From Anadara kagoshimensis (Eukaryota; Mollusca; Bivalvia; Arcoida; Arcidae): 64,000 bases of DNA. How positions within the stretch are numbered: the stretch's first letter is position 1; every line of letters begins with the position of its first letter. Shown in pieces: positions 1 to 64,000 of this stretch. Below the pieces are notes generated by a model. It saw nothing but the letters and a program-made list of their open reading frames with translations, searched no databases and was not told the DNA's origin. The position numbers and the translations under genes are program-made. The DNA is taken from assembly GCA_021292105.1 (NCBI GenBank), contig CM037861.1, forward strand, positions 50,432,920 to 50,496,919, read 5' to 3'.

Positions 1-309
1 AAACATTCCACTTATATCGAGATATCAGCAGGTATAGATGAAGTGGCACAACATTTTAACTTCTCGGAGCAATTTGCAGGGAGGTTTTTTTTAACGTGCC
101 ACGCCTCGCAGTCGTGGCACGGGGCATCAGTTTTTAAGGTACATTCTGAAGGATCTCGTCACTTGTCTTTGACTTATAAATGTCGAGTACTTGGCAAAGG
201 AGCAGTCGCTCCCTATTTTCAACTCTTTGGTCAGAGCCAGGTCGGGGCACGCACCCAAGACCCCCCATATACAGAGCGAGACTCCACCAAGGGAACTACC
301 GTAGTGGTA
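1..309 (-). mobile_element. tRNA-derived SINE, copy 1 (cut by window edge)
   Basis: On the minus strand the right end reads as a degenerate tRNA-like head (A-box-like segment near 280-305, B-box-like GGTGCGTGCCC near 240-255). The body leads to the motif CACTTATATCGAGA near base 10. The same body and order recur at 13453-13780, 43775-44041 and 62655-62943. Tail, core and tRNA-like head in fixed order define a SINE. The superfamily (possibly a mollusc core-SINE) is a guess. A 114-aa ORF lying inside it is not a gene. Confidence 0.7.
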
Positions 310-499
310 CTCAAGTTAGGCGTGATGTGGGTAACTTGTCGTACTTCACGTTGGCCTAGAGGTGTTAAAAGTGTCGTGTACACCTGAACAAAATCCGACG
401 CCAACCTCCTAATAAAACATTTTGCATCTTGTTATTTGTGGGGGTGATGTGGTATTTTCTTCGCTGGATGTTTTATCGCACAGATAGTTTTATATTGTA

Positions 500-3400
500 G
501 GACAAAGAGCAACGCGTTCGAAATATTTTATCCAAATTTTGTTTCTTGTAAATCATTGACTATAGGCAACTACGTGGTTTTTAGCCACACATTGCTTTCA
601 TTTTAAACCTTTCTGGTAAATGTGGGTATATAAAAGAACATGTTCTCACAATACAGTTCTTTATTTATTGGGGCGAATATTGTTTACTATAAACAATGCT
701 GAACAATATACAGCTGAATATGTCTGAAATGGCTAAACATACAGAAACTTATTACTTATAAATTTATAAGCCTTTAAAAATGAAGTATCACGCCTGGTTA
801 ACCCATTTAAGAAAGCAAATAAATCATAAAAGACATCGCCCATACATTGTCAAATTATCCCCCCCCCCCCAAAAAAAAAAAAAAAACCCAAACTAACTAA
901 GAACCCCATGTACTTCACACATCTTTTGTTGATTGATTGGTAAACTTAATTTTAAATATTGTTCAACTGTCACACCAAAAACTATTTTGCCGCGGAGGAC
1001 CTTATGGTTATTAAAAGGCATGATGTACAATTTTTCTGAAAAATGATTACAAAGTTATGTTTTCCTATCATAAGTTATCATAATTAGTGACACTAAAATA
1101 TATTTAAGAAATAACTTTGATATTTTATTGGTTTATCATTTTAACCCACAAAACCAGTGTGTAAACTGTATAACTCTGCGAAGCTGAAAATGATGATATT
1201 ACAAAGATACATAGACTTAAATTATTCAGTAATGTTTTTATATATGACAATATCACGAACTGTCTTTCATTGCTGGTATCTACTATACTTACCTTCAATC
1301 CCTACAACTTCTCAGTTTGATCTAACACATTGACAAAATTCATCGACTTGTGATGTGTGAATAAACACAGAGTGGGAATGTTTGGGTGTAGACGGTCATC
1401 TTACAGGGAGTCGTATGTTGCATAAAACGAACAAAACAAAAAACAAGACCCCAGTTTCAGGATAATTTCTTAGCTAAGATTTTCCTTAACTTAAATCTGA
1501 CAAAATTTAAATGTTTATAACTTTGTAACTTTTAAAGATATTTAGGAGTTTAAGGTATCATATTCAAGATCATTTCTGGATTAGAACATCTGCATTTAGT
1601 TTTGACAAAAATATTCATCAATAGTTTAAAAAGAGATTACCGAAATTTGCTAAACTTATGGAAAATCTTGGCTAAGGAATGATTGTGAAACCGGAGCCAG
1701 GTTTGAATATGGCCTATTTTAAAAATTAACGAATATTCAACATTTTTAAAGCCCGATGTATACAGTCCCACATTTAATTCTAACGCCAATCATTTTCCTT
1801 AGGTTTGGGGGGAGAGACATTAAAGTAGGTATCATCAGGAAGAGGAATACCGCCATACTTTCATATATAAACCAGCTTTTGAAGTTTAAAGTCACTAAAT
1901 ATGTTAAATAAAGAAAGAAAAGCGTAATTTTGTAATCATTTTTTGAAAAAAAGACGTTTAAAACATGAGTTTTAATCGACATTTTAGGTTCTTCGCGGCA
2001 AGATGATTAAAGACGTAAAGATTGATCAAAAATAAAAATTAAATTAACCAATTGATGGATGAAAGATCATACATAGGAGCTACCAAGTTTTGAGCAAATA
2101 TGACTTTTCATGAAAATTGGCCTATTTATTGACAAGGTCATCTTCAGTTTATTTGTCTTATTACATGCGTGAACCAGGCGTGATACTTTAGGTTCTAAGG
2201 TTACCATAGATCCAAACCACAACTAGTAAATAAAACAACATGGTTATACCATAATGTTTTAAAGTTATTAAAGAGAATACGGTTTATAATGAACAAGATA
2301 CATCTAAGTTTGTTTTAAACAAAATAGTTTATATTTATAATTTATTTGTCATATTTTCTTGGATCGTTAGAGACATTATGATGTGAAGGATCACGCCTGG
2401 TTCACGCATTGTTTTAAGACAAACAAATGGTAGAAATCGGCCGCTATAAGATTTACGATTTTCATATTTGTTCAAAAATCTGTAGCACCTATGTACTAGA
2501 ATGATCTTTTGTCCATCGATAGTTAAACTATTTTTGTGTTGTTTAATCTTCACAGCAAACTTCATACTTCAGCTGATTACCCCAAAAATGCCAATCAAAG
2601 TTCATTATTTTAAAACTTACCAAAAATGATTACAAAGTGTTGTTGTCCTATCATTCAATAACATACCTAGGTACATTAAAATTCAGAAACAAGTTTATAT
2701 ATGAAGATATTCTGCCATTTCTTTCTCTGCTAGACCCTATTTTTATACTCCTTAAAGTAGGTACCAACAGGAGAACAAATTCAATGATATTTTATATAAG
2801 CATGCCTTTTAATTTTTATGTCCTTTGATATATTAATGATAGAAAACCATAATTTTGTAATCATATTTGAAAAAAAATCCACACGATCATGAAATTTTAC
2901 GGACATTTTAGGTCCTACGTGGCAAGATGATTTATAGACTTGGATATTGAACAAAAATAAGAATAAAGTTTACCGATCAAAGGAAGAAAAAGATAATTGT
3001 AGTGCATAGGGGTTACGGAATTTTAAACAAATATGACGTTGTATGCAGCTCAGACTATTGCCAAAGTAGTCTACGATTTGTTTACCTTCTGAAAATGTGT
3101 GAATCAAGCGTGATACTAAAGATCCCAAGGTTACCATAGATCCAGACCGCATTATAGTAATTAAAACAACAGAGATATGCAATAGTGTTTTTTAGCAATA
3201 AAAGCGAATATTGCTCATTATGAACATTAATAAAACAAATACAACTGAATTGTGACAAGACATTATAGCTCCGTAACCTAAATATTGTTGGAGACATTAT
3301 CTAGAATGCGAAGAATCACGCTTGCTTAACACATTTTTGAAGACAAATAAACGGTGGAAAAAGTCATTCATAACATATTTACAATTTTCATGTAAACCTT

Positions 3401-3620
3401 GCATTTCAAAATTGAAGCTCCTATGTTCTAGAATGGTATTGTGTCCATTGATTAACCAACATTTATTTTGGTTTAGTACTTAAAGTAAAATCTTGCCGCG
3501 CTGGACCTAAAAATTTTATTTAAAATTTATGATTTCCAAGAAATTTCAATGATCATTACAAAGATATGTTTTCTATGATTAAGTAACATATTAGGGACGT
3601 TAAAAACAAGTTTATATATA
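500..3620. repeat. Diverged tandem array, unit about 925 bp
   Basis: Landmarks recur in the same order. 'ATCACGC(C/T)TG' occurs near 788, 2391 and 3315; a 'TTTTGTAATCAT' block near 1926 and 2851; 'GGTTACCATAGATCCA' near 2200 and 3129; a 'GATTACAAAG' block near 1046, 2629 and 3554. The last two units are offset by about 925 bp. The first interval is longer (about 1605 bp), partly because of a MITE at 1449-1702. Several short ORFs inside are out-of-register chance ORFs. No coding signal seen. Confidence 0.65.
1449..1702. mobile_element. MITE-like inverted-repeat element, family C, copy 1
   Basis: The left end (CCCCAGTTTCAGGATAATTT, then CTTAGCTAAGATTTTCC) matches the reverse complement of the right end (CCGGTTTCACAATCATTCC, then TTAGCCAAGATTTTCC). 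This gives terminal inverted repeats of about 40 bp. Related copies lie at about 6530-6740 and 11488-11733. No transposase is present. It is inserted in the 925-bp tandem array. Confidence 0.6.
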
Positions 3621-3623
3621 TAA

Positions 3624-4930
3624 TCAAAAACAAACACTAATCCATGTCCGAATCACAATCCAGAAGCAAAGTAAAAACTTTGGAACTGACAAGTTAGGTT
3701 AGACACGTGAACTTCCACCAGGGAAGTGAGGCCGGGTGCTCCGGAATGGTAAGCACCACCTGTTTAGCTGGCTACACCCGCCACGTGTGTAATCAAAATT
3801 GTGTGAAAGGAACATGGAACTATGAGACGTCAAATATATCTAGGGCAATTCTGGACACAAGAGACATCAAACTTATCAACAATACTGTGATGACGGCCAT
3901 AAAACGTTTTGAGAGCCTTGATAAGCCTAGGCTTGCAATATCCCTGAGTCAACAATTTATTTGCAAGCAGTCTACTTCGTTCTACAAAGTCCCCGTAGTG
4001 GGAACAAGCTCTACCATAGCGTATTAATTGGAAAACAAATACAACATAAGCAGGAGAAGCAGGTATATTGTTGCATAAAAAAGGAAAGTTGACAATAGAA
4101 AAATTGAAGCACGTTTGTCATAAAGTTTCAAATGTAGCCTTTCGTGTGCGTCATAATTCAGGTATAAGTCTAAATATGAAGCAGAACTTGAGGAATCAGT
4201 CTTGTCTTTTATTCCAAGCTCACTAAGATAGATGACATTTACAAAGTCTCCAAATTTAGGATTTTTAAGAGACTGAACGTCATCTATATATATGTATGTT
4301 GAGTTGAATGATTTGGCGACAGTCTTCTCTCCAGATTTAACAAGGTTCTGCATAAATTCTGCTTCGTAAGAATAAAGAAACAAATCAGCAAGCAATGATG
4401 CACAGTTTGTACCCATTGGTATACCGATTGTTTGCTAAAAAACTATATTACCAAACACAACAAATAAGTTATCTATCAAAAACTCCAACATTTTGTTGAT
4501 GGTATCTTCAGTATATTTTTGTTTGGAATCCGTATGATGCTTGGCAAAATAACCAGAATCCCTGTTCAGCACCAGATATTTGTATCTTGGCTTACCGTTT
4601 TTGTAAAAGAAAGACAAGTGAATCATTTCTTTCTTTCAATTTAGATAGAGGGATAGTGGTGTATAGTGTAGAAAAATCAAATGTATTTATACTTTTTACA
4701 TGAGATAAAGTATTAGAAGCAAGATGTTCAAGTAATTCTTTAGAATTTTTGAGAATCCACATTTGGTTGATTCCAGATGTAGAATATACTTTTTCTGAAT
4801 AAGACTGAAGACCATCTTTGACGATTGTCAAAATTTGTGTTAGTTACCGATAATGATTTAGTAGTACATTTAGATGAGCCTGCTATATATCTTTCATTGT
4901 ATGGATTTTTATAGAGTTTAGGAATCTAAT
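3624..4930 (-). mobile_element. Retroelement fragment with reverse transcriptase remnants (Penelope-like or related), 5' truncated
   Basis: Read on the minus strand, 4592-4831 encodes a palm-region piece containing TFDFSTLYTTIP. 4435-4626 encodes an LNRDSGYFAKHH-type segment. 4024-4416 encodes MGTNCASLLADLFLYSYEAE and the catalytic-type motif YIDDV, then ASYLDLYLNYDA and LKLYDKR. Frameshifts and stops separate them, so the copy is dead. The noncoding tail ends near 3624 and recurs about twenty times in the window in both orientations. The RT style resembles the Penelope-like group known from invertebrates, but I could not confirm this; no GIY-YIG domain is visible. Confidence 0.75.
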
Positions 4931-4990
4931 ACAAGATATAAGATATCCTGGAATTTTTTATCTGCAGAAACCTAACTTTACACCCCTTAA

Positions 4991-5195
4991 TTAATTTACT
5001 AATTGTAAATACCATTTAGCAACAGTTCCAGTTACCGTGATTCTTACCTGAACACATTTAAAACATTTTGCAGCGAAGTTCCACCCTCTCCCTTTGTTTC
5101 CGGAAAACTTTAGTAGTTCAGATTTTTTACCGTTTTCTTCAGTGTATACTGTTAGACTCCCCATTGTTTCGTCTCCATACATGCTGTACCATAAT
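4991..5195 (-). CDS. Astacin gene exon 10 (MAM domain, last recognised part)
   Basis: Acceptor TTTTCAG. Encodes LWYSMYGDETMGSLTVYTEE and GNKGRGWNFAAK, the MAM L-x-F-x-Y-x-M-x-G strand and W-x-x-A segment. At 5047 there is a good donor (CAG|GTAAGA). Without splicing the frame continues VRITVTGTVAKWYLQLVN to a stop at 4991. Neither option yields the normal MAM C-terminal GDIAxDDI. The end is therefore unresolved. Confidence 0.75.
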
Positions 5196-8100
5196 CTGAA
5201 AACCAACATTTTACAGTTAAATAACATGTACCAAAGTCAAGAATAGCATGCTATAAGAGGCTGAGTATAAACGAGTTTACCACCAAGGTATAAGTTCCAA
5301 CTGAGGACGGGTACCTGACCCAATGCCAAATAACGCCCAGTGGTGTATTTTAATCAATCGAAATGAGATTAAATTCCAATACCATAGTTGGAATGCATAT
5401 TAATATTTAAAAATGAATTCAAATATCACATGCAGTGATTTTGTTACCCTACACAAAAACAAAATCTGAATTTGAAAATTGAAGATAATTTGCAAATGTA
5501 AATTATGTATTAGACAACAACCATCACAATTAAAACAACTATAATAATAAACCAGACAAATAAGACTAGCAAATGCATATAAAGACCGATGACTATGAAA
5601 GTTTCGACTTCGAACAGGCATTTAAGTATACATCCAGTATTTGAGGGTCCCAAAAATCCTCATATTCCGCAACCAGTAGTGCAGTGCAAAAATAAGCATA
5701 TTTTGAAAGAAAAACCAAAACAAATACGCCTTGCTTTACCAATGAATAAAAAACCCGTCCATGTTAATGTCATGAAAATTTTAAGTACATAGTTAATCGT
5801 TTAAAAAAAAGGATAATATACTGTACTATAATTACTATTCTTCAAAGAAATTAGTTATAATAATGTATGCTTTGCATAATCGTTTTTAATACATGTTATT
5901 AAGTAATAAGTGCATGGATGAAATGGACAGATGAATATATTGCATTTGTTACTACTTAACAGGAGGTGCTTACCATCCAGAGCACCCCACCTCACTTCCT
6001 TGTTGGAAGTTCACGTGTTAAATTGCCAGTTGTTTCAAAGTTTTTACTAGAAAATGAGTTGGTCTGGTTTTATTACTACCTAATTAGAGTTCATTGTTAT
6101 TAATATAGAAATAAATGGAATGTTATCTAATGGTGTGATATTCGAGTTTTTAGTTGCATTTTTATTATAAAATATAAAGATATTCATATTGTTAAATATG
6201 TTTAAACTTACGAAATACATTCAGTATTATAATTGCATTCTTCAATGTCGTACGATAGCGTTACCGTATATCCAGGATTCTTATATGATGTTTCCAAATA
6301 CAAATATTGACCTAAAAATTGAAATATGATTATTACATATTACACCAGATTTAATTTTATGACACTAAACGACCGTTTCGGAATACAATTCCTCATCAGT
6401 AGTGCCTTGACCGTAATTATGAAACTTAAACTGTTTTCAAGATGACGTAAAGATACCCTAAGGACAAAAACTAATTTTGCCGATACTGTACTTTACCTAA
6501 TAGATTAAGTCTTGACTTTGGAAAAAATTGAGATTACTTCTAACAGTTTGAAAGTATACAAGCATTCAACCAACTATGAATTCGACCATAATTATTACAT
6601 AGATGAAATAAGCATAGCATGGTTTTCAAAATGACACCTTAAATTCATGAATATCTTAAAATTAACAAAATTACTCAGCTTTCAAATTCGCCAGTAATGG
6701 TAAATCTTTGTTAACTAATGATTGTGAAACTGGGGCCCTGGAAGAATAAAGGTACCAGTTATATATTATACCAGTTTTAATTTTACAGCACTAGACGGCC
6801 GTTTCGAAATTCAATTCCTTATCAGTAGTGCTTGGATCGAAATTATGAAACCAAAATTGTTTTCAAGATGTGAAAAAGATTACCAAAGGACCAGGGTGAG
6901 GTAAGCAGTTGCTTACTCTTACCTAAATTTGATCCTCTTTCCGTTTCATCTCCATCTGGACCAGTACCTACTGTTGGTGTTGAAAAACGCTGTTGAGTCC
7001 ATCCAGAGTTTTTCCATCCACACAGTCTTTCTGCTTCGTCAAATGAACACGAAGAGCGGTGATAATCTAAAAAAAATCATATACAATGTAAAAAAACTAG
7101 TAATGGGTCCCAAAATTTTTCCTATCACGATATTTGCCGGACTTTTTATTTTCCTTAGAATAAAAATTATGTGCTCGGTGTAAGAGAGTAAACATAACTG
7201 TACTTGCATATTATTTGCAAAGTATGGCTCCTATCGCTAATCAAACCATGCAAATAAGCATATTCTTAATTCTCACTTTGTTTTCTATTTATTTTAGTCT
7301 ACTTTCACTGGTTAACATCTTTTACTTGAGATTTCATCATTTACAGGCTCAAAATAGAGTTAATATTGAAGTGGTTCTATCCTTCCTGATTTTAAGATAA
7401 ATAGGTGTTGAATTTAAACACGACATAATGATGATTGCTATGATGATAATGTTATTACTCCAGTGATATAAAATGTGGTTGTCCAAAGAACAACAAAACT
7501 ACAAATTCCGTCAAAAACTTCACACACACACAGACACGGGGTGAAATACTTTTACTTGAATGACTATTTCTGGATACTATTTTACAATTGTATGGACATC
7601 ATTAATGAAGGACATTTGGCGCGAATCAATCTCGATCGCAGGATCATTCAGTTGCTACCGAGTTTATCTTTCACGAACATTTGCCCAAACCACAGAAATT
7701 ATAACATCATAAACTCTTTAGAAGCGGACTTTTGTCGCTAAAATGTAGTCAAGTACCTTAGTACATGCAATTAAGCAATGCAATCCTGTTACCGTTCTGC
7801 GCCAAACGCCTTCAGTTCAGTACAATTCTTATTAAAACAGCAACAATAAAAAATACCTCCTTCTCTAAAACAGTATGGTTGTTGTCCAGACCAGGTTCCA
7901 TCCAGCTGACATCGTCGTATATTAGCCCCAAATAAAATGAATCCTTCCCAGCATTTGTATCGTGCTTCAGATCCAACCTTTCTAGAATTAAATTCTCGAA
8001 CCCCATTATCAACATGTGGTGGAGCTTTGCATTCAGCATGTTCTGTTTGAATGAAAATAAAACTCGGCTATAGTATATTTTTGTTAGAACGTTTGGTAAG

Positions 8101-11100
8101 AATATTGTATTTAAGCTTAGATCCAACCTTTCTATAATTAAATTTTTGAATCCCATTTCAAGCTGTGGTAAAAGCTTTGCATTCAGCATTTTTCTATTTG
8201 AATAAGAAACACCCCTATAGCAAATTTTTGTTAGCCCTTTGGCTAGAATCAGAATACTTATATGGATGCTCTTATATTTAATGAAGTTTGCCTTCTTATC
8301 CCGTTGTTTAATAGAGCGATGCATATGTTTTCTTGATGCAATAACAACTAAATAATGTTGCACAAAATTACATCTTAATTTATTACAGAGAAACCTATTT
8401 CAGTAAATGTGTCAGCTGTATCCATGCAACCCAGTCTCCATTATACATTTACATTTGAAATTCGAACCAAGGCAGAGTTGTGAACAGGAACATTGCGTAT
8501 TTATTAAGAATTTCATCATAGTTTAGATATACGGTCTTGTATCATGAAGTTTCGACAGAAGTAAATCCTTAATACCACTGTTTTTAAGGTCATTGAAGTC
8601 CTTATTATTGAAAGAGATTAACTTACGGCACTGGTATCTGTGGTTTAATTTTTGTATATCTTTTGTGGACAGCGCATTTCTCTGACCAATTTGTGCAATT
8701 TCTGTTTCTGACATTTCTATCTTTGGATTCAGAGTCTTTAAATTGTTCTTTGAAAACGCATACAGCGAGTAATGCATTACTGAGAAAAAGTCGTAGTCAG
8801 GGTCCAACTCTGGTACCGGTCGTTTATGAAAGTTTGCTTCTTTGCCTAGTGAAATTAAATGTATTGAACATAAATGAAATAAGTCAAAAACAAACATATC
8901 AATCCATGTCAAAATCACAACCCCAAAGTAAAGCAAAAACTTTGAAACTGGCCAATAAAGTAAGACACGTGAACTTCAACCAGGTAAGTGATGCCGGGTG
9001 ACCTGAAAGGGTAAGCACCTCCTGTTTATCTGGCTACACTCGCCACTTATGCAGTGTCACAAGCTGATAATATATAATTCAAACAAGCGACACTTCATTT
9101 GCATTTGAACTTCAAACTATCGTACCAGACACTATTTTACATCAACTAGGGATTTGTTAACAATGAAATTAATTCAATTTTGGCGACTTACATACTGTAT
9201 CAGTTTTAACTTTACAGCACTAGTCGACAGTTTGGGGATGCAATTTCTAATCAGTAGTGCTTCGACCAAAATTATGAAGCAAAAATTGTTTTCAAGATGT
9301 TGAAACGATATCCAAAGGACCAAAATGTATTTCAACAAATTGAGCTAAAAGAGGAGAAGATTTGGCTAAAGATATACTTTCTGTGAAAACTATTTCAACC
9401 AAAAATTCCAGAAAAACCTTTTACATTTGTTGAATCCCATGAATTTCTTTCTATATTTTAAAGTTGACACAACTTGACCAATATCAATTATTTATAACTG
9501 TTATTAAGCTGTTTTTATTTATAGAAACACCGACGATGCCGAACAGTATTTTTCTATCTGCATCAACTGAAAATCTGTTTCTTCGGCCCAAAGTTATCAG
9601 AGGGGGTAAATTTTAAAGAATCGACTACAAATCTCCATTTGCAATATCTACAAATATTGGACGAAGGTAATTGTTTTAAAAAAATCCGTAATATATCTTA
9701 AAAGATTATATATCAAAATAATTCACATTTGATTCAAATTGATCTATAAATAAAAATGTTAAATCAAATCATGGTTTTTATCAATGACGGCACGTTATAC
9801 TAGATTCCGGATTTTGGTTTGTCAAATTTTATTGGAGTTATTATGACTCTTTTACTTCGTCGATTAAAATACCTTGTCCGGAATTAATTATAACCATGTA
9901 AGGCCTCAGTGGCTGAGTGCCTAAAATTTCCAATTGCGGACCGCGTCTCTCACGCTAAGATTCTAACTACATATGACAGACCCTTGTGTAAGAACCTTTA
10001 TGGGTTCTCTTGCCGAAGTCGGTGTTTCAATAAGGTTTCAAAAATCCGCTCTAAAACAGCGTGAAAGAACCGTGGCTGGGACTCTCTATAAAAGCACAAT
10101 AAACATGTCAGTAATTTAGTCTAGATACATGCTGTATTTCATACCATCTTGGATATTGTCTGTCATGACCTCAAGCTTCTCATCTCTATCAAATCTGTTG
10201 TGCTCGTGTAAAAACCCTAGGGCATGCATTAGTTCATGTTGAATTGTTCCCATTCTTGCCAGACAGTCCCTTCCAAGTGACAACCTCTGACCACCACGAT
10301 TCTGTTTTCCCACGGGACTGTAACACCTGTTTAACATCAACAACATACAAGTTGATATTATTCAATTATTTCATTTGAGGTAATTTAGAACCAGTGCTTA
10401 TGGATCGCAGTGCCTCTTTCCGTCTTTGTTAGAATCCCACTGGGGTAAGTCCCTATCGGGATAAAGTTTAACAGTTCTCTTACCGATGGCCGGTTGTTTA
10501 CTCCGGGCATACCGGTTTTCTCAACAATTCCAGATCTGAATTCTTTAAGATCAGTAAATGAATCACTTCTTCACGCATTCGAGGCAAATGCAGGTATAGA
10601 ATAAATATTTATTACTTTTGAGTCAGGAAGACTCGTGCAACTAAACATATTTTTATGGCGAAGTGTTGTTATGGGTTAACAAATGATTTTATCCTCTCCC
10701 TCAAAGGTAATATAAATAATAATCATTTTAATAAGAAAATGAACGTGCAACACACTACCAAAAATCAAATAGGACAACCCGAAAGTCAAGAATCTTGTTT
10801 ATTTCATTGTTTATTTCATTGCCACGGGTAACATCAGACAATTTTTGTAATTACAAATGCGGAGTTTTCTTTTGGCAATTGCAATTAGTCTCTGAACAGC
10901 TGTATTTATTTTTGTCATCGTTTGGGACACGCAATAACCTCTGTCCTATCATTAATAGAGACTGTGCTCACCAAATAAATTGGCAGCCATCTCTTAACAG
11001 AAGTAATAAATGGCAGATGCTTATTTTATAGGGTTATTAAACTGATATTGTGGAAAATTGTCCCTCGTTGACTCGACATTTGCACGAGCTTGCGAGTGCA

Positions 11101-12502
11101 AATTTCGAGTCAACGAGGGACAATATTTCACAATATCAGTTCAATAACTCTTTTATTATATAGCAAAATAAATTTCGTTAACTTCCGTCAAGTATTTCAT
11201 CCAAAATACCATTTTGTTGTATTATACATAAATATTACACTAGTTCTTGTAAATGGATATAAGAACTAGTGCAATTTGACAACAACACAGCGATGACGTC
11301 GACAACAATCGTATGACGTCATAAACGACAGTGTCATGTGACAAAGCGTGCAATATAAAAAAATTGATTTGGGAAACCTCGGACTGGAACAAAGTTAGCG
11401 TGCAAATATCGTTATTTATTGCACGCTAACACCTCGGGATTTATCGTTTAATTTCTATGCGAGGTATATATTGCTATATAATAATAGTGGTTCCGGTATT
11501 ACAATCATTTCTTAACTAAGATTGTCCTAAACTTAAATCCGGCAAAATTTGGTACATGGTACTACAAATAAAAAGGTTTAAAGAAAGTTAGAATATAGAT
11601 GTAAGAAGCTTAGAATGATCTTCAAAATGACACAAATATCTTAAAAATCAACAAAATTTTCAGATGTTAAATTTGCTAAATCTAAGTTAAGAAATATTTT
11701 AGTTAATAGATGGTTGTGAATCCGGGGCCTGCTCCTTTATCAATGATTGTGGCTTTAAGGTAGTGTTCTTATTGTAGGAAATATTACAAAGACACTTGTT
11801 TACGGAAGGGAAGCATAATGTTTCTATCCTGGTCATGTGATCGCTGTCATCCAATCAGTCTACAGTATTTATGAATGAGGTATAATAACATAATTTGTTC
11901 TCAAATCCTTACATATCTTATGTATGCCATTGATTTTAATTATCAATAAATATATTTAACAAATACAATATTTTAAACACTAATTGGTCTAAGTAAATGT
12001 ACCAAATATTACAAATCACCTCTTGACAAGCTAAAGATATATTCAATGGTATTTTTAATATTTTTATACAAGTGGCATTACCCGTTTTCTTTAACTATTT
12101 GTATATAATTAATCGCCATCTGACATTCACTGTGCTCCTTATTTTTATCACAAAACCGTATACAAGTTTTAGACTCCAAGTTGAATATGGCATACTGGAT
12201 TGTCTGTTTTTCCTCTATACCTGCAAAAATATGGTCAGATTTGACTCATACTAAAGAATAACAGTTCTTAATAATAATGGTCTTCGGCGGATTACATTGC
12301 CCTTAATTTGGATGTTTTGTTTTTAAAACAAACACAAAAACAAAAACCATAAATATGTCTGTCTATATATGAGACAAAAAAGGAATATGCCAAAATATTA
12401 ATTTATTACTAAAATTATGTTACTTTTGGTTTTGTTTGGAAATCGGAAAATACACCGATATTCGTGTGTTAGATATCCGGTTTGGAATACTAAATACGTA
12501 AT

Positions 12503-12539
<37 letters not shown>

Positions 12540-15500
12540 ATGGTATATGATATATGTATACTTACTATATTCGTTGGCTAGTGTGTAGGGAACCAGTCGT
12601 TCCAGCCAAAGGTTATCGAGCATTGTCATTGACATAAACCCAATGTCTATCTATAAAGTATAAAAGTTCGATATGTAAACTAAGTTGATAAAATAATATC
12701 AAAAGCCTTATATTTATAGATAATTATTATTTTGTCATCCACGGCATGTTTTCAATGAATGACTTCAAGTTTGTAATTTGTGATTATGGTTTGAAAACGG
12801 ATTGGTATGTTTGTTTTTGAGTTATTGTGAGTAATTATAAATGAAATGAAAGCTAAGATAATGTGCACAATATTCAGCTGTTTTCTATTATAAACGGATA
12901 TCACTTTTGTATATTAAATATATCAAAAACAAACATACTAATTAATGCACGAATTACAATCCATAAGCAAAGTTAAAAGTTTGTAACTGACAAGTCAGGT
13001 AGGACACGTGAACTTCCGCCAGGGAAGTGAGGCCGGGTGTTCCGGAAGGGTAAGCACCTCCTGTTAAGCTACCCGCCACGTGTGTATAATCAAAATTGTG
13101 TGAAAGGAACACGAAACTGTGGGCCGTCAAATATATCCAGGAAAATCCTGAACACAGAGACATAAATCTTATCAACAATACTGTAATGACGGCCAAAATT
13201 TTTTGGAGGACCTTGATAAGCCTAGGCTTGCAATATATAATAAATAAATCTACATAAGGTGTGTCACATCGTCATGATTTATGGTGGGGGGTTATATTAT
13301 TTTGTTCCAAAAAAGAAGCATGATTATTATATTGATAAAAATGTGTTACTTCCCCCAAATAAGAGTGTGTGGTACTCGTACAGGCTTATTGGATAAAAAG
13401 TTTGGTTGGTAATTCAGATGTTTTTGGTTGTTGTACAAAATACAGTTTAGTTGAGTAATGGTGTTTAACGTCCCAGTCAAGAATATTTCACTTATATCGA
13501 GACGTTGCCGGCTATTAGCGAAGGTGCAGAAATTATGCCTGTGCGTTGCGCTTATGACATTATACAGCAGGGTTCTTAATCGTGCCAAGCCTACCGTGAC
13601 ACGATACCTCGTTTATTTTAAGTTCCCAAAGAACGTGACTTCCATTTTGTGATGCCGAGTGCTTGGCGAAAGAACAGTCACTATCAACTTTCAAGTCTTG
13701 GGTTACCCCCAGTCGGGGTTCGAACCCACGACCTCCCACTTAAAGAGCGAGCACTCTAACAACTGAGCTACCGTAGTGGTCTAGATTTTGCTTGATCAAT
13801 AAATGATAATTAAAACAAAACTTGTTGAATCAACTCATTTGGGGTTAAATAAAGATTATTTTCTACCTCTTCATTATAAATATCGCCCTCTGTTAAAGGT
13901 ATGCTTCTTTCATCTTGATCAAATATCCTTGAAGCAACAGTCTAGATTAACAAATTACAAGTTTATACATTAAAATAGCGGAAATTGACTAATATAGAAT
14001 TTGCAGTCAAAATTTAAACTTGATATACTTCTTCCATCTTGACCGAATACATCCTTGAAGCAACAGTCTAAATTAACAAATTACAAAGTTTATACATAAA
14101 AATGTCGTGAATTGACTAATATAGAATTTGCAGTCAAAATTGAAACTTGGTATACTTCTTCCATCTTGGTCGAATATATCCTTGAAGATACAGTCTAAAT
14201 TAGCAAATTACAATTACAATGTATAAAAATGTCGGAATTTGAGCAATATAGAATTTGCAGTCAAAATTGAAAATTGGTATACTTCTTCCATCTTGACGAA
14301 CACATTCTTGAAGCAAAATCTAAATTAACAAATTACAACATGTCTAAACATTAAAATGTCGGAAATTGAGCAATCAGGAAATTGTTTTGAACATCGAATC
14401 TTTTGTTTCAAAGACGGTCCGTTATAAAATTAGGTCAACCATTCAAAATGTTTTGCCAAGTTTTGACGATGAAGTTTGATTTGGACCAAAAAAAAAAAGA
14501 AATCAATGATTAGCAATATAAAGACCAAATAAATAAATAAATAATAAATAAATAAATAAATAAATAAATATAAATAAATAAATAAAAATAAATATTTTAA
14601 TGGCATTTTTCTCAAACTTCTAAATAATTAAACTTCACGATAGTGCCTTTTTAATATTTTCACATATATTAACATTATATTGATAAAGTAATTTCTAACA
14701 TATACATTTAATGGCCATTACCTTAAGGCCAAGTGTCTATAGATGTTGAAAAACCTGTCAAAAAATTAATAATCAAATTAATTAAAACTTAAAAAAACTT
14801 ACTTAGGTTCAAGTTCTGTTCCGGACAGGTATTATCTTCCTTGTGGCACGGGCACATCTGGAAAAAAAAAAAAGACACAGATTAATTTAATAAATATCTG
14901 GACCAATACTTTTGAATATATTTCTCTATCTCTTACCGAATGAAAATAAAAAAAATAATATAGAATATAAAAATTTGAAGGTAACTTTGCAAAAAACTAG
15001 TTTATTTATCAGTTCGTAAAGATGCTATTTTTAAGATTTTAATAAGTAATGCAATTGTTACTGTCTTAAAATGTTTTAACCGCCCTTTTCTCGTATCCAT
15101 ATTTCCAAAAAATGTTGTAATTTTGTAGCTCAAGAAGGTCGTTTCGGAATTGAATTTCTCATTAGAAGTGCTCAGACCAAAATTATGGAAATCCAAATAT
15201 TTTTAAGATGTTGAAATGAGAAAAATAGGACTAATGTGTATTTTACCAAATTCACCTAACACAATGCTTTGACCGAATACGTATAGCTTAGTATTTTGAG
15301 GAATTTCAAAATTTCAGAAGCAAATGGTTTAATTGAACAATGTTAATCTGACTGTTCTATGAGTTGCCTCCTGGGTTAACTAAAACCTCGGGAATACGTA
15401 GTCCACCAGCAGAAATACCTACCAAGTACGGAATGCCTGAGTCACATTAATAACTTAGTCTAGGATTCATCACTTAATCCTGGATTTTCTTTACTTCATT

Positions 15501-16504
15501 GGAATTACAGTGTATAACTCCACTTAAGTAGTTAATTCCACTTAACTGTAGTTAAACATCTAATTAACATGAAGCAGAGAAAATGCATTTTCTCTCACTT
15601 AATTCAACTGAAGCTGAGTTAACTAGAGTTAACTTAAATTAAAGTCACATTAATGTGCTTCATCCTAGATTAAGTAGCAATAATCATAGATGAAGTTACT
15701 TAATCCAGGATTAAGTAGCATTAATCCTAGATTAAGTAAATTAATCCTAGATTAAGTAAATTAATCCTAGATTAAGCAAATAATGTGACTCAGGCATTCC
15801 ACAACCAAGTACTTATAGTGATTACTAAACAAGTTTTTAATTTTACAGCAGTAGACGACCGTTTTAAAACTACAGTAACCACGCGATACATTATAGCTAC
15901 AGTAAAGCAACATGTCATAAGTTTAACACTAAGCTAACCAATCATCATCTCATCTCGGTACCTCGTTAGTGCCATCTCGGTACCTCGTTAGTGCCATCTC
16001 GGTACCTCGTTAGTGCCATCTCGGTACCTCGTTAGTGCCATCTCGGTACCTCGTTAGTGCCATCTCGGTACCTCGTTAGTGCCATCTCGGTACCTCGTTA
16101 GTGCCATCTCGGTACCTCGTTAGTGCCATCTCGGTACCTCGTTAGTGCCATCTCGGTACCTCGTTAGTGCCATCTCGGTACCTCGTTAGTGCCATCTCGG
16201 TACCTCGTTAGTGACATCTCGGTACCTCGTTAGTGCCATCTCGGTACCTCGTTAGTGCCATCTCGGCAGTTTTTCTACCGCTGATATCTATATCTGGACA
16301 GCTTTTTGGGTCACTAACTATCCATATATCGTCAGCTGAACTTTGACTCCTTTGACACTTGTCTCAGTGTTAAACTATCGACAGGCCTGTATTGTATTTT
16401 GTTTTGTCATCCATTATAAATTATGTACTTACACAGACCGGAAACGGATCCACAATATCCCAAGACAAATTCCACACCAAGAGAATATAGTAAACCTTGT
16501 CCAT
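4991..16504 (-). CDS. Astacin-family zinc metalloprotease with CCP and MAM domains (10-exon model)
   Basis: Secreted M12A endopeptidase, predicted to be extracellular. Model exons: 16504-16433, 14857-14803, 12646-12566, 12220-12082, 10326-10145, 8845-8627, 8042-7857, 7066-6923, 6311-6212, 5195-5048; all junctions are GT-AG and phase-compatible, giving 442 codons. Order: hydrophobic N-terminus (1-24), short propeptide-like part, astacin domain (about 54-249), CCP (251-311), MAM (about 317-442). The zinc-binding signature HELMHALGFLHEHNRFDRD begins at residue 146, and the Met-turn SVMHY has Met200. The four standard astacin cysteines are present (TCIRF, NGCYS, GRDC, HRYQC). There is an extra pair in CDKNKEHSEC. 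The MAM domain lacks its usual C-terminal GDIAxDDI part. Either exon 10 reads on to the stop at 4991-4993 (460 aa), or it splices at the strong donor at 5047 to an exon I did not find. Exons 1-2 are less certain than 3-10. A 5'UTR intron is implied by an acceptor at 16515. Confidence 0.85.
5950..6056 (+). mobile_element. Retroelement 3'-tail fragment
   Basis: Matches the tail seen at 3624-3800 in reverse: 'ACAGGAGGTGCTTACC', then 'GGAAGTTCACGTGTTAAA', then 'CAAAGTTTTTACT'. No coding part. It lies in the intron between exons 9 and 10 of the astacin gene. Confidence 0.7.
6212..6311 (-). CDS. Astacin gene exon 9 (MAM domain, middle)
   Basis: Joins exon 8 to make GSNLGQYLYLETS, the conserved MAM G-x-Y-L strand, then continues to DIEECNYNTECI. 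Acceptor TTTTTAG, donor GTAAGT. The intron upstream carries two hammerhead repeat copies in the sense orientation. Confidence 0.85.
6361..6406 (-). ncRNA. Hammerhead ribozyme, type I, core intact with a GUU triplet
   Basis: On the minus strand, in order: GGCACTA (stem I 5'), CTGATGA box, GGAAT-TGT-ATTCC perfect stem II with a 3-nt loop, GAAA box, C-GGTC-G tiny stem III, cleavage triplet GTT, then TAGTGTC (stem I 3', 7 bp with one G-U pair). Only the triplet departs from the family consensus GUC; NUH triplets including GUU are known to be cleavable, usually more slowly. The predicted cut is between 6368 and 6367, inside an astacin intron in the sense orientation, 56 nt upstream of exon 9. Activity is inferred, not shown. 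Confidence 0.75.
6788..6831 (-). ncRNA. Hammerhead ribozyme copy, core-mutated
   Basis: Same layout as 6361-6406. Stem I (GCACTA/TAGTGC) and the GTC triplet are intact. The box reads CTGATAA instead of CTGATGA (conserved G8 changed), and stem II has one G-U pair. Likely inactive. Sense orientation in the same astacin intron. Confidence 0.6.
6923..7066 (-). CDS. Astacin gene exon 8 (MAM domain, first part)
   Basis: Acceptor after a T-rich tract (TTTTTTTTAG), donor GTAAGA. Encodes CSFDEAERLCGWKNSGWTQ followed by TGPDGDETERGSNL, the usual MAM start (C-F-E...LCGW...W...TGP..D). Phase 1 at both ends. Confidence 0.88.
7857..8042 (-). CDS. Astacin gene exon 7 (CCP/sushi domain)
   Basis: A single exon encodes one whole CCP module of 61 residues. 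It opens ECKAPPHVDNG, continues GSEARYKCWEGFILFGA, then RRCQLDGTWSGQQPYC, so the four cysteines and the late Trp are in standard spacing. The phase-1 to phase-1 exon is typical of shuffled extracellular modules. A longer ORF across this locus is out of frame and not real. Confidence 0.92.
7971..8262 (-). pseudogene. 150-bp tandem duplication of half the CCP exon (pseudo-exon at about 8119-8190)
   Basis: 'AGATCCAACCTTTCT' at 7969 recurs at 8119, and the match runs about 145 bp through the 5' half of the CCP exon into the upstream intron. In the upstream copy the exon part has one extra base after the acceptor-like AG. This shifts the frame and gives an immediate TGA, and the 3' half of the module is absent. 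It cannot encode a second CCP. Confidence 0.75.
8627..8845 (-). CDS. Astacin gene exon 6 (Met-turn and C-terminal lobe)
   Basis: Acceptor TTTCACTAG, donor GTAAGT. Encodes KEANFHKRPVPELDPDYDFF, the Met-turn SVMHYSLYAFSKN, AQIGQRNALSTKDIQKLN and the closing cysteine of HRYQC. It ends in phase 1 and joins the CCP exon. Confidence 0.93.
8880..9060 (-). mobile_element. Retroelement 3'-tail fragment
   Basis: Shares 'TCCATGTC..AATCACAA', 'AAAACTTTGAAACTG' and 'GACACGTGAACTTC' with the tail at 3624-3800. Its end lies about 35 bp from the exon 6 acceptor. Confidence 0.75.
9217..9260 (-). ncRNA. Hammerhead ribozyme remnant (decayed)
   Basis: Stem I arms (GCACTA/TAGTGC) persist, but the boxes read CTGATTA and CAAA and stem II is broken. 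The surrounding repeat spans about 9185-9350. Sense orientation in intron 5 of the astacin gene. Confidence 0.5.
9893..10090 (+). mobile_element. tRNA-derived SINE-like element (Leu/Ser-type head)
   Basis: Begins with GGCCTCAGTGGCTGAGTG, an A-box-like start of a long-variable-arm tRNA, followed by a diverged B-box region (GATTCTAAC) and a body with 'GGGTTCTCTTGCCGA'. A related body seems to occur at 10395-10550. No intact tRNA fold is evident. Confidence 0.5.
10145..10326 (-). CDS. Astacin gene exon 5 (zinc-binding active site)
   Basis: Acceptor AAACAG; donor at GATG|GTATGA. Encodes CYSPVGKQ, then LSLGRDC, then the complete HExxHxxGxxHExxRxDRD signature and the NIQDG loop. Choosing the GTATGA donor joins NIQDG to KEANFHKRP, the normal astacin continuation. 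All zinc ligands and the catalytic Glu are intact. Confidence 0.93.
10395..10550 (+). repeat. SINE-like body fragment
   Basis: Contains 'GTTAGAATCCCACTGGGG' (B-box-like), then 'TTCTCTTACCGATGGCCGG', resembling the body at 9960-10030. Intronic. Confidence 0.4.
11032..11484. mobile_element. Multi-hairpin foldback element
   Basis: Three nested inverted repeats. The first (11032-11149) has arms of about 54 bp, nearly perfect, built round TTGTCCCTCGTTGACTCGA. The second (about 11238-11271) has arms CACTAGTTCTT/AAGAACTAGTG. The third (11394-11430) has perfect 12-bp arms GTTAGCGTGCAA/TTGCACGCTAAC. TTATTATATAGCAA at 11153 is repeated inverted at 11471-11484 and may mark the true termini of a 332-bp element. 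Noncoding; intronic. Confidence 0.7.
11488..11733. mobile_element. MITE-like element, family C, copy 2
   Basis: The left end (GGTTCCGGTATTACAATCAT, then TTCTTAACTAAGAT) is inverted at the right (TAAGTTAAGAAAT, then TGGTTGTGAATCCGGGGCC). Same family as 1449-1702. It abuts the foldback element. Confidence 0.55.
12082..12220 (-). CDS. Astacin gene exon 4
   Basis: Acceptor TTTTTGCAG, donor GTAATG. Encodes IEEKQTIQYAIFNLESK, then TCIRF with the first conserved astacin cysteine, then CDKNKEHSEC, an extra cysteine pair, and NYIQIVKENG. The phase joins exactly with exon 5 to give NGCYSP. Confidence 0.88.
12504..12537 (+). repeat. Poly-A tract
   Basis: An uninterrupted A run of about 34 bases close to the exon 3 donor, in the intron between exons 3 and 4. 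Confidence 0.95.
12566..12646 (-). CDS. Astacin gene exon 3 (start of catalytic domain)
   Basis: Encodes IGFMSMTMLDNLWLERLVPY and TLANEY. The NLW...VPYTL segment matches the usual N-terminal W-x(n)-IPY start of mature astacins. Donor GTAAGT at 12565-12560. Two acceptors lie 4 bp apart (12651 and 12647); the second gives the phase-compatible join to exon 2. Confidence 0.8.
12925..13240 (-). mobile_element. Retroelement 3' fragment
   Basis: Covers the tail and the end of the RT coding region (antisense of the 'GRHHNIVDKFDVS'-type C-terminus). Same arrangement as at 3624-3950. Frameshifted. Intronic. Confidence 0.75.
13453..13780 (-). mobile_element. tRNA-derived SINE, copy 2 (best preserved)
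   Basis: On the minus strand it starts ACCACTACGGTAGCTCAGTT (A-box region) and contains GGTTCGAACCC (perfect B box). The core follows and ends through 'CTCGATATAAGTGAAATATT' and 'TTGACTGGGACG'. The tRNA-like head lacks a full cloverleaf, and the long body shows this is a SINE, not a tRNA gene. Confidence 0.85.
13900..14370. repeat. Tandem repeat, about 125 bp x 4
   Basis: 'CAGTCTA(A/G)ATTA(A/G)CAAATTACAA' recurs near 13939, 14065, 14189 and 14316, together with 'TAGAATTTGCAGTCAAAATT' and 'TATACTTCTTCCATCTTG'. Unit about 124-129 bp. Intronic, noncoding. Confidence 0.8.
14526..14594 (+). repeat. AAAT microsatellite
   Basis: Runs of AAAT units with a few interruptions. An ORF across it (LFIYLYLFIY) is an artefact. 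Confidence 0.95.
14803..14857 (-). CDS. Astacin gene exon 2 (cysteine-rich pro-region, tentative)
   Basis: A 55-bp exon with a strong acceptor (long T run, then CCAG) and a GTAAGT donor. It encodes MCPCHKEDNTCPEQNLNL and ends in phase 1, which matches the acceptor chosen for exon 3. The sequence is not recognisable as a classic astacin propeptide. Confidence 0.55.
15110..15330 (-). repeat. Ribozyme-repeat copy, decayed
   Basis: The hammerhead region (15127-15172) keeps GAAA, but the first box reads CTAATGA and the stem I arms are mutated. The downstream repeat body 'ATGTTGAAATGAG' and 'TGTATTTTACCAAATTCACC' matches other copies. Sense in intron 1 of the astacin gene. Confidence 0.6.
15430..15803. 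mobile_element. MITE with exact 9-bp target duplication and internal repeats
   Basis: GGAATGCCTGAGTCACATTA at the left is inverted as TAATGTGACTCAGGCATTCC at the right. ACCAAGTAC flanks both ends (15421-15429 and 15804-15812). The interior holds repeats of ATTAATCCTAGATTAAGTAA. 9-bp duplications are typical of Mutator-like elements, though an hAT-type origin is not excluded. No transposase. Confidence 0.75.
15835..15870 (-). repeat. Truncated ribozyme-repeat remnant
   Basis: Only 'TTTTACAGCAGTAGACGACC' survives, before the sequence runs into the mariner-type MITE at 15900. Confidence 0.5.
15900..16394. mobile_element. Mariner-type MITE (family M) carrying a minisatellite
   Basis: The left end (CAGTAAAGCAACATGTCATA, then AGTTTAACACT) and right end (AGTGTTAAACTATCGACAGG, then CCTGTATTG) form an inverted repeat, flanked by TA at 15898-15899 and 16395-16396. 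The better preserved copy at 60221-60422 has the same termini. About 316 bp of the interior is the 22-bp minisatellite. It ends 38 bp from exon 1 of the astacin gene. Confidence 0.75.
15951..16266 (+). repeat. 22-bp minisatellite, about 14 copies
   Basis: The unit CATCTCGGTACCTCGTTAGTGC repeats almost without variation (one GTGACATC variant near 16212). Each unit carries GGTACC. The near-identity of the units suggests recent expansion inside the MITE. Confidence 0.97.
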
Positions 16505-16514
16505 CAAAGACGGT
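16433..16514 (-). CDS. Astacin gene exon 1 (start codon at 16504)
   Basis: Bounded by a polypyrimidine acceptor (CCTACCTTTCAG) and a consensus GTAAGT donor. ATG at 16504-16502 begins MDKVYYILLVWNLSWD, with a short hydrophobic run suited to a signal peptide. It ends in phase 0. The bases upstream of the ATG in this exon would be 5'UTR, so a further noncoding exon should lie above 16515. Assignment to this gene rests on strand, phase and position. Confidence 0.55.
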
Positions 16515-17329
16515 CTGAAAGGTAGGAAAAAGATAAGATTATTGCAGACGTTTATGTTTAAAATGTTTCAATTAGAGTTAGGTTGTGAAATAAATTATAT
16601 TGAGTAGGGTGATAAAAATCTAAACCATATCACTGAATCCCACCAATTCAACTTTTCATACAACGCCCTTAGTCCAAAACATGTTCTGTATTGATGTCAT
16701 AACAACTGTTAAAGGGTGTCACATAATTATAAAACCATCGACAACATACTGTTACTGGGCTTCATAACAAAACAAAAGCTTGTTGTCGGTTATACAAGGA
16801 TTCAAATCTGCGGAAGAAAGCTACAAATAAAATCCCTTCAAGTTTCCAAATTGGTGATCTAAAATATAAAGGAACGTTTCACCTTTCTTTTAAGTATGTG
16901 TGCATTTACTGATGACAAGGTTTCTTCCATTAAAGACTAAATTTATTAATTACATCGATGGCTTTTGCGAAAAAAAAATTCAGTGCTAGCTAATGATATT
17001 TCCAGATCAATCAATCTAAAATGAAGTCACCATCATATAATTTGTTGAACAATGAAGAGTCAGTCCCAGTAAGGTAGGGGATATCTAAAATGCATTATGG
17101 TATGACAATTCTCACTTTATTAATCAAACATTTCAGAATGATATTTCAAATTTTGATATATTTAGCATATGTTTTTACTAAAACTAAAATTCAAAAAAGT
17201 TTTTTTTTGTTTTAGGGGTATTTCTCATACAAATAGCAAAGCGTATCCTAATTATTTTCCAAATGGACAAATTCAGAAGTGAAACTTTTTAAATGTAGAA
17301 AAAGTGTTTTAATGCAAAAACTTGTATCT

Positions 17330-17375
17330 GGATTAACTAGATCGGAGACATGATTAACTAGATCGGAGACATGAA
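17330..17375 (+). repeat. Short direct duplication
   Basis: GATTAACTAGATCGGAGACAT occurs twice back to back (about 21 bp each). Confidence 0.8.
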
Positions 17376-18240
17376 CAATTTTCGAAAAGTGATTAGGATA
17401 GAAAACTTAAAAATAAAATCCAGTATCCAATGACACCAGTAGTATTATGTGACAAGCAGTTATATAATTTTAATTTCGTCCTTTGAGACCTAAAATGTTT
17501 TAAGATATTATTTATTTCTCAAAATTTGAAATGTTAGAACGTATTGTTTTTTGATTTATAAGGTTATTTCATTATAACTTCCTATAATTATTTCGCCAGC
17601 CAGCAACAAAAAAACTTATTAAATATAATATAAAAGTAAAAACTCTTAATAAAAGACACGAAATAACAATTACTCGATACAACATAAACAAAATGACTAT
17701 TAAAATGACATCACTCACTATATATTTTTGCAAGAACAAGACGCAAAACTATTTTTTTTAAAAAAGGTAGACTTTATGAATGGATTTGTTACTTACCGCT
17801 TATTGAAACTTGTACTGATACCAACATATAACCTATACAATGTTATGTTTCATTCTTAGAAAATATATTTAAATATAATTTTATTTGCTATACATGTACT
17901 TGAATCACTTACTTACGTATTTAGACAGTATGGACAATATTTACCTCTGTACATAGCGATACCTTTCTGTAAAGGACACTAAAAAACTACATATGTAATA
18001 GACAAGTGCCTTTACTTGTAGCTAAAATATATCTTTAGTCTCCAGCCCTTATTCAGTTAAAAACCGATGTCCTTCGTACACAGACGTCCTTTATAGTAAG
18101 GTTTAACGGTGTAAATCCGTATATAATTATATATTTTTTGAAGAGCCAATAAAAAATTGAAACTTGTATTTTGGTAGGGTCACTTTTAATATTTTTTGAA
18201 CCAGTATATGTTAGCCGTAGATGATTTGAAAATATTTTTC
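17376..18240. other. AT-rich sequence, no feature seen
   Basis: No exon with plausible splice sites and no recognised repeat. A possible minus-strand donor (GCG|GTAAGT near 17795) could belong to a 5'UTR exon of the astacin gene, but nothing else supports it. Confidence 0.4.
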
Positions 18241-18280
18241 TAATATACATAAAAGATATAATACACGAGGAATAAAAAGC

Positions 18281-18345
18281 AACACTGAGGAGGAATTGTA
18301 ATCCGAAACGGCCGTCTAGTGCTGTAAAGTTAAAACAGGTATAAT
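18281..18345 (+). ncRNA. Hammerhead ribozyme remnant, plus strand
   Basis: The 3' half is perfect (CCGAAAC-GGCC-GTC, TAGTGCT, then TGTAAAGTTAAAACAGGT). The first box reads CTGAGGA and the upstream stem I arm is lost. Truncated and inactive. Confidence 0.6.
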
Positions 18346-21300
18346 ATGTTATTTCATCATATAAAAAGTATCTAATTTTACTACGTTTTAAGATAATTGG
18401 CTACAGGAACATTAAATAAGTTTTCTGATGCAAAGAACATAAGTCCAACACCGGTAAGTTAAATAACGTCATTTTGAATACGCCTCGGCGTTATAGAAAA
18501 ACTGATAGTTGATTATATACTGTTTTTTTGTATGTTTGTTATTTTTCACCAGGTAGTTGCAATATGTTTATTACTTGAAAAAACATGTGGAATTTATAGA
18601 CTTTATATAAACATTGCGCAATATGTTTTTTTAATTTAATTGATGCAAGCATTCGTCATCCACTGGCTTAATTGTCAAGCCAAATTGGAGAATGTTATAC
18701 GCAAATGTATTTCCTTTTTAATTCAGAAGTCCCATGCAGTTATCTTGTTTTTTTTATTGTATTCATTTGTTTTGTTCTTGGTTGCTATGGTAATTTTTAA
18801 TGATGTTAAATAACTAAACATGATATGTTTACCCTTCCGCACCCGGCCTTACTTCCCGTGGTCATTTACTTGCTAGTTTTTAAAGTTTTTACCTTAAAGC
18901 TTTGAAATTCAGACATAGATAGGTATGATATTTTATATTGTTCATTGAAATGTACATATACAATGTATGAAGAAAAACTCAAGTTTTGTAAAAATAATCT
19001 TGTACGGTCAAAACATGTCTGATTAATCAAATCCATACATCTTCCGGGTTATGTTCTTGGAAATTTCAAATAAAACTCATCATGAATTTTTATGTGTGCA
19101 TTATTACCAAACCATTATTATTTTTGCAGCACTAGACAACCTTTTCAGAAAAAATCCTAACCATCAGTGCTCGGACTAAAATTGTGAAAATTTAAATATT
19201 TTTAAGGTGATAAAATGAGGAAATAGAATTACAAAATTCAATTCAATATGCAGTTGAGTAATAAAAAAAAGAAGAAAATAACAAAACTGCAATGGAAAGT
19301 AACAAGAATTACAAAGAAGACATACAATATTTCTGTTGCAATTACTCTGAGGTTGACCCTATTTTATAGAATGGCTGGACTAAAAGGCAAAGTAAAAATT
19401 TTGAAAACTGGCAATAAATCCTTTGAATAAATCAGTCCGATACTTGAACAAATACGTAGAATAATTTATATGTAATGAAACATTACGCAATGTGTTTATA
19501 TGTGTTTTATATTCAATTGGTGCAACCATTTGTCATCAACTCATTATCGTCTATTGATCTAGGAGAATATTATTGGTTGCTACCATAGATTTAAACCCTT
19601 ATAATTTCGTCTTTATATAACCATTTTAGATAATTTGAAAATTAAGACTTACATATAAAATATTACAAATTAAATTAACAGCAAAATAAAATTATAGACC
19701 ATTAGGTCTTAAGATCGCCGATTTAAAATAAAAATATTAAAATGTATAGGCCCTAGTGGTGTTGCAATTGCGCAAGATGCGTTTTGCAAGATTCTAACTT
19801 AGCATTCCAATTATATTGCAACGTGTATCTATTTACCATACCAAAGTGATAGTCATTAGTATGTTATATTGTCCATAGTAATGTAAAGTATAAAGAAATA
19901 CGCAAAAATTTGTTTGAATTATCTGTATGGACAGATAAATTCCCACGCATCATTCCGAGTCATGTTCGGAAAAATTTTATGACATGTTGTAAAGAATCTT
20001 ATGTGTGCATTATTACTGAACTTTTTTAATTCTGTAGCACTAGACGGCCATTTCAGAAAAATTCTTCATCAATAGTGCTCGGATCGAAATGTGGAAATCC
20101 AAATATTTTAAGATGTTGAAATGAGAAGATAGAATTACAAAATGTATTTTACCAAATCCACCTATACATGACAATTTTATTTAACAACTAGGGGTGCTTA
20201 GGTTTTGTAGAATTTAAAAAAATTAATAAGCATCAAAGTAATTAGAAAACAAATAAAAACTTCTTAAACTTTTAATGTTATTATACACACATTATAAATA
20301 CAATATATGCAGATAAGTAATAAAAACAGACTAAACAATGAATTGCATGGAAAAATTGCAAGTATTACAAAAAAACATTAAAACAATGTATTTCTGAAAA
20401 GATCCCCTATAATGCAGTACTCATGCATAAAACCGTTGATGTTTTTATTTGCAAAAATCTATGAAAGATAAATTACACAATTCAAAACAAGAAATACACC
20501 TCAATTTTGCAAACTGAGTAAAGAATCTAATTCAGAGTGACCATGTTAAGTTTTAAACCGGTACTGAGGACACGGGTAAAAATACCGACATGGACTATTT
20601 TATTTTCTCCGAGGAAACATAGATAATAGAAAGTTCATTGATAAAAATAGTCTGGGGTACATGAGGTACGTTTTCAATATACCAACGTTGGCGAGTGTTA
20701 TCCCATACATCACACAATATAGATGACACAATACGAGTACACAAAATAAGGGTTATTATTAAGATAGGAATCGTTATCATAAATTAAACTGACCGATAAA
20801 ACCACAATACGACTCTTAAACCTTACATCAGGATTCTACAATAGATTGTATCAACATCTAATCTGTAATCTACAACGCTTATGATACTCAAAAATATACC
20901 GATTATAAATATTTTCTCTACTAAATCAAATCTTTTCTTTCAAAAACTGTAAAATTTCAAGATGACAGGTTTATGACTTCAGTTTAAATTTATAATACAC
21001 AAAAGCAACTGTTAGATAAACTTACCCATTAACTCACAGCATACCCATAACTTACTCTAAACTTAAACTGGACAGTTGTGTTTAACCTTAACTTAAAATA
21101 ATAAATCTTTTGTGTCAGAATTTTTCTTTCATTTAATTCGAAAAATATCCAACAGTGAAAATATTTGAAAAATTAGAAAAAATAATTTAATTAAAGTAAA
21201 ACGTACCTCTTGTTTCCACTTTCAAATTAGGAATTCTACTTCAAACTTCGTGGACATTTAAACTCTTTTCTGAAGAAGAGATGAAAACTGTAAATATTTA

Positions 21301-22600
21301 TTCCGATCATTAAAAATTTTTGGTGGGCGGGGAAACACAGATAGACCTTTTGAAAGGGATAGATATAACGCTGTTCTAATTGTAGTAAAGCTGTAAAGGC
21401 ATTCTTCTTCTCAATTCATCATGTTACCAATAAGGGAGTATGCAAGATGACTATATCCAATAAGACGCTTCGATATGAAATTAAATGCACTTTTATCAAC
21501 AAAGATTGTTTTCCAGTAATGCTCTTTTAGTATTGGTTTACACCTCTTTAATATTAGGTAATTTTTGCATTTTATTACGAATTAAATTAGTTTTGAAGTC
21601 ATAAACCTCAAAATCGATTCGTGTCAATTTTAGCTGTACCTGCGGTGTGTCGACTTTGCTTCTTGACTAAATTTATTCAAACTCACGGATTTTAATTTTG
21701 TTTTATTTCAACCTCACTGTTTGTTTAAATATAAAACTTCCGATGATAGTACTCGTGTTCTTCCTCTATATTTCTTTAATTCTTCAGATATTAAAATGAT
21801 TTGAATAATTAGCATTTTACTATGGTTTGCTATGTAAAAGAGTGGAAAGGTTATGATCACAAATTACTTTCAGATCAATAGCAAAATTTATATTACCGAT
21901 AAAAATTGCAATACTTATACATTTTGACAAAAGTACTAAAAATTTTATTTTAGTTACAGGTCAGGGTTTTTTTTTTGAATTTTAAAAAAAGGAATGGAGT
22001 TACTTAAAAAGTTACATCGATACATTTTTTAGCAATTCGCGTATAGGCATCTTAAATTCAAATAAAATAGGCTTAGTGTAATACATTGGTGATACATTGG
22101 TAAAATAAGAAAATAAGATTGAGCGCTTCATTAAAAAACGATTTTTCTCATAACTTTGCGGAGTGTTTTTATTGTATAAAATGGTGTCCAAATGCAAAAG
22201 AAAATTCTTCCTCTTATTATTCCTCTTTTGAATTTTATCGTAAATATGACACGAATACAATGTATCCTCATAATACATAACCAGAAAAATTGAGAGTTTA
22301 AAGTTATGCGGATTGTTTAGGTACATTGTGTATATAGCTTTAGGTTTTTTTTAACATTTTAGTCAAAAGTTACAATTAAAACCTTACAACTAGAGGCAAC
22401 GTAAGCAGACTTTGGTTTGCATTAAAAACGAAGGTATTTTTATGGTTTTCAGAAATATGTTACACAAAGAACGAAAAAATGTGTAACTATTCGAAATTCA
22501 GCAGATTCAACCTATTGATCTTGACCTCTGACCCACAAACTCAATTGTGGTATGCCTTATGTTGACATACATTTGTGTCAAGTTCCAAAATCCATCAAAA
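18346..22600. other. AT-rich intergenic sequence with scattered remnants
   Basis: Contains a weak retroelement tail remnant (about 18830-18900), two decayed ribozyme repeats (about 19110-19220 and 20010-20180) and otherwise unannotated AT-rich DNA. ORFs of 60-104 aa occur but lack domains and codon bias. Confidence 0.5.
20037..20078 (-). ncRNA. Hammerhead ribozyme copy, core-mutated
   Basis: Stem I, GTC and GAAA are kept. The first box reads TTGATGA (C3 changed) and stem II is shortened with a T-rich loop. Likely inactive. Confidence 0.55.
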
Positions 22601-22608
22601 TCCATTTA

Positions 22609-22609
<1 letters not shown>

Positions 22610-22690
<81 letters not shown>
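22610..22690 (+). repeat. Compound (AT)n(GT)n microsatellite
   Basis: About 40 bp of AT repeats followed directly by about 40 bp of GT repeats. Confidence 0.97.
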
Positions 22691-22693
<3 letters not shown>

Positions 22694-23069
22694 CGTTATG
22701 AAGATAAACAAACAAGCACAAACATGAGAGTAGCAAAACCAAGGACAAATACTCGTATGTCAATAGCAAAGCCTGTCCAAGTTCAAACAAAATAACTCAG
22801 CCAACAAGGCAAGAAAAGATAAACACAAGAACAACCGATTATTATAACTGGCCTGGCTTTGAACAAACATTGAACCAAATGACAAAATGGTTCTAGTGAC
22901 GTGTTTAATATTATTAAAGAACTCCAAACCGCCCATCAGTGCTCCACAGAAACACATTGATAAATTAAATGTAGCCTAATCTTATTAACGAACTGACATT
23001 AACAAGGAAAAGAACATTTCCCGGTGAAAAGGGATTGTTCAGCTCTAAGTAAACGTATATTCGGATATT

Positions 23070-23313
23070 TACATGCTGTAAAGGTGATTAATTATTTCGG
23101 CGCAGTGAAAGTTTCGCGATTTCTGAAATCTAGCATTTCGCGTGGATGTGATTTTCGTGTTACCAATATAAATGGGTCTATATTGTATTTATAATGATAT
23201 ATTAACCTGTATGGTAGATATTTTCGCGTGAGTAAAATTTTTGCGGTAATTTCTTTAGCGCGAAAAAAGCGAAAACTTTAACTACACGATAATTTCCCAC
23301 TTTACAGCAAGTA
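23070..23313. mobile_element. MITE-like inverted-repeat element rich in TTCGCG
   Basis: TTTACATGCTGTAAAGGTGA at the left is inverted as CCCACTTTACAGCAAGTA at the right. The interior is unusually CpG-rich for the region (TTTCGCGATTTC, TTTTCGCGTGAG, TAGCGCGAAAAAAGCG). No ORF. Confidence 0.6.
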
Positions 23314-23324
23314 GTATAACAGTG

Positions 23325-23355
23325 TTAGTTTTACAGCACTAGATGGCCGTTTGTC
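23325..23355 (-). repeat. Ribozyme-repeat remnant
   Basis: 'TTTTACAGCACTAGATGGCC' then GTTTG: the stem I and stem III side of the hammerhead only. Confidence 0.5.
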
Positions 23356-24179
23356 TTTCAAATTTATTCCATCAAACTAAAAACTTATCCTAGTTAATAA
23401 AAATACTTTAATGTGTTCTCATAAATAATAATCATTAAAAACTCTACAGAAAAAAAACTACAATTTATAGGCAGTGCTCCAAATTTTGTTGTATTGAAGA
23501 ATTATTGAGCCTAACAGCTAATACTGAGTAAGCATTTTTACACACATATAGATTATTAACTGCTGTTGTAAAAAATAAAAAATACGAGCCGTGAATAGAC
23601 AGTAAGGTATTTTAAAAATCCGAAGCTGTATAAGTTTCTTTTTATTTTTAACGTGTCAACATTTTATCCAACAATACCAATAGTGTTATAGTCTCAAGAA
23701 ACTTATACCATCTTTAAAACAGACACTTAAAAGCAGTCATTGTTTAAAGCAAGTTAAAACTAAAACCGTCACAAGTAAATACAGAACAGTGAATGTTGGC
23801 TTCGTTTTGTATTTTTATTTTATTTTTTTTCCCTTTCGAACATTTTCGATATGATCGGATTATGTATATCTTATTTGCTTTTATTTATTTATTTTATCTG
23901 AGAAATTAATTGACTTAAGATTTCCACGATTAACGAATTGTGTATCAATATTTTGTTTACGGAGCACTAGATGTAAATGTAAATGTATATTTCAAACGTA
24001 CATTTCAAAGTGACTTACTAAAAAACGTATATACAGAAATTTTACTTGATTTTTTTTATTTTATTACTCTGTAATTTTTCACCACCATCCCTCATTTCAA
24101 ATTGAAATAACGTCTAAAACAAACCATTTGCGCGTAATTCATTACAAAAACAGTAACTTACGATTTAAAAATCTAGTAA

Positions 24180-25500
24180 CATATATATCATACGGACTGC
24201 AAACACAAATATCCTGAAGATACCATCAACAAAAACTTTTGATGAAAAAATATATATATTGATTTGCAACATAATTTTCCAACAAACAATTGGTATACAA
24301 ATCGACACAAACTGTACACAATTGCTTGTCGATTTGTTTCTTTACTCATATGTAACAGTATTTATGAATGGCCTTCTGGGAACTGTCGCAAAATCATTCA
24401 ATTCCACAAATAGATATATAGATGACGTTTTACCCCTTAATAATTCTGAATCTGACGAATATGCAAATGTCATTTATCTATACTATTGAGCTCAAAATAA
24501 AAGATACAACCGATTCTTCATATTCTGCTTCATATGTGGACTTATATCTCAATCACAACAGTAATAATAGGCTATTCATATTCTGCTTCATATGTGGACT
24601 TATATCTCAACCACAACACCAACAAATGGCTACAATTGAAGCTATAATTTGATACAACATGATAACTATTGTCAACTTTCCTTTTCTACGCAGCATTAAT
24701 TATGCCGTTTTCTGCTTATGGTGTATTTGTTTCATGTTTAATACTAATATGCTATGATGGAGCTTGTTCCCATTACGGAAATTTTATACAACGAAGCAAT
24801 TTGCTTTCAAATGATTTGTGAACTCAGGAATATTGCAAGGTCTATACAAAGCATAAATTTGCAGATCAGGTGAATGCTATCTATCCCGGTAAGCTTGAAA
24901 TAAAAAAGATATGACTGATAATTCAAGATCTGTCTTATATTTAGACTTATACCTCAAATTATGACGCCAACGAAAGACTATATTAAAAGCTGTATGGCAC
25001 ACTTGCTGACTTCAATCTTTCTTATTCTCAACGTTCCTTTTTATGCAGCAATATACCTGCTTATGGTGTATTTGTTTCCCAATTAATACATTATGGTAGA
25101 GCTTGTTCCAACTACGGGAACTTTATACAGCGAAGCAAGCTGCTTACAAATAAATTGTTGACGCAAAGATATTGCAGTCATAGGCTTATCATGGACCTCA
25201 AAAAGTTTTATGACCGTCATCACAATATTAGTGATAAATATGATGTCTCTGTATCTAAAATCACCCCGGATATATATGACGTATCATAGTTCCATGTTTC
25301 TTTCATTCCCAACTTTGATTATATACGTGTCAGTTAACGTTGTAGCTAGCTAAACAGGAGGTGCTTACCTTTCCGGAGCACACGGCCTCGCTTCCCTGGT
25401 GGAAGTTTACGTGTTAAACCTAATTTTCCAGCTTTAAAGTTTTTACTTTCTTTTAGGATACTGGTTTGGGCATGGACTGGTATGTTTGTTTTTGATATAT
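24180..25500 (+). mobile_element. Retroelement fragment, RT C-terminal part plus 3' tail
   Basis: Degenerate RT with IGIQIDTNCTQLLVDLFLYS, RYIDDVLPLNN and, in other frames, LYLNHNSNNRL and the NFIQRS/ANKLL-type C-terminus, then the tail with 'ACAGGAGGTGCTTACC'. Several frameshifts. A 58-bp internal duplication ('TATTCTGCTTCATATGTGG') lies at 24518-24612. Confidence 0.75.
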
Positions 25501-26545
25501 CGATGATGGGAACATTGAGAATATTTTCTCTCAAGATTTTTTTCTCCTTCGATATACTCTTGGTTAGGAAAACTATTGGAATTATATCTCAACCACAACA
25601 CCAACAAAAGGCTACAATTGAAGCTATAATTTGATACAACATGATAACTATTGTCAACTTTTCTTTTCTATGCAGCATTATGCCGTTTGTCTGTTTATGG
25701 TGTATTTGTTTCATGTTTAATATGCTATGATGGAGCTTGTTCCCATTACGGAAATTTTATACAACGAAGCAATCTGCTTTCAAATGATTTGTGAACTCAG
25801 GAATATTGCAAGATCTATACAAAACATAAATTTGCAGATCATGTGAATGCTATCTATCCCAGTAAGATTGAAATTAAAAAAATATGACTGATAATTCAAG
25901 ATCTGTTTTATATTTAGACTTATACCTCAATTATGACGCCAACGAAAGGCTACATTTGAAGCTGTATGGCACATTTGATGACTTCAATCTTTCTATTCTC
26001 AACTTTCCTTTTTATGCAGCAATATACCTGCTTATGGTGTATTTGTTTCCCAATTAATACACTATGGTAGAGCTTGTTCCAACTACGGGAACTTTATACA
26101 GCGAAGCAGGCTGCTTACAAATAAATTGTTGACGCAAAGATATTGCAGACATAGGCTTATCATGGACCTCAAAAAGTTTTATGACCGTCATCACAATATT
26201 AGTGATAAATATGATGTCTCTGTATCTAAAATCACCCTGGATATATATGACGTATCATAGTTCCTTGTTTCTTTCATTCCTAATTGATTATATACGTGTC
26301 AGTTAACGTTGTAGCTAGCTAAACAGGAGGTGCTTACCTTTCCGGAGCACACGGCCTCGCTTCCCTGGTGGAAGTTTACGTGTTTAACCTAATTTTCCAG
26401 CTTTAAAGTTTTTACTTTGATTTAGGATACTGGTTTGGGCATGGACTGGTATGTTTGTTTTTGATATATCGATGATGGGAACATTGAGAATATTTTCTCT
26501 CAAGATTTTTTCTCCTTCGATATACTCTTGGTTAGGAAAACTATT
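24598..26545 (+). repeat. Tandem duplication, about 980 bp x 2, of the retroelement 3' region
   Basis: 'ATATCTCAACCACAACACCA' at 24604 recurs at 25584. Both copies run through the RT C-terminus, the tail and a flank ending 'GGTTAGGAAAACTATTG' (25555 and 26533). The copies are very similar with few indels. Because the 3' flank is duplicated too, this is a segmental event, not two insertions. Confidence 0.85.
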
Positions 26546-26839
26546 GCATCCGCAGTTAAAATGAATAAGGTGAAAGTCAAGGATTTAGCTTGTCTGAGTG
26601 TAGTTCTTTAATAATTATGTAATGTCGTCCTAACCAAACCAGTTTTTCGAGTGTAATGAACTATATTGGAAATTCTGACTTCGGATTTTCTCTGAATGAC
26701 ACCTGAATAACCCCGTTTATATGCGTAACCGAAAGTTATTCCTAATTCAATTCAATTATAATTCTCGGTTACCGAATGAGATTTCACGCGGTGAAGCGAA
26801 TTAATGGTATTTTGGTAGGCCTATGTTAATATTACTGAA

Positions 26840-27210
26840 CCTGTTCTAATTTTACAGCACTAGACGGTCGTTTTGGAATTAAATTCCTCATCAGTAGTGC
26901 TCGGACCAAAGTTGTGGAAATCCAAATGTTTTTTTTTTTAGATAGAAATGGAATAAAGGAAACAAACACCCCTAAGGTAGAAAATCTGGTGTTTTTTCTT
27001 CAAGTGGATACCGAAACATGTCGACACGCCAATAAATAATATCATAAATGTTTTACCATGTGTTGAGATCCATTTATTTAGTATAAATATGTTTTTAAGA
27101 TGTTGAAAGAAGAAAAATAGAAGGACACTAAATGTATTTTACTTTGAACGATTTGCATATATATACCTTAGTTTTTTAGGTATTTTAAAATTTAAGAAGC
27201 AGGTAATCTT
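26840..27210 (-). repeat. Ribozyme-repeat copy with an interrupted body
   Basis: The hammerhead at 26857-26900 has intact stem I, CTGATGA, stem II and GTC, but the second box reads AAAA instead of GAAA (G12 lost), so it is probably dead. The body resumes at about 27100 after roughly 160 bp of unrelated sequence. Confidence 0.65.
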
Positions 27211-27239
27211 TATGAACCTTGTTTATCTGACAATCGTCG

Positions 27240-27850
27240 TCTAGGTTAACGGTATTTCCGTGAAACACGTAACTGTAAATGCCAACAATTCCCTCCAGTC
27301 GCTAATCTCACATCTAGGTTTTGATATTAAATCTGTGAACCACAAAGAAATATTCGTGTGGGGCTCAATTATCACTCCGCAATGACATCACGCACAAAAA
27401 TTCATATTTAAAACAGAATTGGCAAGGTTTACAGAGAGGACTTTCCGGGAAAACTTATGCCATTCAAATTAAATTAAAATTATAGTTTCTCAGAAACGTT
27501 ATAACATAATGAATAATAACGTCGCGACATTTTTGCGAATTTCGGTCGATAATAATTTACTTGAAATTTACAGTAATAATGTACAAACATATTTTCGACG
27601 ATTGATAAGTATATCAGGAACATCGAACAAAGATGATGATTTACTACATTATCAGATAAAAATATCATATAACAATATTTCCAGGAATTCTGCTCTATAT
27701 GATCAAGAAATAGTATTTTAGTACCGTTTTTTCAACAGTGTATGTCAATACATAATACTAGCATTGTATAACAAACGCATCTATGAGATAATAATAATAA
27801 TAATGATAATAGTAATAATAATAATAATTAAAAAAAAATAATAATAATAT
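27240..27850. repeat. About 600-bp duplicated segment, copy 1
   Basis: Matches 28195-28830: 'CAATTATCACTCCGC', 'GACATCACGCACAAAAATT', 'TTTCTCAGAAACGTTATA', 'CAAACGCATCTATGAGATAA', each copy ending in an AAT-rich microsatellite. ORFs inside do not correspond between copies. Confidence 0.75.
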
Positions 27851-28194
27851 ATCACTTATCACCCGTGAATTCTTAGTGACGCGTGATGTAAGTTAATACT
27901 TTATTGTTCTAGTATTTCTGTTTATTGTATAAAGAGGAAAAATGAAGGGTTTGTTGAGTATCCTTGGCTCTTCAAGGAAAAACAAGTTTACAAAAAACGA
28001 AGCGCTTGTTTTTCATAGACCTGGTCTAATTATAGAACGGGAAATCCTCAGGTGTTTTAAAATACATCGTTACGTCATTCATCTGTTCAAGCAGGAGGCA
28101 ATGTAAAAAGCGCCTATCAAAACCGCCATACCTCTTTTAAGAAGCCGATAATTTATTTTATATGACAATGCATATGCTACACGTGTGTATTGTC

Positions 28195-28830
28195 TCCTGG
28201 GTTAATTAACAGCATCCTCGTTAAACACGTGATTCTAAATGCCATGAGGTCCTGCCAGTCGAGTCTTGCATCTTGGTTGTGAACCACAAATAAATATTCT
28301 TGTGGGTCCAATTATCACTCCGCGTTGACGTCACGCACAAAAATTGACATTAAAAACATATTTGGGAAAGGTTACAGAAAGGACTTCAGGGAAAACTTCA
28401 ACTTATGCCATTCAAAATCAAACTAAAATGATAGTTTCTCAGAAACGTTATAGCATAATGGAGGATACACTTTTTCAATACCTTTTCGTTACACATTTTC
28501 ACGAGACGCGACATTTTCGCGAATTTCGGACGATCATAACATTACTTGGTATTTGATTCTGTACAAATACTATACGTCCGTTGATAAGTACATGGCGAAT
28601 ATCGAACAAAGATAATGATTTACGACATAATCAGATAAAAATTTCATATTACAAAATTTCTAGTTTTCCTCCTCAAGAATTAGTATTTTAGTATCGTGTT
28701 TTTAACACGATGTTAGTAACAGTGTATGTCAATGCATAATGCCATCATTGTATGACAAACGCATCTATGAGATAATAATAATAAAAATAATAATAATAAA
28801 AATACATGTAATAATATTGTTATCGACTAT
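28195..28830. repeat. About 600-bp duplicated segment, copy 2
   Basis: Diverged counterpart of 27240-27850, offset about 960 bp, in the same orientation. Confidence 0.75.
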
Positions 28831-29210
28831 GTAGTCATCTCCTAGTAAGTTCTACGGATTACATCATGACCGACTATGACGTCATCTCTTGGTAAGCTCT
28901 AGTGATAATATTGTGATCGACTATGATGTCATCTCCTGGTTGATCTACGGATTACATCGTGACTGACTATGATGCTATCTGGCAAGGTCTATAGATTTCA
29001 CTGTGCGTGACTATGACGTCATCTCTTAATAGGCTCTGTGGATGGCATGGCCGACTATGACGCCATTTTCTGGTAAACTCTATGGATTACACCGTGGCAG
29101 ACTATGACGTCAACTGATTAGCTTCATGGGTTATAATGTGGCCGACTATGACGCATCTGGTAAGATTAATAGAATTACATCGTAACCGATAAAAATAGTC
29201 AATTGTAAGC
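28815..29210 (+). repeat. Degenerate tandem repeat, about 57-bp unit, with recurrent TGACGTCA
   Basis: The phrase GACTATGACGTCATCTC recurs with variants at about 28830, 28876, 28930, 29010, 29060, 29100 and 29145, spaced roughly 45-80 bp. TGACGTCA, the CRE palindrome, is intact in at least three units. Confidence 0.7.
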
Positions 29211-30005
29211 TTTATGGATTATTTATTAATTTATTGTTTCTGCACATCAAAATTTTGTCTGTCGGGGTTTTATTTATTTAGAAAAGAATTTTGAATCTGT
29301 TATTTCATCATGAATTTTAGTTTTTCTTTAAAAGAACTCTGACAGGTGATAACGTCCGATACAAGACCGTTAAAATAATCACGATGGATCAATTTGGACT
29401 CGGTTGGTGTTCCTTATTAAAGATCATCTCTTACAAATAAGGTGAGAAGATTTGAAGACTTATAAGTGTTGTTCAGAAAATTAGGCTTTTGTACCCATAT
29501 TAAACATAATGATATGCTAAGATGCATTTGAATAGAAAAACCCCACAGCGATGTCATCAATTTTACATGATAACTTAATCGTCAATAGAGGCTTAACACC
29601 ATATTTAAAAAGTACATTTGAGTAAATCATGTCTAACGCCTTTCTACGGGACAAAAAACATTAAAATACAAAAGAATTGTAATCATGTTATAATATTCAG
29701 TAAATTCATTGTAACATTATGAATGCCTCTCTATAATGTTCACTTGTTCTCCACCCAGTCCTGACAATTGAACAATGACATGATATAAACTGGATATCAA
29801 GAATACAAATTAATTGATAATTTGTTATTTAAAAGCAACTTGAAACCTTCTAAAATTAAACCACCCAGTATAATTTATAGGTGGCAATCAATTTATGATA
29901 AAACGTCCTAGGAATAGGAGAAATACGAAAATAGTTCTAGTGTTCTGCTATAAGATTTCTACAGGGTCGGTACATGTATACTGACTAACATCAAAACAAG
30001 CATCG

Positions 30006-30031
30006 AATAAATAAATAAATAAATAAATAAA
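30006..30031 (+). repeat. AAAT microsatellite
   Basis: Six or more AAAT units. Confidence 0.9.
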
Positions 30032-30192
30032 TTGAAATAACCGATTACACAACTGTTGACTTTGAACGACATTCGATATGAGAAGGAGCCAGGTGGTGCG
30101 GTTGTAATAGTATTGTCAAGTACTACTGCGTATGCCTCCATGTCTCAGTTTTATTGTACAGTTAAGAATATTAAGTTGTATGCCCCGATACG

Positions 30193-30193
<1 letters not shown>

Positions 30194-30227
<34 letters not shown>

Positions 30228-30228
30228 C
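30194..30228 (+). repeat. CAA microsatellite
   Basis: About 11-12 CAA units; read through by an ORF as poly-Thr, which is not a gene. Confidence 0.95.
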
Positions 30229-30244
30229 TTTAAAGTCCATGTAT

Positions 30245-30375
30245 AAGTTATCTCTTGCCTGTCCGGGGCACCCGGTCTCACTTCCATGGTTGAACATCAT
30301 GTGTTTGACTTGATTTACCAGTGTCAAATTTTTAATTTGCTTTTGGATTGTGATCTGGAACTTCGACTTTAACCG
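30245..30375 (+). mobile_element. Retroelement 3'-tail fragment
   Basis: Diverged match to the tail: 'GTCCGGGGCACCCGG', 'CTCACTTCC', 'TTGGATTGTGATCTGG'. Confidence 0.55.
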
Positions 30376-30696
30376 GTGATTCCTCGATATAAGTGGTTTA
30401 ACAACCTTGTATGAGTTTCAAATCATTTATTAGTATTCAACGCTTTTGACAAATTCAATCTTATATAAACACGAAGGTACGATTCTATTTATTGTAAAAC
30501 CACAAACAATCTATTTTTTATAATTGAGATTTTTCCTCAATATGCATTTAATGTTAGTATATACCATCACGTGTATTCATTAGAAGCAATACCAGGTTCA
30601 CATTTACGTAACGTCAGAATGACGGTAGATTTTTACTTGTATGTTCAAGTTTATTTTGATATGATCATTACATATTATACCAATTTTAATTTTACA

Positions 30697-30946
30697 GCAC
30701 TAGACGACCGTTTCGGAATACAAATGATGTATCACCGGTCACGCCCGCAATGTTCCGACAAAAGCCCAGCATGCTTAAATTACACACAAAAGAATGGAAA
30801 CTCGGCCTGAATTGTGCCATTTAATGTCGTCACAAACACTAGTACGCCATTAGTTACCGTGACGCTGCTTTGGTACCATGATGGCGGCCAGTGTCGGAAC
30901 ATAAAAGGCATGGTCGGCGAAACGTCAATTCCTCATCAGTAGTGTT
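30697..30946 (-). ncRNA. Hammerhead ribozyme with a 200-bp insertion in the stem II loop
   Basis: The two halves are 30697-30723 and 30926-30946. Joined across the insertion they keep every core element: the stem I arms, CTGATGA, GGAAT/ATTCC stem II, GAAA, C-GGTC-G and GTC. The insertion point is exactly the loop of stem II. The insert's own terminal inverted repeats would continue stem II as a long helix. Whether it cleaves is unknown. Confidence 0.7.
30724..30925. mobile_element. MITE, family G (about 200 bp, about 35-bp TIRs)
   Basis: The left end GTATCACCGGTCACGCCC leads to AATGTTCCGACA; the right end inverted reads GTTTCGCCGACCATGCC, then ATGTTCCGACA. A second copy, in the opposite orientation, is at 43424-43622. 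CAA may be a 3-bp target duplication. GC content is above the surroundings. No ORF of substance. Confidence 0.75.
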
Positions 30947-30979
30947 AGAACCAAAATTATGAACCCAAAATTGAAAACA

Positions 30980-32415
30980 AAATTGTAAACGATATCTTGC
31001 ATCATTTCCGTGTTTGAAGTTCATTTCTGAAATAGTTGCAGGTTGTATCTAGAAATGTGCAGACTATTGTTACATCTTGTGTAGATCACTTTTAAGCTTG
31101 TTACACAGCCATGTCGGATGGCTTCTTATTCATATAACGACTTCAGCAATGCTCAAGCATATGTATACATTTATTGGTTTTGAACAATATCGACTTTTAT
31201 CTATATATAAGTTTGGACATCATTACAATACACTAAAACGTATTTTACATAATCACCTTTTCCTTAATTACAGTATATAAACATCTTAATAAAATAAATA
31301 TAATTTTAAAATGTATGCGGTAGATTATTTTAAATTTTGAATGATAAACAAATATTTAAAAAACAACATCTTAAAAAAACGTAAATTTCTCGCAATCTTG
31401 CCCCTTTTCTTCCAAACTTTCATATTCCTAAAACGTTTTTTTTATCTGTAATAATTTCTATTCTAAAATTCTTATGCAAATGTACAACACAATTGACATA
31501 CAAGTAAATTTTCATATTAAAATGTTACTTTTCAAAAAACTTTAACTAAAAAACGTTTAGCCAATGTTGAAGACGACAACCGCAAAAACTGCCCTGTCTC
31601 CTCTTTTTCAGGCAATTGCAAGACAAACCATAAGGAAGACCAAAAGAATAATAAAGAAATATACATATTTTTCGGATAAAACCGAAATATTTTGCATTTG
31701 AATTTTACACTCGTTAATACATTAACATATATTTAATCATATCAAAAACTATAAAACCGATTTTCATATTTTTCTATTAACTGAATGTTTCCGGTTTGAG
31801 TCTACAATTTACTTATTTCTAACTAACTGTTTTCAGTTTAACCGCCTTGTTTCAAATCTGCATATTTTTGGTCATCGTACCATTTGTCTCAACGTTGATG
31901 GAAAAGAACTGGTTTTTTATAAATGTACATGTAGCATTCAGACAAGTTAAATTGTTGGTTTATCTATTTTTTACACAATTTGCATTTGTAATAAATAAAA
32001 ACTTACCAAAACTTTGCCAGTTATGCTCTTGAAATGCTTCTTTCTAAAAAATCCCCTTCAATTTCCTTAGTCCCCTCATTATATGAATCAAGTTATATTA
32101 ATGCAAAGTTTTTTTTTCTGAAAAAAGTGAACTGCCAAAAGATTTTTTATAAATAAGTATGACCATGCAAATAAGGTGTGAAATATTAAGATTGACATTC
32201 ATGGACAAAGATATGTAAATAAGGCTAATTTGTTTTTAAAAAATGACGATATATGGGAGGTTGGCTGAATATTGTCCTGAGTATAACCCAAACTTATTGC
32301 CGAAATATACCCGGTCACATAGTCCCCATGGTGGATAATAAAAAAAGTGAAAGAATTTTTTTGGCAAAATATCCACATTGTGCAAACTTCATGGGATGAA
32401 ATAAAATAAATCCAT
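30980..32415. other. AT-rich sequence, no feature seen
   Basis: Only chance ORFs of up to 67 aa, without domain, start context or splice support. Confidence 0.5.
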
Positions 32416-32419
32416 ACAG

Positions 32420-32615
32420 ACCTGTCTAAAAGTTTAACACTGCGCTAACGAAATGGAGTCGAAGCTCGGGGATCGATCGGCCAAAATATGAAAAGCTAGT
32501 GGTAGAAATGCTACAGATAGCGGCATTGACAAGCTATCGAGAAATAGTTAACGAGGGATTCAGATATTTTCCAATTTGGCATTAATTTGTTAGGCCTGTA
32601 CCGTGGAGTTGGCAT
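32420..32615. mobile_element. Mariner-type MITE (family M), diverged
   Basis: Left end TACAGACCTGTCTAAAAGTT, then TAACACT; right end TGTTAGGCCTGTACCG. Same termini as 60221-60422 but mutated. Confidence 0.55.
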
Positions 32616-32840
32616 CTCAATCTTATGACTATTAGATACAGTATCGGTGTAATATATTTATCAGATACCCGACACCAAATGACAAGACGTGATACATTGC
32701 AGTGTAATATGACCAGTCTTACTGAGATAACAATTTACGGGGGTTGACTTAGTACACACCTCCGAAAATATGTAACCCGAAATAGCATGGTACTAGTGTT
32801 TTATAAGTTTGTAAAATAAACTTTATAAACTATATTTTTA

Positions 32841-32940
32841 AATATAAATGAATGAATAAATAAATAAATAACATTGAAGCAATTTATTACACAACTGCAA
32901 ACTTTTGGCGACTTACACACCAAACAAATAAATAAATAGA

Positions 32941-32987
<47 letters not shown>

Positions 32988-32995
32988 AAATAAAT
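32841..32995 (+). repeat. AAAT microsatellites
   Basis: Two AAAT/AATA tracts, the longer one 32930-32995. Confidence 0.95.
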
Positions 32996-33529
32996 GCAAG
33001 GTGATGAGGTCAATATGTTTTCCTTACGTCGATTAAGCGCATATGGACCGAATAACATGCAACCATTTCTTTATTCTTAAATCCGATCAAACAGTTATCG
33101 AAATAAGTCTAGATTATATTAGTCGCCAAAACGCATCAGGATTAATTATAAATATTCCCTGAATTTTCTTTTAATTATGAAAGATAATTTTCTTGAAATA
33201 AAGTGATAAAAAGATTTTGGACATAAAAACCAGAAATCCTTGATATTATCATGCGCTAGTTTTAAAAATTCAAAAGTCAAAAGAAATGCATGGCTGTGTT
33301 ATCTTTTTTGTACATTTATTCGTTCTACATGTTAGGGTTTCGTCCAGTTTTGTTGAACATTTTGTTAAAATCTGGTAATACATTTTCCCGTAAGTACTTT
33401 GACGGATGTAATTGTTAAATGTTTTAAAAAAAAGAAAAATGGTGTAGAAGAATGTTGTTCAAAAATATTTACCACAATTGCAGTCAAATTCAAAAGCTCT
33501 ATACAGCTTATGTTACTTGTTGTAATAAA

Positions 33530-33905
33530 TAACAAACATACTAATCCATGTCCGAATCACAATCCAGAAGCAAAGTAAAAACTTTGGAACTGACAAGTTC
33601 GGTCAGACACGTTAACTTCCACCAGGGAAGTGAGGTCGGGTGCTCCGGAAGGGTAAGCACCTCCTGTTAAGCTAGCTACACCCGCCACGTGTGTAATCAA
33701 AATTGTGTGAAAGGAAGATGGAACTATGAGACGTCAAATATATCCAGGGCAATCCTGGACACAGAGACATCAAACTTGTCAACAATACTGTGATGACGGC
33801 CATAAAACTTTTTGAGGGCCTTGATAAGCCTAGGCTTGCAATATCCCCGAGTCAACAATTTATTTGCTATCAGCCTACTTCGCTGTACAAAGTTGTAATC
33901 GACTT
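33530..33905 (-). mobile_element. Retroelement 3' fragment with RT C-terminus
   Basis: The minus strand carries a readable C-terminal piece (NFVQRSRLIANKLLTRGYCK, then KALKKFYGRHHSIVDKFDVS) followed by the conserved tail ending at about 33530. 5' truncated. Confidence 0.8.
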
Positions 33906-33909
33906 TAGA

Positions 33910-35630
33910 AAAATCCTTTGTATGTGTATGTGTATTTGGCAATGCACAAAATGCAGGATGATCACTCGGAATGCAGCTCACATGTCACGAATGGCTAGCT
34001 CTTTATAAAAGAGGCTAATTTAAGAAACAATATTTACATTTTGATATCCTGAATAATTCCAATGATTTGCCACATTGCGATTAATAATAACGTTTTGTAC
34101 AAACGTATTTGATCATTACTACTTACAGAGTTAAGAAAAAAGTTCTGAAATTTTAAGCAGAACGATAGATAATTATGTGTTTTATTGGACAAAAATTTTT
34201 ATCTTAAATTTCGTTGTTTTACTTAAAGGTACATATTGTTAGTGGTTGGCAATTATTCTCTGTCTTCGTGGATACCCTGACAAACTTGATTATACAAAAA
34301 TCAACATATATATTAAAAAATCTACCCTAAACAATAACTAAAATCATTTAAATTTCCTACAACAAAATCGTGGCATCGTATATTTCCAACCAAAGGCCCG
34401 ACTGTTATATTGAATACTCAATACCAATACCTATGAGTATGTTGACGGACATTCACCCTATGAGACAGTTTTTGCATTAATCATTTAAAATTTGGTAGTT
34501 ACTTTTTCACTTTTTGTAGATTTATACAAATACAATATAAACTTTACTATCTATAAAATCATTGTTAAATAGAGACATCAAGCGATATATCACTTATATC
34601 GTGTTTTTTTTAAATTGGGGAATAGTAACCAATATTACTATACGGTAACCAATACACAACATACGCAAAGTGAACATAACAACTTTCTCACATTAAGATT
34701 GGGATTCTTATCTAGACAGTAGAGAACTGTACATAGCCCAATCGGAGGCAATTATGCAAAGATCGGACATTATACGCAATGTGAACAAAACACCGCGATT
34801 TTAGTATGTTTTATTTTAAAGACAATTTGTCACTTGTGCAAAGGCAACGTTTCTGAACCTTTCTTCTCTCTTTTCCTATAAAAACCATTGACCACAATAC
34901 CGTTATTTGTTCCGTTTCTTGTTATTACGTTGCATTCCGTTTGTTTTGGCTTTTTGTGTGTTCTCGGTTGTTCTAGTATTTGTCAAGTACTTATTACCAA
35001 AGCTACAGTTTTCTATATTCACCAGTTTAACGTTAACTTACAATTTTGTAGATTTTGTAGATTTTGCAGGTGCTATCCAATTTTGAGGCCATTTTGGTTT
35101 TAATTTTAGCGCTTTTAATCTGGAAAGCAAAGCAAGGTGATTATTTCTGAAATTCTTTGAACTATTCGAAATATCACCGAGTTATTTTGATAGTATAATG
35201 ACTTCTACATGAAGGATAATTAAACCCAGATAGTATCTGTGTGGTAACAGATTCATTATCATTATCATATCAAGGATACGCAATTTGTGTTATAGACAAC
35301 ATATTAGATATGGACACAACACGAGCATCAATGTAGTAATTATAATGTTTTATCTCAAGGATTATCTTAATAATCCATCAAAATGTTCAAATCTTTAAAA
35401 ACACACAATTTTACCTTGCTTCTATATCCTTATGGTTATTTATCACTTGTCGTCGTCAAGAATGTAAAAAACTTTAACGACAAGATACCATTCTCTTACT
35501 TAATTGATATAACCATGATTTACACCGCTATGAATTGGTAACTAAATGAGCCTAAAATACCAATATATACCCAAACCATAAATCATAAAGATAATATACA
35601 AATTATGTTTCAATTCATTCAACTTTTTTT
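33910..35630. other. AT-rich sequence, no feature seen
   Basis: Nothing recognised. A 71-aa hydrophobic ORF near 34900 has no family features. Confidence 0.4.
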
Positions 35631-35635
35631 CTAGG

Positions 35636-35855
35636 TATACAGTAACGACCTGTCAAAAGTTTAACACTGAGCTAACGAACTAGTGCCGAGTCAGTAGGTA
35701 ATCTCGACCCCTTGTTAGCTATACATATGGACAGCTGCTAGATATCTACCTATCTTTTGGCAGTTTCTCTGCCATTACCTATCTGTGCCTTGGCCATGCG
35801 ACATCCAAAAGATGGCTCCTTTTTCGTTAGTTCATTGTTAAACTTTCGATGGATT
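35636..35855. mobile_element. Mariner-type MITE (family M), diverged
   Basis: Left end TACAGTAACGACCTGTCAAA, then AGTTTAACACTGAGC; the right end carries inverted GTTAAACTTTCGATGG. Interior differs from the other copies. Confidence 0.6.
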
Positions 35856-35859
35856 GGTA

Positions 35860-38800
35860 ACGTATTTTAGAACTTGCCATTATTATTTTTTTTTTTTAGT
35901 TTTTTGGGGGGTGATATATAGTAATTGTTTGACCTTTGACCCTTTGTTAAGTTATATCCAAGGTGAAAACACACACACATGTCTTGAGTGACTGAGTTAT
36001 GCTGTTTTACAACAGTTAACTTTCTGTTTAAGCTTATCATTCAGACGTTATCTATATTAAGTTTGAAGTACCGATATAAATCAGATTTACTGATAGCGTT
36101 TATAATTTTATACTTTTTGCTACAAATATGAAATTGATATATCATGGCTTAAAATTCACATAAAACTCTACTTCAGTCTAACGGACATTTTAATTGACAA
36201 AGATTTGAGTGCATTTCAAAGCAACATAACGCTAATCTTTAATAAAAACTAGAAAATCATTAATTATAAGAAGTTTCTGTCATTAATTTGTTTCATAAAA
36301 GGCAATTTTAGTAAAATGTTAAATTTGCTTGCACTCGAATGCATGTGTGCTTTGACATGCCTTTACACCCTAGAGAATATCTTGTTCTTCTAATTTCTAT
36401 TCATTTGAACACCATGTAATTCCATGTTAAACTACGAAAAAAAATCCGTCTGTATTCATTTTATTTTGATTGAAAACTCAAAATGGAGCCAAAATTCTTT
36501 TAAATGGTCTTAACGCTTTCCTTTTTTTTTTGATGTATTCAATTCGAATGACCCTTTGACATTTTCCGTAATACATTATAAAATATTAAAGCCGTTCTGG
36601 TCAGAAGTAGGAAAAAGTAAAATAAAAGTAGCAATTTTCTTTGACGCCGTCTGGTTATGGTTGAGGAATAGAATTTCGCTTGAAAATAAAGGAATTGAAT
36701 AAAATATTTTAATTATACCCCTTAAGTAATGGATTCTCTTGGTAATGTATCGCAAAAAGTGTGCTTAATAATTTATCAATTTTTGTCCGTGTTTTTAAAA
36801 TGACAAATCGCGTAGCTGGACAAATGTATTGTATTACAGAGTAGATAACTGAAGTAAAATAACATTGAAATCTATTAAGCAAATGAAATAATATTTGAAA
36901 GTTAATTAAAGTAAAAATGACAATTTAATCATAAAGAATTAATTAATTTTTTTTATCTTTACCACAAAAAAAAATCGATATTTACGAAATGCATCGAAAT
37001 TTGTCTCTGTTTAAGGTACAATAATGTTTCCAAAACGCTAAATATCTCCTACGCGGCTGGTCGGTTACTTTTGTATGCTTCGGATGTACTCATATATAAT
37101 CTTTATTGACATTAAGCAACTATACAGGCTTGTAGCCACATAGCAATATCATATAACACTTGATGGCTGGCAGGAAATACAATATCTATATTGTACATAA
37201 TACTACTACTAATAATAATAATGATAATAAAAGTATTATGTGATATCAAGAATATGACTTCTTGCAATCCAAGCATTATATAAATATATGGCAAGTTTTA
37301 ATAATAAAGTTTTAGATTGATTGCTAATTATATTACAGAATTTGTGAATATTTGGCCAGTGATTATAACACGATGGTAAAAATTTTAACCTTTAACCTTA
37401 TTTGCCTATATGCTGGACATACCAGAACAAAGTGGTATTCGTCCTCTACGACACTAATGTAGTATGAACTATATTTCTGCTTGGTTATCGTAAAAGAACT
37501 TCAAGTGATGCACGAGAACACTGCAATCAATCAATCAGAAAGGTAAAATCAGGGAATATCCTTTGTTGTACATTTTTTATTTTTTTAAAAAAAACTTGAG
37601 AACGCTATACGATGAGACATTATGTTTCAGATCCATATGTCCATGGGTAAATCAGAATCACAAAAAAGTAAAAACTTTGAAAACTTTCATATTAAGCTCA
37701 CCAAGAATGTGAGGTCGGTGTCATCTGTATTGTCTGTTCTTTCTATGAAACAAATCCAGGTTTTCAAATTAAAAATCCCGCAAAATCTGTTTTGTTAAAA
37801 ACCACAAAATCGGCATTGGTGAGACAGCATTTGCTAAACCGATGGGTCACACCAATGATACACGTACCCAATTCTCAGTCTTGCATCTTTTTATAGTGTT
37901 TTGACAGATACAACATAGGTAAGACAATTACATGCGAATTTTATTATTCATAAAGTAATATAAAACATGGATTTATTTCTCATATTTATAATAAATACTT
38001 TATAGCATGACCTACATTTAAAAACAAAGTTCGTTTTTGTCATAAAATTATACATGTACATAAATTTTGTTTACTAAAACTTTAATAAGTATTAATATTT
38101 ACAATCTTATGATAGGTTATTTATAAATAAGAATACTTGTAAAATTAAATGCAAATATGAATTAAAATAGAATAAAAATGAAAACCCAGTATACAGAATA
38201 AATGAACGATATTGAAAGGAAAACAAGAAAATAGATTCCTTTATAAGAGACAGATTATAATAAAATGAAAATGAGAATTGAAATAAAATAAATATTAAAA
38301 TTAACAGAATAAATGAAAGATTTGAAATAAAAATATGAAAATAAATTCCTTCATAAGAGAAAACACATTTGCGTTGTGTAGCCAGAAAGACATTGTGTCA
38401 AATAAAATAATGGTTTGATAAAAGGGTATTTTTTCCTTATAAAACACGGCAACTAAAAACTAAAACATAAAATGACAACTTTAAACTTATGGCGTTTCCA
38501 TCAATTGACACCAGAAAGCTATATATGTATTTTTTTCGTACAAGAGACACTAATTAACACGTGAAGGTCTGAGTAGCGCTATCTCAGGTGTTATCAATTA
38601 ATATAAAAATGACACTACTACACGTTTTAATAGACTAGTTTGTCAGTTTTTAAGGGTGCCTCTCTTTATAAAATAACCTTTATGGCTGACACCCGATCGG
38701 ACGTTAGTCGCGGGATGCAACTTTGCGGTACCATTCCCCGTCATCTTGATTGTAACTTATAAATATAGCGTGCCATCAAAACGGTGGTACAGTTAAGAGT

Positions 38801-40540
38801 TTCTAAATATAAGGGCCAATTCGTGATTATTTTTGCTATAATAAAGTTTTCCTTCAGTCTGAAACGTCTGTACTTTGTAGGAAATATACGAAATACGTGT
38901 TATCGAGAATTGCAAGTGTTAGTTTCCAAGCAATGTCAGTTCCAAAGTTTTTGCTTCTGGATTGTGATTCGGACATGGATTAGTATGTTTGTTTTTGAAT
39001 ATGTCATTAGATTATGAAAACACCAGAATTATTATAGATGCATTTAATTATTCCAAGGAGATGCGGACACGCGTCGTTTTTATCAGCAATTCCTATTTGC
39101 AACGTTTGAGAGCTTAAATGTGTATATATTTATTTGATTTCCTTTTTCATTCTATGTTGCAGTGGATATATATTTTGAATGGTTTGAAATTGTTGTGAAG
39201 CGAAAAGAGGAAAGTTCCCAAAGGCAAAATGCCTTTATAATAAAACCAATTGCAAGAGTTTGAAAGAAGAAATTAAAACATTTCAAAGTAAAAATGGAAA
39301 TTTTAAATGGTTTAAAATTGTTGTAAAGCACAAAAAGGAAAACTGCGAATAGCAATTTAAAAAAAAAAAAATTATAAGAGTAAAAACAATCAAATATTTC
39401 AAAGTGTAATTTGGAGTTTTGAAAAAAGGTAAGCTATAAAAAAAAAAAAAAAAAAAAAATCATAGGTCATGCAAAATGTATGACTTTAAACTGAGAAAAA
39501 TAATTGAAATATCTAAAAGTATAAATGGGATTTTTTGTGAAAGAGTGGGTATCCTTAATTAGAGAAATATATGTTGTTTGAGAAATTTTATCTTTTTTTC
39601 TTTCATAGATATTAGTGCTGTATCATTCCTCTAGACACTTGTTAACACTTTTAAAAATGATAAATTATCTTTGTCGGATGTGTAATTACTTGTAAGTGAC
39701 AGAAAAAATTTGAGGGCCATCCTTTTGTGGGTTATACGCGTTATAAACATGTTGTTAAAACTGCACAATAGGGGATGACACGTTGATTATCACGTCGAGC
39801 TTTGCAATAATTGCGATGTGTAAAGGCTAAAATGCCGCGGGTAATTTATGAAATCAATTTCCCATTATTGATAAAAGTACCTATATCAATCTCCCACATA
39901 GAAGAGTTCAAAACATAACCTCGTACATTTTCTATTTTCAAAGGTATAGATTTCATTATGTGTTATTACTGTCCCACAGTGACTGATGTTTTCAATTCAT
40001 CAAAAACGAACTGAAAGTCTTTTTACTTTAAAAAAAGATACCATATAAATGTATGATTTTTTTTATATTTCGCCTAAATTACTTATTTTCTCGCAATTCC
40101 TGTCATGTAACTTAAAACTACATCAATACCAGTAAAAATTCACTCCTGCTTAGATATCCGTGGGTTGTCCAAAAAAACAACAAACATTCACTGTTAAAAG
40201 TGAATTACTGCTTAAAGTTCATCATACAAATCACTCATATCTAACATATCGACACGAATAGTACTAACCGAACTTAGGAAAAATCCAAACTATAAAGATA
40301 ATCAATTAATGTGGTGTTATCTACACTGTCAAGTATAAAAATGTTAAAAATTGTCCGATTTACATGATCAATGGGTTTGAATATATGACCACATGCAAAA
40401 CGGCTCCTTAGGTAAACGATTTTAAATTTTTATGTTTTGTTGTATTTTTGAACCACCAGCATTGGGTTATACAAAAATAAAAAAAATAAGAAATCGTTCC
40501 AGTAGTTGTGGAGAAATTGTAAAAAAGCCTTGTTTTCATA
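35860..40540. other. AT-rich intergenic sequence, no gene seen
   Basis: Holds two small retroelement tail remnants (37630-37720 minus; 38925-38998 plus) and A/T-rich low-complexity stretches. No exon with conserved domain was found on either strand. Confidence 0.45.
38925..38998 (+). mobile_element. Retroelement extreme 3' end
   Basis: 'TCAGTTCCAAAGTTTTTGCT', then 'CTGGATTGTGATTCGGACATGG', nearly identical to the last 70 bp of other copies. Confidence 0.75.
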
Positions 40541-40545
40541 ACAGA

Positions 40546-40950
<405 letters not shown>

Positions 40951-42780
40951 TGCATTCAAAATATGTTTTCTTCATTATAATTCAGTCAGTTCTCCTAAGG
41001 ACTCTTTTCGCTAACAGAATGCCATATGTATTTTATAATGAGATTCGAACTGACAAGAAAACTTTTGTTTTGGAAATACTATTATTTTAACATCTTTAAG
41101 CAATAGAAAAATAGTATAATTTCGTTCATGATTCTAACAGTAACCAATAATTTTACTGTGACACTCTTATTTTTCAACCCAAACTCTAAAAATTAATAAA
41201 AATTGCAAAAATATTCCATTTTTTTCCTTATGAAGTAAATTCTTCTTTTTTGTAATTTAGTCACACATAAACTTATTTAAAAGAGTAAATAAATTTTGTT
41301 TACACAAATCTGACAGCAAGTTATAAGAATAGTTCAAAACATGACGTTTTGAATAGTAAATGTTGTGTTTTGTGTGTGTTAAGGGTGCTTCATATTATTT
41401 TTATTCAAGAGAAAATTCCTTAAATTGAAGACGATTATGTTTTCTTGTTAACTAGGGCTATTTTAATGTTTGCATAAATTTTGCTTGTTTTTCAATAATT
41501 GCTTATGTTTTGTTCATGGCTTCAGTTTGACAGTGGTCTTCAATTGTCATTCTGCCATCTTTGTTAATACAAAAAATGTCATTTTAAATAGTTTAAATTA
41601 ATTAAATTATGTTACAAAATTATTTTTAGCAAATAAAATAAAAGCTTAAGCACGATAATTTTAACTTAGTTAATATTAATAGACATATGAATTTTGTGGC
41701 AGACACGCATACCACTACCAAAAGCATTTTTAATGATGATGCTGATCATAATGAATATAAGAACATGCTACCGAAGACACTTGATCATCTTTCTGCTAAA
41801 TTAACGGACAGAATTAATAAGTTTTACAACTTTGTCAGATAATTATGCCATGAATCTTACATGTATACAATGGGTTAAAAAGCACAACTGTAATATGCAA
41901 TATGCACCTGTACTAGACAATAGCCAGAGCAACCAAAAACAAACAATCAAATAAATAAATAAATAAATGGTAACATTATTAAAAGAACATACACAGAGCA
42001 AGAAATTTTATGAAAAAGCCATATTTGACGTCCAGTTGTTTGATTTAACGGGGAACCTACTGTTTTTACAACCAGTGTCCCTAAAAATAAATTTCCGTTA
42101 AAATAATAATATTTTATTGACGTCCCATCTTAAATACATCAATAAAACTTTAATATGTATAAAAGCCACCCTTTACAGAGTTATAAGAGACAGTAAAAGT
42201 ATATATGGTTTGATATGCTAACATCCTTATTTTTAATTTCTATTTTTTAAATATATATTTATGTTGAATTTAAACTTTGAATTATTTTGCTTATTATTTA
42301 CAACATCTTATTTTAAAACCTCACGTATTAAGATAAAATAAAATTGTCAGTTCCCTGGGTATAATCATTACGCAGTCTTATCATTTTCGATTCTAAAACT
42401 AAAAACTATACCACATGGAAATAATACTGGTTGTATAGGAATACTGGACATAAAAAAGAAAAATTATGTTCTAGTATTTTAGAGCTAAATACAGTCAAAC
42501 TGGTCTATAAAGGTCACCTAAGGGCACCATTGGCCTTGATGGACAGATGAACTTTATATATAGGTTCAAATAATATGAATAAAGAATAATTGGGATAGAA
42601 TTATACTGGCCTTCATAAGTAGGCGACCCTAATATAGAGGTGGTATTTAAGGCAGGTTGGGCTGTATGAAATTTATTTCGGAACCACAATCTAAATCTGT
42701 TTTCAAATCTGTTGATACTATGGGAATTCAATAAAACCTGTTAGTACTGGTATTTATAGTATATTTGGATGGAGTTTTGC
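40951..42780. other. AT-rich sequence, no feature seen
   Basis: Only a short AAAT run near 41950 and chance ORFs. Confidence 0.45.
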
Positions 42781-42784
42781 TTCA

Positions 42785-42842
42785 CTTTACTTTCCAGATT
42801 GTGATTTGAACATGGACTCGTATGTTTGTGGTTGATTTACCA
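42785..42842 (+). mobile_element. Retroelement extreme 3' end
   Basis: 'CCAGATTGTGATTTGAACATGG', then 'ACTCGTATGTTTGT', matching the terminal part of other copies. Confidence 0.6.
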
Positions 42843-43057
42843 GCTGCAATGTTACTGAATTGTTAAAAGAACAGACGCCAAATATTGACGATAAAAAGTG
42901 TAAAGGGTGTCTATTCATTAGATTGAGTTTCGAATATTTAATAAAAAGCAATCAGATTTCCCTTCATTAGAAGCATGATTTTAACAGAAATGAGGATAAA
43001 TTGCAAAATGTTGTAAAACAATATTAATCATAAAATGAAAATTAAAATAAAATAAAA

Positions 43058-43058
<1 letters not shown>

Positions 43059-43105
<47 letters not shown>

Positions 43106-43108
43106 ATA
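43059..43108 (+). repeat. AAAT microsatellite
   Basis: About 12 AAAT units. Confidence 0.95.
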
Positions 43109-43423
43109 CGAATAAGAGGGAACACATAGAAATTGATTCCCCTGTCTGTCATTAGCTTTAAGTAATGAATGTGATGTCATGTGAAAAAGTCAAATTGAAA
43201 TGTAAACATTGTTTTAATAATTGCGTTTTCATTAACACCGACATCGTTGGATTCCTATCTTTTTTTTTAATTAAGCATTGGCCTTAACATATTGTATATC
43301 ACTAATTCCTTGGGTGTCAGCATAGCACTTTCAACACAGCTGCAATATTGGTTATATCTAGCGTGGCTGGTACACATCTTTCCCCTACCTCAAAGTGCCA
43401 ACAAACTAGAAACACGACACCTT

Positions 43424-43622
43424 TCGTATCGCCGGCTGTGCCTTTTATGTTCTGACACTGGTCGCCATCACGGTACCAAGGCAGTATCACGGCAACTTTT
43501 GACGTACTAGTGTCAGTGATGTCATTAAATAGCTCAATTCAGGCCGAGTTGTCATTCTTTTTGTGTGTAATATAAGCATGCTGGACCTTTGTCGGAACAT
43601 TGTGGGCGTGGCCGGCGATACG
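43424..43622. mobile_element. MITE, family G, copy 2
   Basis: Ends TCGTATCGCCGGCTGTGCC and GGCGTGGCCGGCGATACG are inverted. The interior shares GGTACCAAGGCAG and GGCCGAGTTGTC-type blocks with the 30724-30925 insert in reverse orientation. Confidence 0.75.
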
Positions 43623-43774
43623 TCAATTCTTGCATAGAATTGTTATATGATCAAACTACATAGGTACGCGCAAAATTAATACAAAATAGTGTCAAATACA
43701 TGAACACTGGACAGTTAGAAGAAATAACATAAACATATTCATTTTATAATGAAATTGTCTGAAATTTTGTCTGA

Positions 43775-44041
43775 CCCCGACCGGGTCTGACCCCAGACTT
43801 GAAAGTGGGTAGTGATTGTTTTTTCGCCAAGCACTTGGCATTACGAAATGAAAGTCACGGTTCTTTCGGATGGGAACTTAAAATAAACGAGGTCTCGTGC
43901 CACGGTGGGGTTGGTATGATAAAGAACCCTACTGTATAATGCCATCAGCACAAGCAAATTTTCTGCACCTTCGCCTATAGCTGGCGACGTCTCGATATAC
44001 GTGAAATATTCTTGACTGGGACGTTAAACACTATTACTCAC
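43775..44041 (+). mobile_element. tRNA-derived SINE, copy 3, head truncated
   Basis: Body and tail ('CTTGAAAGTGGGTAGTGA', 'TCTCGATATACGTGAAAT', 'CTTGACTGGGACGTTAA') match copy 2 in the opposite orientation. The A-box part is missing. Confidence 0.8.
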
Positions 44042-44639
44042 TCTGAAGTTTTATTTTATTTATCTCCAATCAACATATTTCAATTCCTCTACATTATTGC
44101 GACGAAATAAAATTTCACAATTTTAAGATTGAAAAGTGTTTATATGTGTTTTTTAAAAAAATATGTTATATTTGCCTTATTCCCTAAAGACATAACGAGG
44201 AGAAAACCCTATTTCAGAGGTTTAGTCGTCACACTCATTTGCTCTGGATTCCGTTGTTATGAAGATCTCAAGATCGTCGCCATCTTCCTCTATAAACATT
44301 AGTTATTTTCAATGTTTAATCTTTTGGAATTTGTTCACCTTCCAACATTTTTTTCTGTCATTCAATTTACAATTAATTTCATTTGGGTTTACAGAGCTGG
44401 ATTCGGGATTACTTCAATTGTATCCTTCCTTAAATATGCATTGTTATTTATCAGCAAACCGTTTTGTTTGAGTAACATTTTCGATGGTGGGAGACACCTT
44501 ATATGTCTTTCTAAGTTTTTGCTCTTGTTCATCTTCTTTTGTTGGGACATATTCTTCACGAAATTCCGTAAATCATTCAAGTCTTTCGAAGTTTTTGCCA
44601 TCGTCCATCTTCTTTTGTAAAATAAGATCTACTTCATAT

Positions 44640-44962
44640 GTATACCTGAATTATGACGCCCCTTGAAACTTTATGACAAACGTGATGGCTTCAATTGTTC
44701 TATTGTCAACTTTTCTTTTCTATGCAGCAATACCCGCCTCTCCTGCTTATTTCTTTCCCAATTAATTCGTTATGGTAGAGGTTGTTCCCACTACGGAGAC
44801 TTTGTACAACGAAGCAGGCTGTTTGCAAATAAATTGACGACTCAAGGATATTGCAACCCTAGGCTTATCAAGACCCTCAAACGTTTCATGGCCGTCATCA
44901 CAGTATTGTTGATAAGTTTGATGTCTATGTGTCCAAATTGCCCTGAATATATTTGACGTCCC
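44640..44962 (+). mobile_element. Retroelement fragment, RT C-terminus
   Basis: Reads LYDKRDGFNCSIVNFSFLCS, SQLIRYGRGCSHYGDFVQRS and CNPRLIKTLKRF with frameshifts, and ends at DIFDV without the tail, where it meets an inverted copy. Confidence 0.75.
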
Positions 44963-46075
44963 ATAGTTCCAACAAACACACCAATCCATATGTCCGAATC
45001 ACAATCCAGAAGCAAAGTAAACACTTTGGAACTGACAAGTTAGGTTAGACACGTGAACTTCCACCAGGGAAGTGAGGCCGGGTGCTCCGAAAGGGTAAGC
45101 GCCTTCTGTTTAGCTAGCTACACCCGCCACGTGTGTAACCAAAATTGTGTGAAAGGAACATGGAACTATGGGACGTCAAATATATCCAGGACAATCCTGG
45201 ACACAGAGACGTTAAACCCACCAACAACACAGTGATGGCGGCCATAAAACTTTTTGAGGGCCTTGATAAGCCTAGGCTCGCAATATCCCTGAGTCAAAAA
45301 TTTATTTGCACGGAGCTCGCTTCGTTGTATAAAGTTCCCATATTGAGAACAGGCTCTTCCATAGCGTTAAGCAGGAGAAGCAGAAGAAGCAGGTATATTG
45401 CTGAATAGTAAGTTGACAATAGAAAAATTGAAGTAATCACGTTTGTCATAAAGTTTCAAATGTAGCCATTCGTATGCGCCATTATTCAGGTATAAGTCTA
45501 AATATGAAGCAAAACTTGCGGAATCAGTCGTGTCTTTTATTTCAAGCTCTCTAGGATAGATGACATTCACATAGTCTCCATTTAGGATTGTTAAGAGACA
45601 GAAGGTCACTTGTATATCTATATGTTGAGTTGAATGATTTGGCGACAATCTTCTCTCCAGATTTAACAAGGTTCTGCATAAATTCTGCTTCATTAGAATA
45701 AAGAAACAAAGCAGCAAGCAATATTGCACAGTTTGTACCCATTGGTATACCGATTGTGTGCTGAAAAACTATATTACCAAACACAACAAATATGTTATCT
45801 ATCAAAAAATAACCAGAATCCCTGTTTAGCACCAGATATTTGTATCTTGGCATACCGTTTTTGTAAAAGAATGACAAGTGAATAATTTCTTTCAGACGTT
45901 CTTTCTATTTAGAATGAGGGATAGTGGTGTATAGTGTAGAAAAAATCAAATGTTTTTATACTTTTTACATGAGATAAAGTATTAGAAGCAAAATGTTCAG
46001 GTAATTCTTTAGAATTTTTGAGAATCCACATTTGGTTTGATTCCAGATGTAGAATATACAAATTTCATTACACAC
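44963..46075 (-). mobile_element. Retroelement fragment, inverted relative to its neighbours
   Basis: Tail at 44970-45330, then on the minus strand LYLNNGAYEWLHLKLYDKR, IPMGTNCAILLAALFLYS, KSFNSTYRY, LVLNRDSGYF and more upstream RT pieces to about 46065. The Y-x-DD motif region is mutated (YTSDLL). Dead. Confidence 0.8.
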
Positions 46076-46225
46076 GCGGCGGGTGTTGCTAGCTAAACAG
46101 GAAGCACCAGGCCTCACGTCCCTGTTGGAAGTTCAAGTGTCTATCCTGACTTGTCAGTTCCAAAGTTTTTACTTTGCTTATGAATTGTGGTTCGAATATG
46201 GATAAGTATGTTTGCTTCTGATTTG
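46076..46225 (+). mobile_element. Retroelement 3'-tail fragment
   Basis: 'GGTGTTGCTAGCTAAACAGG', 'CCTGTTGGAAGTTCAAGTG', 'TCAGTTCCAAAGTTTTTACT': a plus-strand tail abutting the inverted copy. Confidence 0.75.
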
Positions 46226-46229
46226 TAGG

Positions 46230-47535
46230 GACATATTAATTGTTTATGAAATTTCGTAAACCATTAGTCTTTCGAAGTTTGTGTCCTTCTTCATATTCTT
46301 TTTTACGGAGCTATTTTTCACGAAATTTCGCAAATCATTCCTCCTTGACACTCTTAGTTTTACTCGTACAACCGACAGTCAAAATACTGTTATTTTTGAA
46401 CCACTTTCATTGGAAGAATTATGAGTCCCAGTGTTAAGAGACAGGAAAGACAAGTGTATTTCTCTAAAAAAAGTATAAGGCGTTAACTTGCCTCTCATCC
46501 TTAAAATGTGCCTTGCCTTTAATTAAAAACTAAGGCTTCTGTATAATCATAACAGGAAATAACACTATAACAGTAAAGGCTACTCACATTTCAGATCCAA
46601 GTTATTTAGATGTTTTTTCTTTTTCAAACCATGTCTTGTATTGTTGCCATCACTACAAGAATACAATTATTTGGGACCAATGCTACACAAAACAAATAAG
46701 ACGTCGGTGTCCTTTGATGGTATTAACCAAGGACATAATATAAAGGGCATGAAAGGCTATTCGACTATCATATCATACTCTTAAAGTCAAAATAAATTAT
46801 CGGAAATCTCATCACAGACCATCTCTGCGATTTATAATTGCTAAAGAAACTATGACACTTGTTTTCCTGTGCGAAGTATACTAGTATGTGGTAATCGCTA
46901 AAACCTTCCATATACATCTATTAGATGTATAAAAGGAATGGAAGATATTTAGTCCATTCGTTTTGCAAGAAAGAGAGAAAAGATACTTTAAATGTGAGTT
47001 CATTAAATGTTTGACGGAAGTCATTATGTCCGTTTTTTGTTTTGGACCAGTCACTATAATATATGCCCCTGAATTATCTCCCCTTATTTTTCTTCTCCAT
47101 TTTCTTAATCAATGGATAAATATATTTGTGTCATTACAACACTTACTTGTTTTTCAATGTTGTATCTATTTCAAAAAATTGTTTTGGCCATACACCCAAA
47201 AGTACCACGAATTAGGAAAGGATTGTATCAAGAACAATAACATAAATAGGTAGTTAGTGCATTCGACAGAACATTATTTTTCTCTTTAGCTTAGTGAGTT
47301 TTGATTAATTAGTTTTGGTAATGGAACCACCATGTGAAGCCAGTGAGAGGGTATTCAAACACTTTCTTCAGGTAAATGTATGTAATCGTTGCTTAAAATA
47401 AGAACCTTAGCGAGAGAATCAAAGTGGTATGTTTTAAATCTTTACCTAAAATAAAATGGGTATGCAAAAGACCCCCATCTTATGACTTTGAGGCCAAGAT
47501 CAGACATCTTTATCTGTTTTGTTACTATACAAATT
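46230..47535. other. Unassigned sequence
   Basis: A stretch near 46240-46350 resembles 44540-44620 (both contain TTCACGAAATT(C/T)CG, then AAATCATTC), so some is another dispersed repeat. A 96-aa ORF at 46963 has no recognisable domain and I do not call it a gene. Confidence 0.35.
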
Positions 47536-47539
47536 ATAT

Positions 47540-48066
47540 GAACTGTTTACAGTATCAAAGGGATTAGAAGGTGATGACACACATTGTTACAAATAAAGTC
47601 TCAACGGCTTTGTTGTTCTTTTTTTTGCAACGTGATTAAGTGAGTTCTTTGTTAACACCTTAAGTTTATAACTGCTATTGCGGCACATACACTCCGGATG
47701 ACACGTACCCTCCAGATGACACATACACTCCGGATGACACATACACTCCGGATGTCACGTACACTCCGGATGATCAGCCATTTCTGGCATTATAGCATTG
47801 ATTGATGCTGAAATACCAGTAAGACGTGGAGCTACGTCTTTGTTAAATTGTCATGTCAACAAAACCCTAGAAAATAAATTTGCAGCTAATTAAAATTGAA
47901 AATTCCTTAAAAACTAAGGTATAATCCTTCTTGCAAAGTATTTCTTGGTGAAATGTATTTTGATCATTTGGGTATCTTCTCAACATCTTCACAACAATTT
48001 TGGTTTTATAATTTTAATCCAGACACTACTGATGAGGAATAGACCGTCTAGTGCTGTAAAATGAAA
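47540..48066 (+). repeat. Ribozyme-ended repeat unit, copy 1 of a tandem pair
   Basis: Blocks 'CATTGTTACAAATAAA', an 18-bp minisatellite (ACACTCCGGATGACACAT, five units, 47688-47775), 'GTAAGACGTGGAGCTACGTC', 'AACAAAACCCTAGAAAATAA' and the ribozyme-repeat body occur in order. It ends in a hammerhead (48021-48056) that has lost part of stem II and GAAA. Confidence 0.8.
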
Positions 48067-48129
48067 ACAAATATTTAAATTTTTTTTTTTAACCTATTGA
48101 TATACAACTACTATGATCTGTTTTCATAT

Positions 48130-48680
48130 TAGTGTTAAAGGGATGGAAGTTGATAACATTGTTACAAATAAATTGTCAACAGCTTTGTTGTCTCTTTGAA
48201 AAGAGATAAAGTGGGTTGTTGGAAAACACCTTAAGCTTATTGCCGCCTAACACAAAGAAAACATGCTTTTTCATCACGTACCTTGCGGATGACACGTGCC
48301 TTCCGGATGACACGCACAATCCGGATGACAGGAACCCTCCGAATGACCAGGCATTATGGCATTATAGCATTGAGCAATGCTGAAATACCAGTAAGACGTG
48401 GAGCTACGTCTTTGTTTAATTGACATGTCAACAAAACCCTAGAAAATAAATTTGCTGCTAATTAAAAAAAGGAAATTCCTTAAAAACTAGGGTATACTCT
48501 CTCATGCAAAGTATTTCTTAGCAAAATTTGGTAAAATGTATTTAGGTCCTTTGGGTATTTTTCCAACATCTTGATAACACTTTCTGATTCATAATTTTGG
48601 TCAAAGCACTACTGATGAGGAATTGTATTCCGAAGCGGTCGTCTAGTGCTGTAAAATTAAAATTGGTATAATATGTAATT
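48130..48680 (+). repeat. Ribozyme-ended repeat unit, copy 2 of a tandem pair
   Basis: Same block order as 47540-48066, with four minisatellite units (48275-48345), ending in the hammerhead at 48605-48650. The two cleavage positions are 595 bp apart. Confidence 0.8.
48605..48650 (+). ncRNA. Hammerhead ribozyme, type I, nearly consensus
   Basis: Stem I AGCACTA/TAGTGCT (7 bp), CTGATGA, perfect stem II GGAAT-TGT-ATTCC, then GAAG (the last A of GAAA changed, giving G-U instead of A-U at the base of stem III), C-GGTC-G and triplet GTC. Predicted cut after C48643. The A15.1 change may lower activity. Confidence 0.72.
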
Positions 48681-48889
48681 TGTATATCTCTCTAGTTTCT
48701 GGTGGATTACATCAATGTTCAGTAAGTTAAAATAATATGTTGTAAACCGTCAGAAATATGCCTGCTACCCGCTAAAAGATGGTTGGCTGTTTGAATGATG
48801 CCTACCGTCGCATCAGCAATTTTTTCAGCTATTCGCCACGAGAACGATTTAATTAATCCCTATGGATTAATCTATGAACAATTTCATGT

Positions 48890-49146
48890 ATGCATGTGAA
48901 GTGCGAGTGTGTTGTATGGTCTTGTACTAGCGCGCACTCAGAGAGACTTTATGGTGCCAGCTCACCGAGTCAGTACGTCGAAGACAAGCGTGTCCCTAGT
49001 TCATTATACCGATACCAGGTAAACTAGTTAAGGCCAGGGAAATGCACTTTTCCACATGTGGTCTGAGCGGGACTCAAATTAAAAGCGGTGAGAGACCCTG
49101 GATTAGTAGACTGACGTCTTTTCCATTAGGCCACCGCAGCCTCTAC
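48890..49146 (-). mobile_element. tRNA-derived SINE-like element
   Basis: On the minus strand it begins GTAGAGGCTGCGGTGGCCTA (A-box-like) and continues to TTGAGTCCCGCTC (B-box-like), spaced like a long-variable-arm tRNA, followed by a body to about 48890. The heads at 9893 and 56700 look related in type. Confidence 0.55.
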
Positions 49147-49204
49147 CCGGTAATGAACATATTCTGCAAATACAAAAAATAAAGGCAGTAGACGTTTGTT
49201 TCTT

Positions 49205-49490
49205 CCCGACCTGTTGTATAGCATATTATACCAGTTTTAATTTTACAACACTAGACGGGCGTTTCGGTTATACAATTCCTCAACAGAAGTGCTTGGACCA
49301 AAATTATGAAACTAAAATTTATTCAAAAGGGTTGAAGAAATATCCAAAGGACTAAATAAATTTTACCAAATTTAGCTATGGAAATACTTTGCATGGGGGA
49401 GTATACCGTATTTTTTTGAGGATTTTAAGATTTTCACCAGCGGTAAATTTAGACAATAGTATATTTCTTACAATACAAAAGTATTGCCTT
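49205..49490 (-). repeat. Ribozyme repeat, near full length
   Basis: The hammerhead (49248-49292) keeps GAAAC-GCCC-GTC, but the first box reads CTGTTGA and stem I has a mismatch. The body extends through 'ATATCCAAAGGACTAAAT' and 'GAAATACTTTGCATGGGGGA'. Confidence 0.7.
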
Positions 49491-49549
49491 TTGAGTAAGT
49501 GAAATCATCGGGGAAACATTCACCGGCAGAGAAACCGTCTCAGTGGGTG

Positions 49550-49762
49550 AAATTACATATTATACCAGTTTTAATTTAACAGCACTAGACGGACGTTTCA
49601 GAATACAACTCAACATCAGTAGTGCTCAAACCAAAATTATGAAACCGAAACTGATTTAAGGGGTTGAAAAAATATCCAAAAGGACCAAAACATATTTCAC
49701 ATAATTTAGCAAAGGAAATACATGCATTAGGGAGTATACCTTAGATTTATAATAGAAACAAT
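49550..49762 (-). repeat. Ribozyme repeat, second copy in the same orientation
   Basis: The hammerhead (49582-49625) has intact stem I, GAAA and GTC, but the box reads CTGATGT and stem II is disrupted. It starts about 335 bp from the neighbouring copy. Confidence 0.7.
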
Positions 49763-50059
49763 TGAACTAATGCAATAAAGCTCTAATATATGCCAATATT
49801 GACTTGTTTATCTACGCTCTTCATGTCTTATTGTAAATTTTATTCTAACTGTTAAAAAATAAGTTAAACTCATTGTGTTGTAAAACTTTGGTCACAAATC
49901 ACATTGATTGATTTCTGAAAAGTGTTTTTCTAAGTATTCAAGCATATTGGCAATTATATTACAAAGGACTGAAAATAAATAATGCGGAAATCAAGGAATT
50001 AAAGTGTACGAATTCGTTTACATTTATTGAAATGGTTTCTTTTGATGAAAAAAACCCAA

Positions 50060-50345
50060 ACTAACCCATGTCCAAATCGCAATCCAAAAGCAAAGTAAAA
50101 ACGTTGAAACTGACACACTAGGTTAAACGCGTGAACTTCAACCAAAAATGATGCCGGTTAGTCCGAAAAGGTAAACACCTAATCTTTAGCTTAACCTGCC
50201 ACGTGTGTAATTAAACTTGAGAGTGAAAAGTAAATGGAACTATGGGAGGTCAAATATATCCAGGGCAATCCTACTGCAGAGACATCAAACTTATCAACAA
50301 TATTGTGTTCACGGCCATAAAACGTTTTGAGGGCCCTGTTACGCT
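50060..50345 (-). mobile_element. Retroelement 3' fragment
   Basis: Tail 'CCATGTCCAAATCGCAATCC' to the antisense RT C-terminus near 50340; diverged. Confidence 0.7.
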
Positions 50346-50804
50346 GTGTTATGTAATAAATTCCAAGTAATGTAATACCCACCTTGTAGTGTAATGATTG
50401 GCGTAAAAATGGAAACGTCACTTGATATTTAAGTTCAGTTTAAATTGCTGGCATAGAATAGGAAAATTGACAATAGAACAAACCCTTTAAGTTTATCAAT
50501 CCTTGTTTTAATAAGGCGTCAAGCTTCACATTTTCTAATTAAGCTCGACGCCTAGAATACTCTTCAACAGAATCCATAATGATTCTGAAATTCTGTCCCC
50601 AAGTAAAAAGTTGAGGCTCTCTATATTTAGAGCCTTGTCAATTAAGTGTTCCTGATGATATAAAGATCACCAGTTATTACAAGTTTTACTCGAAAAATAA
50701 TCACATCCATTTTCAAGCACAATAAAAAAGTAAAATTCATACAAGAACAAAAAGGTTACAGCCACATATTGATTATTCACATCTTTTATAAAAATACAAA
50801 AACC

Positions 50805-50935
50805 TTAAACAGGAGGTGGTTAGCCTTCCAGAGCCTCGTGACCTGGTAGTAGGTTGATGTGTTTAAACTACATCTGCAAGTTTTCAAAGTTTTTAATTTG
50901 TATTATACATTATAATTTAAACTTAAACAAGTATG
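50805..50935 (+). mobile_element. Retroelement 3'-tail fragment, diverged
   Basis: 'AAACAGGAGGTGGTTAGCC' then 'AAGTTTTCAAAGTTTTTAAT'. Confidence 0.6.
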
Positions 50936-50939
50936 TATG

Positions 50940-51085
50940 CGTTGGATAAATTTGGTTAAATATGTTTTGGTCATTTTGGATATTTTTTCAACCCCTTGAA
51001 CAAATTTTTGGTTTCACAATTTTGGTTCAAGTACTACTGACGAGGAACTTTGTTTCGAAACAGTCGACTAGTGCTGTAAAATTTA
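50940..51085 (+). repeat. Ribozyme repeat, plus strand
   Basis: The hammerhead (51030-51075) has stem I, CTGACGA (position 7 is free to vary), a paired stem II GGAAC/GTTTC and GAAA. The triplet reads GAC, so U16.1 is lost and it is probably inactive. Confidence 0.7.
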
Positions 51086-51299
51086 AAAATTATAGTCAAA
51101 TACGTTGGTGTGTTGTCCAATATACTGATTGCACACCAATCGAATGAAAGCAGTTGCTTATTTTTTCTCTATTTTACCACACATGACATTCCTTCTTTCG
51201 CACCTGTCTTTGACACGTATACATTAATCATCATGTCTTGCTAGACATATTTAAGTATTCATTGCTTAGCAATTGCAACACGCGTATGTAACGTCATCA

Positions 51300-51392
51300 A
51301 ACATTACTATAAACCCTGTTTGGACAAGACTTTCACATTATGGTCATTACATTATAGCCAATCAAGAAGTTTTTCTGGCTTTCAATATTCAG
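51300..51392 (+). other. Possible 5'UTR exon of the GPCR gene
   Basis: A consensus donor (TTCAG|GTAAGC at 51393) lies 988 bp before the acceptor at 52380. The exon start is unknown; the start given is nominal. Inference only. Confidence 0.35.
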
Positions 51393-52386
51393 GTAAGCAT
51401 TAATTTTCAGATTAAGTCAGGATTTTGAGTAAATTTGTTTGTTAGATGTTATTTACCGAGTAACTTTAAAAATACATTGTAGTAAAAAGAACATAGTTTA
51501 AGTATTTAAATGATGGTTAAATCGAATCTAACTACGTTTGCAAACAATATTACAATTTTCTAAAATAAAATAAATTGATAAAATAATAGTAACGTTCTGC
51601 TATATTGAAAAAATTCTTAAGTCCCGCATAATTGTTGACAAAAAGGGCTAAGGACTATTTCAGCGAATAAATGAACATTACAGAAAGTTAAGACATTTAT
51701 AAATAAATGGGTAGGTCTAAAAAAAACTTAACAAAATTGATGCACATCTCATACGCGTTTCCTTTTTTATTCCCTGGTATGCATTTCAATTAAATCCTCT
51801 TTGTTCTAAAATACCGAAAAGCACAATTTTAACAAAATTCTTCGTTGATTTGACCAAGTTTAACAACAATATGTGTTAAAACTTTCTTGTATAGACATTA
51901 ACATCTATATTTGCTGTTTCATGATATCCGTTTCAGAAAAAACATGAAAAAAGTTTATAGTGTAAAACTGAGTTTTGAAGAAAATGGGGAAAGCGGGTAA
52001 AATGGACGAAAAACGGGAAACTAAAAATAGCGATATAATTGTATAACCATAGCATTTTTTCTTCATAAATCATTGTTTTATAGTCCTATCCATCCAAAAG
52101 GTAGGTAAAGAAAAAAGTTAAATGCAGAAAATACTTTGTCCTTCAGCAGTATACATCTTAAAATATTCCCATTGACTCCAGTTTGTGAATAAGAACGAGG
52201 TTACCTATAAGAAGTGTTTAGACTCCACGAAGTGAAAAGAGTGTGGTTGAAGTGTGAGCTTGCTTTCTTACAGTCGGACAGACAATTAAAATATTTTAGG
52301 CAGTCAGACGTTTCTTCCTTTGCAAGCTTAAGCGTGCATTACAAAAACTCGTTTCATTTTAAATTGTTTTTATTTTGTAGATTTCG

Positions 52387-53442
52387 ATGGAGACACTTGC
52401 AGAGTACCCGTCCGAGTTATACGGTCAGATCAATGTTTTATTGCAAGATATTTGGAATATATCGGATAGCAATGCCTCCTCCATTTTTGAAATGTTGAAC
52501 CGTCATGCTAACGGTATACGCGGAATGCAGTTATACAGTACTATTCTCAAATATATTCTTCCCGTAATTTTTGCCATCGGCATGACTGGTAATGTTTTGA
52601 ATCTAATTGTATTGAGAGGTAAAGAGATGAACAGCCAATCAACAAGTTTGTTTCTTACAGCTTTGGCAGTTTCAGATACCTTAATACTTTTGTTTGGTCT
52701 GCTTCCGACCTGGCTCACTATCGTCTTTCAGATCGATATATTTACACAGTGGGATGCACTGTGTAAATCTTTAAGTCACATTTTATACAGTTCCAGCCAT
52801 ATATCTGCCTGGTTAATCGTTATCGTGACAATAAACAGATACATAATAATATGTAAACCGTTCTTAACACGGGAATTGTGTACCAGAACAAAAGCAAAGA
52901 AGTCCATCATTGGTGTTTTAACATTGTGTCTAATCATTAATATACATCTATACTGGACAGTGAGTTTAGACGATGACCACGACACAGCTAGTCACAAGTG
53001 TAGAGGGGATAAACAATACAAGTATTTCACAACTAATATATTGCCAATGCTTGATGCAGGCTTGTATTCAGTTATACCTTGCTGTTTGCTTTTAATATTC
53101 AATGCTTTGATTATTCGTAAAATTATAAGTAGCAATAAGATAAACAAAATGAGTGCAAACAAACAACGAAATAACAGAAAACAAACAAGATTCACAAAAA
53201 TACTGATAACAGTGTCGATGTCTTTTGTGATTAATGCGGTTCCTATAAGCATCTTACTGATTTTTGTAGAACATTTCAATTCAGGTAATTATAAATCACA
53301 TGCACTTGTGAGTGCATGGATTGCACGTGCCAGCGCAGAGTTGCTGATGTACTTGAACCATTCCACAAGTTTTATCCTTTATTCCATTTCCGGTTCAAAA
53401 TTTCGTACCGCATTTCACGTAATGTTTTGTAAACGAAACTAA
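52387..53442 (+). CDS. Class A (rhodopsin-like) GPCR, neuropeptide-receptor type
   Basis: Seven-transmembrane receptor, 351 aa, coding region in one exon. An acceptor (TTTTATTTTGTAG, 52380) lies 6 bp before the ATG, so the 5'UTR is spliced. N-terminus with glycosylation sequons at N24 and N29. TM1 has TGNVLN (N69), TM2 LAVSD (D97). C126 and C205 can form the TM3-ECL2 disulfide. TM3 ends NRY (150-152) in place of D/ERY. TM6 FVINAVP lacks CWxP. TM7 is NHSTSFILYSISGSKFR, so NPxxY is absent, but the N-x(4)-F-x-L-Y and GSKFR pattern resembles FMRFamide- and related invertebrate peptide receptors. An orphan lophotrochozoan peptide receptor is the best reading; the ligand cannot be told. Short C-tail. 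Start chosen as the first ATG after the acceptor and in frame throughout. Confidence 0.92.
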   Translation: METLAEYPSELYGQINVLLQDIWNISDSNASSIFEMLNRHANGIRGMQLYSTILKYILPVIFAIGMTGNVLNLIVLRGKEMNSQSTSLFLTALAVSDTLILLFGLLPTWLTIVFQIDIFTQWDALCKSLSHILYSSSHISAWLIVIVTINRYIIICKPFLTRELCTRTKAKKSIIGVLTLCLIINIHLYWTVSLDDDHDTASHKCRGDKQYKYFTTNILPMLDAGLYSVIPCCLLLIFNALIIRKIISSNKINKMSANKQRNNRKQTRFTKILITVSMSFVINAVPISILLIFVEHFNSGNYKSHALVSAWIARASAELLMYLNHSTSFILYSISGSKFRTAFHVMFCKRN

Positions 53443-53453
53443 ATTGACTGGTA

Positions 53454-53690
53454 TAGGCAAAAATCTTTGACCTGTCCGCTTGACCTTTCATTTAAATATT
53501 TATCACAGACCTGGTAAATCTGGGTACAGAGGGCACAGGTGTTTATTTTATATACATCATGAGATATACTCACCTCATAGATTACATCAGTGTACTGTGT
53601 ATGTATTAACTTGGATCTTTACACAACCCATTTATTGGCTCGATATTCCTAATAACAGGTCAAACGGACAGGTCAATGTTGTTTACCTAT
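53454..53690. mobile_element. MITE (family T) in the GPCR 3'UTR
   Basis: The left end (TAGGCAAAAATCTTTGACCT, then GTCCGCTTGACC) is inverted at the right (GGTCAAACGGACAGGTCA, then ATGTTGTTTACCTA), flanked by TA. Begins 11 bp after the stop codon. Relatives lie at 58814-58982 and 59011-59237. Confidence 0.75.
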
Positions 53691-53815
53691 ATCTGTTGTA
53701 TCAAACCTAATTTTGGTTCATGCAAATATTTTTACTTTGTTATATATCGACGTTCTAAAGAGCAGACGATTTTAAAATATTAGTATTGTAAACTGCTGTA
53801 TGTCTAACGCACAAG

Positions 53816-53821
53816 AATAAA
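53816..53821 (+). terminator. Polyadenylation signal AATAAA (GPCR transcript)
   Basis: AATAAA about 375 bp after the GPCR stop, beyond the MITE. It would place the MITE inside the 3'UTR. Confidence 0.5.
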
Positions 53822-53904
53822 GACTTCAGAAAACTATTCAAGTGTTTCTCATCTGTGTTATATTATAAAAACATGTCCAAATTAAAATCCCAAACTAAAG
53901 TAAA

Positions 53905-56167
53905 GACCCGGTCACACAGCGCTTTACGGCTTAATCACGGCCTTAACCTGTCAAAAAGTGGTTTCCCGTTTCGCGTTGATGTCGAGTTTAAAACGAGCTA
54001 CAGTCGATTTATAGACGTTGCAGGACGCGGTGAGAACTCCGAACAGGTCGGACGCAGCAAAATGTTTTGAACTGTTCAAAGCTTTATTCTGCGGACAACC
54101 ACGGACGTCCACACGTGGTAAAGACGTGCAACACACGTGATAATTCGTGTTCCGGCAGTGATTAAAACTTGGGTAGACGTGGTAAAACGTGAAAGTTTAG
54201 CGGTCTGTCACGGGCAAAGCACGGTCATCGAACGCGTGTTACGCGTTGGTATCAAGGGAAATAGCGTGTGTTTAGCGGCTTATCACTAAGAAATGGATTT
54301 TTCCGCGTACATATCACTACATAAGCCCGTTAAACGACGTTTGGAACAAGTTCTAAATACGATTGATCACTGCCTAATCACTTCTGTATGACTTCTGAGT
54401 TGCGGCATATAAATACCGTAATTTTCTGAGACCTCTGCACTTGCAGTCTAGATGTCAAGGGGTGAACATGAACCCTCAACACCTTGATGTCCTTATCTTC
54501 ATGCTCCAGCACCAACAGAACCAACTGATACAGGTCCAACATATCCTTGCTGAGAAAAGGAGAAGGAGGAGAAGTACGTAACTGAATTGCGAGGAGACCT
54601 CGGCTGGAGCTTTACGTCCATCTCATGGTCGAGCTGCGTAACAAAGATCCAAAAGCCTTTCAGAACTTTATGAGGATGCCTCCTGCGATGTACGACGAAA
54701 TTGTGCAGAGACTGACACCAGTCCTTATCAAGGAGACCACCAACTGGAGAGCAACCCTTGAACAAGGCCTAAAGGTTGCTATTGACCTGAGACACCTTGC
54801 TTCTGGCTCCAAGTACCGTAAGATCAGATGCAATATGCCTGGAGGGTCCCCCACAACGCCATAAGTCTTGTAGTGCGTGGGGAAACATATTGCGTGTAAA
54901 GCTGCTGCCAACACTGGGTCCGACTACTTCAACTAACAAGGCTTCTTCAGAGTTATCCTCATAGCAGTCGTGTCTTCGGACTACAAGTTCCTGTAGAGAG
55001 ACGTAAGCGGCAAGGGGTCCTCATCTGATACCCGCATCTACAGTGATTTAAAAAGCGAGTTCAAGGAGGGTCTGCAGAACAATGCCATCGCCGGCTTCTC
55101 ACAGCCAGATCCTCTGCCAGGTGACACACAGGATGCACCCTAATTCCTTGTAGATGACGATGCCTTCGGACTCCGGACCTACATGGTGAAACCCTACGCT
55201 AATATGGACATGACCAGGGAGCAAAGGATATTTAACTATCGACTGTCGCGGGCCAGACGGGAAGTTGAAAATTCGTTCGGGATCCTTGCCAACAGATTTC
55301 AAGTTCTCCTGACTACCATGATGTATGAAGCTGACACTGTCAGACGGCTGGTCAACGCATGCGCACTTCTTCACAACCTGATGAGAACACGTTACCCGGT
55401 GATGCAGAACAGGCTGGTGGACTGGGGGCGTCCAGATGGAGAACTGGTGCTTGGTGCTTGGCGTGAAGACAGGAAACGAGATCTGATAGAGTACCAGAAA
55501 AACAGAGTTGTCAGGCTAGCCAAGGCCCAGAGGAACCTCATCATGCAGTAGTGCAACTCCCAGCTGGAAGGGTGATGTGGCAGGATAACATGCTCCTCCC
55601 CCATTAGCTATGCTTACTGATTATGTTAGTTAGGGAAGCTGGAGCACTGATATTTAAATGTTGATGTGATAATGACAATTGATAATTACATATCGTATTA
55701 ATGTAATGAATTAAAATGTAAAATGCGCATGGCAGTTTTAACTTTACTACATTAAAACTAAATTAAAACTTTTATATGCGCGACAAGCCGCGCTTCCGAC
55801 GACTCCGAGCCGCGGTTACCCGTGATTGGGCAGTGCTATAGCAGTGGAGTGCCCGTATTACGTCCACGCTTAAAGCGTGATCGGCAGTGCTACAAACGCG
55901 ATGAGGCCGCGGTCAGCCGTGGTAACTTGTCGCTTTTTCCCCCGCGTTCGAACACGTGCGAACCTATTTTTAGCCTCACACGTGGCGGAACGTGATAAGC
56001 CGTGCTTAGACAGTGCTTGAGCAGTGGAACAGCCGCCGGCGGCAATACCCCGTACAAAGCACGATCAAGCCAAAATTGAACAAAAATTGCCACTTACTAC
56101 CACGTCCACCAAATTTTCACAACTTTTTGTACGTGATTTAGACGTGGAGTGTTGTGTGACCGGGGCT
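53905..56167 (+). mobile_element. PIF/Harbinger DNA transposon, defective
   Basis: About 2.26 kb. The ends are inverted: ACCCGGTCACACAGCGCT at the left and, reversed, GCCCCGGTCACACAACACT at the right, the usual animal Harbinger terminus. Subterminal regions are rich in CGTGGTAA- and GCAGTGC-type short motifs. GC and CpG are well above the surroundings. The expected 3-bp target duplication is not clear. Confidence 0.85.
54588..55551 (+). pseudogene. Harbinger transposase (HARBI1-like), inactivated
   Basis: The N-terminal piece reads LYVHLMVELRNKDPKAFQNF, RMPPAMYDEIVQRLTP and LKVAIDLRHLASGSKYRK. After a frameshift come AWRVPHNAISLVVRG and then, abruptly, GKHIACKAAANTGSDYFN and GFFRVILIAVVSSDYKFL. 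The segment holding the first catalytic Asp is deleted. The C-terminal piece has DDDAFGLRTYMVKPY and ARREVENSFGILANRF, so the second Asp and the Glu remain. In-frame stops replace a Trp codon (after YKFL) and a Tyr codon (before FLVDDDAF). Not functional. Confidence 0.9.
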
Positions 56168-56699
56168 CAAAAACCTTGAAAACTGATAAATTCAGTTAAA
56201 CTTGTGAATATCCACAAGGGAAGTGAAACTCCTTAATGTACTTTCTGCTTAGCTAGCTACACTTGCCACGTGATAATAAAAGGAATATCGAACTAGTGGA
56301 CGTCAAATATATCCAGGGTAGTTTTGGATACAGAGACATCATACTTATCAACAATATTATGATGACGGACATAAAACTTTGTGGAGTCTTTGATAAGCGT
56401 AAACTTGCAATATTGCTGCGTCAACAATTAATTTGTAAGAAGCTTGCTTCGATGTTACAATTAACATTATTAAAATTAAACAAAAACGCAAACATTGGTG
56501 ATTATGTTGTCGAGTTTTTATGTCGGACTATTGCGTCAGAGTGCTTAAAAAAGTAAATGACCATTTAAAGTCCACAGGACTTCAAATAATTTCTTCAGAA
56601 GTATTTTAAACTACTGGTGATTCCGATTTACATTATACAAAGAGAACGTCAAAAGTCTGAGGATTTATTATCTGTCTGAAAACGTGCAAAGGTGGCCTC

Positions 56700-56880
56700 C
56701 GTCTAAAGCGTCGGCGTATAAATCACACTACCTCCCAACATCTAGGTTCGAATCCAACACGGGCCATCCTTATTGTTAGGATACTAAGCATTTCGCTTGC
56801 TAATGGTTGTTGATTTTCTCCCAGCAATCCGATATCCGCATACATTCCCAAAACTGACAGCTTCGATATACATGTAAATG
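56700..56880 (+). mobile_element. tRNA-derived SINE-like element
   Basis: GGTGGCCTCCGTCTAAAGCG (A-box-like) and AGGTTCGAATCC (B box), then a body without tRNA character. Single copy in the window, but its head resembles those at 9893 and 48890. Confidence 0.5.
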
Positions 56881-57624
56881 TACATTTTTATTCTCCGTTG
56901 CCGTCTATATATCATTAATGTTTTGTACTTATGAAATGCTTAAATAGCATCCATTGTTTTTTGTCTTTTCAGGGGTATACAAATATTGTTTCAGTGTTGT
57001 TTGAATGCGTTGTGTAGTGGAAGGCCAGATTTATTGTATGAATCTACAAAGAATCTGTGTAATTTTTATTTTATTTTATGAATAAAAACTTAAAATTAAA
57101 ATATCTATCCACCAATCCCAGTACTTGAAAAAAAACCAAAAAACAGGTATTTCAAATTGTTATTGTCGGCACCATTTTTAATCAGTGGGAGTCGAGCAAC
57201 TGTCTGAAAGATGTCAATTCTATTTCAGTGAAAGGAATTTCAAGTTGACATATGCAACAGAGCTGAGCCATATGCATGACAGATGCATGGCAAACATAAA
57301 ACATACCATGAATCACTTTAGACAAAAAATGACCTAATGATTATCACACATTTATAACTTTATATATAACATTAATCAGCACATCTGAAATATTAAAATG
57401 TCAAATAATTACATTGACGTTATAGATGTTAAAAGGTCTTCCACCTGGTGACATATAGAGTGAGTTTAAAATTTTTAGAATCATTCTACACGCACTAGCT
57501 AAAAATAAACCGACTATCCCATATTTTATCACTCTCCATGAAGTATGTCAGAGCCCAGTTGTTTCAAGCTTCATCGATATTATTCGTATTTTATCAATTC
57601 ATTTGAGGCATTTCATCAAATTAC

Positions 57625-57850
57625 TTATTATATTAGTTTTGATTTTACTGCACTAGACGGCCGTTTCGGCCGTTTCCTTATCAGTAGTGCTTGGACCAAA
57701 ATTGTGAAATCAAAATGGTTTTTTTTTAAATGTTGAAAAGATGCCCAGACGACGGAAATATATTTTACCAACATTAGCTAAAGAAATAATTTGTATGAGG
57801 AGTAAACATTAGTTTTTTAGTAATTTCAAAATTTAAGAAACAAATAAAGA
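57625..57850 (-). repeat. Ribozyme repeat copy
   Basis: The hammerhead (57650-57690) has intact stem I, GAAA and GTC. The box reads CTGATAA and the stem II region is replaced by a second CGGCC/GAAAC-like duplication. Probably inactive. Confidence 0.65.
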
Positions 57851-57964
57851 CAATGGTATATTTCTGAAACATTTAGGTTTTTAACTACTGATTTTATAAT
57901 GATTAAATGATTTTAATGTTGTAGAATTGTTAACCATTAATTAAACCAATCAAACTTAGAAATA

Positions 57965-58235
57965 ATCAAAAACAAACATACTAATCCATGTCCGAATCAC
58001 AATCCAGAATCAAAGTAAAAACTTTAAAACTGGCAAGTTAGGTTAGACACGTGAACTTCCATTAGGGAAGTGAGGCCGGGTGCTCCGGAAGGGTAAGCAC
58101 CTTCTGTTAAGCTAGCTACATCCGCCACGTGTGTAATCAAAATTGTGTAAAAGAAACATGGAACTATGAGACGTCAAATATATCCAGGGCAATCCTGGAC
58201 ACAGAGACATCAAACTTGTCAACAATATCTTAAAA
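57965..58235 (-). mobile_element. Retroelement 3' fragment
   Basis: High-identity tail ('CATACTAATCCATGTCCGAA', 'CACGTGAACTTCCATTAGGG') running into the antisense RT C-terminus and stopping at 'ACTTGTCAACAATA'. Confidence 0.8.
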
Positions 58236-58339
58236 AGTGATACGATGCCGATTTCGAACCATCACCTCTTTAGTTGAAACGCATAATTTACCGCTAGGTC
58301 CACCATGTTACTACGGTGATAGAGACAAAACTGCGTTAA

Positions 58340-58755
58340 TAGGGATACATCGACCTAAACACCATCACACCTGTGTCAAACATTTTTGTTTAGAAGCCAC
58401 AAGCCTGCCGGATGTGCCACTTTAATTATCTTTGTCGACCTAAACACCATCACATGTGTCAACAATTTTTGTTTATAAGGCACAAGCCTACCGGATGTGC
58501 CACTTTATCTTTGTCGAAATAAAAAAACACCATCACACCTGTAGCAAGCATTTTTTTTATAAGGCACAAGCCTGCCGGATGTGCCACTTTATCTTTGTCG
58601 ACCTAAACACCATCACACCTGTGTCAAGCATTTTTGTTTATTAGGCACAAGCCTGCCGGATGTGCCACTTTGTCTTTGTCGACCTAAACAGCATCACACC
58701 TGTGTCAACCATTTTTGTTTATTAGGCACATACCTGCCTGATGTGCCACTCTCGA
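58340..58755 (+). repeat. Tandem repeat, about 83 bp x 5
   Basis: 'CACCATCACACCTGTGTCAA', 'GGCACAAGCCTGCCGGATGT' and 'GTCGACCTAAACACC' recur five times with small indels. ORFs crossing it are repeat artefacts. Confidence 0.9.
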
Positions 58756-58813
58756 TCTGACGGCAGAGTGTTTATAAACATTCGTGAATCCAGATCTAAA
58801 CCACATAAATTAT

Positions 58814-58982
58814 AGTATAGGCAAAATTGACCTGTCCGCTTGACTTTTTATTAAGGATATTCATATAGGATGATCCACCAAACACATAGGTAGTATTAGA
58901 TTCGCAGTTATTGGGTGGATCATCATATATGAATATTCCCATTGAAAGGTTAAGCGGACAGACCAATGTTGTTTGCCTTAAA
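58814..58982. mobile_element. MITE (family T), palindromic
   Basis: Arms of about 60 bp: TAGGCAAAATTGACCTGTCC to GATGATCCACC, inverted as GGTGGATCATC to GGACAGACCAATG and TTTGCCT. Only a short central spacer. Confidence 0.8.
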
Positions 58983-59010
58983 TAAAAGCGTGCTGTCGTT
59001 TAAATCACGC

Positions 59011-59237
59011 ATTATAGTGCTTCATATTTGACCTGGCCGTTTGACCTTTAATTCGAATATCAGATTGGGCTTAAAAACTGTGTGATTTCAGTAAGACATT
59101 ACGTTTCACTTTAACTTAAACACCCAGTACCAAGTATTACTATCGCCTATCCTTATAAGCCAACTTGTTACACAATTGAATATGCCTGTTTGAATATTCA
59201 AATTAAAAGTCACACGGCCAGGTCAAACTTGATGAAC
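59011..59237. mobile_element. MITE-like element with 10-bp flanking direct repeats
   Basis: TTTGACCTGGCCGTTTGACC at the left is inverted as CACACGGCCAGGTCAAACTT at the right. TAAATCACGC flanks both sides (59001-59010 and 59238-59247). The TIR resembles family T, but the flanks differ. Confidence 0.6.
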
Positions 59238-59616
59238 TAAATCACGCTTTATTTGCTATACTCTGAGTTCGAATCCTAGTCGTGAATATTTATAGCCTCA
59301 CAAAGACAATAAAACCAGTAAATATAAACTGGTATGCTTTTCTAATCATTTGCATTTTACAGGACTTGATGAATTCGCAAAAACTTGACATTTTTGAAGT
59401 ATGCTGTTAAGCCATGTCAGTTTTTCTCAATGTTAAACTCCGCTGGCGGGTAGGTTTTTAAAATTCAAGCGTGAAAGAACAAACATTTTTATTCTGTTTT
59501 TGTTTTTTTTTGGGGAAAATATCAATCATTTAAAGGTTAAGGTTTTATTTATTTCATGGTTTTATTTTGTTCTTTTTAAAATCAAATTTTTTACCGTGTT
59601 TTATATTTTGTTACAG

Positions 59617-59668
59617 TAAGTAAGTAAGTAAGTAAGTGAGTGAGTGAGTGAGTGAGTGAGTGAGTGAG
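59617..59668 (+). repeat. AGTA/AGTG tetranucleotide microsatellite
   Basis: About five AAGT units then about eight GAGT units. Confidence 0.95.
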
Positions 59669-59765
59669 CGCCTTTTTTTTACAATTGTGCTAATTTTTTG
59701 GACTGATTATTGTTTTTGTTTCGTGTTTTACCTGATGTGTGGGTAAAATTTGATGGACACTTAAC

Positions 59766-59793
59766 AAAAAAAAAAAAAAAAAAAAAAAAAAAA
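59766..59793 (+). repeat. Poly-A tract
   Basis: About 28 A residues. Confidence 0.95.
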
Positions 59794-60220
59794 CTGGTAT
59801 CCTTACTATCCTTGAACGCCCACATCCTATTATATAACACCAGCGATGGATATATCACTCAACGTCAAAGATCAAGCTTAAAGTATTGACACTTGATATT
59901 TTTAAAATGTCATAAGATGATTTTCTATTTTAAAAAGTTATTAGCATATAAGAACTGTAATTGTAAATTAAAAAGCAACGACATTATATTATGTACGTAT
60001 TAATTTGCAAAAGCTATACTATTGCAGTTTGTATTCAATATCAATATTGGTTCTTTGTCTTCTTAATATTTTACCATACGCGCCTGATTATATAACAAAG
60101 CTAAAGTCTAACTAGAGCCCATTGGCCCACCAGGCCGGATCTTATCCAGTTTTCAGTGACATGTGCAATATTCGTCCTTGGAGAGCACAGAGGTACTCGC
60201 ATCATATTTGCCCCCAGCTA

Positions 60221-60422
60221 CAGTACAGGCCTGGCGAAAGTTTAACACTGGTGAACGGGAAAGAGTTGCCGAGTGGCCGAGGTAGTAATACGTCGACGAA
60301 TAACTGAAGAAATATGGATAACAACTGCCGACAAAAATTTGTGAAATACTAGTAGCAAACAAAAAGCTGAGAAGAGCTGTCCATTCGCTACTTTATGTTA
60401 AACTTTCGACAGGCCTGTACTG
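60221..60422. mobile_element. Mariner-type MITE (family M), best copy
   Basis: Termini CAGTACAGGCCTGGCGAAAG and (inverted) CAGTACAGGCCTGTCGAAAG, each followed by TTTAACA, with TA on both sides (60219-60220 and 60423-60424). A 27-bp TIR starting CAGT with a TA duplication is the Tc1/mariner pattern. 202 bp, no transposase. Confidence 0.85.
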
Positions 60423-60654
60423 TATTAATTTGACAGCTAGATGGACAGGAATGATGACAAAAAAATGCTCAAGGAAATACCATGCAGTCCGGTTTCCTAT
60501 CCAACGATCCTTGAGTCATGATTTCGCGACCTTTACCAGTCTGTCACCTGTTCTAATGTAATGCCAAAGGTCGTGCAATTACTTTTGACAAGTATCGTGT
60601 ATTTGTTTTAGAGAATAATTTGAGCTTATGATAAATAAAAAAAAAACCTGTCTA

Positions 60655-60755
60655 AATCAAAAACAAGCATACTAATCCATGTCCGAATCACAATCCAGGA
60701 ACAAAGTAAAAACTTTGAAACTGACAAGTTAGGTTAGACACGTGAAGTTGAAAAT
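60655..60755 (-). mobile_element. Retroelement extreme 3' end
   Basis: 'CATACTAATCCATGTCCGAA' to 'GTTAGACACGTGAAGTTG'. Confidence 0.75.
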
Positions 60756-61424
60756 GAGGCCCGGTGAAAACCACATTTATAGTAACTTATACCCAGGTTT
60801 TTAAAATTGCAACCAGAGATTACAAAATTACCCTTTTTTGTCAAAATAGTTTTATTAAGAGGTAACCAAATTAACAATGTCAATCTTTGCCTAAAACCCT
60901 ATTTTAAAACGTTATCATACTTCATGAAAGCAATTTCATTCAATCTAAAATTTTCTATGTCCAACAACTCAATCTTTTTAGAATTTTAAGGCATAACCCG
61001 ATTCATCAATTAAGTTTGAGAGTAAGAAAATAACATAATTCTTGCATCATTTTCATGAAGTTTTTCCCACATGTTCTTGGAAGTAAAAACGGTTAAGGAT
61101 TGGTTTTCTCATCTAGAATCAAACAATTATAAATATATTGTTTGGATTTATTAGATTTTTAAGAGAAGTGCATTTTAGTGTTTTCAAATAAATTACCATG
61201 TGAAATAAATATAATTTTGTATTTTCGTGTTGGGGGCTAGTCTCAAAACTGATTAAGGCAGAAAATGATTATTGTTAACATTTACATATATTTCACAGGT
61301 GAAAAGAGTATAAGGCGGCTTTTATTAAACATTCATAAATCAGTGACAATATCTGCTTGCTCAATAAACATTAGGGCAGTAAAGTTACGACAGTTTTTAA
61401 AGGGACTAAAGAGACAGTTGCAGA

Positions 61425-61575
61425 TGTAGCTAGCTAAATAGGAGGTACTTACCCTTCCGAGGCACCAAGCCTCATTTTCCTGGTGGAAGTTCACGTGGTT
61501 AACCTGAATTGTCAGTTTCAAGGTTTTTACTTTGCTTCTGGATTGTGATTTGGACATGGATTAGTATGTTTTTTT
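61425..61575 (+). mobile_element. Retroelement 3'-tail fragment
   Basis: 'GTAGCTAGCTAAATAGGAGG', 'CCTGGTGGAAGTTCACGTG', ending 'GGACATGGATTAGTATGTTT' before a T run. Confidence 0.75.
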
Positions 61576-62654
61576 TTTTTTAATTTTTAAAAGGACTAAA
61601 GAGACAGTTAAAACCAAAAGAGTAAATAAACGGCATAGAACGAAACGATTGGTTTTGATTAGGCAGCGATTAGAAATGAAATTCACTGCCTGTCTGAAGC
61701 AAAGGAGTTTTAATACTAGTGAATTGAACATTTCTCTCTCAGATACACACAAATTTTTGTTAGTCTCTTGCACAAGATATTGGTAAAATTTAGAGAGACT
61801 TTAGACAGGAAGGTTACAAATTGTTTATTTGGATGACACATTATGTAAATGCTCATTATGGCTTAGGGTTATGACTGTTTAAGGATGTCACCCTTTAGTA
61901 AAGGACAGAGATTCGTCATTTTACATGCAGGGTCACCCAAATATAGATGTTAAGATAAATGTAACTTTATTTTCAGGTCTAAAACATATTCAGCTGGTTA
62001 TAAAGGTGAAACGTGGTGCTGTATTTATGGAATAGTTTAACAGCCAATTTAACACCCGTGACTAACTGAGAAATCAGTTACCGCTTTGGGAAATGTCAAG
62101 TATCAATATTACGTGTTTCTGGTACTGAGTCAACTACTCCTACATGGAACAACACTGGTGTTACTGACCGAATAACAAATAATTAACGCTATTTAGCATA
62201 TTTAGTCTCAAGTCAAAAACGACATTGTTGTGAGTAAGTGGTCATTTTATATTTTTGAAAAATAAATCTTTATAAGAATATATGTTATGTCTTTTGTTAT
62301 AGGAATATAGGGGTTGTATATCAAACAAGCTCAAAAGTTGTCGTGAATGACATTTTTACGAGAACAAGATCATTATACAAATTTTGAATGCGATATTCCT
62401 TGTTTGATATACTGACAAAAAGAGAAAACGCTAAATCCGAGCAGCAGCTCTGAGCCCTATAACATGTATAAATGTTTTGAAAACAATTACCAAAGGACCC
62501 TCCTATCTGGGACCCAGGTGTTGATCACTTTTAACAAAAGCTTTTTCAATAACCCACTTTCAGGAGAGCATGAAAACCTAATGTGCCATTAAAATTGTAC
62601 TTGAAACTTGACAGAATTTCTTATCGGATAGTGATTAATTGATTGTTAAATGGC

Positions 62655-62943
62655 ATAACAGTCAAGCAGATTTCACTTATATCGAGGCGTCACCAGCTAT
62701 AGGTGCAGTGCGCTAAGGGCAATGTGCAGGAAGGTCTTTTAACGTGTCATGCTTGCCGTGACACTGTGCTTCGGAATTTAAGATCCCATCCAAAAGAACC
62801 GTGACTTTCATTTCGTAATGCCGATTGCTTGGTATAAGAACAGTCACTACCCACTTTCAAGTCTTGGGTCAGAACCGGTCTGGGATCGAACCCCTGGCCT
62901 CCCACTTACGGATCGATCACTCTACCAACTGACCTACCGCTGT
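62655..62943 (-). mobile_element. tRNA-derived SINE, copy 4
   Basis: Minus-strand head CAGCGGTAGGTCAGTTGGTA (A-box region) and GGTTCGATCCC-type B box near 62880, then the core and 'CTCGATATAAGTGAAATC'. Confidence 0.8.
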
Positions 62944-64000
62944 AAAATAAGCCTTGCTTTGGGGATTAAATGCTTTGTATTGATCTGTTTGACCTCCCAC
63001 ACACGGAGTGGGCACTTTTCAGATCAGAAAGTGAGAACACTCATGTAACTGTCTTGTTTCATGTCAGAGTTACCTCTCTTGAACCTAGTTTTTACAGCTG
63101 CAACGTTCAATACTCTGTGTTTCCATCATGGATTTAACACGCATTGTTGTAGCCTTAAATAATACTAAAATGACATCACTAAGCTAAAGGTTCTTCATAA
63201 ATCCAGTACCTTTTCAAAACTAAGAGGTTTTAGTTCCTATATGCATTTGTCTTTTCTTGTTGTAATCGTTTATTTTCCATGTACCTTTATTGTTTCGTGT
63301 CTTTGGTTACTTTATTGTAAATATAAGAATTAAATGTCATTTTTATCTGGATCATCAAGTAATGAACCAGACTTTAAAACAATCTGATAAACTGTGATCA
63401 CAGTCAATTCTTTAACCTTCTGGATACAATTACACACTAAGGTCAGCGGAAGTTTTATTACTTTTCTACGACTTTTATACTTGCAACAGCAGGAGTGATT
63501 GATTAGTTTTTTAAAATATTTTTTTTCAGTTAAAGGAAATTGATCACTTATACAAGACTTTACAGGCTCTATACAGGGTGTTCCAGAAAATATGTGTTAA
63601 ACTTTTGACAGGTCTGTTCTGTACGCTTGCCTTGTCTGTTTCGATTCCTTGTTTTAGTTGTCTGTTGTTTGGAGTTCTATGTTGTATTGGCTATTTGTGC
63701 ATTAACTTCGGTCTCAATTGCATGTGACATTCCATAAGCGAAAAGGACCCTTAGACCAAGCCAATAGTGATGCTGAAAACAAAATTTTGAAGGCAATTAA
63801 ATATAGTCTATTATCAAAGAAGGCTTTGTGTTTACTTACAATTCCTCCACAACTGGTTGGATAATTTCACTTTTATTTATTTTGTATAACCCAATGATGG
63901 TGCTAAAAATAAAAAAGTGAAATCTCAAATTTTGGACCTAAGGCCCTTTATAGCTTTATTTGCATATGGACGGTAATGTTTAAATGAAATTCAGTACAAA
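62944..64000. other. Sequence with a partial mariner-type MITE end
   Basis: 63585-63625 carries TGTTAAACTTTTGACAGGTC, then TGTTCTG followed by TA, the right end of family M; no left end was found. The remainder shows no feature. Confidence 0.45.

Follow-up and report, generated by a model that had tools for sequence, protein, structure and literature searches.

We suggest that the dispersed repeats described here are copies of a non-autonomous, animal-type retrozyme whose core is a type I hammerhead ribozyme. They were studied in a 64,000-nt stretch of Anadara kagoshimensis DNA, hereafter called the window (C5:50432920-50496919), and in the 1.115-Gb assembly of 36 contigs to which it belongs. 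We hold the retrozyme identity with strong confidence, while the whole chain of events proposed below, including cutting, circle formation and an internal start of reverse transcription, seems rather probable to us. The family has a hammerhead consensus, a copy number in the thousands and tandem units, and its insertions share one fixed 3' end and have scattered 5' ends. From these features, and from published retrozymes, we infer ribozyme activity, RNA circles and a mobilising enzyme.

Structure of the hammerhead core

The sense strand of the consensus of the window copies reads AGCACUA-CUGAUGA-GGAAU-UGU-AUUCC-GAA-AC-GGCC-GU-C-UAGUGCU. It comprises a 7-bp stem I followed by the CUGANGA box, a 5-bp stem II with a 3-nt loop, GAAA, and a two-pair helix III (A15.1-U16.1, C-G) capped by the self-complementary tetraloop GGCC, after which stands the GUC triplet. 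This is the layout given in the original prediction, i.e. complementary stem I arms, a stem II with a UGU loop, a 2-bp stem III and GUC, and all the defining elements of a type I hammerhead (CUGANGA...GAAA...UH and three helices, open at stem I) are present in the consensus. The assignment of the repeat core to the type I hammerheads is thereby supported. Outside stem I, UAAUUUU pairs with AAAAUUA across an asymmetric internal loop; this element is kept in 84.7% of cells and contains zero double changes, its support coming from pairing.

A single-sequence profile search of the window with the 52-nt core (E<=10) returned 18 places, including all 14 cores that had been listed beforehand, the weakest of which was 48021 (E 0.003). 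The four extra places are 19125, 23332, 15843 and 30924, all on the minus strand; 30924 belongs to the split 30697 copy, of which it is the other half. A covariance model trained on 15 copies, whose own matches are present by construction, gave 17 window matches at E<=1, with E<=2.4e-4 for 15. A strict hammerhead descriptor, one of the checks proposed beforehand, was passed within the window by 6361-6406 and failed by the other copies; none of 100 windows simulated with a first-order Markov model contained a pass. Searching viral contigs and prokaryote genomes with a degenerate 26-nt pattern of the core gave no match.

Copies in the window and their gene context

All 12 core positions tested are kept by three of the 15 window cores, namely 6361, 18281 and 30697 (its two flanks joined), and the remaining ones carry alterations such as G8A, G12A, A15.1G and U16.1A. 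The window copies are mostly old, dead insertions.

The copy at 6361..6406 (minus strand; predicted cut after 6368) has intact core positions, U at H17, hence GUU instead of GUC at the predicted cut, and GGUC as its helix III loop. Its same-strand neighbour, 6788..6834, in which G8 is changed to A, lies 426 nt away, cut to cut. The minus strand also bears a decayed core at 9213..9262 (G8, G12 and U16.1 altered), the cores 26853..26902 (G12 to A) and 57646..57693 (G8 to A, stem II altered), and a single copy at 30692..30946, whose loop II is interrupted by roughly 200 bp of inserted sequence (30724-30923) and whose core positions are all intact once the flanks are joined. A second subfamily is represented by decayed minus-strand cores at 15127..15172 (G5 altered), 19125..19172 and 20035..20080 (C3 altered, a stem II pair changed from G-C to A-U). 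The minus-strand 3' remnants 15843..15868 and 23332..23352 start within the ribozyme. On the plus strand, 18278..18326 keeps its core positions, starts at stem I and has a poor stem I 5' arm, as a 5'-truncated insertion would, and 51028..51078 shows U16.1 changed to A and the last stem II pair changed from U-A to C-G.

Tandem arrangements are found as well. The plus-strand dimer at 47526..48690 is built from a longer unit, with a spacing of about 580 bp (595 nt from cut to cut), and contains an 18-bp minisatellite; its cores are 48021 (deleted) and 48605 (A15.1 to G). The minus-strand pair 49218..49758, with cores 49582 (A9 altered) and 49248 (A6 altered), measures 334 nt cut to cut. By a rough estimate, the 14-nt near-terminal inverted repeats of the 47526-48686 dimer are no more than AT-rich DNA would produce by chance.

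A 611-nt GT-AG intron (6312..6922, minus strand) of an astacin-Sushi-MAM gene contains cores 6361 and 6788, both in sense orientation. The exons joined over this intron encode a MAM domain (E 2.1e-8) and are preceded by exons encoding Sushi (within 7792-8067) and astacin (within 8526-8975), with the astacin active-site motif at 10238-10203. Core 9217 likewise stands in sense between astacin exons. Judging by its sequence, the ribozyme predicted at 6361 could cut the intron of this gene. As a sense intronic copy with an intact core, it offers a natural test of the effect of an embedded ribozyme on its host transcript.

Reverse-transcriptase fragments are also present in the window (4024-4434, 24169-24489 and 45551-45904). 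No Pfam family was detected in them above the cut-off, and their best PDB match, to telomerase (E 0.28), is non-significant; presumably they resemble fragments found in bivalve genomes. A link between these fragments and the hammerheads was considered and rejected. In one of nine aligned copies of their shared 3' region, ending at about 57963, a core on the same strand follows no more than 500 nt downstream, which we attribute to coincidence, and the same is taken to hold for a further BLAST-listed copy of this region near 50045, with a core about 420 nt downstream.

Rfam comparison, covariation and conservation

Even at E<=10, a hammerhead was not reported by Rfam for the whole window or for two stretches of it. 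This silence is explained by the decay of the window copies, as an intact relative elsewhere in the genome does match: the first unit of an intact array on contig C1 (L009), the one intact copy run separately, scored 28.1 bits with RF00163 (E 2.1e-5), below the gathering score of 34 bits, perhaps because of its short helix III. The original prediction had named background covariance scores for 6361, joined 30697 and 48605, together with a lack of cleavage of a consensus dimer, as grounds for rejecting the family. Such scores were indeed obtained for 6361 and 48605, and 30697 was covered, unjoined, by the whole-window scan. They do not refute the family, because its intact relative scores E 2e-5.

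Compensated changes in the stems, put forward earlier as an argument for a real fold, do occur, but within the window they carry little weight: three pairs with double changes were counted versus 1.2+-1.0 after shuffling, and 47 of 500 shuffles reached three. A wider set drew on the window and on 72 of 80 genomic loci, eight duplicated loci being omitted, and comprised 125 matches of the family model (23 sharing the top score), corresponding to 95 distinct rows. Here, with relatedness uncontrolled, the alignment fitted to the structure and most loci picked for an exact core, 9 of 14 pairs were double-changed versus 4.1+-1.5 shuffled, a number reached in none of 500 shuffles. Sliding the alignment by one column as a control still left eight double-changed pairs, with 18 double-changed cells versus 13 unslid. 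The contrast in pairing is clearer, as 89.5% of cells pair in the 95 distinct rows, compared with at most 48% when slid.

The ribozyme stretch is about as alike between the two subfamilies (0.72) as within them (0.76 and 0.71), whereas the likeness of the stretch from -104 to -80 relative to the cut is 0.71 and 0.56 within subfamilies and 0.44 between them; the stretches located between these two show values of 0.58-0.65. The outermost stretches are low (0.33-0.40) within subfamilies too, because copies end there. The maintenance of the ribozyme stretch between subfamilies argues that cutting matters at some step.

The family across the genome

The exact 24-mer core CTGATGAGGAATTGTATTCCGAAA occurs 5,200 times genome-wide (2605 forward and 2595 reverse), and its reversed control was not found in the genome. 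A five-unit tandem array of 339-bp units with 98% matches is located at C1:310.3-312.0 kb (L009, 1271-2967); the consensus core occurs letter for letter in this young array, and 33 exact full 46-nt consensus cores are present in the 80 loci L009-L088. A 28-mer spanning the junction of two units at +38 was found 969 times genome-wide (493+476; reversed control 0), partly in runs about 339 nt apart, e.g. six at C3:9334947-9336641. When the 119 cores in the 80 loci were considered, duplicated loci included, 17 of 30 same-strand neighbour spacings fell at 307-363 nt (the L009 array contributes four), compared with 1 of 19 opposite-strand pairs. The exact cores and the tandem 339-bp units uphold the original proposal of a dispersed repeat family with a type I hammerhead core; the repeats form a mobile family.

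The GC content is 33.9% in the L009 unit and 31.5-35.1% in three window units. The longest stop-to-stop frames of the L009 array are 112 aa in antisense and 68 aa in sense.

Insertion ends

The ends of insertions were analysed in 80 stretches of contig C1 (L009-L088) taken around exact-core hits and containing 89 exact cores, 11 listed places being omitted. Each insertion was aligned outward from its core with the 339-nt L009 unit treated as a circle, in which position 1 is the base after the predicted cut. The 85 insertions were reduced to 77 by dropping eight duplicated loci, and to 52 clean ones by setting aside 25 with element-like flanks. The sample covers intact-core insertions on one contig, so that very short ones are missed and cut-monomer insertions would show.

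The 3' end lies at +26 to +42 in 49 of the 52 clean insertions, and at +36 to +42 in 38 of them, the typical end being ATGTAATT. Not one of the 52 ends within 5 nt of the predicted cut. The three outliers have their ends at 21, 325 and 333, and the one at 333, L031, stops 6 nt before the cut, with a flank that continues to ATATGTAATT. Before the rows with element-like flanks were set aside, 67 of 77 insertions end at +26 to +42, 48 at +36 to +42 and one within 5 nt of the cut. The latter, L088, is the sole such row among all 85; it ends at +2, its flank continues with ATATGTAATT, the usual end, and we interpret this row as the product of an internal deletion.

The 5' ends of the 52 insertions fall in every tenth of the circle, more of them in mid-unit and one at the cut. 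Their lengths range from 0.19 to 1.72 turns, with one further insertion of 5.01 turns, and nine exceed one turn. Genome-wide, the 29-mer ending at +38 is present 3,216 times, of which 969 at most (at most 30%) continue exactly into the unit. In the window, ten first-subfamily copies match as far as 34-51 nt beyond the cut, with 5' limits from -20, the inner end of the split copy, to -214; for copies 48023 and 23332 the match stops at 26 and 30 nt past the cut, and the second-subfamily copies 20035 and 19125 have common sequence to about +90.

No target site duplications were seen among the 15 window copies. For 48 genome insertions the mean was 4.90 versus 4.60+-0.14, a value reached by 5 of 300 permutations, and the signal is at best marginal. 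Single candidates can be pointed out, e.g. TTATATA at L009.

A cut template primed at its end would yield insertions ending at the cut, and a cut template primed internally at +38 would leave 38-nt scraps devoid of the ribozyme. Neither was found, which argues for a continuous template. It seems, therefore, that the template is a circle or an uncut multimer, continuous over the ribozyme junction, and that reverse transcription starts at a fixed internal point on ribozyme-uncut RNA. A circle would be the likelier template, because published retrozyme RNA is largely circular.

Folding of monomers, dimers and unit RNAs

The minimum-energy structure of the consensus monomer is not a hammerhead (-12.3 versus -7.8 for the hammerhead), and the monomer hammerhead is more favourable with helix III left open (-8.6) than with it formed (-7.8). 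Two consensus cores, on the other hand, adopt the exact double hammerhead fold (-34.5 kcal/mol), which is not formed by a control pair with GAAA loops. Among the four pairs of real copies tried, 18281 nearly forms the double hammerhead and 6361 with 6788 does so partly; no double hammerhead fold was obtained for the intact-core copies 6361 and 30697 (joined). The expectation that these ribozymes act best as dimers thus agrees with the folding of the consensus pair, the form present in the young array, but not with that of 6361 and 30697.

In linear folds, the z-scores versus shuffles were -0.03, 0.04 and -0.60 for the 334-, 339- and 426-nt units, and -1.95 for the 595-nt unit. Published retrozyme circles are highly self-paired, whereas the 334-, 339- and 426-nt units are, as linear folds, no stabler than shuffles.

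Group membership

The original prediction had left it open whether the family belongs to the retrozymes or to the Penelope-like elements. The non-LTR retrozyme kind fits best, considering the unit size (339 nt), the GC content (34%), the arrays (from dimers to at least five units) and the presence of helix III. The repeats show what is expected of retrozymes, i.e. tandem type I hammerhead units of about 150-450 bp, in dimers to multimers, with a GC content below about 45-50% and no protein of their own.

The features of Penelope-like elements were looked for in the same way. In place of the minimal hammerhead form without helix III, the repeats have AC/GU plus a tetraloop. The genome contains at least 50 GIY-YIG matches at E<=0.001, and in the nine loci scanned out of these (eight of about 3.2 kb and one of 4.2 kb) no minimal hammerhead of the locus's own was detected that would place the core in a pseudo-LTR beside a reverse transcriptase/GIY-YIG frame. 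L093 is the only scanned locus with a core, which looks like an ordinary, independent insertion of the retrozyme family. Four frames from these loci were tested: L096 and L097 (762 aa) encode reverse transcriptase plus GIY-YIG, L094 encodes reverse transcriptase, and L089 is not a retroelement but a gene for UvrC.

Proposed mechanism and alternatives

We hypothesize that tandem genomic units, of 339 nt in the young subfamily, would be transcribed, and that the type I hammerheads would cut the transcript after GUC, probably best, according to the modelled folds, when paired via the self-complementary ACGGCCGU helix III. By analogy with published retrozymes, a host ligase would then close the unit-length RNA into circles. 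A reverse transcriptase supplied in trans may initiate at a constant internal site, about 38 nt downstream of the cut, from where it would copy backwards across the uncut ribozyme junction and on along the circle, stopping at variable points. Insertions made in this way would share a fixed 3' end, differ in their 5' ends and in some cases exceed one turn. The favoured candidate for the mobiliser is a Penelope-like element; the frames with reverse transcriptase and GIY-YIG in the genome favour such mobilisation, short of demonstrating it. We give about an even chance to this model in its full form, that is, rolling-circle reverse transcription of ribozyme-made circles by a trans-acting, probably Penelope-like enzyme from a start at about +38, over a fifth of a turn to five turns, in which the ribozyme would serve mobility by making the circle whose junction is read through.

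The same insertion ends and multi-turn copies are predicted if the templates were uncut linear multimers of the element, the ribozyme being inactive or masked in the transposing RNA. According to PMC11167929, ribozyme mutants of an Anolis Penelope-like element left insertion in vitro unaffected, which speaks for this reading. However, retrozyme circles are abundant where they were measured (PMC7229834), and the likeness of the ribozyme stretch stays at 0.72 between subfamilies, as within them, while that of -104/-80 drops to 0.44; we consider uncut multimers possible but doubtful. A SINE-like element, with a linear RNA ending about 38 nt past the cut, a hammerhead that merely trims the tail and neither circle nor multimer, would share the fixed 3' end and 5' truncation that are also the pattern of SINEs and LINEs. 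It is made unlikely by the 9 of 52 insertions longer than one turn, one of them of 5.01 turns, and by the 969 exact unit junctions.

The repeats might also be pseudo-LTR pieces of an autonomous Penelope-like element bearing this hammerhead. Such elements carry type I hammerheads and have insertions ending downstream of the ribozyme (PMC11167929), and the genome has at least 50 GIY-YIG matches plus the reverse transcriptase and GIY-YIG frames L096 and L097. On the other hand, published Penelope-like hammerheads are usually devoid of helix III (PMC7761336), which here consists of AC/GU plus a tetraloop, none of the nine scanned GIY-YIG loci, one of which is UvrC, has a hammerhead of its own, and five 339-nt units directly adjoin one another. 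We therefore find this origin very unlikely. Finally, the silence of Rfam in the window and the weak covariation within it would be expected if the likeness to a hammerhead were due to chance in an unrelated repeat, but the Rfam match of the young array (E 2.1e-5), the ribozyme stretch kept between subfamilies and the pairing across 95 distinct copies make this hardly credible.

Comparison with known systems

Animal non-LTR retrozymes were defined in Acropora, Mytilus galloprovincialis and axolotl (PMC7229834). Compared by description and not by sequence, they share with the present family the type I hammerhead, a tandem arrangement of units a few hundred bp long, a low GC content, thousands of copies, and dimers to longer arrays. 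In mussel, about 5,000 copies in 350-390-bp repeats were reported (PMC7229834), against 5,200 exact cores and 339-bp units here. The two-pair helix III with a tetraloop is also known in invertebrates and in axolotl HHR_Amex2 (PMC7229834). The family differs from animal retrozymes in that a longer, 595-nt unit with a minisatellite is also present, and in that its linear folds are not unusually stable. Retrozyme target site duplications, when present, are longer than 4 bp (PMC7229834).

The satellite hammerheads of newt and axolotl (PMC7229834) are, again by description, similar in their weak helix III, units of about 330-350 bp and a palindromic tetraloop favouring dimers. A self-complementary tetraloop, as found here, is noted in that paper for axolotl HHR_Amex1, whose helix III has one pair, compared with two in A. 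kagoshimensis.

Penelope-like elements and Terminons (PMC7761336, PMC11167929) also have a type I hammerhead that is thought to be dimeric, insertions that end tens of nt past the cut and an internal start of reverse transcription. Their hammerheads are usually devoid of helix III and stand beside a reverse transcriptase frame where mapped, whereas here helix III is present and no frame is attached. The start of the Anolis Penelope-like element, calculated from the values of 26 and 111-118 in PMC11167929, lies about 85-92 nt past the cut, and that of the present family at about 38.

In coral and axolotl, circles make up about half of the retrozyme RNA, and in mussel most of it, so that they cannot be taken for granted. 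The authors of PMC7229834 propose circular RNA as the template, with mobilisation likely by Penelope-like enzymes. The open-licence literature searched did not yield a report of a fixed insertion end in animal retrozymes. The hammerhead retrozyme kind is already known, and the anatomy of its insertions is the new contribution of this study. In the available portion of PMC7229834, the proposal of a return to DNA through circles is made without insertion boundaries; here, these come from many copies in one genome, and the fixed start and the read-through of the junction make the proposal concrete and testable at +38.

Retrozyme copies in an intron and beside minisatellites

Two copies of the retrozyme family, both in sense orientation, lie within a 611-nt intron of the astacin-Sushi-MAM gene (6312-6922, minus strand). 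One of them retains an intact core, and about 9-18 nt separate the end of the second copy from that of the intron. The copy at 30697 is interrupted in loop II by an insert of approximately 200 bp (30724-30923), a relative of which, 85% identical, is found elsewhere in the window at 43425-43628.

An 18-bp minisatellite, CACATACACTCCGGATGA, is present within both long units of the tandem dimer (47684-47773 and 48275-48347); the 114-nt stretch adjoining it is 94% identical between the two units, and most of their remaining aligned blocks show 78-92% identity. A 22-bp minisatellite (15951-16266; 14.4 copies at 99%) adjoins the retrozyme 3' remnant at 15843.

Tandem array and duplicated insertions on contig C1

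The L009 array of five 339-bp units (positions 1270-2967 of that locus) has a length of 5.01 turns and starts and ends at nearly the same position of the unit, as if copying had halted upon reaching its own start. Among the other core-bearing loci of the contig, the retrozyme insertions in L027/L029, L030/L033, L043/L044/L045, L058/L059, L071/L072, L078/L083 and L080/L084 share, within each set, the same 5' end and the same flank, which indicates duplications of host DNA on C1.

Other genes and elements

In the animal assembly, the GIY-YIG locus L089 (contig C22; G000:C22:287804-288031) is a UvrC gene (Pfam, E 3.9e-31). Given the TGA inside its GIY-YIG match, it may be a bacterial sequence within this assembly.

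Three fragments in the window (4024-4434, minus; 24169-24489, plus; 45551-45904, minus) carry MGTNCA and YIDD motifs, by which we take them to derive from a reverse transcriptase; Pfam returned no family above the cut-off for the window's reverse-transcriptase fragments. Their common 3' region terminates near GTATGTTTGTTTTTGAT, with ends in the window near 3615, 33523, 44971, 57963, 61585, 26465, 25496, 12922 and 8876.

A 353-aa open frame (52381-53442) encodes a rhodopsin-type seven-helix receptor domain, and a Harbinger-like DDE_Tnp_4 transposase remnant, of which the domain test covered only 55144-55548, occupies 54586-55551.
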